The notes under the pieces: generated by a model | Databases searched by the model: none | What the model was told of the DNA's origin: nothing | What the model saw: only the letters and a program-made list of their open reading frames with translations | Shown here: in pieces, positions 1 to 45,739 of the stretch | How positions within the stretch are numbered: position 1 is the first letter of the stretch | How the letters are laid out: each line of letters opens with the position of its first letter | From: a virus | Length of the DNA: 45,739 nt | Virus record (IMG/VR): IMGVR_UViG_3300032820_003134 | Span: 1-45,739 of that record | Strand: one strand, 5' to 3' | Program-made: the position numbers and the translations under genes

Positions 1-108
1 AAAAAGTCATATGATAAATTTAAAAATTATTACATCTCTGTAGATAATTTAAATTTACCTAATAATTATGAAAACTTGTATGAAGAAAAGTATAAAATTA
101 ATGACTAA
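1..108 (+). CDS. 3' end of an unidentified gene (partial)
   Basis: Reading frame 1 is open from the first base to a TAA at 106-108, giving 35 residues rich in Lys, Asn, Tyr and Asp that end in KYKIND. The composition matches neighbouring phage proteins and the frame converges on the minus-strand gene that ends at 98, overlapping it by 11 bases, a packing seen elsewhere in this window (461-1150 against 1142-1939). The N terminus lies outside the window, so no function can be given. A chance open frame of this length in AT-rich DNA is possible. Confidence 0.5.
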   Translation, partial: KKSYDKFKNYYISVDNLNLPNNYENLYEEKYKIND

Positions 109-403
109 AGGTTATGACGTCATCGACTTCTTCGATAATAACCCATCCTGCATCCGCCATTTTAGCTGTATTAGTACGAAATATACCACCTGCAAATCTA
201 ACGTTTCTATATGCTTCAAACTGTTCTTCAGCCCATATACGAGTTTCGACTAATGTTGTTGTTCCAATAAGAGTTCGGTCAGTGCTATCTGCATTGTTTG
301 AACCATCCCAACCTAAAACAGATTTTATTTCAGCAAGAGCAGCGTCAGCTGAATCAAAATTCGCTCCATCTTTTATACTAGTAATTTTTTGTTTTATACT
401 CAT
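98..403 (-). CDS. Hypothetical phage protein, 101 aa
   Basis: A complete minus-strand frame of 101 residues beginning MSIKQKITSI. The start at 403 is supported by an AGGAAAG Shine-Dalgarno sequence just upstream and by a TATAAATA late-promoter-like box at 439-432. I recognise no family. The protein is soluble-looking, mildly acidic, has no transmembrane segment or signal peptide, and ends in an acidic stretch (IIEEVDDVITFSH). The promoter type suggests late expression, so a small virion or assembly protein is possible, but that is inference. An overlapping plus-strand frame at 114-422 is its antisense shadow. Confidence 0.7.
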   Translation of the reverse strand: MSIKQKITSIKDGANFDSADAALAEIKSVLGWDGSNNADSTDRTLIGTTTLVETRIWAEEQFEAYRNVRFAGGIFRTNTAKMADAGWVIIEEVDDVITFSH

Positions 404-431
404 TGTCTTTCCTATTATTTAATAGTAGCAG

Positions 432-439
432 TATTTATA
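432..439 (-). promoter_or_regulatory. Late-promoter-like TATAAATA box (minus strand)
   Basis: Read on the minus strand, 439 to 432 is TATAAATA, the consensus recognised by gp55-type late sigma factors in T4. It lies about 29 bases upstream of the ATG at 403, with AGGAAAG between. The partner box at 445-452 points the other way. Confidence 0.55.
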
Positions 440-444
440 GTATT

Positions 445-452
445 TATAAATA
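445..452 (+). promoter_or_regulatory. Late-promoter-like TATAAATA box (plus strand)
   Basis: TATAAATA lies in a nearly symmetric AT stretch, five bases from the opposing minus-strand box. Transcription starting a few bases downstream would leave almost no leader before the ATG at 461. Either the 2OG oxygenase transcript is nearly leaderless or a later start (467 or 500) is used. Confidence 0.45.
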
Positions 453-460
453 TTTGTAAG

Positions 461-1150
461 ATGAGAATGTTAGGCGACAAAGTAAAAAGAAAAGTAGCAA
501 TGGTCCCTGATGAATATATTCTTCCTGTTATTGAACGATATCATAATGCTACAGAACAGGATTTTGTTTCTGGTGAGTATCGAAGCAAACGATATCATAT
601 TTCTAAAGATATTAAAACAATTTTGTTTTGTATCAATGCTCTTGACTGGAAACCAAAAGATAGTTTAGAAGGCAAAGAAGTAATAATGCCTGATCCTCAA
701 ACTACAAATTATTATCCTGAGTGGTATGAATGGGAAGATATCCTTACTCCTCTTTTAGATTGGGTGCAAGATCAATTTTACGGGAAAGGGTTTTTAAATA
801 AATGCATGATTGCTTTAATGAAACCCGATGGAAGAATACCATTGCATTGGGATCAAGACCCGTCATTTACTGTTTCACGAAGATTGCATATACCGTTAGT
901 AACACATCCTAATGTTGATTTTAAAATTGATGGCGAATCATATTATTTGCAAAAACATACATTGTATGAAGTTAATAATTTAAGACCTCATACAGTATAC
1001 AATGGATCTAATATTGTAAGAGCACATTTGATTATGGATTATTATCATCCAAAAAATTTACATAATTTAATTTATGGAACCGATGAGTATGATTTAGAAA
1101 CAGGTATGAGAGATTATTGGCCAGACATAAGCATTAGTTTCTCACACTAA
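461..1150 (+). CDS. Aspartyl/asparaginyl beta-hydroxylase-like 2OG-Fe(II) oxygenase
   Basis: Likely an Fe(II)- and 2-oxoglutarate-dependent dioxygenase of the Asp/Asn beta-hydroxylase type. From the ATG at 461, the iron-binding triad reads H129-x-D131 (in LHWDQDPSF) and H177 (in LRPHTVYN), with the 2-oxoglutarate-binding Arg at 187 (in IVRAHLIMDYY). This spacing fits that family. The frame could extend upstream to 389, but that would overlap the divergent gene and add a hydrophobic stretch before the promoter box, so 461 is preferred; 467 and 500 are also possible. Phages of marine bacteria often carry such oxygenases, whose substrates are generally unknown. The gene converges on, and overlaps by nine bases, the minus-strand gene ending at 1142. 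Confidence 0.8.
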   Translation: MRMLGDKVKRKVAMVPDEYILPVIERYHNATEQDFVSGEYRSKRYHISKDIKTILFCINALDWKPKDSLEGKEVIMPDPQTTNYYPEWYEWEDILTPLLDWVQDQFYGKGFLNKCMIALMKPDGRIPLHWDQDPSFTVSRRLHIPLVTHPNVDFKIDGESYYLQKHTLYEVNNLRPHTVYNGSNIVRAHLIMDYYHPKNLHNLIYGTDEYDLETGMRDYWPDISISFSH

Positions 1151-1939
1151 TTTTTCGTATTGTCCTTCGAGAGTTGAATCTAAAAACTTTACTAATTCAT
1201 TTTTAGCAGTAAGCCATGTAATGTTTAGTACATTAGAATGATTGCATTGTTTTCTTAAACGGGTGTACTGCTGTATTTCTTTATGTATATAATTTTTATA
1301 TTCAGATTTAAGCAACTCATTCCATTGATATACCTTTTTATTAGTATAAAGCCAGTAATCCTCAAATGTCATATTAGGAAATTGTGCATGAAGATATGAT
1401 AATTCTTTATCATAATCAGTTATGTATGCCCGTGGATGTTGCCCATGGAATGCATAGTAATATGGAAATTTAGCAGTAGTTTTTAAATATCTTTCTGCAA
1501 CTTGTGTCGGATCAGAATCGATAAGATTAATAATAATTGCTTCGGGAAAAATAGTTATAAGATAATTTGGATCATCGTGCGTAAGCCACATAAGATATTT
1601 TTCTTTTGGCGGCGTTATTCGTTCCATGCGTTCATTAAACATGCCTTTCCATTCGTTTATATTATTCCAAAATTTTATTGTTCTTTCGCCGATATGAGGA
1701 ACATATAAATTTTTTCCCATTATTCTTTGGAAATGATATGGTGCAATTTTTCTTGGGCCTGCTATAAAATCAGGAGTTGAGCTTTTTAGTTGAGGAGTAT
1801 CCCATGGATTAATACCGTTGTGTTCATTTGAGTACCAATGCACGTTATTGAGACATGCAGTTAGTCTTGCAAGACGATGTCCACCAGCACCGGGATTAGC
1901 CGTTATAAGTAAATAACGGGTTTTGCTCCATTTTAGCAT
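1142..1939 (-). CDS. Unknown protein, possibly sulfotransferase-like, 265 aa
   Basis: A complete frame of 265 residues. The N terminus reads YLLITANPGAGGHRLARL, a strand followed by a Gly-rich turn and helix. This resembles the 5'-phosphosulfate-binding loop of sulfotransferases or a degenerate P-loop, but it lacks the GKS/T of a true Walker A. The middle contains EAIIINLIDSDPTQVAERYLKT, which would suit the 3'-phosphate-binding strand and helix of a sulfotransferase. The C-terminal third is Tyr/Lys/Trp rich and helical. The start at 1939 overlaps the preceding gene by 44 bases and has only a weak purine-rich AAAGAAAGA before it. The sulfotransferase reading is a guess from two short segments; the gene itself is convincing. 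Confidence 0.65.
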   Translation of the reverse strand: MLKWSKTRYLLITANPGAGGHRLARLTACLNNVHWYSNEHNGINPWDTPQLKSSTPDFIAGPRKIAPYHFQRIMGKNLYVPHIGERTIKFWNNINEWKGMFNERMERITPPKEKYLMWLTHDDPNYLITIFPEAIIINLIDSDPTQVAERYLKTTAKFPYYYAFHGQHPRAYITDYDKELSYLHAQFPNMTFEDYWLYTNKKVYQWNELLKSEYKNYIHKEIQQYTRLRKQCNHSNVLNITWLTAKNELVKFLDSTLEGQYEKLV

Positions 1940-2504
1940 TCTTTCTTTTTTCCATATATGTTTTTACATTTACTTGCCATACTGCTTGATCTGTGTAGGA
2001 GACTTTTTGTATTCCTTTATATGTAACTAAACCTAGTTTAGCCATTAATTCTAGTGCTCGATGTGTTCTGCCCATTTTCCCAGACCTATCATACTCTGCA
2101 CTTGTTGTAATAACAAAGTTGTTTTTTAATCCCGCCCATTTCATTGCTGGTAATGCATGACAGTAAAATGGTAGGCTGTTAAAATGATATCGTGACATTG
2201 TGCTAAAAACTTTATTAAATTCTGGAAGTTGTGCCCCGCGAAATAAAATACGATAAGTGTTGTCACTTATTTCTGGTACATATTGGCAACCAGAGATTGA
2301 TATTAATTTACGATTCCAAAATGTGCCCCAAAATGCAACTTCATTAAATTTTAAAGCCTCTGGGCTGCGATTGTTTAACCATCCAAGTTTGTCACATATA
2401 CTACAAAATTCTGTAAGATCGAAATTTTTTGGTATGCGGGTTGTTACTAGTTTATTTTTTTGTAATCCGGCCTTTATATACCATTTTATCAAATTTAAAT
2501 CCAC
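1896..2504 (-). CDS. Putative GNAT-like acetyltransferase or unknown, 202 aa, GTG start
   Basis: A 202-residue frame. The start is a GTG at 2504 preceded by AGGAG six bases upstream, a good Shine-Dalgarno sequence, so the 53-base overlap with the ligase gene appears real. An ATG two bases further upstream is in another frame and stops after three codons. The central region (AFWGTFWNRKLISISGCQYV, then a Glu-rich turn and ILFRGAQLPEF) resembles the beta-strand core of GNAT acyltransferases. I see no unambiguous acetyl-CoA pyrophosphate loop (R/QxxGxG/A). Flanking genes overlap on both sides, implying co-translation with the ANL ligase and the 265-residue protein. The GNAT call is tentative. Confidence 0.65.
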   Translation of the reverse strand: MDLNLIKWYIKAGLQKNKLVTTRIPKNFDLTEFCSICDKLGWLNNRSPEALKFNEVAFWGTFWNRKLISISGCQYVPEISDNTYRILFRGAQLPEFNKVFSTMSRYHFNSLPFYCHALPAMKWAGLKNNFVITTSAEYDRSGKMGRTHRALELMAKLGLVTYKGIQKVSYTDQAVWQVNVKTYMEKRKNAKMEQNPLFTYNG

Positions 2505-3144
2505 ATTTGTCTCCTGTGTTGAACCAGTCGTCGTATACGCATATGTCTCCTTTTACTATAAGTTCATCGTTTATTACATTGTGATCACAATAAAATCTAG
2601 TTCCTAATAATGTTTCGTCATTGTCATCCCACTGTATTGTTTCATGCACTTGATCAACAGTCCGAAACACATGATTAATAGCACAAGGTCCAATTTCAGT
2701 CATGCCCCAATTAGTCATAAAAGTTGCACCATGTTCGACAAACGGAATAATAATTCTTTTGTGAACCGGATCAGATCCACATGTAATCCATAGTCCTGAT
2801 AAATCTATATTCTTAATTGCTTTTGTTTTAAGTAAAAGTTCGCAATGCCCTGGTGTTAAATGTGTATGTGTATAACCGTTAACATCTTTAAAAAATGAAA
2901 AAGCATTAAACGGTATGATATCTACATGAGCACCAATGTCTAAAGCAGGTAGTGTTTGTGCAACTGCTCCTCCAGCATGACCTATTTTGCATACTGTTAA
3001 AATTCTTGATTTAGATGTTATTTCTTGAGAATCGATTGCTGTCTTATTAGCCGCTTTTAACTTTTCCTGTGATTGCCAGATTTCCTTTGAAGGACCTGTA
3101 GTTCCTGAGGTTTTTAAATAAAAACCATCCATACTGATGTTCAT
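2452..3144 (-). CDS. Minimal ANL-superfamily adenylate-forming enzyme (acyl-CoA synthetase-like), 230 aa
   Basis: Carries the core signatures of AMP-forming acyl-CoA synthetases and related ligases, which activate carboxylates as acyl-adenylates. The phosphate-binding loop TSGTTGPSKE is at residues 12-21, the aromatic/Thr-Glu motif NWGMTEIG at 145-152, the ribose-binding motif WFNTGD at 207-212 and the hinge region YKGRI at 223-227. Family members are usually about 450-600 residues. This one starts almost at the phosphate loop and stops four residues after the hinge motif, so the usual N-terminal subdomain of about 150 residues and the mobile C-terminal lid are absent. The motifs are intact and the frame is clean, which argues against simple decay. 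A weak AATAAATA box overlaps the end of the upstream gene. Substrate unknown. Confidence 0.85.
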   Translation of the reverse strand: MNISMDGFYLKTSGTTGPSKEIWQSQEKLKAANKTAIDSQEITSKSRILTVCKIGHAGGAVAQTLPALDIGAHVDIIPFNAFSFFKDVNGYTHTHLTPGHCELLLKTKAIKNIDLSGLWITCGSDPVHKRIIIPFVEHGATFMTNWGMTEIGPCAINHVFRTVDQVHETIQWDDNDETLLGTRFYCDHNVINDELIVKGDICVYDDWFNTGDKCGFKFDKMVYKGRITKK

Positions 3145-3152
3145 TTTACTAT

Positions 3153-3461
3153 TTATTCGTCATCAGTTTCGCGTTGGAATATTTGTTTAATATTTCGCAC
3201 ATCTCGCATTACACTGCTTTCGCGTTCTTCTCTCTCAGTTAATTTATCGAGGAGTGCGTCTTCTTTAGTTGCGTATGTTTTGTGAGCATGTCGATCAAGT
3301 TTACGCATAACAGTTTCGCACCATATAATTTCTGTGGTGTCGATTAATTGTTGTGATGCTTGATCTATAGTGGATAGTCGTATCGGACGCCAAGCAAACC
3401 ATTCATGCCAGTCTGTTAGTCGTTTATACTGTTCTTGTGCAGTTTCTCGTTTCCATCTCAT
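3153..3461 (-). CDS. Hypothetical phage protein, 102 aa
   Basis: A charged 102-residue protein. Its N-terminal part is Trp-rich (LTDWHEWFAWRPIRL) and its C-terminal half is helical and probably coiled (DKLTEREERESSVMRDVRNIKQIF). I recall DWHxWFAWxP-type segments in small conserved proteins of T4-like marine phages but know no function. The start at 3461 has no visible Shine-Dalgarno sequence, and a perfect 28-base palindrome lies six bases upstream, so expression may depend on that structure. It ends eight bases before the ligase gene begins. Confidence 0.7.
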   Translation of the reverse strand: MRWKRETAQEQYKRLTDWHEWFAWRPIRLSTIDQASQQLIDTTEIIWCETVMRKLDRHAHKTYATKEDALLDKLTEREERESSVMRDVRNIKQIFQRETDDE

Positions 3462-3466
3462 AAGAA

Positions 3467-3494
3467 TATTGTGCCGACAATTGTCGGCACAATA
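3467..3494. terminator. Perfect 28-bp palindrome (terminator or operator)
   Basis: A fully symmetric inverted repeat centred on AATT between 3480 and 3481, with arms TATTGTGCCGACAA and TTGTCGGCACAATA. As RNA it forms a GC-rich hairpin with a four-base loop. It lies between the minus-strand gene ending at 3513 and the start of the one at 3461. Only a short AT-rich tract follows, without a clean U run, so a weak terminator, RNA processing site or operator are all possible. It shares the ten-base core GACAATTGTC with the terminator at 37717-37744. Confidence 0.5.
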
Positions 3495-3512
3495 ATACTT
3501 ACCTACTTATAA

Positions 3513-3680
3513 TTAGTTCTTACTTTTCTTTGTATAGTGTCTTGAGTAGATACCTTTTTCAACCATACGGTCTTCATAGTCTTCGATCTTTTTTACAATT
3601 CTTTTATCGACCCAATGTGCAATCAGTATTAAAGTAACAAATCCTATTCCACATAAACTTAATAATATCGTTTCGTTCAT
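3513..3680 (-). CDS. Small single-pass membrane protein, 55 aa
   Basis: A 55-residue frame beginning MNETILLSLCGIGFVTLILI. Residues 4-22 form one hydrophobic membrane-spanning segment, followed by a strongly basic and charged tail (DKRIVKKIEDYEDRMVEKG) ending KKSKN. The ATG at 3680 overlaps the TGA of the SbmA-like transporter gene as ATGA, a typical translational coupling. It is probably made in step with the transporter and may be a small accessory subunit or regulator of it. No family is recognised. Confidence 0.65.
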   Translation of the reverse strand: MNETILLSLCGIGFVTLILIAHWVDKRIVKKIEDYEDRMVEKGIYSRHYTKKSKN

Positions 3681-4714
3681 TGTCCATACCTCACTAGATT
3701 ATCTTCAAACTCATGTAGACGTTTCCAAATCGATCGTAGTTCAGTAATGGTTGTCCAGTTGTGTAGGAATAATGCAAATCCTCCATGCACTCTACTAAAC
3801 GCATTACTTACTTGTACCATAATACCTAAAGTAATTAATCCAGAGAATAATCCTGGACCCATAATAAGGTAAGGTACAATAATCATGAACTGATCATAGA
3901 ATACAACCCAACAGTCAAAATATCCATAATGAAGATATAGCCTATGATAGTTATAACGAATTCCTGTAAATAATTCGCCTAATGTTTCTGGTTGGGCATA
4001 GTTTGTTTTGTCATCTTCGCCTAGTACTAAATCCTTTCTAAATGCCGCTTCTACTCTTTGGTTGTTATATTCTAAATGCGGTAGTTTCCAACCGACAAAC
4101 CAACTTATTGCCATACCGCCTAGTGATACTATTAATGTTCCCCAAACAAGAGAACCTTCAATATCTCTGATAACTGGTATGTCGACTTTGTCGCTGAAAC
4201 CCCACAAAATAGGAATAAAGGCAATTAGTGTCATTACTGCTCGTACTACTTGCAGTCCTAATGACTCAATAATTCTTGCCCATCTGTTACAGTCTTCTTG
4301 AATACGTTGTGATGCTCCTTCAATTTCTCCATCGACTCCACGCCAACGAGGAATATAACTAAATGTAATAGCTTCGCGCCAACGCAGTCCATATATTCGT
4401 GCAAACCAACCTGTAAAAATGGCAAGTGCGATATACGGAAATACAATTTCTGTAAAAGATACTTGAGCAATTTCGCTATCAAACCCACTTAATGTATACT
4501 GTAAAGAAATCAATTGTGAATATAATTGAGTAATACCTTCTTGTGGGTTGTCTATATAATCTCCTGCTGTTTGCAACAAATTATAAAATCCGCCATACCA
4601 TGTGTTAATGGCCACTGTCATTTGTACTTGTAACCACAATGAACCAATTAGTAGAACTAGACCACCCCAAGCCCATAAGGCCCATTGTCTATTCCACCAA
4701 AATGATTTTAACAT
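3677..4714 (-). CDS. SbmA/BacA-family inner-membrane peptide transporter
   Basis: Clear homologue of SbmA/BacA, the proton-driven inner-membrane importers of antimicrobial peptides, microcins and modified peptides. Diagnostic stretches recalled from E. coli SbmA are conserved: AINTWYGGFYNLLQTA (residues 35-50), EGASQRIQED (132-141), MTLIAFIPIL (161-170), NNQRVEAAFRKDLVLGEDD (217-235) and the C-terminal TTITELRSIWKRLHEFE. There are multiple hydrophobic segments, for example near 13-31, 90-105, 155-173 and 188-208. At 345 residues it lacks roughly the first 65-80 residues of the 406-residue E. coli protein. The start is supported by TAGGAG before the ATG at 4714. It lies downstream of the methyltransferase gene and is coupled to the 55-residue membrane protein. 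The fold assignment is confident; the phage role is unknown. Confidence 0.92.
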   Translation of the reverse strand: MLKSFWWNRQWALWAWGGLVLLIGSLWLQVQMTVAINTWYGGFYNLLQTAGDYIDNPQEGITQLYSQLISLQYTLSGFDSEIAQVSFTEIVFPYIALAIFTGWFARIYGLRWREAITFSYIPRWRGVDGEIEGASQRIQEDCNRWARIIESLGLQVVRAVMTLIAFIPILWGFSDKVDIPVIRDIEGSLVWGTLIVSLGGMAISWFVGWKLPHLEYNNQRVEAAFRKDLVLGEDDKTNYAQPETLGELFTGIRYNYHRLYLHYGYFDCWVVFYDQFMIIVPYLIMGPGLFSGLITLGIMVQVSNAFSRVHGGFALFLHNWTTITELRSIWKRLHEFEDNLVRYGQ

Positions 4715-4767
4715 AATAACTCCTATAACTACTTGCCGTCTTTGACTCCGCGCGGCTTTGCGTTAGT

Positions 4768-6054
4768 TTACATCACAAATAGCCTATCAAATGGAGTTTC
4801 GATATTTGCTTTCTCAGCACTATAAATCCAAATTGGCTCAACAAAACACTCTTGCATATGCTCAATGTTACCGCCCTCTTCGTTCTTGGGTCTCGGCATC
4901 ATTCTCATACCAACTACTTCTTGTAATGGCATATCAATAGAGTTCATATATTCTGTCATCGGATCACAAATATTGTATCTCTTATTTTTTATTTTAGCAT
5001 CAATTATGTTGATTGCTATTGCTCCATCGATTGCTATTACTTTTGAAATATTATCAAGTGTCTTAAAAAGATATTCAGAGAGCCAATCTTCATATTTAGG
5101 ATATTTGAACCAACTTTGTTTTTCATCGTTGCTTCCTTCTGCGTATCTTTCTGTTCCGAAATATGGTGGACTTGTGAATGCTAAATTATAATCTAAATGC
5201 GGCCATTCAACATTTTCGCTACCTTCACAGTAAATAATAACTTCTTTATTTCCTGTAATTGTAAAATAATTATCGTGTTTGCTTATGTTCCAATCGTCGC
5301 CTAATAGTTTTTCATAAAATATACATTGCTCAATATACATGTTCCATGTAGCAGGGTTCGGGTCACAACCTACATATGTTTCTGCGTCACTTGCATAAAA
5401 ACCTGCTAAACGATCGCCCCAACCACAACTGCTATCTAAAATTGCTTTAGCATTAAATCTATCGTACATATATTTTGCAACATGTGGTTTAAACTGTGTT
5501 GCTGTATATGCGCCAAGTCGAAATGCTTCTCTATATGCACCCGGATCAATTTTCTTTATTATGTCTCCCGGTCTCCAAAATGTCCAGTTAAACTTCTTTA
5601 GTGCATGAGCATCTTTCCAAGTATTCAATGGACTTAAAGTATCATAACCGTCACATCTTAAACGAGTCTCTTGATGAAAATAGTTACTAATATTGTTATA
5701 ATAATGTCCTAATTCAAGTACAGTTTTACAATATTCGCTTACTTGATATTTATAGTCATTAAATTTATCTGTGATGGCCGCAGGAGTGGGTGATAGGAAG
5801 TTAGAAAGTGGACAACTTCTTAATTTATAGAACTTTGAGACTACTTCTTTCCTACTAATTTCCTGTAATGGAAAGGGTATGTTGTTTTCAGTAATGTAAT
5901 TAACGAGGCATTCTTTTTCTAAATCTGCTGGAAATTGTTTTAAAAACGTTTTCCATTCAGCAAGTGTGAATACTGGTAACCCTGATGCGTTACCATGCTC
6001 CTCGTATATACGAGTAATGTCAGTCGTCTTCTTTAGTAAAGTTTGTGAATCCAT
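4768..6054 (-). CDS. DNA amino-methyltransferase (N6-adenine or N4-cytosine)
   Basis: An S-adenosylmethionine-dependent DNA methyltransferase. Counting from the ATG at 6054, the cofactor-binding motif I is DSSCGWGDRLAGF at about 207-219 and the catalytic motif IV is SPPY at 295-298. The motif order places I before IV. SPPY is typical of N4-cytosine and some N6-adenine enzymes, so the target base is open. The first 200 residues have no motif I recognise and may be a target-recognition or DNA-binding part. The frame could extend to 6126, deep inside gene 46, but 6054 gives a 428-residue product with a 35-base overlap like those of its neighbours. No restriction endonuclease is adjacent. It probably modifies phage DNA against host restriction, or acts in regulation. 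Confidence 0.85.
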   Translation of the reverse strand: MDSQTLLKKTTDITRIYEEHGNASGLPVFTLAEWKTFLKQFPADLEKECLVNYITENNIPFPLQEISRKEVVSKFYKLRSCPLSNFLSPTPAAITDKFNDYKYQVSEYCKTVLELGHYYNNISNYFHQETRLRCDGYDTLSPLNTWKDAHALKKFNWTFWRPGDIIKKIDPGAYREAFRLGAYTATQFKPHVAKYMYDRFNAKAILDSSCGWGDRLAGFYASDAETYVGCDPNPATWNMYIEQCIFYEKLLGDDWNISKHDNYFTITGNKEVIIYCEGSENVEWPHLDYNLAFTSPPYFGTERYAEGSNDEKQSWFKYPKYEDWLSEYLFKTLDNISKVIAIDGAIAINIIDAKIKNKRYNICDPMTEYMNSIDMPLQEVVGMRMMPRPKNEEGGNIEHMQECFVEPIWIYSAEKANIETPFDRLFVM

Positions 6055-7780
6055 TTTCTTTAATAACATTAAGCACATTGGAAACTCGTCCAATAAGTTC
6101 CTCCCTGTGCGATATGAGGAAAACATTTTTACTGCGTTCTCTTGACATTTTCTTTAATACTGCAAGTGCCGCTTCAACACCGTTTGTATCTGTTCCGTTA
6201 TCAATGAGTTCATCGATGAACATTAAGTTAATTGGTGAATGTAAGTTTTCAAACACATCTCTAAATGCCCAACTTAAACTTAAAATAAGTCTGTTGCGTT
6301 CGCCTCTACTTAAATTGTCAAAGTCAAGTTCTCTTCCAAGTTCCGTTATTTCTACATTCAAGTCATTGAGGAATTTAACTTCATGTGGCAATCCCATTTT
6401 TACTAAGTAATGATCTAATCGTGCATTAAGGTACGATAAGTTTTGATCAATAATTCCTTTGCGTATAAAACTGTCTTTGTTAATGAGAAGTTTAAGTAAG
6501 AACTCTTGATGATTCTTTAAGTCGTTAAACTTGTTAAGTATATCATAACTGATTTGCTGTAGTCCACCTGATTGTAATTCGTTAATTTGTTCAATGTGTG
6601 GGTTCTCTTCTTGTTCTTCGTTTTCTAATTCAGTTTTTGTTTGTCTAATACTTTGTTGATGATGATATGCATCGTCAATACTATTATAAAATGTTTCTGG
6701 CTTGTCGCCCGGATCTCCAATTTCCTCAATGTGTTTTTCTATAACTGCAATTGCTGTATTTGTTTCATTTAAATTTTTTTGTGCTTCTGCAATTTTCTTT
6801 GTTAGTTCTTTAATAATTTCGTTGTGCCGTTGGTCATGTATTTCTTGTCCACATGCATAGCATTTGTGATCTTTTGATGTTTCTAAATTATCACTGTTTG
6901 TATCTATTCCTGAGAGATAATTTTGCTGGTGTCGTTTTTGCAAAGACATTTCACGCTTGTACCTATGCAAGTCGTTTGTTTTTTGATTATAAATTTCTAA
7001 GTCTTTGTGATATTGTATTTCTTTTACAATAGCAATTTTTTCAAGTTCTGTTAATGCTTCTTCTAATGCTGTAATACTGTTATTGTGTTCTTCAACCCAG
7101 TCCTCACTTCGTTTTTCAATTCGTTGTATTTGCTTGTCGATTTTTTCATTAGCATCTTGTATTGACTTTATGTTATATTCTTCTTCAGTAATAGACTCGC
7201 GAGTTTCTTTAATTTGTTCTTTTAAAACTTCTGCTTTACGACTGAGTTCAGTAATACCTAATAGTTCCTCAATAAATTCTCGTTGATCATGTGCTCGCAT
7301 ATTTAAAAATGGTTCAGTATATGTGTTTAATGCAACAACATGCTTGAACAATATTGGACTCATTTTTATGATGTCTTCGATTACTTCTTGTGTATGTCTG
7401 TTTTCTCCCTGCGCTGTGTCAATAGCTTCGTCTACTTCTTTATTGTCAACATAGAATTTAAATTTATTAGGACGTCTGCTTCGTTCGATTTTATATGTGT
7501 GATTGTCTTTTTGGAAAGTTAAAGCGACAGCCATTTGCTTACCATTGGTTTTATTAATGAGATTGTCGCGTTTAATGTTTGTTATTGCCGCACCGAACAA
7601 TGCGTAACTAATAGCATTGACAAGTGTAGTTTTACCAGTTCCGTTTCTGGAGCCGTCACTACCTAAATCAATATTATTACCTAATACTAATGTTAGTGCG
7701 TCTTTATCAAATGTAACGCCTTGTGTTACTGCGCCAACACTCATAAAGTTTTTTAATGTAATGTCTTTAATTTTTAACAT
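6020..7780 (-). CDS. 46: gp46-like recombination endonuclease subunit (Rad50/SbcC-type ATPase)
   Basis: The large ATPase subunit of the phage SbcCD/Mre11-Rad50-like nuclease, which processes DNA ends for recombination-dependent replication. Visible features in order are Walker A GSRNGTGKTT at residues 43-52, long coiled-coil arms either side of a zinc hook CYAC (Cys307 and Cys310), the ABC signature LSRGE near 490-494, and Walker B ending in the acidic pair D523-E524 (LMFIDEL). At 586 residues it is close to T4 gp46. The ATG overlaps the stop of gene 47 as TAATG, so the two subunits should be made in step. In T4 this complex also feeds host-DNA breakdown. Confidence 0.97.
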   Translation of the reverse strand: MLKIKDITLKNFMSVGAVTQGVTFDKDALTLVLGNNIDLGSDGSRNGTGKTTLVNAISYALFGAAITNIKRDNLINKTNGKQMAVALTFQKDNHTYKIERSRRPNKFKFYVDNKEVDEAIDTAQGENRHTQEVIEDIIKMSPILFKHVVALNTYTEPFLNMRAHDQREFIEELLGITELSRKAEVLKEQIKETRESITEEEYNIKSIQDANEKIDKQIQRIEKRSEDWVEEHNNSITALEEALTELEKIAIVKEIQYHKDLEIYNQKTNDLHRYKREMSLQKRHQQNYLSGIDTNSDNLETSKDHKCYACGQEIHDQRHNEIIKELTKKIAEAQKNLNETNTAIAVIEKHIEEIGDPGDKPETFYNSIDDAYHHQQSIRQTKTELENEEQEENPHIEQINELQSGGLQQISYDILNKFNDLKNHQEFLLKLLINKDSFIRKGIIDQNLSYLNARLDHYLVKMGLPHEVKFLNDLNVEITELGRELDFDNLSRGERNRLILSLSWAFRDVFENLHSPINLMFIDELIDNGTDTNGVEAALAVLKKMSRERSKNVFLISHREELIGRVSNVLNVIKENGFTNFTKEDD

Positions 7781-8814
7781 TATAGAGAATTATAAATTGC
7801 TATTAATACCCTTGGATCAAATGTATCACTTTGTATATCTTGCAAATGTGAAATAACAATTTGATCTACACTTTTAAATTCAATCTGCCCAATAATATCG
7901 CCTTCTTCGTGTTCAGTATCTTTCCCTGGCAGTAATGAAAATTCTCGTAAAAGAAAAGTTTCAGTAAATAGATCCTTAAGAAAATTTGCTTCCTCATATG
8001 TAATATCAATATCTAAATGAATTCGCGCATGTGTTTTTTCACGCAAATACTTTTCAGGATCGTTAAGCAGTGTAGTTAATCGTAGTGTCCTATATGTTGG
8101 TTGATCAGGCCATGCAAAAAAGTTAGGTTCCTCACCCCACCCTAAAATCATTGCACCTCTTTCATCATCCCATGCATCTGCATAGTTGTGCGGAAATGCA
8201 TTGCCTATATAAACAACTTTACCTTTTACTTGTCGCGTATGAAAGTGTCCACTAAACACTAGTTCTGGATGACTAAAATGATCATCGTTTAATCCACCAT
8301 GGTCTGGCATTTTTACCATAGCATTCATATAAAAACTTGGTAATTCAAAATGCCCAAACATATATTTGCATTTAATTTTTTGTATTTTTTTCCATTCGTT
8401 GCCAACAAGCCATGGAATAAGTGCTACATCACCTTCAACAAGTGGTTCATTGATTTGTGTAAAATTTTGAAGAAGTTTGTTAAACTCAATACTGTTTAAG
8501 TTTCGATTATCTCTGTAATATAGGTCATGATTGCCGTTGAGAAAATATACATTTTCAAATGCATCGTTGAGCAAACTTAATGCTTCTAAAGTATAGTTCA
8601 TTGTGCTGACATTAATACTTGCTCGCTGATGATGCCAGTCACCAAGAAAGATGCATTTTGTGCATCCATTATCGTGTGCAAGTTCAATGAACCATTTAAC
8701 AAAGTCTAAACAGTCTTGATTGTGTAAGTGACTATTATTTTTTAGTCCAAAATGTATATCAGTAAAACATGCTACTTTTTCAAACAGTTGTATCTTTTTC
8801 TTCGCCTTTTTCAT
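7780..8814 (-). CDS. 47: gp47-like recombination endonuclease subunit (Mre11/SbcD-type)
   Basis: The metallophosphoesterase nuclease partner of gp46. The metal-binding motifs are all present: D19-x-H21 (TDIHFG), GDWHH at 58-62, GNHD at 94-97, then GHFE and SGHFHTR further along. At 344 residues it matches T4 gp47 (339). It acts as a dimer with gp46 on double-strand ends. The start at 8814 overlaps the end of the gp55 gene by 35 bases with no strong Shine-Dalgarno sequence, suggesting translational coupling. The gene order gp55-gp47-gp46 is a compact T4-like replication/late-transcription block. Confidence 0.97.
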   Translation of the reverse strand: MKKAKKKIQLFEKVACFTDIHFGLKNNSHLHNQDCLDFVKWFIELAHDNGCTKCIFLGDWHHQRASINVSTMNYTLEALSLLNDAFENVYFLNGNHDLYYRDNRNLNSIEFNKLLQNFTQINEPLVEGDVALIPWLVGNEWKKIQKIKCKYMFGHFELPSFYMNAMVKMPDHGGLNDDHFSHPELVFSGHFHTRQVKGKVVYIGNAFPHNYADAWDDERGAMILGWGEEPNFFAWPDQPTYRTLRLTTLLNDPEKYLREKTHARIHLDIDITYEEANFLKDLFTETFLLREFSLLPGKDTEHEEGDIIGQIEFKSVDQIVISHLQDIQSDTFDPRVLIAIYNSL

Positions 8815-9652
8815 CTGCTAGTTTTTGTGCCCGGAGTGCCTTTTGTTCTTCTTCATGTTTCATTTGCCTTGTAAAACTAGGCATTGCGCCTGCGTGTTGT
8901 AACATATCGTCTCGTATATTTTGGTTTCTTTTTTCAACATTTAATATTCTAGTAAAACTGTTAGTAATTGCCGCAGTATAGTATGCAAATGGATTTTGAC
9001 TTTTGCTTTCGTCAAACTGTAATCCAATTTGTGATAGTTGTAATAATGCTTGTCCTCGCATTTCATCTACATAAGTATAGCCGCGCCAATTGCTTCGTTG
9101 GCTATATCGCTCGACTAATTTTATATACATTAATGCTAGTTTGTTAGTTACTTCTCCGTGAGTTAATGAAAATTTTCCTTTTTGTAATCCTCTTCGCCAA
9201 TGACTTCTTCCAACTTCTGTTAATTTTTTATCAATATAAGCATAATGTTTAAATGGAGGAAATGGTAGTTTAATATGTCTATCTGCTACTGTTTTTGGAT
9301 TACGTTTTCTTCCTGGATCCTCTGGTATATGATCAAACCCCATTACTCTAAATACTAAATCTTTTAACTCAATTGAAGCTGGGTCTACTACAATCTCTGA
9401 TGTTTTAATTGCTTTCTTTTCTTTAGCATCTTTTGCTTCACTTTTTGCTTTTTCTATTAGGCCATCACGCATACGTTTTGCTTGACTTTCTCTTGCAAGT
9501 TGTATTATTTCATTAGTAATTTCGTTAATGTTGTGTACAATAACATCAAAATCAGTATAGTTTTTGTTAGTGTAATAAGAAAAACTAGTTTTTGATTTGT
9601 GTATTTCTGCTAACATATCTTTGTTGTTTAAATAATTTACTCTCTTTGCCAT
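8780..9652 (-). CDS. 55: gp55-like late-transcription sigma factor
   Basis: Sigma factor that directs host RNA polymerase to phage late promoters. The central-to-C-terminal part carries the conserved gp55 core: a region-2-like segment (YVDEMRGQALLQLSQIGLQF, then NPFAYYTAAITNSFTRILN). This follows an unusual charged N-terminal half with a long helical Lys/Glu/Ala stretch (about residues 55-80) and a conserved-looking KLPFPPFKHYAYIDKKL. At 290 residues it is longer than T4 gp55 (185). Its product should recognise the GATAAATA/TATAAATA boxes in this window. AGGA-type sequences precede the ATG at 9652. Confidence 0.9.
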   Translation of the reverse strand: MAKRVNYLNNKDMLAEIHKSKTSFSYYTNKNYTDFDVIVHNINEITNEIIQLARESQAKRMRDGLIEKAKSEAKDAKEKKAIKTSEIVVDPASIELKDLVFRVMGFDHIPEDPGRKRNPKTVADRHIKLPFPPFKHYAYIDKKLTEVGRSHWRRGLQKGKFSLTHGEVTNKLALMYIKLVERYSQRSNWRGYTYVDEMRGQALLQLSQIGLQFDESKSQNPFAYYTAAITNSFTRILNVEKRNQNIRDDMLQHAGAMPSFTRQMKHEEEQKALRAQKLADEKGEEKDTTV

Positions 9653-9764
9653 TAAAAATTCCTATTGTCCTCATTAATATTTACCCTACAAGATATGCTA
9701 TACAATAACAAAATTATAAAGGATTTTGATGAATAAGTCAAGTAAAATCGAGGTTTAATTAAAC

Positions 9765-9772
9765 GATAAATA
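9765..9772 (+). promoter_or_regulatory. Late-promoter-like GATAAATA box
   Basis: GATAAATA, preceded by AAC, lies 20 bases upstream of the ATG at 9793 and heads the plus-strand baseplate operon. The same eight bases occur at 17208 and 35078, each just before a structural gene. The spacing fits a short leader. Confidence 0.65.
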
Positions 9773-9792
9773 AAGTAAAGAGTTTATGATTT

Positions 9793-10380
9793 ATGCGAGC
9801 ACAAGAATTACTTGAAGATAAAGATAGTATTGCCTTTACGTTCGGTAGATTTAATCCACCAACAATTGGGCATGAGAAGTTAGTTGACGCTGCAAAAAAT
9901 GCAGGTGCTAGTAATTATCGTGTTTATGTTAGTCAATCTCAGGATCCGAAAAAAAATCCGTTACACTCTGATCAAAAATTAGGGTATTTAAAAACAATGT
10001 TCCCAGGTGTAAAATTTCAATTAGCTGGTACATTTTTAAAAATAGTTACGGATTTGTATGACGAAGGATGGAAAAATGTCGTATTAGTTGTAGGATCAGA
10101 TCGTGTTGCAGATTTTGAAAGATTATTAAATGATTACAATGGGGTTGAAGATAAACCACATGGGTATTATAATTTTGATTCAATTGAAGTTAAAAGTGCA
10201 GGGCAACGTGATCCGGATGCTGAAGGTGCCGAAGGCATGTCAGCAAGCAAGATGAGAGTAGCTGCTACCGAAGATGATTATAACTCGTTTAAGAAAGGAC
10301 TTCCAAGTGGATTTAGGGGTGGTGAAGAAATGTTTAACGCAATTCGGAAAGGGATGAATTTACATGGCAACAACAAGTGA
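9793..10380 (+). CDS. Cytidylyltransferase-like nucleotidyltransferase
   Basis: A nucleotidyl transferase of the HIGH-type alpha/beta phosphodiesterase superfamily (cytidylyltransferase/NMN adenylyltransferase-like). GRFNPPTIGH at residues 18-27 is the nucleotide-binding motif, with the second His of the usual HxGH and Ile in place of the usual variable residue. MSASKMR at about 147-153 corresponds to the ISSTxxR/ISxSKxR motif that contacts the triphosphate. At 195 residues it is a single domain. The N terminus MRAQELLED is a short Leu/Glu-rich lead-in often seen in marine T4-like phage proteins. It heads the baseplate operon behind a late promoter box, so a particle-associated or late metabolic role (for example NAD or nucleotide-sugar chemistry) is possible. 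Substrate cannot be told. Confidence 0.85.
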   Translation: MRAQELLEDKDSIAFTFGRFNPPTIGHEKLVDAAKNAGASNYRVYVSQSQDPKKNPLHSDQKLGYLKTMFPGVKFQLAGTFLKIVTDLYDEGWKNVVLVVGSDRVADFERLLNDYNGVEDKPHGYYNFDSIEVKSAGQRDPDAEGAEGMSASKMRVAATEDDYNSFKKGLPSGFRGGEEMFNAIRKGMNLHGNNK

Positions 10381-10981
10381 TTTAAGAGCAAGTCTTACCT
10401 GCTTAACTGATATGGGAGTAATATTTCCTGGATATGATTCTGGGCCTATGCTTCCATTAAGACCAGATAACGGTGTTGTATTTCCGTATATGCCTGTAGT
10501 AATGGCAACACATACTGCAAATTATGCAGAGCATCATCCGACACATAGTAATTTTATGTATAGGTTTTTTAAAAATTATGGTGTGCAAAATTTTACGTGT
10601 ACTGCAACATTTACTTCAGGTACATTAGCTGAAGCAAGGTATGCAATGGGAGCTCATCACTTTTTTAAATCCGCTATGAGAATGGGTTTCGGAGAGAGCG
10701 ATCCGTATAGAGGAGTTCCACCACCTGTATTAAGTTTTAATGCACTTGGTCATGGTTGGTTTCAAAATGTTCCTGTAGTTATTACCAATTACACATATAA
10801 CCTTGATTCTAATCAAGATTATGTTAATTTCAATGATGTACATTTAAAAGAAATATTGGCTCCAATAAAGTTCGAAGCTATTTTAGATTTGCTTCCGCAA
10901 TACAATACCCGACAAACTCGTACTGAACATACTCTTGAAGATTTTGTCAATGGAAGGTTACTTGAGAAGGGGTATATATAA
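10364..10981 (+). CDS. Baseplate tail-tube initiator/cap, gp48/gp54-like
   Basis: A 205-residue protein with a tail-tube-like fold signature: FTCTATFTSGTLAEARYAMG, then HHFFKSAMRMGFG, VPPPVLSFNALGHGWFQNVP and VVITNYTYNLDSNQDYV. This pattern belongs to the gp48/gp54 family that caps the baseplate hub and nucleates tail-tube polymerisation. It is shorter than T4 gp48 (364) or gp54 (320), so one protein may serve where T4 uses two. The start overlaps the nucleotidyltransferase gene by 17 bases, and the next gene begins as TAATG. Which of gp48 or gp54 it corresponds to cannot be decided here. Confidence 0.7.
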   Translation: MATTSDLRASLTCLTDMGVIFPGYDSGPMLPLRPDNGVVFPYMPVVMATHTANYAEHHPTHSNFMYRFFKNYGVQNFTCTATFTSGTLAEARYAMGAHHFFKSAMRMGFGESDPYRGVPPPVLSFNALGHGWFQNVPVVITNYTYNLDSNQDYVNFNDVHLKEILAPIKFEAILDLLPQYNTRQTRTEHTLEDFVNGRLLEKGYI

Positions 10982-11283
10982 TGCCAAAAAAATCAACGTA
11001 TCGCAGTGATAGTTTTTATTCAGGTACAGGTGTTCGAGAGTTTTATCTTGATCTATGGCCTGGTGATGTTACTATTGGAACGAAAGGCGATACTACTAAA
11101 GAAATTCCTTTAAGGTATGATCGGCGCCCTGATTTATGGGCACATGAGTTGTATGGTAGCTCAAATTATTGGTGGGTGTTTGCTATAAAAAATAAGAATA
11201 TATTAATTGATCCGGTTGAGGACTTTAAAGCAGGGGTATCTATAATTGTGCCGTCGAGAGCCGGCCTTAAGAGTCTATTATAA
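10981..11283 (+). CDS. 53: gp53-like baseplate wedge subunit
   Basis: Baseplate wedge protein that joins neighbouring wedges around the hub. The conserved block RYDRRPDLWAHELYGSSNYW, followed by WVFAIKNKN and a C-terminal PVEDFKAGVSIIVPS, is typical of gp53 and its LysM-like C-terminal part. At 100 residues it is about half of T4 gp53 (196) but in the range I recall for marine T4-like phages. Both ends overlap adjacent genes by one base (TAATG), so it sits in a translationally coupled baseplate operon. Confidence 0.9.
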   Translation: MPKKSTYRSDSFYSGTGVREFYLDLWPGDVTIGTKGDTTKEIPLRYDRRPDLWAHELYGSSNYWWVFAIKNKNILIDPVEDFKAGVSIIVPSRAGLKSLL

Positions 11284-14201
11284 TGGCTCGCCCTGCTAAT
11301 TCTTATCGCAATCGAGCTGCCGCAAGAGCTAAAGCTTACCAGTCGGTTCAGGTTGTAAATACAAAAACCGATACTCCAGTTCCTGAGTCCACTGGAGGTA
11401 TCTCTACTAGAAATATAATTACGAACAGTGTAGGCCTGGGAGAAGGTATAGGAGTCGGTCTTGGTGACAAACTCGGACGAGGTAACCTCAGCAGAGTTAA
11501 CAAGCCTAATACAGAAACTGAAGGAGCTAAAGCCGCTGATAAAACAGGTACTGATGTTAAGGAGTTAACACCAGAACAAATTGCTGCCAGGGAACGAGAT
11601 ACAGCTTTAACAGATGAAAGAACACATCGAGTTAGTGAAGCCTCTCAGCAACTACTGGATTACCAAGCCTGGTTAAATTCGCCAGAGGGCAAAGCAGCTG
11701 AAGAAAGAAGGCAAACCCGAAAACATGGCAGTGAAAATATGAATGATGCCAGTGCAGTAATTAATATTAATAGGTTTAAAGCTCAACCAAACCGGGGATC
11801 TGGAAAACGACGAGAAAGAACAAGTTGGGTTGAGATACAAGATGCGTTGGATAATAAAATCATGCCAAATGAATTATATATTCAAGGGGATAAAGGATTT
11901 GTATCAACTGCATATAATATAACTTTATTCATGTTGCCTGAAGGTAAACTTATTGGTCAACGATTGGGTAAGATATTAGCAGATATTAAATCAATTAAAG
12001 ATGTTGAAAATGCAGGATCTGTTATAGTTGCTCAGAGTGCAGGGACAGATGAGTATTATATAGAAAGTGTCGAATTTGAAAGTGTTCTTGCTTTAAGTCC
12101 AAGATCAACATCATCGGTTACAGCAACTAATGTTGATTTAGTTATTAGAAGTCCATTTCAAGCTGATTTAATTGATAACATTTTAAAAGCTGCTATAGCA
12201 CTTGAAACAACTAATCAACATGATATTCCAATTTTTATGTTAATTGAGTGGAAGGCAAGAGATGATGTAACAAGTGCCCCGGTAACAGATCTTGGCGTTA
12301 GTCGATGTTTAGCATTACGGTTTATGGCTATACAGCAAACATATGATGAAAGTGGTTCAACATATAGCATTGAAGCAATATCGTATAGTGAGCATAATTT
12401 TAATTCAATAATTGGATCATTACAAGAAGATGTAAAAGTTGGCGGAAAAAAAGTTGGAGAAATTTTGGCTATGGTTTGTTTTGAAATGTCACGTCAACAA
12501 ACTAAAGCATCTGATACTGTATTAGTACCTGATGTTTATGCTATAGAGTTAGAAGGAGACATGGGCGAACTGCCATTAGTTATAGGGCTTCAAGAATATT
12601 TGTCATCAGTTAGAGCTTTACCAAATTATTATGAAGTAACAAAATTAGAATCTAAAATTGGTAATGCTCGTGAACCGAACGATGAACAGACTACAGATAC
12701 TTCTACTAAGATAGCAGAAATATCACAGAAACATGATCAAGAATCAAAAATAGAACAAACTGCTACTTTTAAAGCTGGTACGGATATTCCGACAATAATT
12801 CGTAATATAATTGCAGGGACGGTTGAGTTTCAACGTCTTATATCAGATGTCCCAGCACCTGAAGGAGACGATGCACAGCAAGTGAAGCCAACTGTTAATC
12901 CAGCAAATGTCGAACGATATTTTATTAAGATTGATAGTGAAACCGAATTGCTTGGGTATGATCCGAATAGGCGGAGGTATGCGGCAAAAAGAATTTATAG
13001 AGTACATAAGAATTTAAATCCTCGTTTTTCTTATTCTGAGACAAATACACAACAGGATAAAGTAACAAGTATGGATCGTTTGCATGGTTTATTAGGTTTT
13101 GATATGGTTAAGAAGGCGTATCATTATTATTATACAGGGCTGAATACTGAAGTAAAGGGTGTTGATTTTAAATTTGATAATGCATGGTTTGTAGCAAAAG
13201 GTTTGTATTCAAAACTAGTTGATTCATATAAAAGGGACCATGGAACAAACGCAAAAGACGATGTTCATAAAGGGTCTGTTTGGGTTAATGAATTACGAGA
13301 AAATCATGATTTAAGAACTGAAAAGCAATCTGAAAATTTAATGGCTGTATCCAAAGCCAAAAAAGCAGAAGAGAGAATGACAAACACCGGTGGAATAGAT
13401 AAAGCAGTTGCTCTTCGAGCTGCCCAAAAAAATCGAGCACTGCAAGCTAAAAACGAAGCCGAGATTGCTAAATCAAAAGAAGATAGTTTAGAGGCTAAAA
13501 AGAAAATTCTAGCAATGCTTAACCAGACTGGTGATCTTACAGAAGAGTGGATGCCCCCGACTGAAGTATCAATAACAGCAGACGGTAAATATTTTGTACA
13601 ATATAACGTACCAATTTCATATCAACGAGGTGCTACAAAACAATATACTGGTCAAGTATATTTAAATGATTTAGATTTAGCAGGTGATAAGTTTAAGTCA
13701 GTGTTATTTCCGGTTGCATATACTGATACTCGATTAGCAAAGACAATGCAAGACGGTCTTAGGGATGAATATGATCGAGGTCGTAATATTATAGCAGAAA
13801 TTTATCAACAAGCTGCTAGTGGTGATATGATTTCACTTGAATTAGAAATACGAGGAGACTCATGGTGGATTCCAAATTCTCCAGGAGATAATGCTGATAC
13901 AAGTATTTCACCAAATAAGAAAGAATCTTATATGATATTAATTGCTGACCAAGGTGAGCAATGGGAGCCAAATACAGGGCTTATGACTATTAATGATAGA
14001 AATTCATTAAACGGAGTATATTGTGTTATAACGGTAAAAAATTCGTTTCAAGGCGGAGAGTTTAACCAAACATTAAATTGTGTTCGTGATCCGACAATTG
14101 ATTTAAATCTAGTTCTTTCAGAACCTAAAAAGTTCAGAGAGGCAATGGATGCACATAATAGAGAAATTGATGAAGCAGAGACACTGCATATGGGTGAATA
14201 A
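11283..14201 (+). CDS. Putative baseplate hub protein (gp27-like position), 972 aa
   Basis: A large structural protein immediately upstream of gene 5. Residues 1-165 are low-complexity and charged (Ala, Lys, Glu, Thr), likely flexible. From about 181 (SWVEIQDALDN) a beta-rich region follows, resembling the tube-like domains of gp27-type hubs. A charged helical or coiled segment spans about 683-746. The C-terminal part ends with a hub-type signature, GVYCVITVKNSFQGGEFNQTL (about 913-933), matching the closing motif of gp27/gpD-like proteins. T4 gp27 is only 391 residues, so this is a much enlarged version if the assignment is right. Position next to gp5, its expected partner, supports the call. 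The alternative is an unrelated virion structural protein. Confidence 0.6.
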   Translation: MARPANSYRNRAAARAKAYQSVQVVNTKTDTPVPESTGGISTRNIITNSVGLGEGIGVGLGDKLGRGNLSRVNKPNTETEGAKAADKTGTDVKELTPEQIAARERDTALTDERTHRVSEASQQLLDYQAWLNSPEGKAAEERRQTRKHGSENMNDASAVININRFKAQPNRGSGKRRERTSWVEIQDALDNKIMPNELYIQGDKGFVSTAYNITLFMLPEGKLIGQRLGKILADIKSIKDVENAGSVIVAQSAGTDEYYIESVEFESVLALSPRSTSSVTATNVDLVIRSPFQADLIDNILKAAIALETTNQHDIPIFMLIEWKARDDVTSAPVTDLGVSRCLALRFMAIQQTYDESGSTYSIEAISYSEHNFNSIIGSLQEDVKVGGKKVGEILAMVCFEMSRQQTKASDTVLVPDVYAIELEGDMGELPLVIGLQEYLSSVRALPNYYEVTKLESKIGNAREPNDEQTTDTSTKIAEISQKHDQESKIEQTATFKAGTDIPTIIRNIIAGTVEFQRLISDVPAPEGDDAQQVKPTVNPANVERYFIKIDSETELLGYDPNRRRYAAKRIYRVHKNLNPRFSYSETNTQQDKVTSMDRLHGLLGFDMVKKAYHYYYTGLNTEVKGVDFKFDNAWFVAKGLYSKLVDSYKRDHGTNAKDDVHKGSVWVNELRENHDLRTEKQSENLMAVSKAKKAEERMTNTGGIDKAVALRAAQKNRALQAKNEAEIAKSKEDSLEAKKKILAMLNQTGDLTEEWMPPTEVSITADGKYFVQYNVPISYQRGATKQYTGQVYLNDLDLAGDKFKSVLFPVAYTDTRLAKTMQDGLRDEYDRGRNIIAEIYQQAASGDMISLELEIRGDSWWIPNSPGDNADTSISPNKKESYMILIADQGEQWEPNTGLMTINDRNSLNGVYCVITVKNSFQGGEFNQTLNCVRDPTIDLNLVLSEPKKFREAMDAHNREIDEAETLHMGE

Positions 14202-14206
14202 AAGTA

Positions 14207-17167
14207 ATGGTAGAAGGAATAAAAAAAACTGATAGACCATCGTTCAGACGTTTAAAAGAAACAGCAGGGCATTATACTGATGATGTTGCAAGTAAGAAAC
14301 GTCATTACGGTGTTTATATTGGCCATGTGAAAAATACACAAGATGTACAACATATGGGTCGTCTTAGTGTTTGGTTACCAGATTGGGGTGGAGAAGAAGA
14401 TAATCCTAGAATCTGGAAAACTGTTAGTTACTGTGCGCCATTTGGTGGATCAACGCCTGGAATGGAAAGGCATTGGGATAGGGGTCATAGTGATTATGAT
14501 TTTACTCCTACAAGTTATGGTTTTTGGGCAGTACCACCAGATATTGGTAATAAAGTTCTTGTAATGTTTATTAATGGTGAAGAGCAACGTGGAATTTGGA
14601 TAGGCGTGTTGTATGATAGTTATATGAATTTTGCTGTTCCTGGATTAGCTGCATATGATAAACATAATGGTTGTGCATATTATCCGCAGATGCCAACTTC
14701 GGAATATAATAAATTTGATCATGGAATTACGACACCATTAATCCCTCCAGTTAGACCATATCATAAGAGACAATTAGAACGATTAGGACAAACAGCACAG
14801 TTAGAAGATCCCTACCGCGGGTGGACAACAAGTTCTGCTCAACGAGAAACACCCAGTCATGTATATGGTATGAGTACACCTGGTCCAATTGATGAAGAAG
14901 CAGCTTCCGTAAACGAAACGTTTAAAAGAGCAGGCGGCCATCAATTTGTTATGGATGATGGTGATATAAACGGTGAGAACAGACTTATTAGATTACGAAC
15001 TAGAGGTGGTGCTCAAATTCTTATTCATGATAGTGGTGGATTTGTTTATATTTGTAATAAAAATGCCTCAGCATGGGTTGAACTTGATCAAGCTGGAAAT
15101 ATTGAATTGTTTAGTAATAACACTATAAGTTTAAGAACAAATGAAGATTTAAATCTTCGAGTTGATAGAGATTTAAATCTTGATATTGGTCGAGATATAA
15201 ACTTACATATGCCAGCAAATTATGTTTCAAAGGCACCAACAGCACATAAAGATATTAAGAAAACATTTGATTATGAAAAAATTGAAGGATTAAAAACTCC
15301 AGTGCCGGACGGTTCAATTGTTTACTGGTTACCTGAAGGCGAAATACATGGGCAAATAGATAAGGGTAATGTTTTTAGACGACTTATTAAAGGAGATTTT
15401 CATAATCTTCTTGATGAGGGTGATTACTATAGACACTTAAAAGGCGGTGATGTACAACATACATTAGATGCTGGTGATTACACCAGATGGCTCAAAGCAG
15501 GTAATGTTGATCATTTATTAGATGGTGGATATTATGACTTAACTGTTGCACAAGACACCCATATTAAAACTAAAGGAAGTTATGTTAATAATGCTGATGT
15601 AGGTGTAGATGTACGAGCCAATCAGGCAGTGCATATTGAATCTGCAGATAACAGTGTTCATGTTAAGGCTTTAGGTAGTATTCATAATGAAGCAATATCT
15701 GGTTATCATTTTACACGAGCAAGTGCTGGGATTAGAGGCTCTGCTCCAGATTTTCATATCGATGGAGTGTTGCATAATGGAACAGCATATATTAATAATA
15801 TTTACGGTACTCTTTCTCCCGGTAGTACAAGTGTGAGTCCAGCACATCCTGCAGATGCAGCGTTAATAGCAAATGAAGCATTTCCTGCAAATCCTGCAGA
15901 ACCTCCTGTGTTACCAGAGTTAACAGAATGGATTGATGTTTTAGCATATGAAAGTTGTGTTGGCCCAGAGCTTGAACCAACAGATCCGATACGAGTAACT
16001 CGATATCCAACTATGGAACCATGGGGAGGAATTATTGGACCGGGACAAGGAACAGAATACCATATAGATGTAATAACTACAGGAACAAATGATGCAGTTG
16101 GTGCTATAACTCCCGAACAGGAACCAATCCCAGCTGATCCTCTCGATGTTCCAGTTAGGCCCGGAAGTGTAAGTCCTAATGCTGTAGCAGCGCATCCAGT
16201 TGATGGTGTGCCTCGTACTGGAATGAAACCAGGACAATATGCCAGTACTGGATATGACGAACAAGGTAATCCAGTTTATAAGAAAGTAGGTGAGACAACT
16301 GCACAAGCAGCTGCTAATGCACAATTAGGTGGTAAAGGTGTTGATATGATTAAAAAGTTTGAAGGATTTAACTCACATCAGCATAAAGATGTCCATGGTA
16401 ATGATGTAGTTGGATATGGACATAAGTTAAAAAAGGAATCGGTAGTAACAACTATAATGACAGATATATCGTCACATGTTGATGAGATTACAGTTGGATC
16501 AACTGCTGGCTTTGAACAAACAGGTGAAGCTATTTTAAATCCACCAGAAGTAGTTTCGTATCAAGGAATAACCCATACAAAGTTGTTAGGGGTTACAAGA
16601 GGATTAAGAGGAACTGTTGCTAGGATGCATAAAGCAATGAGTAATATTACTTTTTCTGGTGAAAATTATAATAATATTACAAAATCTAAAGCAATGGAAT
16701 TATTTAATCGAGATATGGAAGAAGCAGTTGATACTGTTAGAACGAATGTTACAGTTCCAGTTAATCAAAATCAAGTTGATTCATTAGTAAGCCTTACACG
16801 AAATATTGGTCCTGCAGAATTTAAGAAAAGTAAGCTTTTAAAAGAACTTAACGGTAATAATATGTCAAATGTTACTCATGAATTTATGCGTTATAACAAA
16901 TTAAATACAGTTGAAGAAAAGGTTGTTAATGGTGTAAAGAAGCAAGTTCCTATAAAGAAGTTTCACAAAGGTTTGCATAAAAGACGTATTGAAGAAGCAC
17001 GATTATTTTCACAACCAACTACTGTTGCAAATAAAAAATTAGTAAAGTCTTCGCAGAATGTTTCTATTTTGTCTCAGAGTGTATCAAAGTTTAAAACTAG
17101 TTTAGTGCCTAATAACATAACTGGAAAGTATCAAAGTACTATGGTTATTGATGAAGGGAGAGAGTGA
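14207..17167 (+). CDS. 5: gp5-like cell-puncturing hub with C-terminal lysozyme domain
   Basis: Tail spike protein that pierces the outer membrane and digests peptidoglycan. Residues about 33-150 form the OB-fold (HYGVYIGHVKN, later GFWAVPPDIGNKVLVMF and RGIWIGVLYD). Residues about 240-330 carry VgrG/gp5-type beta-helix repeats (LNLRVDRDLNLDIGRDINLH). Seven nine-residue repeats occupy 387-449. The C-terminal 709-970 is a T4-lysozyme-type (GH24) domain: KKFEGF with Glu719, Asp728 nine residues later as in T4 lysozyme (E11/D20), then GYGH at 736-739. The position equal to T4 Thr26 is Val734. A beta-rich insert of about 75 residues interrupts the lysozyme domain. In T4 gp5 the lysozyme lies between OB-fold and helix; here it is at the C terminus. 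It lies five bases after the putative hub gene. Confidence 0.9.
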   Translation: MVEGIKKTDRPSFRRLKETAGHYTDDVASKKRHYGVYIGHVKNTQDVQHMGRLSVWLPDWGGEEDNPRIWKTVSYCAPFGGSTPGMERHWDRGHSDYDFTPTSYGFWAVPPDIGNKVLVMFINGEEQRGIWIGVLYDSYMNFAVPGLAAYDKHNGCAYYPQMPTSEYNKFDHGITTPLIPPVRPYHKRQLERLGQTAQLEDPYRGWTTSSAQRETPSHVYGMSTPGPIDEEAASVNETFKRAGGHQFVMDDGDINGENRLIRLRTRGGAQILIHDSGGFVYICNKNASAWVELDQAGNIELFSNNTISLRTNEDLNLRVDRDLNLDIGRDINLHMPANYVSKAPTAHKDIKKTFDYEKIEGLKTPVPDGSIVYWLPEGEIHGQIDKGNVFRRLIKGDFHNLLDEGDYYRHLKGGDVQHTLDAGDYTRWLKAGNVDHLLDGGYYDLTVAQDTHIKTKGSYVNNADVGVDVRANQAVHIESADNSVHVKALGSIHNEAISGYHFTRASAGIRGSAPDFHIDGVLHNGTAYINNIYGTLSPGSTSVSPAHPADAALIANEAFPANPAEPPVLPELTEWIDVLAYESCVGPELEPTDPIRVTRYPTMEPWGGIIGPGQGTEYHIDVITTGTNDAVGAITPEQEPIPADPLDVPVRPGSVSPNAVAAHPVDGVPRTGMKPGQYASTGYDEQGNPVYKKVGETTAQAAANAQLGGKGVDMIKKFEGFNSHQHKDVHGNDVVGYGHKLKKESVVTTIMTDISSHVDEITVGSTAGFEQTGEAILNPPEVVSYQGITHTKLLGVTRGLRGTVARMHKAMSNITFSGENYNNITKSKAMELFNRDMEEAVDTVRTNVTVPVNQNQVDSLVSLTRNIGPAEFKKSKLLKELNGNNMSNVTHEFMRYNKLNTVEEKVVNGVKKQVPIKKFHKGLHKRRIEEARLFSQPTTVANKKLVKSSQNVSILSQSVSKFKTSLVPNNITGKYQSTMVIDEGRE
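15365..15553 (+). repeat. Seven 9-residue tandem repeats inside gp5
   Basis: Residues 387-449 of gp5 break evenly into seven nonapeptides beginning with Gly: GNVFRRLIK, GDFHNLLDE, GDYYRHLKG, GDVQHTLDA, GDYTRWLKA, GNVDHLLDG, GYYDLTVAQ. Units alternate between LK-type and LD-type ends, suggesting an 18-residue pair as the structural unit, probably one turn or face of a beta-helix. The codons differ between copies, so the repeat is old and held by selection on the protein. Confidence 0.8.
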
Positions 17168-17207
17168 GTAATTCGTAATTTAATAATAACCCTTTAGAAT
17201 TTTTCTC

Positions 17208-17215
17208 GATAAATA
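17208..17215 (+). promoter_or_regulatory. Late-promoter-like GATAAATA box
   Basis: GATAAATA followed by ATTAAAA sits in the 67-base gap between gene 5 and gene 25, 20 bases before the ATG at 17235. The spacing to the start codon equals that at 9765/9793. It probably starts a separate late transcript for gp25, gp6 and the giant protein. Confidence 0.65.
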
Positions 17216-17234
17216 ATTAAAACGGTATATTAGA

Positions 17235-17609
17235 ATGGTCGAAGCATTACACTTTGTAGGATTTAGTACAACTGATAAGTTTAAACCACCTTACACAGTA
17301 ACGGATATTGAACTAGTAAAAGTTGATTTGATGAACCATTTTGGTACTCGAAAAGGTGAACGTGTAATGGTTCCTGAGTTTGGTACTATTATCTATGATT
17401 TGTTAATGGAGCCAATGGATGCAAGAGTTAAGAAATTAATTATCGATGATGTTACACGTATTGTTCAGTTAGATCCTCGAGTTAAATCTTCTGATATAAA
17501 AGTAACTGAAATTGAACAAGCACTTCTCATTGAGATTCAGTTATTATACTTACCAGATGGGATAACGTATGAAATGGCTGTACAATTTAATACGGAAGGA
17601 CAGGAATAA
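17235..17609 (+). CDS. 25: gp25-like baseplate wedge subunit
   Basis: Small wedge component with the gp25/GpW-like fold found in all contractile injection machines. The core FGTRKGERVMVPEFGTIIYD, then LLMEP, is diagnostic. In this family the usual motif is EPR; here it reads EPMD, so the Arg is replaced. The 124 residues agree with T4 gp25 (132). It is followed after five bases by gene 6, its direct structural partner, and preceded by a late promoter box. The start at 17235 is the first ATG after that box, with only a weak Shine-Dalgarno sequence. Confidence 0.95.
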   Translation: MVEALHFVGFSTTDKFKPPYTVTDIELVKVDLMNHFGTRKGERVMVPEFGTIIYDLLMEPMDARVKKLIIDDVTRIVQLDPRVKSSDIKVTEIEQALLIEIQLLYLPDGITYEMAVQFNTEGQE

Positions 17610-17614
17610 TTTAA

Positions 17615-20600
17615 ATGGCACAAGCACAACGACATAGTAATTTATTTGCCGCTGAAGATTTTAGAACAATTTATAGATCTTTTAGTGAGATTAATTTTAC
17701 TGCATATGATTTTGATACTATTAAGCAGTCAATGGTTGAGTATCTAGTTCGTAATTTTCCTGAGGAGTTTAATGATTTTATTGAGAGCAGTGAATTTATT
17801 GCAATCATTGAATTACTCGCGTATATGGGGCAAACAATTGCTTTTAGGCAGGACTTAAATACAAGAGAAAATTTTCTTGATACTGCTGAAAGAGACGAAA
17901 GCATTTTGCGATTAGCAAAGATGTTAAATTATGTGCCTAAAAGAAATCTCCCAGGCGCTGGTCTTCTTAAATTATATTCAATCCGAACTACAGAAGAGAT
18001 TTTTGATAGTAACGGAAAGGATATATCTAATCAGACACTTATATGGAATGATGTGAATAATGCAGATTATTTAGAGCAAATTCTTTTAGTTTTAAATGCG
18101 GCATTTATTAATCAAAATTCATTTGGAACTCCTGTTGCGAAAGGAACAATAAGTGGTGTCGATACAGAGTTATATCATTTTAACAATGTAAAAAGTGTAA
18201 AGATTGTATACCCGATCCAGGCAAATGTGAATAGTGTAAGTGTTCCTTTTGAAGTAGTTAATGTTACATTTGATGATGGATTATTTTTTAAAGAAGTTGA
18301 ACCTAACCCAGATAGTTCTTTTGGTATTGTTTACTTAAATGATGGACTAGGAAACAGTAGTAATAATACTGGATTTTTTACATATGTTAAACAAGGTCAG
18401 TTGAAATTTGAAGATTTTGATATTCAAGTGCCGCTTCCTAATAGGGAAATTAATATAGCACAAGAGAATATTAATAATCTTGATGTATGGGTGCAAACAA
18501 TTAATTCGGCCGGTACTGTATTAGATACCTGGGAAAAAGTTCCAGCAGTTTCAGGACATAATGTTGTTTATAATAGTATTGCAAGAGGTACTAGAAAGAT
18601 TTTTGCAGTTAATTCTGATACCGAAGGAACTATTAGTTTAAATTTTGCTGATGGTGAATTTGGAGATGTACCGTATGGAACCCTTCGTGTGTGGTATAGG
18701 CAGAGTCACAGTGTATCTGTAAATGTTAAACCTGAGCATATTGGAACACAAAGTATACAAGTTTCTTATCTCGATAAGAATTCTATTAAACAAACATTAA
18801 GTGTGGCATTACAGCTTGAATCAAATATTAGTAATAATGCACCAGCAGAAACAAATGCTGAAATTAAAACAAATGCTTCGCAAGTATTTTATACTCAAGA
18901 TCGAATGATTACAGGAGAGGATTATAATATCTATCCTGCATTTAAGAATGCAAATATTGTTAAAATAAAGTCACTTAATCGTACTCATGCAGGACATAGT
19001 AGATATATTGATATCAATGATCCAACTGGAACTTTACAGAATTTAAATGTTTTTGCAGAAGATGGTATTATTTTTAAAGATGAGCAAAATAATCAAACAA
19101 CTTTTAAGTTAACATCATCATTAACACCAAATACTATTATTATGAATTATATTCAACCTCAGTTGAGTTTAGATGAATTAACAAATTTTTATTATGATAT
19201 GTATCGAAAAGAAGTTCAAATTGTTGATGGAAACGCTGCATGGAAATTAATAGCATCTGAAGAACTTGAATGGGTTACAATGCCAGATGCAAAACAATCA
19301 AATAAAGGATATCTTATATTAAATGGGGCAGATGCTGTTAGTGCAAATTCAATTTCAATTGGAGCAGTTGCAACAGGAAAATATGCTTATCTTATTGAGA
19401 AATGTTTGTTAGAATTTAAGGATCCAACTGGAGAAATTATTAAATTTGCTACTGCTGAGAATATTATAAACAATGGTGATCCGATTGGATTAGCTACTGG
19501 CCCGGTAGAATTAAATGTTGAGATTCCTAGAGGTTATACTCTGGCTAGATTTTATCCTCGATTTAAAAGATTATTCAATACCGCAGAAAAGACAGAAATA
19601 TATACACAACTTAATTTAAAGAATACGTTCGGTATTGGTTTCGATTATAAGTTAGGTGGGTTTTATGTTATTGCACCAAATAATTTAGATTTAACATCGA
19701 CTAATTTTAGTTTATCAAACCAAAAAGATAATACTAGTTCAAATAAAGATAATAGTTGGATTATTAAAGCAGAATATAATGAAGCAACGGATACAACAGA
19801 CGCAAGTTATGTTATTACTACAAGAGGTTTGCGATATGTTTTTGAAAGTGAAGAAGAAGTTCGGTTCTATTTTAATAATGCATTTAAAACTATTGATATA
19901 AAAACGGGCCAAGCGCAGAAAGATTCTATTACTATATTAAAAGTTAACTTAGATAAGAGAGCAGAGATTGAACGAGTTGCTGTAACAAGTCCAGGATATG
20001 GATATATTACTGCTCCAACAGTTACTTTTAATTTTCCTGGTGAAGTTGAACCAGCAGAAGGAGTAGCATCGCTATCATGGAATACTATAATTGGTGGAAC
20101 AGGTGGTTCTGGTTATCAACCAACAACTTCTGGCATTAATTATTTAGATAGTAATGTTGTAGATGCTGACGGAAAACAAACAGAAATTGTTATTAATAAT
20201 TTGGGTGTGTTATCATCAACTGGCCGATCGGTGCAGTTACGAGCTAATTTGTCCGACGCGGCAACAGGAACACTTAATATAACAACAGGATCGGTTGGTA
20301 CAATAGTACTTACAACAGATGGAACACATCTAGTTCAGGGCGGATCAGGATATACAGCAACACCAAGTGTTACACTTTCGGCTCCGCCTAGTGGTATTAC
20401 TGCAACAGCAACAGCAATTGTATCATCACAGGTATCAGGAACATCGTTGGTAGCTCCGACTTATGCAGGAGGTGGTTATCAAAATATACCATCATTGTAT
20501 ATCTCGCCTCCGGGTTTTTCTGGGCAAGTATGGACAGTTGCTCATGGATTAGGTCAAAAGTTTGTTAATTTTGAAATTATAAACACTAGTCACAATGTTG

Positions 20601-23404
20601 TGAATACTGTTTATGATGCACCAACAGTTACGTATTTAGATGCTAACACACTTCGTGTTGTGTGGCCAGCAGTTGTTGGTTCACAAACCGGTTTTATGGA
20701 TATTATTAAATCACAGTTTATTAGCCCATTACATTCGTCAGCAAACGAATGGGTTTTTAATCATGGGTTAACTGGTACTGATGGGCTTGTCACTGTTGAA
20801 GTCATATATGATAATGATAACGCTGCACAAGGTGGGCTTTCTTATCCATTAATTGAATATTCAAGTGAAACTGTTTGTACAGTTAGGTTTCCGTCTGGTG
20901 TTTTAGCTTCTGGATATATTGTAGCAACAAATAAATTTGGTGAAAGTGGTACAGTAGGTAGTGCATATACTGGTACATTTACTACATCAGAAGTGTCAAC
21001 CGGTGTATGGCAAGCTACTATTACTCATAATTTAGGTAAACAAGATTTAAATGTTGATGTTGCAGTATTAGGTAGTGAAATTAATTCAGCAATTTATGAT
21101 ACAGCTGCTACCCCATCTTTATATTATAATATTAAAGGAAATTATGATTTTCCGACAATTAATTTTATTGATGGGAATCAATTAACATTAACATTTTTAG
21201 CAACAGCAACAGCAACAGGTAAGGTAATAATTTCAGGCGGAGACTTATTTGGAAATCAAATACAAGCAGCTGGTGTAGTACATATGGAAGTTGGAGACGA
21301 CTCAACAGCATCGACTAGTTGTGAACCCATAACGGTAGTTAACGGTGGTAGTGGTTATAATATTGGAGATCAAATTCGACTTAATGGAACCAGTACTACT
21401 ACTAGTCACTGTACTTTTACAGTTGCAACTGTTAATTCGGGTGTAGTGTTAACTGGTACAGTGTTAACAGGTGGTGATTATACTGAAGCACTTGGATTAG
21501 ATGGGCCAATTGCTTGTCCAACTACAACAATAACAGGAACTGGAGATAATCAGTTAACAGTTAGTTTGAATTATAAAGTAAAGGAAGTAGAAGTAACAAA
21601 TGTAGGTGATGGATATCAAACAGCACCAATTATTACACTTGGTTCTCGAACAGGTACTTGTGGTACAGGAGCAGATGCAACAGTAAGTTCTGCTGTTAAT
21701 GGTAAAGTAACTGCAATTAATATTGATAATCCAGGATCTGGATATACTGTAGAACCAACTGTAACAATTGATTTATCATCAACTACACTTGAAGCAGACA
21801 GAGCGATAGGAACATCAGTTCTTTCAAGTAGTGTTTCTACTGTTACGATTATTGCAAGTGGTGAAAGTTATAATTCGTCAAGTCCACCAGCAGTAACATT
21901 TCCTGTACCTTCTAATCCACCAGCTGGTGTTATAGCAGTAACCGCAACAGGTACTGCTATAGTTAGTGTCGGTGGTAATGTAACAGGAGTTACAGTAGAC
22001 AATGGTGGAGTAGGTTATACAGTAGCAGATGCTAGTGCGGCGGTTATTATTGGCGCAAGTGGTGAGATTATGTCTATTGATATTACTGACACAGGTTTTG
22101 GATACAGTGGGCAACCAGTACTTACATACGCAACGACAGCTGGAGGTGTTGGTGCAACAACATTAGCTGTACAGGGATTTGTGAGTAATGTTGAAATGTC
22201 TGATGCAGGGCAAGGTTACACTGATGCTACGTCAGTTGTATTTTCAACACCAACTGGATCCGGTGGAGTTAATGCTACTGGAGCTCCGATTTTAAGAACA
22301 AATAAGAGTCTTGAAAGTGATATTAAGTTTAATTTATCAGACCTTTTGACATATGAAGATGGATATCAAGATCCACGCAAAGCATTAATTACTTTCGTTG
22401 ACAGTAATAATGATGGTACCCCTGATGATCCATTAAGTTTTGATCGTTTTGTTGATACGACTCGTTATATATTCCAAGAAACATTTACTGATTTTGACGG
22501 ATATGTTTATTACAAACTCAGTAAGGATGTGCTACAGGCAGTTAATCAGTTAGAAGAAAATATTATTCTCGTTAGTGGTGCAGATTACAACGGAAAATAT
22601 ATTTATAGAAGTGATTTAGAAGTTTTTAAGAAGATCTCGTTATTAGGAAGTAGTTATATTGCAACAACATTGAGTAATAACAATGCAGATGGTGATAAGA
22701 AATTTAGTGCTTTTATAGGACGAAGTGGTTATCAAACACCTATCATTAATTCTGCAGACGAAACTGTTACAGCACAGACTGAAGAAAATATATTCTTCCA
22801 ATGGAAGCATTATGCACCAGTTGATCAACGTATTGATCCGAGTATTACAAATTTAATTGATGTTTTTGTTTTAACATTAGCATACTATAATAATGTTGTG
22901 TCATGGAAATCAAACAATAAAGATATAACAGAGTTCCCAGAAACACCATCAAGTTCAGAATTAGCAATTTTATTAGCTGATTTGAATGATTTTAAGAGTA
23001 TTAGTGATGAGATTATTTATCGTCCAGTGAGATTTAAAATATTATTTGGTTCTAATGCTATACCAGAACTTCGAGCAAATTTTAAAATTGTTAAAATGGT
23101 AGGTAGTAATTTAAGTGATAATGAACTACGAAGCCTAGTTGTCCAAGCAGTAAATGATTTCTTTAATATTGCTAATTGGGATATGGGAGAAAGTTTTTAT
23201 TATACTGAGTTAGCTGCTTATATACATCAAACTATGCCAACACATCTAAGTAGTATAGTAGTTGTGCCAACACAAACAGAGAGTAATTTTGGTAATCTGT
23301 TTCAAGTAAAAGCAGACCCTGACGAATTATTTTTAAGTACTGCACAAGTTAGTGATGTTGAAGTAGTTAAAGGATTTACTGAGCAGAATTTAAAAGTTAA
23401 ATGA
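17615..23404 (+). CDS. 6: gp6-like baseplate wedge protein with a large internal insertion, 1929 aa
   Basis: Baseplate wedge protein that with gp7 and gp53 builds the inner baseplate and triggers sheath contraction. The N terminus (DFDTIKQSMVEYLVRNFPEE, then FIAIIELLAYMGQTIAFRQD and ENFLDTAERDESILRLAKML) is typical of gp6/baseplate-J proteins. The C-terminal 370 residues resume a wedge-like sequence (TYEDGYQDPRKALITFVDSN). Between about 790 and 1545 lies extra material made of GSGYxxxPxVT repeats and three copies of a WxxxHxLG domain. T4 gp6 is 660 residues. AGGA precedes the start, and its TGA overlaps the next ATG. Confidence 0.88.
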   Translation: MAQAQRHSNLFAAEDFRTIYRSFSEINFTAYDFDTIKQSMVEYLVRNFPEEFNDFIESSEFIAIIELLAYMGQTIAFRQDLNTRENFLDTAERDESILRLAKMLNYVPKRNLPGAGLLKLYSIRTTEEIFDSNGKDISNQTLIWNDVNNADYLEQILLVLNAAFINQNSFGTPVAKGTISGVDTELYHFNNVKSVKIVYPIQANVNSVSVPFEVVNVTFDDGLFFKEVEPNPDSSFGIVYLNDGLGNSSNNTGFFTYVKQGQLKFEDFDIQVPLPNREINIAQENINNLDVWVQTINSAGTVLDTWEKVPAVSGHNVVYNSIARGTRKIFAVNSDTEGTISLNFADGEFGDVPYGTLRVWYRQSHSVSVNVKPEHIGTQSIQVSYLDKNSIKQTLSVALQLESNISNNAPAETNAEIKTNASQVFYTQDRMITGEDYNIYPAFKNANIVKIKSLNRTHAGHSRYIDINDPTGTLQNLNVFAEDGIIFKDEQNNQTTFKLTSSLTPNTIIMNYIQPQLSLDELTNFYYDMYRKEVQIVDGNAAWKLIASEELEWVTMPDAKQSNKGYLILNGADAVSANSISIGAVATGKYAYLIEKCLLEFKDPTGEIIKFATAENIINNGDPIGLATGPVELNVEIPRGYTLARFYPRFKRLFNTAEKTEIYTQLNLKNTFGIGFDYKLGGFYVIAPNNLDLTSTNFSLSNQKDNTSSNKDNSWIIKAEYNEATDTTDASYVITTRGLRYVFESEEEVRFYFNNAFKTIDIKTGQAQKDSITILKVNLDKRAEIERVAVTSPGYGYITAPTVTFNFPGEVEPAEGVASLSWNTIIGGTGGSGYQPTTSGINYLDSNVVDADGKQTEIVINNLGVLSSTGRSVQLRANLSDAATGTLNITTGSVGTIVLTTDGTHLVQGGSGYTATPSVTLSAPPSGITATATAIVSSQVSGTSLVAPTYAGGGYQNIPSLYISPPGFSGQVWTVAHGLGQKFVNFEIINTSHNVVNTVYDAPTVTYLDANTLRVVWPAVVGSQTGFMDIIKSQFISPLHSSANEWVFNHGLTGTDGLVTVEVIYDNDNAAQGGLSYPLIEYSSETVCTVRFPSGVLASGYIVATNKFGESGTVGSAYTGTFTTSEVSTGVWQATITHNLGKQDLNVDVAVLGSEINSAIYDTAATPSLYYNIKGNYDFPTINFIDGNQLTLTFLATATATGKVIISGGDLFGNQIQAAGVVHMEVGDDSTASTSCEPITVVNGGSGYNIGDQIRLNGTSTTTSHCTFTVATVNSGVVLTGTVLTGGDYTEALGLDGPIACPTTTITGTGDNQLTVSLNYKVKEVEVTNVGDGYQTAPIITLGSRTGTCGTGADATVSSAVNGKVTAINIDNPGSGYTVEPTVTIDLSSTTLEADRAIGTSVLSSSVSTVTIIASGESYNSSSPPAVTFPVPSNPPAGVIAVTATGTAIVSVGGNVTGVTVDNGGVGYTVADASAAVIIGASGEIMSIDITDTGFGYSGQPVLTYATTAGGVGATTLAVQGFVSNVEMSDAGQGYTDATSVVFSTPTGSGGVNATGAPILRTNKSLESDIKFNLSDLLTYEDGYQDPRKALITFVDSNNDGTPDDPLSFDRFVDTTRYIFQETFTDFDGYVYYKLSKDVLQAVNQLEENIILVSGADYNGKYIYRSDLEVFKKISLLGSSYIATTLSNNNADGDKKFSAFIGRSGYQTPIINSADETVTAQTEENIFFQWKHYAPVDQRIDPSITNLIDVFVLTLAYYNNVVSWKSNNKDITEFPETPSSSELAILLADLNDFKSISDEIIYRPVRFKILFGSNAIPELRANFKIVKMVGSNLSDNELRSLVVQAVNDFFNIANWDMGESFYYTELAAYIHQTMPTHLSSIVVVPTQTESNFGNLFQVKADPDELFLSTAQVSDVEVVKGFTEQNLKVK
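19988..22234 (+). repeat. GSGY-type beta repeats and three HxLG domains within gp6
   Basis: At protein level, about eleven copies of a G-x-G-Y-x(3)-P-x-V-T-like unit lie near residues 792, 829, 909, 951, 1243, 1331, 1372, 1414, 1463, 1493 and 1531. Three larger units beginning WxVxHxLG start near 969, 1042 and 1128, with spacings of about 73 and 86 residues. Similar glycine- and threonine-rich units occur in tail fibres and other surface-exposed phage proteins. The DNA repeats are diverged, so the array is not a recent expansion. Confidence 0.7.
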
Positions 23405-26400
23405 CAATGAATGATCGCGTATTTAAAAAATTACCTTTAACTCACCAAACAGAAGTCCTTAATAAATTTTTTAGGGCTACAATAGACCAATGGTTTACTA
23501 AAGACAGTGCAGTTAAGTCGTTAGGTTATGTAGGACAAAAAAATGGAGGAATGTTTAATCCAGTAAAGGATTTTTATTTTCCTGAGGTTGATTTAGCACG
23601 ACAAAACTATCAACTTGAGCCAATACTTACCGTTAAAGAAACAGATACAGCATCAATTGTTAATACATTCTTTTATGATGATGTACTTCGACAGTTATCG
23701 ATTGAAGGTAGTAATATCTTTAATCATGATAGATTGTTTAAATCAAAAGCATATTCGTGGGCACCACCAATTGATATTGACAAATTTCTTAATTATGAAA
23801 ATTATTATTGGTATGATGACGGCCCAGTTAAAATTAATGTTACAGCAACACCTACAAATCCTCTTAACGTTAGCACAGACATTATTGGACAAGTATCTTT
23901 TACATCAGTAAATGGTGTCGAACTTACTAATGGATTAAAAATTGAATTTAGTGGTTCTAATATTACGCCATCGACTTATGTTAATAAAGAATATATTGTC
24001 GAAGGAGTAGGTACTAGTATTCAGTTACTAGAACTTACTAGTAATGATTTGGATCCAGTTCTTCCATATGTAATTTCGTCAAAGGATTCCCCACACATGT
24101 GGGATTATGATTTTTGGGATGAAGTAGTATGGGATGCTACAATTACAACAGAAGGTACTGAATTAGAAGATCGAATAGATTATGTAACAATTAAACGAGG
24201 TGCCGCGAATCAAAATCCATGGAGTCGTACTAATCGATGGTTTCATAAAGATGTTCTTTTAAGGGCAACTGGTAAAGCAACTGGAAAAAGTTATACAACA
24301 GAAACATCCGAGATGTGGGATAATGCTTTGTATGATTCAACTCCGTGGGATGTAACAATTGCAACTTTTAATGAAACGTTTTCTTTAAATAATTTACGGC
24401 AGGCAAAAAGGCCTATTGTAGAATTTAGTAATGATTTAGAGTTATATGATTATGGGCTTGAAGGTATAGGGTATACAACTGTAGTTAGTAATAAAACATA
24501 CGATGAAATTCATTTAGCTACTGATCCTGTTATTGATGAGCACACATTAGTTACTGGTAATTTAGTAATATTTTTAAATGTAGACTTGTTAAAGTTCAAT
24601 CCATGGGATGGAACAGAATGGGATCCAGGTTCTCATCCTACAAGTCAGCAAACTTCGCCCGGACCATATTTAGATATGCCTGCAGGAACATCAGGTGATT
24701 GGGATGTTTCATTACAGACAGGTGCTGAAAGCTTGGGTGTAGTTTACGAAGTTACAATGAGTTCAGGAGTTTGTACTTTATCTGTTAATAAAGAAGTAAT
24801 GGTCGGACAAAAAGTTTTTGCTAAGGCCGGAGCAATATATGAAGGTAAAGAATTACATTGGGATGGTAGTGATTGGAATTTAAGTCAGTTAAAAGCTAAA
24901 CAAAATGATGAACCATTGTTTCAATTGTATGATAATGAAATAGTGAAAGTTGATGATAGTGGTTTATATCCTGATAGTATATTTGTTGGCAGTCCGTTGT
25001 TCAGTTATAAAGAATCAATTGGAACAAATGATGCTTTTATTGGAAAGCCACTTGAATATAAAGAATTTGGGCAGACTGCGGATATAGTTTTTTCTAATAA
25101 TTTTGAAGATGTTATTACATATAATTCAACTGATATTGTTCTTGGTTATAAGTATGCTCATCATTATAGTATTGATTCAACTGCATCGGCAACTCTTCCA
25201 CCTAAAGATAAGTTAATTTCTTCTTATAATAATGGATGGAATCCAACAAATGTTTTTAGTAAGCAACGAGTTGTAGATCGATTTATTCCTGAAACTGATG
25301 GTGCACAAGATCATGTTTTAAGTGTTTTACCATTAACAAATAGTCCTGCTGATGTTGTTGTTACAGTAGATGGTGTTAGAGCAACACAATCTACAACAGG
25401 TACTCCTAAAGATTATAGTATTACTGAGAAAACATTAACATTTTCGACTAATAAACCAATAACGGCAAATCAAGTTATTGAAGTAAAATCGCTTACAGCA
25501 GATTTGATTAACTTAAATGATGAAGCTTATTTTGAAGTTCCGAACAATTTAGAAGCAAACCCTGATAATTTAGATCTTGTTAGTGCAACAGCAAGTGAAC
25601 TTCTTGAGCATTTTAAATCTATTATTGAAAATCAGCCCGGAGTTATTGGTAATGCTATAGGCACAAACAATTATCGTGATACAAAGCAAGATAGAAGTCG
25701 TGGTTTGAGGATTTTACAGCATGAAAGTACATTACTTCCTTTAATGTATTTGCTTTCGAATAAAGAAATTTTTAATGTTACTGAAAGTATTCGATATGGA
25801 CAGAATGAATATGCTGGCTTTAAGAGCAGGTTTATTCAGCAAGCTGAGACTTTGTCAATACAAGAACCAATTGATGAAATTAGTGCTTTTGTTGATCATA
25901 TATTAGAAGCGTTGTATCTTCGACGCAGTGAATTAAAAGTTTTTAATGATACTAAAGCAGTTGGTTATAGTACTAACTATGTTGAAACAGTTTACTATCC
26001 AAATTATGATGTTGGGTATATTAATTTAAATATTTTACTTTCAGTTACTGAAATAGTAAACAAGGAAAAAATACTTTACATTTATCGTACAACTCCAGCA
26101 GAAAGAGAAGCTGGAAAATATCATACATTATTAACAAAGAATGTTGATTATACATTTGAAACACATATTGATGAAGTCGGTAACCAAGTTACACGGGTTA
26201 TTTTTATTCAACCTTTGTTACGCAATGAGAAAATTGAGGTTCGTATTTTTGAGAATATACAAAATGCATTTGTTCCTGCAACACCAAGTATGCTAGGAAT
26301 GTATTCTGTATGGGTTCCAAAATTTGAGACTGACAACACTTATGTTGATGGTAGTCAAGATTTTATTGTTGGGCATGATGGTTCTCGGACATTGAGATAT

Positions 26401-29400
26401 AATGATTATCGAGACGATGTATTATTAGAACTTGAAAAGAGAATTTATAATGCAATTCCTGATAAGTTTACTAATGATTATTTGCCACAGTTGAATCATT
26501 ATCAATTTACACCAGGCAAGTTTAGAGATATTGATTATATTACAGATGAATATAATAATATGTTAGAGCCAATTGTCCAGCGTTGGGCAAAAGAACATGA
26601 AGTAGATCTTTTAACACATCGTACATTTGATGAAAGTCTCCCGTTTACTTGGAACTATTCATCGCAGTTAGATCGTGATGGTAAGCTAGTGCCTGGTAGT
26701 TGGCGAGGAGTTTATTTACATTTTTATGATACTGTGCGCCCCCACACTCATGTATGGGAAATGCTTGGATTTACTGATAAACCTTCATGGTGGGATAATG
26801 AATATGGAGCAACAGTTAAGACTAATACACATCTTTGGAGTGATTTAGAGAATGGTATTATTCGTCATGGTGTTCGTGCAAATTATACAGATAGTAGTTA
26901 CTTAATTGATAATTCATTCAAACGAATTGGTTTAAGTAATTTTATTCCAGTCGATGATTTGGGTGCTTTGCTTGACCCAGTTGCGGCCGGAATTTTCGGC
27001 GATCCAACAACACTTATTTCTGGTGGTGTGTATTCGGCTCCACATGGCACCGAAAGAGGCGATCCGTGGGTGTTTGGTGATATAACTCCAGCAGAATATG
27101 GAGCAAGAATTGATTCTGTTTGGCCATTTATAATGAGTAAATTAGCATTTTTGTGTCGTCCTGCAGAGTTTGCTGTTAAGAACTGGGACACATATAATGT
27201 AGATAGATCAAAAGCACAAAAAGAACAATTTGTTTTTAATGATACTAAGAAAAGAAAACAAGTTAAAGATTTTAGATTTCATCAAGAAACCAGTTCGGAT
27301 TATGTATATGGATACCAGCAATGGCTTTATAATTTATTTGTAGGTTCAGGTAGGGATTACAAATTTGTAATGAATGATATTTTTAAAACTGTTGGAGTTT
27401 CTCTTGGATATAAAGCAGGCGGTTTTATCAGTAACAACTTTAAGGTTATTGCTGATACTTATAGTACTACTCGTACAAGCGATAGTATTTTTGTTCCAGA
27501 AGAAAATAAGACAGTTCGTCTCCATGACGGTGCTAGTGAAGGATTGAGAGTTTATAGTGGCGTTATTGTTACTATTACTGAATCTGGATTTAGTGTTAGT
27601 GGATATGATTCATTTAATCAATCATTCTATATTTTACCAAGTGTTAATACGGGTGAAAGTACTGTTATTGAAGTAGAAGGTGTTCGAGTTACTCGATATA
27701 TTTCTCATTATGATGTTGTAACTGAAGTACCATATGGGCAAGAATTTGCAAGTATTGACGAAATTTATGATTTTCTTATCTCGTATGAACGATATCTTCT
27801 AGCAGTCGGTTTTGTGTTTGATAATTATGATTATGATTTAAATTCTATGCTAGATTGGACACATGCTGGAAAAGAATTTGTATTTTGGGCAAGTATGACA
27901 GCATGGGATGTTGGTTCGTTTATTACATTAAGTCCGTCAGCAAGTCGAATTAAATTATCTACTACTTCTATTGGACGTATTTCAAATGTTAAAGATGTTA
28001 TTAATAATACATATTCTATTTTGAATAAAAATGGTAACTTGATTCCTTTTACTGATTTAACTATTAGTAGAGAAGCAGATTATTTTATTATTACAAGTGT
28101 CTCAGGTATAGGAATTTATGGTTTTAAGGTTAACACATTTAAATCAGAACATGCTATTGTTTTTGATAATACAACTAGTTTCAATGATTTAATTTATGAT
28201 CCTTTGTTAAGATTACGTCAAGATAGATTAAAACTTAATATAACAAAGACAGCCGATTGGACTGGTGCTGTTAATGCTGATGGTTATATTGTTAAGGATG
28301 ATACAATTATTCCAAACTTTGAATCAACTGCAAATAATTATCGTAAGTTTCATAATGTGTATAATACTGCAACGTCAACTGCACAAGTAGATAGTGCTCG
28401 ACATTTAATTGGTTATCAGAAGAGAGATTACTTAGATAATATTACAGAAGATTCAAATATTTCGTTTGATTTTTATAAAGGTATGTTACAACAAAAAGGA
28501 ACAAGCGGAGCAATTGATAAATTGTTAAGAAGTAATAAACTTAATAATGATAGTATCTCTTTCTTTGAGGAATTTGCATTTAAGGTTGGTGAATTTGGTG
28601 CGCTAGGAACTACAACAGATAATGAAGTTAAGATCCGGTCGGGTGATGTTAGGGTAAAGAATCCTTTAATAGAATTTACTTATGAGGATAATTCAGTTGA
28701 TGTTATATATGATGATGTAATTCAAATTAATTATAATAATGATAATCGATGGTTTCAAAAGCCAAAAATGGCTAAGACAAATGTTTGGCCGAAATTAAGT
28801 TTCGGCTATCGCGATACGTTTAATTGGTTACCAACCGCCGGTTATGTGCATGACGATGATATTACATTTAAAGTATTTGATAATGCAGGATTAGCTGCAT
28901 TAAATACATCTCAACGCTATAGTACTGAACCAGCAAAAGGTGCTATGGCTCAAATAGCACAATGGAATAATAATGAGTTTTCTGTATGTAAATTAATTGA
29001 AACTAATTTTCAAGTTTATAAAGCAGTATTGTTAGATACAGGAAAAACAGAAATTAGTGTTATTGATGAAAATATTCCAACTGTTGTTGGTAATATAACA
29101 GATATTTCTGTTAAAATCGACGATACTGTTGTTATTTCTCTTGATGGAGGAGCTGGGCAAACTGTTACATTAAGTAGCTTCTCATCAACAATAGAAAATG
29201 AACCTTTAATGGTAGTTGGTTGTTCTGCCGCAGATAATATTCAAAAGGATGATAGTATTTTTATTAATGGAACTGAAGTTATTTTTAGTTCAGTACCTGC
29301 TGGTCCGTTTACATTAATAGGAAGTGAAATTGAGCCATCAATTACAAGTGCAGGTTCGATTACAATTGATGGAACGACTATAAATTTTGTTGTTGGTGAC

Positions 29401-32400
29401 ACTCTTACAACTGCTGGTACTGGTGGTGTTGCAGGTGGTATTATTGCTAATATTACTGCCGCAGTTACAAATGTAACAGCAACAAGTCATAATGGATATT
29501 TGCGTCTTGCAACAACAGGAAGCACAATTATTATTGTCGATCAGGGCAATGGTATTACAGGAATGTTAGGAATACGTGAAGGTAGTCATCATTATCCGAT
29601 AACTGTATCCGAGGTACATACAGATATTTTAGCTGCTAATGTTTCAAATCTTTTTGCAACAAAAGATGAGATACAAGACGAAATACAATTATCGAATACT
29701 GATAGCACTATTGCAGTTACGGCAGGTGTCGGTAGAGCCTTTACTTCGTTATTTTTTAGGAACAGTGATAGTCAAGCAGTTACATCAATTGATAATCGAG
29801 TAATTGTTATGTCAGACGTAATTGCTGATTTAAATGATGCTGGATTAGATGAAGATTTTTCCGCCGGAGTTACTATTGATGGTTATTTACAATTAACTTA
29901 TAATGGTGCATCTCTAGGTGTTACTGGAACAGCATTGTCTGGTCTAGGAATTCTTGCACAAACAAAAACATTATCATCGAGTGCAGTTACTGAGCATCCG
30001 TTTTCACATAAGGATGCTGTAGTATTGCAAGATGTTAAAAATTCTACTGGAGTTTCAATGGCTGTTGATGGTGGATATCTTATTGAAGAAAAAACAGAAG
30101 TAGTTGATAAGTCAATAACTATTCTTAATAGTGTTATCACAGTTGCAGATAATACTACTGGAACTTCAACAACGTTAACAAGTACTGGAATTATTTCTTT
30201 GTATGATATTGTTTCAGCCGAAAGAGATTTTATTGAAAAAGTTCTTATAACAGTTAAGACAGCAGTATCGCCAAATGAGATTGTAATGGGCGATCCAGGT
30301 TATGTTGGTAATGCAACAGATCAAGCAACTTCAGCAACTAGAATATTTTCTGCATTTGTTCCATATGTTGGGCAATATGCTACAGGAAAAATAGGTCCTT
30401 ATACTGCATTAATTGATGGAAGTGGTAATATTAGTATTAAGACAAGTTCTGGTTCGAATTTTACTTCAGGGAGCATGGATGTTTTAATTTCAATTAAGAA
30501 GAAGGGTATTTTTGATATTAATTTATTAGTCGAAGAAACTGGAAAAAGTACAGCAAATATTCTTTGGTGGCATTCCAGACGATTTGTAACAAAGACTGAT
30601 GCACTTGATAGTGTTAAAGGAAATAAAGAGTATTATGAATTAACAGATTATGTTTGGGTTGATAATGATCCCGATGGTTGGATTGTTGCAAAACTTGTTA
30701 ATAAAGATGCTACGACATTTGATACTATGTTTACAGTTACCCGGCAAGAAGAGCAACGTGTTAATACTGGATTATTTAATAGTGCGAAATTATACGATAG
30801 TGATGCACGAACAGTTGATGCAAAAATGGAACTTATTGATCATTCAAAAGGTGTTATTAGTGGATTGGCTAATACAGAAATTACGTATAAAGAAAAACGA
30901 GATCCAGCAAGGTATAATGTAACAGATAATATAAGTTTTCTAGTAGAAGAAGATGATATGTGGGATCATAAACAAGTTGGAAAACTTTGGTGGGATCTTA
31001 GCACAGTTTCATTTTATGATGCAGAACAAGGTGATAATCGTTATAGGCGGCAGTACTGGAATAGTTTGTTTCCGGGGGCAACAGTTGATATATATGAATG
31101 GGCTAGTGATATTGTAAGACCTAGCTCGTATGCAGGAACAGGTACAGTACGAAATGCTAATCAGTATAGTCAAATTGATGAATGGAATATTGAAACAAAT
31201 CAATTTGATACAAAATATTATTTCTGGGTTAAAGGTAAAACAACAATTCCAGAGACAAGAAGTAGAGAACGTAGTGCGTTTGATGTCGCAAGATATATTA
31301 GCGACCCATCCGGACAAGGTATTTCATGGTATTCACCAGTAAGTAATCATTATGAATGGACGTTAGAAGTTACCATTCCTAACACAAGTGCAACACAAAG
31401 TTTTAATGCATTGGTATTACCCACTGAAATTGTAGGAGTTACATTAAATGGTACTGCAATTTGGAATTACACTGCCGGCACTGCTGATGCAGATGGAAAA
31501 ATAAGTTCAATTGTTCTTGCATCATTACCAACAATTAATGATGTTTTAAGAATTAGTTTTAAGAGACCTGGTGGTGCAATGGTTATAAACAATGTTGATC
31601 ATTTGCTTACAGCGGATAGTTCGACGTTGCAATTAAGTTATAATATACAAAAAACAGAAAATAATATTCATAAACAATGGATATTGCTTCGTAATGATGA
31701 TTCGCGTAGTAAAATTCCAACCGAGTTTATAAACAAGATGTTTGATAGTTTAGTTGGATTTGATAAGACAGGATTGTCTGTGCCAGATACTGCTTTGTTA
31801 CATGAAGTTGAAAGATATGGTATGAGTATTCGGCCACGGCAGTCATGGTTTGTTAATATTAAAAATGCAAGAAAAGAGTTTGTAGTGCAACTTAATTTAA
31901 TATTAAGTGTTTTGGATACTATCGATGAGAAAACAGGATGGGATCTTGATGTTTATACTAGTTCAATGCTAGAATATATTGATTGGTGGGAAACTGGTTA
32001 TAGTAATGATACTGTTGTTAATTTTACAGTTAATACAAAAGCCGAGAGAGATACTCTTGGCCTTGGTGATATTGTTGATCCAGTTGTTAAAGTATTAAAT
32101 GCAGGCGGAAATACATGGCGGGTATATAAGTATTCTACTTCAGCACAAAAATTTACAAAGATAGGTGTCGAAAAACAAACAGTTAAACTTAAAGATACAG
32201 TGTATAAAAATGATTTAGCATTAACTGACAGTACAGAATTACGTAGTGTTATTGAAGCTATTTTTAATAATGTTTTTACAGTTAATTGGGAAGTTTATAA
32301 AAATCAGTTGTTCTTTGATATGATAAATTATGTATTAACAGAACAAAATGATGTAAGTTGGGTATTTAAGAGTACATATATAAATGTAACAACAACTGAA

Positions 32401-35052
32401 TCTGATGTAAAACAAACAGAAAAATTTAAAGTTGATTTAATACCAAATGTACAAGAGTATATAACAGAAGTTAAACCGTACTCAACAAAAATTAGAGAGT
32501 TTGTTGGTGTTAAAGAGCTTACACTTGAGGATGCAAATACGCATATTACAGATTTTGATAATCCACCATATATCGATACAGCAGGTTTATTTGGAACTGC
32601 TAATGATGTGGTTCCGTTATATACAAATACTTCACCGTCATATGATGAAATATTAGCAACAGGAATTTACACCGATTATCTTCAAAATTATACTAATAAT
32701 AATTTAATAAGATCGTCTAAAGTTAGTGTAGTATTCGATCGTGTAAGCACAGAGTTTAGTTCGACAAAAACATATTCTAAAAGGTTTACATCTGGTACTA
32801 CTGCTTTTGGAACCGATTCGAGAGTTTTTACAACAAAAGACACGTCAACTGGTGCAATTACTGGAACATTTGTTTATACGCCAACGTCGACAATTGAAGA
32901 ACGGCAGCGTACTTCAATCATTGATGTTAATGTTAGAGAGAATGTTGGTTCCTTGCTGAGTATTACGGACAGGGCGGCACATCGTATTGCAAAATATTCA
33001 TCAACTATTGGTGCAACATTAACAGAATTAGCAAAATCAACATTGACAGTTGACACTAATATAAATGTACATCCAGTTATTATAATGAATGATTTACATA
33101 CAGCAACTACTATATCGTATGATCAATTAATGGGCATAGATGTTTATTATTCAATTGCAAAAGGTTATCATGAAGATTTGTCATTAACAGTTATTGAAGC
33201 AGTTCAAAGATATGATTTCGATGTTAATCAAGTTTATCGATCTGCGGCCGGTAATCCTTCACCTGGAGAAAAAAGTACCGCACAAATAACGATTAATTCA
33301 TTTATAAATGATTATAATAATAAACACGAAGCAATGAATAAAAGCATTGAGGCGGAATTTCATGATACACGAAAACTTCAACTTGATGATGCAAATCGAT
33401 TTGATTTAACAGCATTTGAAGAAGATACACCCGAACCACAAGAATGGGGATGGGATAGTGTAGCATGGGATTATCATGAGCAACAAGGTGAAAAAGAAGT
33501 TTCATTAAGTCCATGGGATTCTGGTGGTACTCTTGATAAAATATTTTCTGAGTTTCCAAATTATAGTAGTGAGCAGGATATAACAAATGATAAAGCGCCA
33601 TGGCATCTTTATAATTTAGAAGCTAAAACCGGTGTTGAAAAAGTTCAGTATAGTGAAAAGAATATTTATATAACAGCAAGTGGTATCCCAGATCATTTGC
33701 ATGGTCCTTTCCCAAATGCAAATAATACTTTTAAAGTATTGCATCAAAATGCATTTTGGAAAATACCATTAATTGTAACTGTCCCGGGTGCTACAGATAA
33801 AGAAAGTTTACCGCATGATTCACCTGCAGGATTATTTAGAAATGGTGTTATATTATATAATGCAGTTTCTAATTGGTCTCATGAAGGTGAAAAGGTTTGG
33901 TATCATGATCTTGTTAATCGAGAGCCAGATCTTTATGGTACAGATAGTGCAAATGGAAATGTAAGTCCGCTTGGACAATATTATTATTACCATAATCCTA
34001 AAGAAATATACAAAGATGAATCATATGCACATAGTCCGTTATTAGGATATGCTTTTGATGGAGTTCCAATTTATGGGCCTCAAAGTTTTGCTAATATAAA
34101 TGGTACTGGAGAAATTAGGTTAATGAGATCTAGTTATAGATTAAAGTCTGGTGCTAGGACTGCTATTGGAAGTGAACAAGTTCCAACTGGTAACTATGAT
34201 GGATATTATGTTCAAGATTATGAATATGTTGCAAGTTTAGGTGATCTTGATGAGCACAATGGTCGAATTTGTGTAACACCTGAATACCCAGATGGAGTTT
34301 ATGCATATTTTGTAACAGTAGACGAACTTGGAAAATCTGTTTATCCTTATGTAATTGGACCAAAGTATTATGGTGCTCCTGAAAAAACAAATTACAGTGC
34401 TGAGCCTGGACCATATCAAACTGAAGAATTATTATCTAATGATAATGGTATTCCGAATGTTTCAACTGATCGTCAAGATAGAGATAGTAAAGGATTAGTT
34501 CGGCCAACATGGGAGCAATGGCCAGAAGAGTTTGTTCCGATTACACCAAAAGAAGGATTACAGATTACAGTACAGACAAATGATACTGTAGGATCGGGTG
34601 ATCCAATTAGTTTTAGAATTTATTATGATGCAGATGGTGAGACGAAATATTATGCATTGCCTGATGCAACAAGTACAACAACTAGTTCAGCAATTAGTAG
34701 GGATACAGTTGAAATTCCTGTAACTAATGCTAAATTATTGCCAATACCAAATGCTGATTCGTACATATCGGGTCATCCGGTACCTGGAGTAGTGTTTATT
34801 GGTAACGAAAGAATAGAATATTTTAATATTGATATTACAAATAATAAGTTATTAAGTTGTCGTAGAGGCACGGGTACAACCGGTGCACAAAGTCATAGTA
34901 GCAATACTAAAGTATTCAGTGGAACAGAAAATAATATATTAACTTATGATACAGAAACTACTTGGAGTCCTGATGCAACACATGGATTGTATGCATCGTT
35001 GAGTGCTCAAGCAGTATTTTTAAAAGACAGAACAGGAAGTGCATTATCATAA
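23401..35052 (+). CDS. Giant virion protein at the gp7 position, with C-terminal YHYH domain, 3883 aa
   Basis: A single uninterrupted frame of 3883 residues. It directly follows gene 6, where T4 has gene 7 (1032 residues), so a wedge role is likely by synteny. The N terminus (FKKLPLTHQTEVLNKFFRAT) is helical. Trp-Asp clusters recur near 232, 304, 400 and 3351. A stretch near 1930-2190 contains units like IFINGTEVIFSS and ITIDGTTINFVVGDTL, resembling flagellin or hook-type inserts. Residues about 3490-3645 form a YHYH domain (HSPLLGYAFDGVPIYGP, LDEHNGR, TPEYPDGVYAYFVT). The last 110 residues hold an RGxxGT beta module (LLSCRRGTGTTGAQSHSSN). The ATG overlaps the gp6 stop as ATGA. Real gene: near certain; gp7 equivalence: probable. 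Confidence 0.8.
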   Translation: MTMNDRVFKKLPLTHQTEVLNKFFRATIDQWFTKDSAVKSLGYVGQKNGGMFNPVKDFYFPEVDLARQNYQLEPILTVKETDTASIVNTFFYDDVLRQLSIEGSNIFNHDRLFKSKAYSWAPPIDIDKFLNYENYYWYDDGPVKINVTATPTNPLNVSTDIIGQVSFTSVNGVELTNGLKIEFSGSNITPSTYVNKEYIVEGVGTSIQLLELTSNDLDPVLPYVISSKDSPHMWDYDFWDEVVWDATITTEGTELEDRIDYVTIKRGAANQNPWSRTNRWFHKDVLLRATGKATGKSYTTETSEMWDNALYDSTPWDVTIATFNETFSLNNLRQAKRPIVEFSNDLELYDYGLEGIGYTTVVSNKTYDEIHLATDPVIDEHTLVTGNLVIFLNVDLLKFNPWDGTEWDPGSHPTSQQTSPGPYLDMPAGTSGDWDVSLQTGAESLGVVYEVTMSSGVCTLSVNKEVMVGQKVFAKAGAIYEGKELHWDGSDWNLSQLKAKQNDEPLFQLYDNEIVKVDDSGLYPDSIFVGSPLFSYKESIGTNDAFIGKPLEYKEFGQTADIVFSNNFEDVITYNSTDIVLGYKYAHHYSIDSTASATLPPKDKLISSYNNGWNPTNVFSKQRVVDRFIPETDGAQDHVLSVLPLTNSPADVVVTVDGVRATQSTTGTPKDYSITEKTLTFSTNKPITANQVIEVKSLTADLINLNDEAYFEVPNNLEANPDNLDLVSATASELLEHFKSIIENQPGVIGNAIGTNNYRDTKQDRSRGLRILQHESTLLPLMYLLSNKEIFNVTESIRYGQNEYAGFKSRFIQQAETLSIQEPIDEISAFVDHILEALYLRRSELKVFNDTKAVGYSTNYVETVYYPNYDVGYINLNILLSVTEIVNKEKILYIYRTTPAEREAGKYHTLLTKNVDYTFETHIDEVGNQVTRVIFIQPLLRNEKIEVRIFENIQNAFVPATPSMLGMYSVWVPKFETDNTYVDGSQDFIVGHDGSRTLRYNDYRDDVLLELEKRIYNAIPDKFTNDYLPQLNHYQFTPGKFRDIDYITDEYNNMLEPIVQRWAKEHEVDLLTHRTFDESLPFTWNYSSQLDRDGKLVPGSWRGVYLHFYDTVRPHTHVWEMLGFTDKPSWWDNEYGATVKTNTHLWSDLENGIIRHGVRANYTDSSYLIDNSFKRIGLSNFIPVDDLGALLDPVAAGIFGDPTTLISGGVYSAPHGTERGDPWVFGDITPAEYGARIDSVWPFIMSKLAFLCRPAEFAVKNWDTYNVDRSKAQKEQFVFNDTKKRKQVKDFRFHQETSSDYVYGYQQWLYNLFVGSGRDYKFVMNDIFKTVGVSLGYKAGGFISNNFKVIADTYSTTRTSDSIFVPEENKTVRLHDGASEGLRVYSGVIVTITESGFSVSGYDSFNQSFYILPSVNTGESTVIEVEGVRVTRYISHYDVVTEVPYGQEFASIDEIYDFLISYERYLLAVGFVFDNYDYDLNSMLDWTHAGKEFVFWASMTAWDVGSFITLSPSASRIKLSTTSIGRISNVKDVINNTYSILNKNGNLIPFTDLTISREADYFIITSVSGIGIYGFKVNTFKSEHAIVFDNTTSFNDLIYDPLLRLRQDRLKLNITKTADWTGAVNADGYIVKDDTIIPNFESTANNYRKFHNVYNTATSTAQVDSARHLIGYQKRDYLDNITEDSNISFDFYKGMLQQKGTSGAIDKLLRSNKLNNDSISFFEEFAFKVGEFGALGTTTDNEVKIRSGDVRVKNPLIEFTYEDNSVDVIYDDVIQINYNNDNRWFQKPKMAKTNVWPKLSFGYRDTFNWLPTAGYVHDDDITFKVFDNAGLAALNTSQRYSTEPAKGAMAQIAQWNNNEFSVCKLIETNFQVYKAVLLDTGKTEISVIDENIPTVVGNITDISVKIDDTVVISLDGGAGQTVTLSSFSSTIENEPLMVVGCSAADNIQKDDSIFINGTEVIFSSVPAGPFTLIGSEIEPSITSAGSITIDGTTINFVVGDTLTTAGTGGVAGGIIANITAAVTNVTATSHNGYLRLATTGSTIIIVDQGNGITGMLGIREGSHHYPITVSEVHTDILAANVSNLFATKDEIQDEIQLSNTDSTIAVTAGVGRAFTSLFFRNSDSQAVTSIDNRVIVMSDVIADLNDAGLDEDFSAGVTIDGYLQLTYNGASLGVTGTALSGLGILAQTKTLSSSAVTEHPFSHKDAVVLQDVKNSTGVSMAVDGGYLIEEKTEVVDKSITILNSVITVADNTTGTSTTLTSTGIISLYDIVSAERDFIEKVLITVKTAVSPNEIVMGDPGYVGNATDQATSATRIFSAFVPYVGQYATGKIGPYTALIDGSGNISIKTSSGSNFTSGSMDVLISIKKKGIFDINLLVEETGKSTANILWWHSRRFVTKTDALDSVKGNKEYYELTDYVWVDNDPDGWIVAKLVNKDATTFDTMFTVTRQEEQRVNTGLFNSAKLYDSDARTVDAKMELIDHSKGVISGLANTEITYKEKRDPARYNVTDNISFLVEEDDMWDHKQVGKLWWDLSTVSFYDAEQGDNRYRRQYWNSLFPGATVDIYEWASDIVRPSSYAGTGTVRNANQYSQIDEWNIETNQFDTKYYFWVKGKTTIPETRSRERSAFDVARYISDPSGQGISWYSPVSNHYEWTLEVTIPNTSATQSFNALVLPTEIVGVTLNGTAIWNYTAGTADADGKISSIVLASLPTINDVLRISFKRPGGAMVINNVDHLLTADSSTLQLSYNIQKTENNIHKQWILLRNDDSRSKIPTEFINKMFDSLVGFDKTGLSVPDTALLHEVERYGMSIRPRQSWFVNIKNARKEFVVQLNLILSVLDTIDEKTGWDLDVYTSSMLEYIDWWETGYSNDTVVNFTVNTKAERDTLGLGDIVDPVVKVLNAGGNTWRVYKYSTSAQKFTKIGVEKQTVKLKDTVYKNDLALTDSTELRSVIEAIFNNVFTVNWEVYKNQLFFDMINYVLTEQNDVSWVFKSTYINVTTTESDVKQTEKFKVDLIPNVQEYITEVKPYSTKIREFVGVKELTLEDANTHITDFDNPPYIDTAGLFGTANDVVPLYTNTSPSYDEILATGIYTDYLQNYTNNNLIRSSKVSVVFDRVSTEFSSTKTYSKRFTSGTTAFGTDSRVFTTKDTSTGAITGTFVYTPTSTIEERQRTSIIDVNVRENVGSLLSITDRAAHRIAKYSSTIGATLTELAKSTLTVDTNINVHPVIIMNDLHTATTISYDQLMGIDVYYSIAKGYHEDLSLTVIEAVQRYDFDVNQVYRSAAGNPSPGEKSTAQITINSFINDYNNKHEAMNKSIEAEFHDTRKLQLDDANRFDLTAFEEDTPEPQEWGWDSVAWDYHEQQGEKEVSLSPWDSGGTLDKIFSEFPNYSSEQDITNDKAPWHLYNLEAKTGVEKVQYSEKNIYITASGIPDHLHGPFPNANNTFKVLHQNAFWKIPLIVTVPGATDKESLPHDSPAGLFRNGVILYNAVSNWSHEGEKVWYHDLVNREPDLYGTDSANGNVSPLGQYYYYHNPKEIYKDESYAHSPLLGYAFDGVPIYGPQSFANINGTGEIRLMRSSYRLKSGARTAIGSEQVPTGNYDGYYVQDYEYVASLGDLDEHNGRICVTPEYPDGVYAYFVTVDELGKSVYPYVIGPKYYGAPEKTNYSAEPGPYQTEELLSNDNGIPNVSTDRQDRDSKGLVRPTWEQWPEEFVPITPKEGLQITVQTNDTVGSGDPISFRIYYDADGETKYYALPDATSTTTSSAISRDTVEIPVTNAKLLPIPNADSYISGHPVPGVVFIGNERIEYFNIDITNNKLLSCRRGTGTTGAQSHSSNTKVFSGTENNILTYDTETTWSPDATHGLYASLSAQAVFLKDRTGSALS

Positions 35053-35077
35053 GTTATATACTATTATAAAGATTTAA

Positions 35078-35085
35078 GATAAATA
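35078..35085 (+). promoter_or_regulatory. Late-promoter-like GATAAATA box
   Basis: GATAAATA followed by ATTATAA lies 22 bases before the ATG at 35107, in the short gap after the giant gene. The eight-base core and the next three bases (ATT) match the box at 17208. Confidence 0.65.
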
Positions 35086-35106
35086 ATTATAACATAGGTT
35101 TATGGG

Positions 35107-35808
35107 ATGAAAGATAAACAAGTTGAACCAAAAAATACCAAGCCAGATGAAGTTGGTGGTGTCAGAATGGATGGGCATATTTTAATTCGTGATGTAACTG
35201 ATAAGAATAAGCCAGTTGAATTAGTAAACAAAAGAAATGCTATTCATTTTGGTAATATGGCTAAGCATTTAGCACAATCAATTGCTGGTAAAGCAAATTA
35301 TGATATTCATTATATGGGTTTTGGTAATGGCGGTTCAAATGTTAATAATTTAGGAAAAATTACTTACAAAGCGGCAAATGTAAGTGAAGCACCCGACGAA
35401 GGTACACCAACATCTAATTTGTATGGATTAAAATATTTTAAGGTTGTTGATAATTTAGCATCATCGAATTCAACACCGACAAAGAATAAAATTGAAATAT
35501 TATCTAGTACTACAAGTTATACAGATATTAAAGTAACTTGTACTTTAGATTTTGGTGAGCCGAGCACACAATCATCATTTGACAATAGCACAGATTTTAC
35601 AGATGATTTTGTTTTTGATGAGTTGGGATTATTTAGTTTAGATGTTACTACTGGAAATGAAATTTCAGGTACGGCAACTTTGCCCGCAACATTGTTGGAT
35701 TTTAATTCAAAATGTTACATGTTAACACATGTTATTTTTCATCCAGTACAAAAATCATTGAATAGGATTATTGAGATTGTATATACAGTCCGAATTCAGA
35801 TGCAATAA
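35107..35808 (+). CDS. Putative virion structural protein (baseplate/tail fibre region), 233 aa
   Basis: A 233-residue protein behind its own late-promoter-like box. The N-terminal region reads RMDGHILIRDVTDKNKPVEL, then VNKRNAIHFGNMAKHLAQSI and IHYMGFGNGG. I recall this arrangement in tail-associated structural proteins of T4-like marine phages, without an assigned role. The remainder is beta-rich and Thr/Ser-rich, with a Phe/Asp cluster (FDNSTDFTDDFVFDELGLFS) and ends in RIIEIVYTVRIQMQ. It lies 15 bases before the fibre-like gene and may connect baseplate and fibre. No signal or membrane segment is present. Confidence 0.65.
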   Translation: MKDKQVEPKNTKPDEVGGVRMDGHILIRDVTDKNKPVELVNKRNAIHFGNMAKHLAQSIAGKANYDIHYMGFGNGGSNVNNLGKITYKAANVSEAPDEGTPTSNLYGLKYFKVVDNLASSNSTPTKNKIEILSSTTSYTDIKVTCTLDFGEPSTQSSFDNSTDFTDDFVFDELGLFSLDVTTGNEISGTATLPATLLDFNSKCYMLTHVIFHPVQKSLNRIIEIVYTVRIQMQ

Positions 35809-35823
35809 TAGAGAGAGAAAATT

Positions 35824-37695
35824 ATGACTTACACAATTAATACATTCGACGGTAATTTTTTAACGAATGTAGCGCCAGGAACAGTCGATACTAATACTTC
35901 TCTATCATTACTTGGTAAGAATTATAGTGGTTATGGTCAAATCATTGCAAGTAACTTCGTTTACTTGGTGGAAAATTTTGCAAAAACATCTGCGCCATCC
36001 AGTCCGCTTAAAGGTCAACTATGGTATGATAAGGGCGAAAATGTATTAAAGGTTTGTTCAATTACAGGCGATATAAATTCGTTTGAAAGATTACAAGTAG
36101 TGGTTGGTAGTTCATCACCGACTACGTCAGCTGAGGGAGATTTGTTTTATGATACTGTTAATAAACAGTTACAAATATATTCCGGAGCTGCATATGCTAA
36201 CGTATCAATTCCTGGTGCAAATGGTACAGAATTAATGTTCGTTAAAGTAACATCAAGAGCTGATCTTACTTCATCAACAGATGCAACTGCAAAAACTTTA
36301 ATAGCAATGGTTATTAGAGATCCAGCAACTCCAACTTCAACATTGACAGCAAGTAATGTTGCAGCTGTTTTTGCACAAGAAACATTTCATTTTTCCTCAA
36401 CGGAGCCATCCGGGCAGGGAGAACAAGAGTTAGTTACAGCAATATTTGGTGCTATGGACACCGATTCAGATTTATCAAATAATAGTAAAGTAACACGTGG
36501 TATGAATATCAATACTGCATTTACTGATGCAACAATTAATAATGCTTCGAATGCAGATAAACTAGGTAATCAATTACCTAGTTATTATCTAGATTATGCA
36601 AACTTTACAAACACTGCCGCGGCAGCTTTTATAAGCACAGCAGGTAATTCATCACCTAATGCTGATAATACACATATTGTTGGCTCGGGTGCGGCAAGAT
36701 TTGCTAATATTTACAGTGCATCATTTACAGGTGCGTTAGTAGGTAATGCTGATACAGCAACAGATTCAACAACTTTAGGTGGTCAACCAGCGTCGTATTA
36801 TACTAATGCAAGCAATCTTGCGTCAGGCACAGTGCCTGCAGGAAGGTTAGCAGGTTCGTATGCAATTGATATTACTGGTAACGCTGCTACAGCAACCACT
36901 GCATCACAAATTGGTGGTGTTTCGTTGTCAGGTATTGTTTTAACAACAGGTGATCAAACTGTTGCTGGTAATAAGACATTTAGTAATAATGTTATTATTA
37001 ATGGTGATTTAAATATTAACGGTACAACTACGACCGTTGATACAACAAATTTAGTAGTTGAAGATGCAATTATACAATTAGCAAAAAATAATAGTAGCGC
37101 TGCCGCATCATACATTGGTATACAGGGTGAACGTGGTGCAACAGATGCATATTTTGTTTGGGATGAATCTTCTGATCGTTGGAGATCTACAACATCAACT
37201 GATGGAACAACTCATTCCGATGCAGATATGCAGTGTGCTATACTATATGGACAAGCAACATCGGCACAATATGCTGATATTGCAGAACGATTTCATGCAG
37301 ACGAAACCATGGAAGCAGGAACAGTTGTTGAATTAGGCGGTGTTAATGAAGTAACCGTAACATCAACTTTTTGTTCTACTAACATTTTTGGTGTAGTATC
37401 AACAGATCCAGCATACAGAATGAATTCAGCTGCTGGAACTTCAAATACACATCCTTATATTGCACTATGTGGTCGTGTGCCAGTTAGTGTAATAGGAAAA
37501 GTTAATAAAGGAGATCGTTTAATTAGTAGTGAAATCCCAGGAGTAGCGCAAGCACTTCCGAAAGATTTTATTAAACATTGTACTGAGAATGGTGATCATT
37601 CAACATTTATGTTAGGAGTGATTGGCCGTGCTTTAGATAATAAAGACAATGACGAAATTGGCATTGTAGAGGCTTATATCCTCGCAAAGTCATAG
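35824..37695 (+). CDS. Tail fibre-like virion protein, 623 aa
   Basis: Residues about 20-70 (NTSLSLLGKNYSGYGQIIAS, then NFVYLVENFAKTSAPSSPLKGQLWYD) match the N-terminal attachment region common in fibre proteins of marine myophages. The middle is rich in Ala, Thr and Asn with short beta units (ATTASQIGGVSLSGIVLTTG, then VIINGDLNINGTTTTVDT), typical of trimeric fibre shafts. The C-terminal 140 residues (YADIAERFHADETMEAGTVV, later GRVPVSVIGKVNKGDRLISS) resemble the Peptidase_G2-type self-cleaving or intramolecular-chaperone domains of phage tailspikes. I cannot locate a catalytic Ser/Lys pair with certainty. A purine-rich AGAGAGAGAAAATT precedes the ATG. It is the last gene before the strong terminator. 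Confidence 0.75.
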   Translation: MTYTINTFDGNFLTNVAPGTVDTNTSLSLLGKNYSGYGQIIASNFVYLVENFAKTSAPSSPLKGQLWYDKGENVLKVCSITGDINSFERLQVVVGSSSPTTSAEGDLFYDTVNKQLQIYSGAAYANVSIPGANGTELMFVKVTSRADLTSSTDATAKTLIAMVIRDPATPTSTLTASNVAAVFAQETFHFSSTEPSGQGEQELVTAIFGAMDTDSDLSNNSKVTRGMNINTAFTDATINNASNADKLGNQLPSYYLDYANFTNTAAAAFISTAGNSSPNADNTHIVGSGAARFANIYSASFTGALVGNADTATDSTTLGGQPASYYTNASNLASGTVPAGRLAGSYAIDITGNAATATTASQIGGVSLSGIVLTTGDQTVAGNKTFSNNVIINGDLNINGTTTTVDTTNLVVEDAIIQLAKNNSSAAASYIGIQGERGATDAYFVWDESSDRWRSTTSTDGTTHSDADMQCAILYGQATSAQYADIAERFHADETMEAGTVVELGGVNEVTVTSTFCSTNIFGVVSTDPAYRMNSAAGTSNTHPYIALCGRVPVSVIGKVNKGDRLISSEIPGVAQALPKDFIKHCTENGDHSTFMLGVIGRALDNKDNDEIGIVEAYILAKS

Positions 37696-37716
37696 TAGTT
37701 TATAACCTTACCGAGT

Positions 37717-37744
37717 AAAAAGCAGGACAATTGTCCTGCTTTTT
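37717..37744 (+). terminator. Intrinsic terminator after the fibre gene
   Basis: A perfect inverted repeat AAAAAGCAGGACAA / TTGTCCTGCTTTTT with a four-base AATT loop, followed by a run of six Ts that overlaps the second arm. It lies 21 bases after the stop codon at 37695. The symmetric arms would also work on the opposite strand. It probably ends the long late structural transcript. Confidence 0.9.
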
Positions 37745-37763
37745 TACTTTGTGTTTAAAATAC

Positions 37764-37771
37764 AATAAATA
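37764..37771 (+). promoter_or_regulatory. Possible late promoter (AATAAATA) and TATAAT box before the 303-aa structural gene
   Basis: AATAAATA, one base off the GATAAATA boxes elsewhere, lies right after the terminator and about 104 bases before the ATG at 37876. A TATAAT hexamer at 37811-37816 is a second candidate start signal, though no good -35 is visible at 17 bases (TTATTA at 37786 is 19 away). A new transcript clearly has to start in this gap because a terminator precedes it. Confidence 0.45.
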
Positions 37772-37828
37772 CAATTGTGGCAAGATTATTATGTGTGGAG
37801 ACTCAGACACTATAATAAACGGGTTAAT

Positions 37829-37848
37829 CGTACTAGCCACATAGTACG
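37829..37848 (+). other. Leader hairpin upstream of the 303-aa structural gene
   Basis: CGTACT and AGTACG pair perfectly across an eight-base loop in the untranslated leader. It is 27 bases upstream of the ATG and upstream of the GAAAGGAG Shine-Dalgarno, so it does not cover the ribosome site. It could stabilise the 5' end of the message. Confidence 0.4.
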
Positions 37849-37875
37849 TGATCGAGTGACGAAAGGAGAAGAAAT

Positions 37876-38787
37876 ATGGCTTACTCTTCCGGTAATACGA
37901 TCCTAGCAGCTGATTTTAATACATTCCGTACAAGTGTTGAAGATATTTTTGGAGACACTAATTCGGGAAGTGTAGCTCCCGGGGCGTTGATTTTCGGATA
38001 TGGTGAAACTATGCTCCAAGCTGCTGTTTCGGCTGGGACTGGTATCACAGCTGCACAATGGAATAATCTTTATATGATGATTCATCGTTGTGCAGGACAT
38101 CAAGGTTCAACTATAAGTATTGGGGGTAGCGTAACTGCTGATGCTTACAGTGCAGGCGGATCAATTGGTGTTGACGGTAACTTGGCAGCGGATATTGCAA
38201 CCGTTGTTGCTAACAAGGGAAACGTCGATGCCTCAAATTTGACAACAACAGCTCGCAATGACAAAAGTGGCACTGCAAATTGGAGTGCATCAACTGTTCA
38301 TAGTTTTACACAAACTTTTGCAAGTTATGATGCCGCAAGGCATTTTTACAACCAAGGTGGCGCGATGATTATTAGTGCATCTCGCACAGGCGGTAGTGGA
38401 CATACACAAAATAGTAATTGGACAGCATTATTAACTGCTGTCGGAACAGTTACTATGACTGTAGCATCTACTGCACAAAGTGGAAGTGGTGGAACAGCAG
38501 GCAAAAGCTTTGATGATATTGTTGCGGCAGTTAGTACTACGCATGTTATATTCAATCAAGCTGATTCAGGTGCATATGCTTCAAATAACTATAAAATTGA
38601 ATGCTCATGTAATGCCGCTAAAACAGTTTATACATGGACCATTACGTTTACTGATGGACATGCGAATGCTTTTGAAGATTATGTTGATGGTACATTAGCA
38701 TCAAATGTTTCAGAGAAACGTGCAACAGGTACATACGTTAATAGCGATGCACCTTCATACAGTGCTGGTTCGTATACGCAATCGTAA
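37876..38787 (+). CDS. Putative tail/virion structural protein, 303 aa
   Basis: A Gly/Ser/Ala/Thr-rich protein starting MAYSSGNTILAADFNTFRTS. The N-terminal 80 residues (IFGYGETMLQAAVSAGTGIT, then AAQWNNLYMMIHRCAGHQG) follow a pattern seen in structural proteins of marine T4-like phages: a GYG motif, then a 'W..L...I..C..HQG' helix. The remainder is beta-rich, consistent with a fibre or decoration protein. It has its own leader, a very good GAAAGGAGAAG Shine-Dalgarno and a terminator just upstream, all suggesting high, independent late expression. The exact virion location is unknown. Confidence 0.7.
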   Translation: MAYSSGNTILAADFNTFRTSVEDIFGDTNSGSVAPGALIFGYGETMLQAAVSAGTGITAAQWNNLYMMIHRCAGHQGSTISIGGSVTADAYSAGGSIGVDGNLAADIATVVANKGNVDASNLTTTARNDKSGTANWSASTVHSFTQTFASYDAARHFYNQGGAMIISASRTGGSGHTQNSNWTALLTAVGTVTMTVASTAQSGSGGTAGKSFDDIVAAVSTTHVIFNQADSGAYASNNYKIECSCNAAKTVYTWTITFTDGHANAFEDYVDGTLASNVSEKRATGTYVNSDAPSYSAGSYTQS

Positions 38788-38815
38788 TATAAATTTATAA
38801 ATTTATAATTTGAGT

Positions 38816-38842
38816 CCCCTAGATAAGTAATATTACTAGGGG
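38816..38842 (+). promoter_or_regulatory. Hairpin covering the Shine-Dalgarno of the 115-aa gene
   Basis: CCCCTAG at 38816-38822 pairs with CTAGGGG at 38836-38842 across a 13-base loop, with a possible U-G pair extending it by one. The AGGGGG Shine-Dalgarno of the gene at 38849 lies in the right arm, so folding would hide it. The following TTCTT is too short for a convincing terminator, though partial termination after the structural gene is possible. Confidence 0.6.
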
Positions 38843-38848
38843 GTTCTT

Positions 38849-39196
38849 ATGACTACCGATATTGATAAAGCATATGAGTTTGCTAATTTTAGAATAGCAT
38901 TAATGAACCAAAAACATTTGCTTAAAGTGCAAACAGAAGAAAGATTAAATTGTTATATTAATGGCGGAATATTTAAAGCCGAACCTGGTTTTATTGCATT
39001 CATTGGAGATCTAATTAATTCTGGACATAGTAAGTTACCAATCCTTGATGTAAATGATACCCCAGTTATGATTGATGATTTACAAGAGTTTAAAAATTTT
39101 TTGTTATCTTCATATATTGAAGTTGTTTATGATTATTGGAATGATTGGATAAAAATAAAAGACGAAAAAGATTTGGAAAAATTAGCTGATGTCTAA
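38849..39196 (+). CDS. Hypothetical protein, 115 aa, first gene of the glycosyltransferase cassette
   Basis: A 115-residue acidic protein (MTTDIDKAYEFANFRIALMN...). It is predicted mixed alpha/beta, with Tyr/Trp/Asp-rich helices near the C terminus (YIEVVYDYWNDWIKIKDEKD). No family is recognised. AGGGGG six bases before the ATG is a strong Shine-Dalgarno but is buried in a hairpin. The stop overlaps the next gene by eight bases, tying it to the glycosyltransferase-like genes. It could be a structural-operon tail gene or a cassette regulator. Confidence 0.7.
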   Translation: MTTDIDKAYEFANFRIALMNQKHLLKVQTEERLNCYINGGIFKAEPGFIAFIGDLINSGHSKLPILDVNDTPVMIDDLQEFKNFLLSSYIEVVYDYWNDWIKIKDEKDLEKLADV

Positions 39197-39980
39197 AGGC
39201 GTATTAATATTTGCTTTCAATAATGAACAAATAGACTATGAAAAAATTGCTAAATTAAATGCGTTAATGATAAAGTATAATATGGATGTTCCGGTGCATA
39301 TTATTACTGATGCAGGCACTGATGTAGCAATAGGTAAAAGACATTATAAAGATTTCAATCAGGTATTATCTTTTAATAATGGGTTACGATGGAATTCTTT
39401 TGAGTTATCACCATTTGACGAAACTTTAGTACTTGATGCAGATTATTTAATAATGAATGATCGGTTGAATGCAGTATGGGGTAATAAAAGTGAATTAATG
39501 ATTAATACAGATATTGTACCTTTGTTTGCAGGTGAGTTTATTGAAAATAAACGAGTTGATGAATCCGGTATTACAATGGCATGGGCTACAGCAATTTATT
39601 TTAAAAAAACCAAGTTGCCAAAATATTTTTTTAATATTATGAAACATGTATCTGAGAACTATTTGTATTATAGGCAGTTGTATAATTTGTCAGGTGGGTT
39701 GTATAGAAATGATTATGCAGCTAGTATAAGTTTACATATGTTAAATGGTTTCAATGAGGGAGTATCGGATATTTTGCCGTTACCAGTTAATAAGATAGTT
39801 ACTGCAAAACCAGAAGATCAAATTATTAGTTTTCCTTCTGTTAATCAAGTTAAAGTTTTAATAACTAAACCTGAAAAGAATGAGTTTGTAGTTAATTCTA
39901 TAAAAAATACAAATGTGCATTTTCTTAATAAGAAAACTATATTAGAAAATCATGATAGCATAGCAGAGTGGTATCAATGA
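39189..39980 (+). CDS. Glycosyltransferase-like protein (GT-A, DxD), 263 aa
   Basis: The N-terminal strand and helix pattern (GVLIFAFNNEQIDYEKIAKL, then VPVHIITD) leads to LVLDADYLIMND with D83-x-D85, the metal/nucleotide-sugar motif of GT-A glycosyltransferases. The protein resembles the GT8/nucleotide-diphospho-sugar transferase fold. The C-terminal part (YAASISLHMLNGF, later VHFLNKKTILE) fits the family's acceptor side. The stop overlaps the next ATG as ATGA, and the next gene encodes a related protein with the same layout. It likely transfers a sugar to a phage or host surface acceptor; donor and acceptor are unknown. Confidence 0.75.
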   Translation: MSKGVLIFAFNNEQIDYEKIAKLNALMIKYNMDVPVHIITDAGTDVAIGKRHYKDFNQVLSFNNGLRWNSFELSPFDETLVLDADYLIMNDRLNAVWGNKSELMINTDIVPLFAGEFIENKRVDESGITMAWATAIYFKKTKLPKYFFNIMKHVSENYLYYRQLYNLSGGLYRNDYAASISLHMLNGFNEGVSDILPLPVNKIVTAKPEDQIISFPSVNQVKVLITKPEKNEFVVNSIKNTNVHFLNKKTILENHDSIAEWYQ

Positions 39981-40849
39981 GTGATACGAGAAAAGGTTAT
40001 TTTATTATAACTCAAAATAATAAAAAGTATGATTATATACGTATGGCTTATGCTCTTGCATTGAGTATTAAAGTTACGCAAACGGAAGTTAACAATGTTA
40101 GTATTGCATTACCTGGATCAGAAGAACATTTAGTTACAGGCAAACAACGATGGGTATTTGATCATATTGTCGAACTTCCATGGGGCGATGATGCAGAAAA
40201 TGCAGAATGGAAAGTTAATAATAAATGGAAGTATATTCATTGTACTCCGTATAACGAAACAGTTATATTAGATGCTGATATGCTTTTTTTAAATGATTAT
40301 AGTTATTGGTGGGAAATATTACATAGAAAACCGGTGTGGGCAACAACGTGTGTTAGGACATATAGAAATGAAATAGCATTAGATAATTATTATAGAAAAA
40401 CATTTGTTAATAATAAGTTGCCAAATATCTATACAGCATTTATGTATTTTCGTAATGAAAAAATTACTTGGGATCTAGTAAAATTAGTGCAGGAAATTAT
40501 GCAAAATTGGGAAGTTTATTATGCAAAACATTTAGATGCTTCACGACCGACATGGTTAAGTGCCGATGTAGCATATGCTCTTGCAATTAAAATACTTGGA
40601 ATTGAAAATGAATGCACAAGTAATTTAGCAATTCCGTCTTTTGTTCATATGAAAACTCGTATGCAAAATGTTAATAATGCATTAACAGATGAGAATTGGA
40701 CAAAATATTTTCCTTCATATTTTACAGATGATTGTAAACTTAAAATTGGTAATTATCAAATTTTTTATCCATTTCATTATCATGTTAAAGAATGGTTAAC
40801 GGATGATATTGTTAAAAAGTTAGAGGATGCATATGGAAAGAGTAGTTAA
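39977..40849 (+). CDS. Glycosyltransferase-like protein (GT-A, DxD), 290 aa
   Basis: Second member of the same family as its upstream neighbour. The DxD motif is VILDADMLFLND with D99-x-D101. Other recognisable parts are YIRMAYALALSIK near the N terminus, and WLSADVAYALAIKILGI, which parallels NDYAASISLHMLNGF in the upstream protein. The ATG at 39977 in an ATGA overlap with the previous stop is preferred over the in-frame ATG nine bases earlier. The Tyr/Trp/His-rich C terminus ends at a gene that overlaps by 17 bases. The two may act in succession on the same glycan. Confidence 0.75.
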   Translation: MSDTRKGYFIITQNNKKYDYIRMAYALALSIKVTQTEVNNVSIALPGSEEHLVTGKQRWVFDHIVELPWGDDAENAEWKVNNKWKYIHCTPYNETVILDADMLFLNDYSYWWEILHRKPVWATTCVRTYRNEIALDNYYRKTFVNNKLPNIYTAFMYFRNEKITWDLVKLVQEIMQNWEVYYAKHLDASRPTWLSADVAYALAIKILGIENECTSNLAIPSFVHMKTRMQNVNNALTDENWTKYFPSYFTDDCKLKIGNYQIFYPFHYHVKEWLTDDIVKKLEDAYGKSS

Positions 40850-41399
40850 ATTTTACGTTTATTTTAACAGTAAAAATGAATTAGTTTCAGTGTCAGGCAA
40901 TAAAGATGCAACTTCTCATCATCGGTGGGCTATTTTTTCAAGAGGAGAAGTTGAAGGTTTTGTTACTGGGAAAAAAAGGCTGAGTGATTATGTTGTTGTT
41001 GAGGATAGAAAAACTGGTAAAATTATACTTTCTAAAAAGGAATCACATGAGATTGTTGTAAGGACAATTGATAATTTATTGTATAAAGTACCTTCTAATA
41101 ATGATGTATATGATATTAAGATACGGAATAATAAAAGGGAAAAGATTTTGACATTCTTTTTAAGTGATAATATAAAAAATGCTACTGAGAACACTTCGCA
41201 ACTTATTGTAAATGGTATAGTAAAATTGCATTTTTATTTTACAAAAAAAGATGATCCGCATATGCTGAGAAAGCATGTTTCAGTCAATGTAGAAGATATA
41301 TTTCAAAATAATGTAATAACCAATTATACAGAAACCTTAAATAATGTTAGTGTTTTTACAAAAAGAATCTATGAAAATTATTTGTATGAGGAGGTATAA
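40833..41399 (+). CDS. Hypothetical protein in the glycosyltransferase cassette, 188 aa
   Basis: No recognisable family. It is a Lys-rich, beta-rich protein without membrane segments; notable stretches are RVVKFYVYFNSKNELVSVSG and KLHFYFTKKDDPHMLRKHVS. The ATG at 40833 is preferred to the one at 40827 because AGAGG lies six bases before it. It overlaps the upstream glycosyltransferase gene and ends one base into the next gene (TAATG), so it is co-translated with enzymes on both sides. A role as an accessory or acceptor protein for the cassette is a guess from context. Confidence 0.65.
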   Translation: MERVVKFYVYFNSKNELVSVSGNKDATSHHRWAIFSRGEVEGFVTGKKRLSDYVVVEDRKTGKIILSKKESHEIVVRTIDNLLYKVPSNNDVYDIKIRNNKREKILTFFLSDNIKNATENTSQLIVNGIVKLHFYFTKKDDPHMLRKHVSVNVEDIFQNNVITNYTETLNNVSVFTKRIYENYLYEEV

Positions 41400-42304
41400 T
41401 GGCAGAACGTAATTTAAGTGAGTTTGATGTTTTTTATATTAGTTTTGACGAGCCGAACGCTGAAAAAAATTATGCTGATTTAGTTAATAAAATACCATGG
41501 GCACAACGAGTACATGGTGTCAAAGGATTTGATAGTGCTCATAAAGCCGCGGCAACTGCAAGTAAAACAGATCGTTTTATTACTATCGACGGCGATAATA
41601 TTGTTGACGAAAAGTTTTGGGATACAACATTAGAGATAGATCCAGAAGTAAATGAAAGATCTATTTGGAGTTGGAGCAGTAAGAATATTATCAATGGGTT
41701 AGTGTATGGCAACGGTGGAATAAAACTTTGGCCTAAACAACCTACACTTACAATGAAAACACACGAAGCTGCAGAAAATGAAACTGCCGCTATTGATTTT
41801 TGTTGGGATTTAGATTACCAACAGATGAATGATATTTATTGTATTAATTACCCTAATGGTAATCCGTATCAAGCATTCCGTGCAGGTTTCCGTGAGGGTG
41901 TAAAAATGTCATTAGCAGAAGGCCAGAAAGTAAGACCCGAACCTGGTGAATTTGAAAGGATGATTTGGCATAAAAATTACAAAAGATTGCTTATATGGGC
42001 AACAATTGGTGCCGATGTTGAAAACGGTCAGTGGTCAGTATATGGCACACGTCTTGGTTGTAAACTTACTAATTTAGATCCACATTTTAATCATCATAAT
42101 ATAAGAGATTATGATTGGTTTCGAGAGTTTTTTAATACAGAAGTTGGGCCACTTGTTGGCGATGATAATATTCATTTAAAGATTGAAGAACTTGGGGATG
42201 AGTTGAGAGGTAAATTAGGTATGCAGCTCGGTGAGTTAAATGCCCAAGCATCAGCATTTTTTAAGAAAGTTTATGTAAATCCTCCGCGTGTAGGTTCTAA
42301 ATGA
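41399..42304 (+). CDS. Glycosyltransferase-like protein of a paralogous pair (DGD), 301 aa
   Basis: Begins FDVFYISFDEPNAEKNYADL and has FITIDGDNIVD with D64-x-D66, a GT-A-like metal motif following a fold that resembles nucleotide-sugar transferases. Further signature pieces shared with the protein at 43671 are KIPWAQRVHGVKG, LVYGNGGIKLWP, AFRAGFREGVKMS and GADVENGQWSVYG. A strong GAGGAGGT Shine-Dalgarno lies just before the ATG. The next gene, a radical SAM enzyme, overlaps by four bases. Catalytic activity is inferred only from the DxD motif; substrate unknown. Confidence 0.7.
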   Translation: MAERNLSEFDVFYISFDEPNAEKNYADLVNKIPWAQRVHGVKGFDSAHKAAATASKTDRFITIDGDNIVDEKFWDTTLEIDPEVNERSIWSWSSKNIINGLVYGNGGIKLWPKQPTLTMKTHEAAENETAAIDFCWDLDYQQMNDIYCINYPNGNPYQAFRAGFREGVKMSLAEGQKVRPEPGEFERMIWHKNYKRLLIWATIGADVENGQWSVYGTRLGCKLTNLDPHFNHHNIRDYDWFREFFNTEVGPLVGDDNIHLKIEELGDELRGKLGMQLGELNAQASAFFKKVYVNPPRVGSK

Positions 42305-43677
42305 ACGATGCCTTTTTTAATAATGTAACTGATATTAAAAAAAAACTAAATCGAGTTAGCAGTAGTCTTTGTTTGGCTAAATGGTCGCAAGTAACTATAC
42401 ATTTACAAAATGGGCATACACATAGTTGTCATCACCCAGGAACACATAAAGTACCATTAGAGGAATTAGTTAATAATCCTACAGCTTTACATAATACAAA
42501 TTTTAAGAAAGCCCGGCGTAGAGAAATGTTAAATGGAAAACGCCCTAAAGAATGTCAGTATTGCTGGAATGTAGAAGATAGTCCTGGTGAGAATTTTAGT
42601 GATAGGCATTTTAAAAGTGCCGCAACGTGGTCTGAGCCTATGTTTGATGAGATTGTAAATGGTTCATATGATGCTAATCCTAATCCGAGATATCTTGAAG
42701 TTAGTTTCGGTAATGTTTGTAATTTTAAATGTATGTATTGTTATCCTAACATTAGCAGTCAATGGTATGAAGAATCAAAACAATACGGCCCATATCCAAC
42801 AAGTAGAAAATTTGGTAGTTTAGATCATTTAACACATCAAGATAAAACTCCAATACTTGAAAGAGAACATAATCCATATGTTGAAGCATTTTGGAAATGG
42901 TGGCCTGACTTATATAACTCATTACATACATTTAGAATTACCGGCGGTGAGCCATTATTAAACAAAAATACTTTTAAGGTTTTAGAAGAGATTAATAAAA
43001 ATCCACGAAAAGAACTTGAGCTAGCAATAAACACAAATATGTGTGTGCCAGATAAAAACTTTGATGATTTTATTAAACTTATAAAACCTATTTCAGAAGA
43101 GTTAGATGTTGTTTCAGTCTTTACTAGTGTTGAAGCAACTTATCAACGTGCTGAATATATTCGGTATGGTTTAAATTATGAACAGTTCTGGAATAATATT
43201 GATAGGCTGTTAGAGGAAGTGCCTAGACTTTATATTGCTTTTATGTGTACATATAATGCGTTAAGTGTAACAAGTTTTACAGATTTTTTAAAGACAATAT
43301 ATAAAAAGAGAAAGGAGTTAATAATTGATGAAAATCATAATGATTATCCTCAATTAATGGTAAGTATTCCGTATCTTCGTCACCCAGAATTTTTATCTAT
43401 TAAAATGTTAGATGATTCGTTTGAAAAATATATTGCTGAAAGTGTTAGTTATATGAGAAATCATTTAGAGGATGATCAAACATCTGGATTTGTAGGATCT
43501 GAAATGGAGATGATGTCCCGGATTTTAAATTGGTTTCAAGTAAAAAATAATGTTCCAATTGATCGTATTGATTTTGTAAAATATGTTAATGAGTATGATC
43601 GCCGAAAAGGAACAAATTTTTTAAAAACATTTCCAGAGTATGTTAAATTTTATGAGAGGTGTAAAGAATTATGTTAG
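42301..43677 (+). CDS. Radical SAM protein with twitch/SPASM-like N-terminal segment, 458 aa
   Basis: The radical SAM cluster-binding motif CxxxCxxC is C140, C144, C147 (NVCNFKCMYCYPNISSQW), which binds the 4Fe-4S cluster that cleaves S-adenosylmethionine. FRITGGEPLLNKNT is the GGE-type SAM-binding motif. Before the barrel, a Cys/His-rich segment (SCHHPGTHK, then KRPKECQYCWNVEDSPGENF) matches the layout of phage 'twitch domain' radical SAM proteins and could hold part of an auxiliary cluster. These enzymes usually modify peptides, sugars or cofactors; the substrate here is unknown. It sits between the two paralogous DxD proteins, overlapping both, so modification of a sugar or of a common protein acceptor is a reasonable inference. 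Confidence 0.92.
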   Translation: MNDAFFNNVTDIKKKLNRVSSSLCLAKWSQVTIHLQNGHTHSCHHPGTHKVPLEELVNNPTALHNTNFKKARRREMLNGKRPKECQYCWNVEDSPGENFSDRHFKSAATWSEPMFDEIVNGSYDANPNPRYLEVSFGNVCNFKCMYCYPNISSQWYEESKQYGPYPTSRKFGSLDHLTHQDKTPILEREHNPYVEAFWKWWPDLYNSLHTFRITGGEPLLNKNTFKVLEEINKNPRKELELAINTNMCVPDKNFDDFIKLIKPISEELDVVSVFTSVEATYQRAEYIRYGLNYEQFWNNIDRLLEEVPRLYIAFMCTYNALSVTSFTDFLKTIYKKRKELIIDENHNDYPQLMVSIPYLRHPEFLSIKMLDDSFEKYIAESVSYMRNHLEDDQTSGFVGSEMEMMSRILNWFQVKNNVPIDRIDFVKYVNEYDRRKGTNFLKTFPEYVKFYERCKELC

Positions 43678-44396
43678 AAATTTTTCATTTAAGTTATTAT
43701 GAACCGTTTGCAGATGAGACATATCAAGCACTTTGTAAAAAATTTCCATGGGCAAAGAGAGTGTCCGGAGTTAAGGGAATTTTTTATGGGCACAAAGAAT
43801 GTGCAAGACAATCTCTTACAAGTATGTTTTATGTTGTCGATGCTGATGCTATATTGGAAGAGGGTTTTGATTTTTCGTATACACCGCAAGATGATAAATT
43901 CTATTGGAGTAGTGTAAAACAGACAGATTGTATACATGTATGGCGTTGTAAAAATTCTGTAAATGATCTTGTGTATGGGTATGGTGGAGTAAAATTATTC
44001 CCAACTGAGCCAGTTCGTAATGCAACAGATTGGCATATCGATTTTACTACTAGTGTTGCTGGTAAGTTTAAAGCAATGGAAGAAATAAGTAATTCAACAT
44101 ATATTAATTCAGATCCATTTTCAGCATTTAAAAGTGGCTTTAGAGAATGTACAAAACTTGCTTCGAGGGTTATTAAAGATCCTGAAGGATATTATAGTAG
44201 TGAAAATGATCCGCGTATTGTAGAATGGTTAAATGTATGGTGTACTAAAGGTGCAGATCGAGAAAACGGTGAATGGGCTATAACTGGTGCTAAAGCTGGA
44301 AGAACTTATGGCGAAATGCATAAAGGTAACACCGAAGCCCTTGATAAAATTAATGATAGAGATTGGTTGCAAGAACAATATAAACTCTATTGTTGA
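43671..44396 (+). CDS. Glycosyltransferase-like protein of a paralogous pair (DAD), 241 aa
   Basis: A shorter paralogue of the protein encoded at 41399. Aligned blocks are EIFHLSYYEPFADETYQALC, KFPWAKRVSGVKG, FYVVDADAILEEGF (D57-x-D59), LVYGYGGVKLFP, AFKSGFRECTKLA and GADRENGEWAITGAKAG. It lacks about 60 residues found in the larger copy, mainly after the Gly-Gly block and at the C terminus. The start overlaps the radical SAM gene by seven bases. It is the last gene of the cassette; a host-type promoter begins three bases after its stop. Confidence 0.7.
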   Translation: MLEIFHLSYYEPFADETYQALCKKFPWAKRVSGVKGIFYGHKECARQSLTSMFYVVDADAILEEGFDFSYTPQDDKFYWSSVKQTDCIHVWRCKNSVNDLVYGYGGVKLFPTEPVRNATDWHIDFTTSVAGKFKAMEEISNSTYINSDPFSAFKSGFRECTKLASRVIKDPEGYYSSENDPRIVEWLNVWCTKGADRENGEWAITGAKAGRTYGEMHKGNTEALDKINDRDWLQEQYKLYC

Positions 44397-44398
44397 TG

Positions 44399-44427
44399 TT
44401 GACATTTTTGGTTTTATTTCGTATAAT
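44399..44427 (+). promoter_or_regulatory. Perfect consensus sigma70 promoter
   Basis: TTGACA at 44399-44404 and TATAAT at 44422-44427 are separated by exactly 17 bases, the full host sigma70 consensus. It lies in the 50-base gap before the repeat-protein gene, whose ATG is 19 bases after the -10 box. It is a typical strong phage early promoter and differs from the late boxes of the structural genes. Confidence 0.9.
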
Positions 44428-44446
44428 ATAAAAGAGGTGATTTCTT

Positions 44447-45739
44447 ATGGAAGTACATGAAATATTAGATAGATATGAAATGTTATACAGTGACAAGATA
44501 CCTGTATTAAGCGATTTAAGGCGGACAATTATTGATGAGGATCTTAGTAGTATTTTTAGAATTGCTACTAGTGTTTCAATGGATAAGGATGAAGTTGATG
44601 ATTTAAGAAAGTCTGTAATGGAAAAAAACCCACATGCTATGTTTAGAGTTTTTTTGTTTTTTACTGCTCAAGGGTCATTAGGTACTGGACTTATTGATGA
44701 ACTACGTAAAGTATTGAATGAAAAAAATCCTCGGTCTGTTTTTAGAATTTTTGAATATATTGGTATTACATCAGTTGATGATTTACGGAAAGCAATTACA
44801 GAGAAAAATCATCGTTCGGTTTTTAGATTAATGGATCATCTTGGAGCAACTACTGAAGATGATGATCTACGAAAAGCAATTACAGAGAAAAATTATCGAT
44901 CAATATTCCGTGTATTTGATCAATATGAATCATCGGAAAACTTAGATGATCTACGAAAAGCAATTACAGAGAAAAATCATCGATCTATATTTCGTGTGTT
45001 TGAACACCTTGGCCTGTACAATTATCCCGGGTTAGGCCCGGCTATAGACAATTTGCGTAAAGCAATGACAGAGAAAAATTTAAATGCTGTATTTAGAATT
45101 TTTGAAGAGCATAAAGATGCTGACTTGGATGATATTCGTAAAACTATTATAGAAGAAAACTTACATTCATTATTTAGGTTGTTAGAACATTTTCGTAAAA
45201 CTCATAATAATTTAGATATACCGTTGGAAGATTTACGGAAAGCAATTGTTGAAGATAATTTACGTTCATTGTTTAGGCTGATTGAGAATGAAGATACTCT
45301 ACCTGTTGAAGATTTACGAAAAGCAATAGTTGAAGATAATTTGCATTCTTTGTTTAGATTAATTGAACATAGAATTAGTCTTTCAGAGGAGAATACTGAT
45401 TTGCTTAATATATCTATTCTTGTTCGGCAAGCATCTTTAGAAGATAATTTACATGCCTTTTTTAGATTACTTCCTTTAGTAGCAGATATTGTTGAGCACA
45501 CTGAAATACTTGATGATTTGCGTAGAGGAATTGTTGAAGATAATATACATTCACTTTTTCGTGTGTTGTTATATTTTCAGGAGGTTGAGCAACTTCCGTT
45601 ATCGATGCCAGTTGAAGATTTACGGAAAGCTATTCTTGAAGATAATGTGTATTCAATTTTTAGAGTGTTAGCTCGAATTGATTCTGAGAACCGAGAAATG
45701 AATTCATTACGGCAAGCTGTAGTCAATAAAGAGATACGT
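44447..45739 (+). CDS. Tandem-repeat protein, early gene, runs off the right edge
   Basis: An open frame of 431 codons from the ATG at 44447 to the last base, with no stop inside the window. An AGAGGTGA Shine-Dalgarno precedes the start. After a 20-residue lead-in, the protein is at least 14 copies of a 15-residue core, consensus LRKAI-x-E-[KD]-N-x-x-S-x-F-R. Cores start at residues 24, 53, 86, 113, 141, 169, 203, 230, 263, 290, 326, 358, 392 and 421. They are separated by linkers of variable length, so the period is 27-36 residues. The cores are never gapped. They read as amphipathic helices, so an alpha-solenoid or a chain of helical hairpins is plausible. No cysteine, membrane segment or catalytic motif is seen. 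No family is recognised. The strong early promoter implies a role at the start of infection. Confidence 0.85.
   Translation, partial: MEVHEILDRYEMLYSDKIPVLSDLRRTIIDEDLSSIFRIATSVSMDKDEVDDLRKSVMEKNPHAMFRVFLFFTAQGSLGTGLIDELRKVLNEKNPRSVFRIFEYIGITSVDDLRKAITEKNHRSVFRLMDHLGATTEDDDLRKAITEKNYRSIFRVFDQYESSENLDDLRKAITEKNHRSIFRVFEHLGLYNYPGLGPAIDNLRKAMTEKNLNAVFRIFEEHKDADLDDIRKTIIEENLHSLFRLLEHFRKTHNNLDIPLEDLRKAIVEDNLRSLFRLIENEDTLPVEDLRKAIVEDNLHSLFRLIEHRISLSEENTDLLNISILVRQASLEDNLHAFFRLLPLVADIVEHTEILDDLRRGIVEDNIHSLFRVLLYFQEVEQLPLSMPVEDLRKAILEDNVYSIFRVLARIDSENREMNSLRQAVVNKEIR
44861..44985 (+). repeat. Near-identical 41-bp direct repeats inside the repeat gene
   Basis: 44861-44901 and 44945-44985 match at 40 of 41 bases (T versus C at the Tyr/His codon), spaced 84 bases or 28 codons. 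The copy near 44777 is similar but more diverged. Other units in the gene have drifted much further, so this pair looks like a recent duplication or gene-conversion event. Confidence 0.85.

Follow-up and report, generated by a model that had tools for sequence, protein, structure and literature searches.

Enzymes of the ANL superfamily are two-domain proteins in which a lid swings between the half-reactions. The window, that is, the whole stretch of DNA analysed here (45,739 nt), is a 45.7-kb viral fragment with tail- and baseplate-type genes that encodes a 230-residue protein carrying the central ANL motifs, here called mini-ANL (Table 1). Its small size raises the question of whether it is what is left of a larger enzyme, one part of a split enzyme or an enzyme in its own right. 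The first 1000 residues of the 3883-aa ORF of the window show ∼30% identity to PA5oct-like Pseudomonas jumbo phages, and no tRNA genes were found in the window.

Table 1. Positions of the mini-ANL gene, its neighbours and other features of the window.
Feature	Position	Strand	Length	Remarks
Aspartyl/asparaginyl beta-hydroxylase-like protein	389-1150	+		PF05118, E = 1.1e-9; convergent with the cassette
Third cassette gene, weakly sulfotransferase-like	1142-1939	-	265 aa	Weak Pfam matches in relatives
Conserved partner with a GNAT fold, canonical acetyl-CoA motif absent	1896-2504	-	202 aa	Start uncertain: GTG at 2504 or in-frame TTG at 2492
Mini-ANL core protein, A3 to A8	2452-3144	-	230 aa	ATG start; Pfam, alignment, AlphaFold2
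ORF upstream of mini-ANL	3153-3461	-	102 aa	8-nt gap to the mini-ANL start
SbmA/BacA-type transporter	3677-4714	-		PF05992, E = 1.5e-114; few genes upstream of mini-ANL, same strand
Radical-SAM-like protein (42301-43677) within a run of glycosyltransferase-like genes	39189-44396	+		Read from the sequence alone
Long open-ended ORF of imperfect repeats DLRKAITEKNxRSxFRxxxx	44447-45739	+		

The mini-ANL frame measures 235 aa from stop to stop, so that there is no further in-frame coding upstream. Only 8 nt separate its start from the ORF upstream, and the GTG-start ORF downstream, which encodes the 202-aa neighbour, overlaps it by 53 nt. Frame, gap and overlap together leave no space for a hidden in-frame extension at either terminus, and the clean start and stop and the tight neighbours reported in a preliminary description of the locus were thus confirmed. 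The upstream ORF was not seen in relatives other than L001, a second contig with the same gene, which shows 2 differences in 7729 bases with respect to the window; L001 represents the same virus almost unchanged and gives no independent evidence. Comparison of the mini-ANL with Pfam gave a match to AMP-binding (PF00501; E = 1.8e-14, 53.8 bits, cut-off 29.9) that spans profile positions 170-331 of 384, and the NCBIfam scan gave sub-cut-off matches alone.

A search of IMG/VR found 20 relatives with the window protein alone and 196 with a 12-member profile. The best 80 of these 196 matches formed the viral set, which collapsed at 90% identity to 54 loci; 53 of them contain complete mini-ANL ORFs of 224-283 aa, and the remaining one is cut by the contig end. 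A scan that covered bacteria and archaea (84,980 species) yielded 52 stretches, two of which (L149 and L150) encode ordinary long ANLs. The other 50 carry the short form, in SAR11 (Pelagibacteraceae), OM43 (Methylophilaceae), SAR116, gammaproteobacteria and others, and are nearly all 227-269 aa long, the shorter ones being L144 (181 aa, complete ORF) and L148 (cut by the contig end). A plasmid relative was set aside, being a full-length enzyme of 496 aa. Among isolated phages, the window protein as query gave methylase-like chance matches only (E 0.05 or worse); the search with one divergent mini-ANL member gave two weak matches (21-25%) in faecal phage contigs, and its GNAT, third-gene and DUF6356 relatives as queries gave no match. 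Conservation of length, which the preliminary description had named as support, therefore extends over both sets. Its label of a viral enzyme fits the many phage relatives and is too narrow for a protein that ∼50 bacterial genomes carry in the same short form.

Motifs were placed by alignment to solved ANLs and by column counts over 79 aligned members. The A3 P-loop, with the consensus [ST]SG[ST]TGxPK, reads TSGTTGPSK in the window, where PSK takes the last places; its G14 is present in 79 and its K20 in 73 of the 79 members. H56 of A4 is kept in 76, and A5, WGMTE in the window, conforms to WGM[TS]E in every member, with W146, G147, M148 and E150 invariant. D212 of A7, R226 of A8 and also Q63, H93 and P98 occur throughout, N145 is kept in 77 members, and the A7 Gly is variable. 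All 79 proteins have just 13-53 residues ahead of the A3 glycine and end 1-13 residues beyond R226. Absent from the mini-ANL are the N-terminal subdomain (the A1-A2 region, ∼170 profile positions) and the C-terminal lid (PF13193) with the A10 lysine. It thus has all core ANL motifs, properly spaced, without both flanking domains, as the preliminary description had stated, and at about half the usual ANL size it is, as also proposed there, a new variant of the superfamily. With regard to the substrate, Asp235 of PheA binds the alpha-amino group in amino-acid-activating domains. Our reading of the alignment to solved ANLs places Ala57 of the mini-ANL at this position, and the pocket positions read from the 4CL2 alignment include no alpha-amino-binding Asp. 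Since an equivalent of Asp235 is missing, we propose a non-amino carboxylate, the substrate class to which the pocket alignment points.

In phages, the mini-ANL gene forms a cassette with the gene of a GNAT-fold protein and a weakly sulfotransferase-like gene. The GNAT-fold partner is encoded within 1.5 kb of the mini-ANL in 47 of the 54 viral loci (on the same strand in 45), and a relative of the 265-aa gene lies within the same distance in 39. Gene order varies among the loci, and in L072 and L084 the GNAT-like partner and the third gene are fused in one 417-aa ORF. AlphaFold2 modelled the 202-aa protein with a pLDDT of 89.7, and Foldseek found 42 matches at E ≤ 0.001, all of them acetyltransferases, with E values down to 2.7e-5 and TM of 0.32-0.54. 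Comparison with PDB profiles gave 3t9y (E = 2.9e-4), and Pfam Acetyltransf_1 was found in 6 of 48 partner members (best E 0.0044). The GNAT assignment is based mainly on the predicted fold, which the partner has in common with GNAT acetyltransferases (HP0935, 8iym; 3t9y); unlike these enzymes, it has the acetyl-CoA motif A, [RQ]xxGx[GA], in none of the 48 members. For the third gene, the matches are weak (PF13469 in 4 of 39 members, best 6.4e-5; PF17784 in 3, best 2.5e-4); the protein of the window itself had no Pfam match, and PDB profiles gave none for this gene. Bacterial mini-ANL loci lack GNAT and third gene, except for two phage-like contigs with GNAT, and the GNAT partnership is therefore dispensable for the mini-ANL itself.

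Other genes were seen near the mini-ANL. The gene of DUF6356 (PF19883), a small protein, adjoins it in 28 of the 50 bacterial loci; among the 54 viral loci, 22 have a DUF6356 gene no more than 200 nt away. As a dedicated partner it was rejected: the same phages have more copies elsewhere and the window has none, so that it is not specific to the mini-ANL. In L018/L020 and L019, neighbouring proteins of 389-399 aa were read as a flavin-dependent halogenase and those of 510-683 aa as a B12-binding radical-SAM-like protein. guaB/IMP-dehydrogenase-like genes lie nearby in bacterial and viral contigs alike (L135-L138, with guaA; L086, L088, L096, L098, L119, L145 and L146), and genes that read as tripartite tricarboxylate transporter-like (TctA/TctC type) are found near the cassette in 11 of the 54 viral loci (L049, L053, L058 and others). 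Longer phage ANLs of 380-475 aa are close to the mini-ANL in L057, L058, L087 (in tandem) and L090, as is one cut by the locus end in L033, and some of these appear to possess the lid. A 452-aa ANL in a 306-kb viral record (G010; L152:5540-7127, minus strand) is directly followed by a DUF6356 gene, with an SbcC-like gene alongside.

What might the mini-ANL do? On what we judge to be an even balance of probabilities, it is an intact, selected and self-standing enzyme that forms an acyl-adenylate without a lid, with the GNAT-fold partner taking the acyl group in phages. The core would bind ATP and a non-amino carboxylate and convert them to acyl-AMP; in phages, the activated acyl group would then reach an acceptor via the neighbouring GNAT-fold protein, and the third-gene protein may modify (sulfate) the putative product. 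Against adenylation speaks that the A10 lysine, used by classic ANLs for this step, is missing and that the search of the viral records brought up no separate lid protein that could act in trans. The lid lysine of ANLs serves adenylation as well as thioesterification, and thus the restriction to acyl-adenylates that the preliminary description considered is no automatic consequence of lid loss. Against the GNAT transfer speak the bacterial mini-ANLs, mostly without GNAT and third gene, and the match of the partner to GNAT, which is mostly by fold. A more specific version, in which adenylation proceeds without the N-terminal subdomain or the lid lysine and the GNAT-fold partner replaces lid, CoA and carrier protein in a two-protein machine, is put forward tentatively and is somewhat unlikely to hold.

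The main rival explanation is a non-catalytic protein that binds ATP/AMP or acyl-AMP as a sensor, carrier or regulator, catalysis having been lost along with the lid. The lost A10 lysine, the A3 lysine substituted in 6 of the 79 members and the variable A7 Gly would suit such a protein. However, the A5 Glu, the A7 Asp, the A8 Arg and the family-specific Q63, H93 and N145 (77 of 79) are kept despite great divergence, a conservation that exceeds the obvious need of nucleotide binding and therefore counts against a mere binder, which we consider unlikely.

The predicted fold brings the mini-ANL close to enzymes that make thioesters. Modelled alone with the 79-member alignment, the protein gave a confident AlphaFold2 prediction (pLDDT 94.4, pTM 0.91) with the ANL core alpha/beta fold, so that the possible failure to fold raised in the preliminary description was not seen. 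Foldseek against the PDB returned 530 matches at E ≤ 0.001, with S. aureus MenE at the top (4.2e-14), and the 50 best of the 530 were all ANL-type enzymes. Acyl-CoA ligases and MenE (S. aureus MenE, 3ipl; Nicotiana 4CL2, 5bsw; feruloyl-CoA synthetase, 8wev) have the A3-A8 core, its spacing and the predicted fold in common with the mini-ANL, which differs from them in having no N-terminal subdomain, lid or A10 lysine and shows ∼20% identity (Foldseek). Of reduced size as well is 4gs5, a Dyadobacter ANL with a 350-residue chain (Foldseek 3.5e-11), although it is ∼120 residues longer. By its size, A0A6J5L770 (BFVD), a 214-aa 'AMP-dependent synthetase/ligase' of an uncultured Caudovirales phage known here as a database entry, is likewise a core-only viral ANL (TM 0.77/0.82 and 24% identity to the mini-ANL; Foldseek). 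In the open-access literature searched, we found nothing relevant on minimal or lidless ANLs or on DUF6356. The closest full-length profiles and folds being acyl-CoA ligases and MenE, the mini-ANL might act as an ordinary acyl-CoA (or acyl-carrier) ligase and carry out both half-reactions without a lid, and in SAR11 its gene adjoins that of an enoyl/3-oxoacyl reductase-type SDR. Classical members of the superfamily need the lid and the N-terminal domain to build the tunnel for pantetheine and to adopt the conformation in which the thioester is formed; the mini-ANL has neither of these domains, and we regard this explanation as improbable.

The missing lid could also be supplied in trans, the mini-ANL being one part of a split ANL completed by the 202-aa or the 265-aa neighbour. 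Close gene linkage would agree with this arrangement, for which the preliminary description had suggested the 202-aa protein as a possible partner. That protein, however, has a predicted GNAT fold, and the short form exists in bacteria without these neighbours. We searched PF13193 in 12 viral records of up to 383 kb. Neither the window nor 11 of the 12 records, the 383-kb one included, gave a match; the sole match lies inside a separate 470-aa ANL (record G075; L151). A control search recovered the family from 12 of 14 known genomes. PF00501 detected the mini-ANL in 11 of the 12 records and had no other match in 8 of these. The model is less than fully sensitive, since it missed record G076, in which the mini-ANL is present by its own profile. 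With no PF13193 in 11 of the 12 records, a phage-encoded trans-acting lid is unlikely within profile sensitivity and record completeness, and a split enzyme with either neighbour is very improbable.

There remains the view that the gene is what truncation or decay has left of a full-length ANL gene. For the closest mini-ANL pairs, dN/dS was ∼0.1-0.25 (Nei-Gojobori; values at high divergence were saturated and were left out), and the gene is under purifying selection. Although complete ANLs occur elsewhere in this phage group (452 aa in L152, 470 aa in L151, 380-475 aa in L057, L058, L087 and L090), truncation is rejected, on the sequence evidence, as next to impossible because of this selection and the conserved length, one size in nearly all of the ∼100 phage and bacterial members, the full-length ANLs of the same records being separate genes, as in G010, where the 452-aa ANL and the mini-ANL are both present. 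Full-length homologues in close relatives, named in the preliminary description as a sign of truncation, were not what we found: close relatives are nearly all short. The mini-ANL gene is stable and intact and occurs in numerous uncultured phages of the sea as well as in some of its bacteria.

In the tree, viral and bacterial rows are mixed, and well-supported branches force at least 6 changes. SAR11 rows cluster with the viral loci L044, L054, L077, L081 and L097 (97%) and OM43 rows with L049 and L059 (100%); the window and L028 neighbour a gammaproteobacterial clade (94%, not starred). This mixture, in a tree of uncertain root, suggests that the mini-ANL has been exchanged between phages and hosts, in either direction. 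Many SAR11 copies lie in a common chromosomal context, read as photolyase, SDR, DUF6356, mini-ANL and then FolD- and HemC/HemD-like genes, and are thus no stray phage contigs. In 60 sampled Pelagibacteraceae genomes, the short form was present solely in the query genome and 13 others had long ANLs only, which indicates a patchy distribution.

Taken together, a conserved, selected and widespread form of ∼230 residues turns the smallest adenylating enzyme into a directly testable question, and provides a small scaffold for study. The mini-ANL adds an unrecognised putative activating enzyme to the repertoire of uncultured marine phages and SAR11-group bacteria. If the two-protein proposal is true, it would be a new amide- or ester-forming machine across marine phages, passed between them and their SAR11, OM43 and SAR116 hosts.

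Follow-up and report, generated by a model that had tools for sequence, protein, structure and literature searches.

A virus with T4-like genes was found to carry an intact gene of the SbmA/BacA transporter family. The gene occupies positions 3677-4714 of the 45,739-nucleotide stretch of DNA analysed here (IMG/VR record IMGVR_UViG_3300032820_003134, below called the window), and its location among phage core genes together with its cellular relatives marks it, on sequence grounds, as a phage auxiliary gene of host origin. We consider it rather probable that the product is a host-derived, proton-coupled importer, which would keep up or raise the uptake of peptide-like solutes, or of other bulky hydrophilic ones, in infection; in this explanation we infer the direction of import, the substrate, the timing, and the benefit.

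Identification of the transporter gene

The open reading frame at 3677-4714 (minus strand) is intact, comprises 345 codons, begins with ATG, and is directly preceded by an AGGAG-type ribosome site. The deduced protein of 345 amino acids matched Pfam SbmA_BacA (PF05992) with 383 bits (cut-off 24, 1.5e-114) over positions 1-314 of the 315 in the profile, and NCBIfam PRK12369 (NF009036, "putative transporter") with 469 bits (cut-off 385) over positions 1-322 of 326. The score against PRK11098, which represents SbmA proper, was 298 bits and stayed below the cut-off of 492; this match began at profile position 83. A search of the PDB yielded E. coli SbmA (2.7e-66), with SbmA residues 80 to 393 aligned. 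The claim of the first-pass annotation that a phage encodes an SbmA/BacA-family importer was borne out by the PF05992 match and by the T4-like surroundings. The absence of the N-terminal 65-80 residues, also reported there, is real relative to E. coli SbmA but does not represent a truncation, as PRK12369 members normally have this length. Because PRK12369 was matched above its cut-off and the model of SbmA proper below its own, the seemingly missing N terminus is a trait of the subfamily, and a truncated SbmA was ruled out. The profile matches place the protein in the SbmA/BacA superfamily as a full-length member of the short PRK12369 subfamily without TM0 helices. Both motifs that had been regarded as conserved were recovered, as EGASQRIQED and NNQRVEAAFRK. 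Antisense ORF matches within the gene were overlap artefacts. Downstream follows a gene for a small protein of 55 amino acids of the single-TM type (3513-3680, minus strand), the start of which overlaps the stop of the transporter gene by 4 bases.

Proton path and fold

In SbmA, the glutamate ladder consists of E193, E203, E269, E276, E287, and E378, without which transport is abolished or severely impaired, and the gates are formed by Y368 and L349 (PMC13316013). Alignment of the window protein to E. coli SbmA revealed glutamate at all six ladder positions (E140, E150, E215, E222, E233, and E325). The loss of key glutamates of the proton path had been named earlier as an argument against a functional importer; all six were retained at the positions named for SbmA. 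They were invariant across a diverse viral alignment and nearly invariant in 330 viral and host rows, a set in which some contigs were fetched more than once. The gate positions Y368 and L349 corresponded to L315 and L296, and the central-gate position, Leu in the window protein, was variable across the family. When an AlphaFold2 model of the transporter (pLDDT 73.7) was compared with the PDB, SbmA structures ranked first (TM 0.80), ahead of Rv1819c (TM 0.74) and of ABCD4, a cobalamin exporter from humans. TM0a/b are absent, and therefore details of the dimer and the scaffold may differ from SbmA.

Phage context

Four further genes on the minus strand form a block with the transporter gene. 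They encode a DNA-methyltransferase-like protein of 452 amino acids with a TSPPYF motif (4768-6126), a T4 gp46-like (SbcC) recombination nuclease subunit (6020-7780), a T4 gp47-like (SbcD) subunit (7780-8814), and a T4 gp55-like late sigma factor (8780-9652), so that the order reads gp55-gp47-gp46-methyltransferase-SbmA. Tail-lysozyme and baseplate genes are also present in the window, and the transporter gene is flanked on either side by genes of T4 type or viral genes. This gene content is consistent with a lytic lifestyle. The complete order was repeated on an independent 107-kb contig (L354, IMGVR_UViG_2651870089_000025) at 62-74% identity, and the order gp55-gp47-gp46-SbmA was seen on the independent contigs L029 and L030. 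The identifier of L354 departs in its prefix from the 33000xxxxx numbering of metagenomes, so that this contig may derive from an isolate or a single cell. Among isolates, Pseudomonas PA5oct-like jumbo phages were nearest for the window's gp46 and gp55, with only about 50% identity. In T4-like contexts of two different kinds, viral SbmA is often immediately preceded by a methyltransferase gene; the relative on contig L008 matched N6_N4_Mtase (1.2e-4).

On other T4-like contigs, SbmA was located between gp43/regA and uvsX/gp41 or, on L041-L055, in the baseplate region; it was also found on contigs of 158-376 kb. In the baseplate group (e.g. L043:9109-14583), the ORFs on either side of SbmA match one structural-protein family, phrog_2576, at positions 13-283 and 299-579 of 587, which looks like an insertion into, or a split of, a structural gene of the baseplate region. 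On the T4-like contig L023 (5840-9303), genes for an NMT1/THI5 binding protein, an ABC ATPase, and an ABC permease are wrapped around SbmA, an operon by which the phage appears to carry an ABC transporter for a nutrient or vitamin precursor. On L060, positions 1-1178, including SbmA, matched a MarineAlpha9 bacterial contig at 98.6%, and the remainder consists of T4-like structural genes; this viral contig is likely chimeric.

Three other regions of the window deserve mention. Near the transporter cluster, positions 2452-3144 encode part of an AMP-binding enzyme (profile positions 170-331 of 384), either a fragment or a reduced enzyme. The baseplate/tail region contains an unusually large gene of 3883 codons (23401-35052). 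An open-ended ORF at 44447-45739 gave weak matches to the Crinkler N terminus (1.3e-6) and DUF5517 (6.6e-5), which probably reflect chance or a common ubiquitin-like fold.

Distribution and origin of viral copies

A viral copy had been regarded as unexpected. It proved to be no single case, as hundreds of viral contigs carry SbmA: an alignment-based scan showed that 439 IMG/VR stretches encode relatives of the transporter. The fetched loci contained 139 distinct viral sequences (124 of full length), and of the fetched loci, which number 263 with duplicates counted, 168 had a marker of T4-like or related phages on the examined piece. Among the 24 contigs of at least 32 kb bearing the nearest gp46 relatives, five carried the transporter family. 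No genuine carrier was detected among cultured phages; INPHARED gave three matches of about 40% identity. One of its matches lies in a 7.5-kb Salmonella record without annotation. CAKLQH020000002.1 (L368, "Acinetobacter phage MD-2021a") was rejected, as its neighbouring genes yaaJ, tdcB, and pepO are ordinary bacterial ones and the record looks like host chromosome in a phage collection.

The expectation of a distinct viral clade under purifying selection was borne out in one part only. Pairwise dN/dS among viral transporters was 0.03-0.12, which we read as "strongly constrained" because some dS values approach saturation. A single viral clade, in turn, was rejected, with a log-likelihood lower by 847 and a p-AU of 2.65e-5. 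Viral copies were interspersed among genes from the chromosomes of SAR11, SAR86, and others, and well-supported branches of the unrooted tree forced at least seven changes between virus and host labels. Thus, the gene has moved repeatedly, and its exchange with hosts explains why the viral copies do not form one clade.

In trees, the window copy fell among viral sequences close to SAR324 L082 and deep SAR11, and chromosomal relatives reached 80% identity to the window protein. A gene for a membrane protein of 55-60 amino acids followed right behind the transporter gene in the window's viral clade I, in three deep SAR11 genomes (80% identity), and in SAR324 L082. Of 61 genomes related to AAA288-G21, a single cell of deep SAR11, 54 contained a chromosomal copy, one of them only partial. 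The chromosomal surroundings in SAR11, read from sequence, were conserved: an NDUFS4-like gene precedes the transporter gene, and a gene for an AEC-type permease follows it. Of the SAR324-related genomes other than L082, only 1 of 57 showed even a partial match. SAR324 was therefore rejected as a general donor, and SAR11 is the better-supported reservoir. As the SAR11 copies are syntenic core genes, passage from host to virus is the simpler and probable reading of the direction, the label changes themselves having been counted without a root.

An ExbB/ExbD-like module next to viral transporters

In many viral lineages other than that of the window, the transporter gene stands behind a module of three genes for membrane proteins. 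The first product matched MotA_ExbB (PF01618) at 1.5e-7 to 2.3e-6, above the curated cut-off. By inspection, the second is a stator-like protein whose N-terminal helix carries, like that of ExbD, an invariant Asp. A small membrane protein is the product of the third gene. The module lay upstream on the same strand for 30 of the 139 distinct viral SbmA sequences, with a gap of less than 150 bases in 16. Conversely, among the distinct modules followed by 2 kb or more of sequence, 35 of 57 had the transporter on the examined piece, mostly directly after the third gene, a count biased upward by seeds taken from SbmA-linked copies. For comparison, the module occurred at one of 80 gp46 loci, which has the transporter as well. 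Where the transporter is absent, other genes follow the module, e.g. a ClpP-like one. Rhizobium phages also have the module without SbmA, with relatives annotated as hypothetical. Module loci include L074:8438-9985, L018:7950-9746, L501, L559, and about 60 others. No such module was found among the ORFs of the window's 45.7 kb, which represent a genome fragment.

This adjacency suggests a cassette for uptake driven by the proton motive force. Microcin J25 enters E. coli by way of both SbmA and the TonB-ExbB-ExbD pathway (PMC8183687), a logic shared with the viral cassette; the parallel is suggestive. As a tentative extension, marine T4-like viruses might possess a four-gene uptake machine driven by the proton motive force, in which a channel of the ExbB/MotA type and a stator of the ExbD type, the latter with an extracytoplasmic beta-domain, are combined with the third membrane protein and SbmA. 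Such a machine could rebuild the import of nutrients or peptides through the envelope of infected SAR11-type cells. SbmA and the small membrane subunit of the window would then be a reduced form of it.

Discussion

In the explanation that we favor, the product of the window gene would be a homodimeric SLiPT-type importer of the inner membrane powered by the proton gradient. The gene may have been captured from a marine bacterium, with deep-ocean SAR11/SAR324 as the closest relatives, along with the small membrane-protein gene behind it. The T4-like virus would carry it as an auxiliary transport gene and would have the importer made in infection alongside its replication genes, so that peptides, or bulky hydrophilic solutes of another kind, might be imported at an undiminished or higher rate while host gene expression is shut down. 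The placement of SbmA within the nutrient ABC-transporter operon of L023 and behind the ExbB/ExbD-like module in many lineages speaks for this explanation; the Leu at the Y368 gate and the lack of TM0a/b speak against it.

A role in protection or exclusion appears unlikely. Here, the importer would clear toxic or signalling peptides (from the host, grazers, or competitors' microcins) from the periplasm, comparable to the action of BacA in rhizobia against plant peptides, or it would alter the envelope and so exclude rival phages. The position of SbmA between gp43 and uvsX in some viral lineages speaks for exclusion, as T4 carries its superinfection-exclusion gene imm there. SbmA/BacA members are also reported to act on antimicrobial peptides (PMC12003926; PMC8183687). 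However, import by SbmA usually sensitises cells, and no gene for a toxin, for immunity, or for exclusion was detected adjoining the window transporter. The chromosomes of SAR11 also carry SbmA as a core gene, an argument for housekeeping uptake.

Slightly less likely still is import of vitamin B12, as known from the related Rv1819c, for an adenosylcobalamin-dependent ribonucleotide reductase of the phage. Rv1819c was the second-best fold match, and an RTPR-type reductase occurred on 14 of 55 SbmA-bearing viral records. This co-occurrence proved to be confounded by phage lineage, and the link was discarded. Where both genes are present, they mostly lie kilobases apart. A role in B12 supply is not supported for the window because RTPR was found on none of the 24 contigs of its gp46 lineage, SbmA-bearing ones included, and because two SbmA phages carry a B12-independent class I reductase. 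RTPR together with SbmA was recorded for L018, L020, L021, L024, L056, L059, and L069 and for the records of L194, L215, L232, L352, L356, L361, and L362.

It is highly improbable that the gene is a neutral passenger from the host and of no benefit to the phage. Host genes do enter phage genomes, which is nothing direct in its favor, but the dN/dS of 0.03-0.12 was maintained over long divergence, the ladder is intact, acquisitions were many and independent, and the operon position is recurrent. An assembly chimera of phage and host DNA, raised by the first-pass annotation and reminiscent of L060, is practically excluded for the window because its gene order recurs on L354 and on L029/L030, with viral genes on both sides.

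The proton-coupled importer that we prefer belongs to a family known as a door for microcins and host-defence peptides. To our knowledge, its natural substrate is still not known. That viruses of the bacteria most abundant in the ocean have captured the gene repeatedly and retained it suggests that this substrate matters in infection. The many independent acquisitions, the small partner protein, and the ExbB/ExbD-like neighbour provide a natural experiment for finding it, and solute import of the SbmA type would join the host functions taken over by marine viruses. We found no paper in the open-access literature that links SbmA or BacA to phage auxiliary genes or to SAR11, and a 2025 survey of the SbmA/BacA family mentions neither phages nor viruses.

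Comparison with known systems

The window gene resembles auxiliary transport genes of marine T4-like phages in its host origin, in encoding an inner-membrane nutrient protein, and in its location where the core replication region is variable. It differs in type, as no SbmA/BacA-type importer was found reported for phages in open-access papers. With the PRK12369 subfamily of SAR11 and other bacteria, the protein shares its length, the glutamate ladder, and a full-length match above the cut-off; the difference is that the window copy resides on a T4-like phage. The ABC transporters Rv1819c, BclA, and YddA have a related transmembrane fold, which alone was matched, whereas the 345-residue window protein lacks a fused nucleotide-binding domain. 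YddA is devoid of equivalents of E203 and E287 (PMC13316013), both of which are present in the window protein. E. coli SbmA and rhizobial BacA (SLiPT) have in common with it the fold, the six-glutamate ladder, and the absence of an ATP-binding domain. In contrast to these, the window protein is without TM0a/b, is longer by about 20 residues in the TM1-TM2 loop, carries Leu instead of the Y368 gate, and, at about 38% identity, scores below the PRK11098 cut-off.
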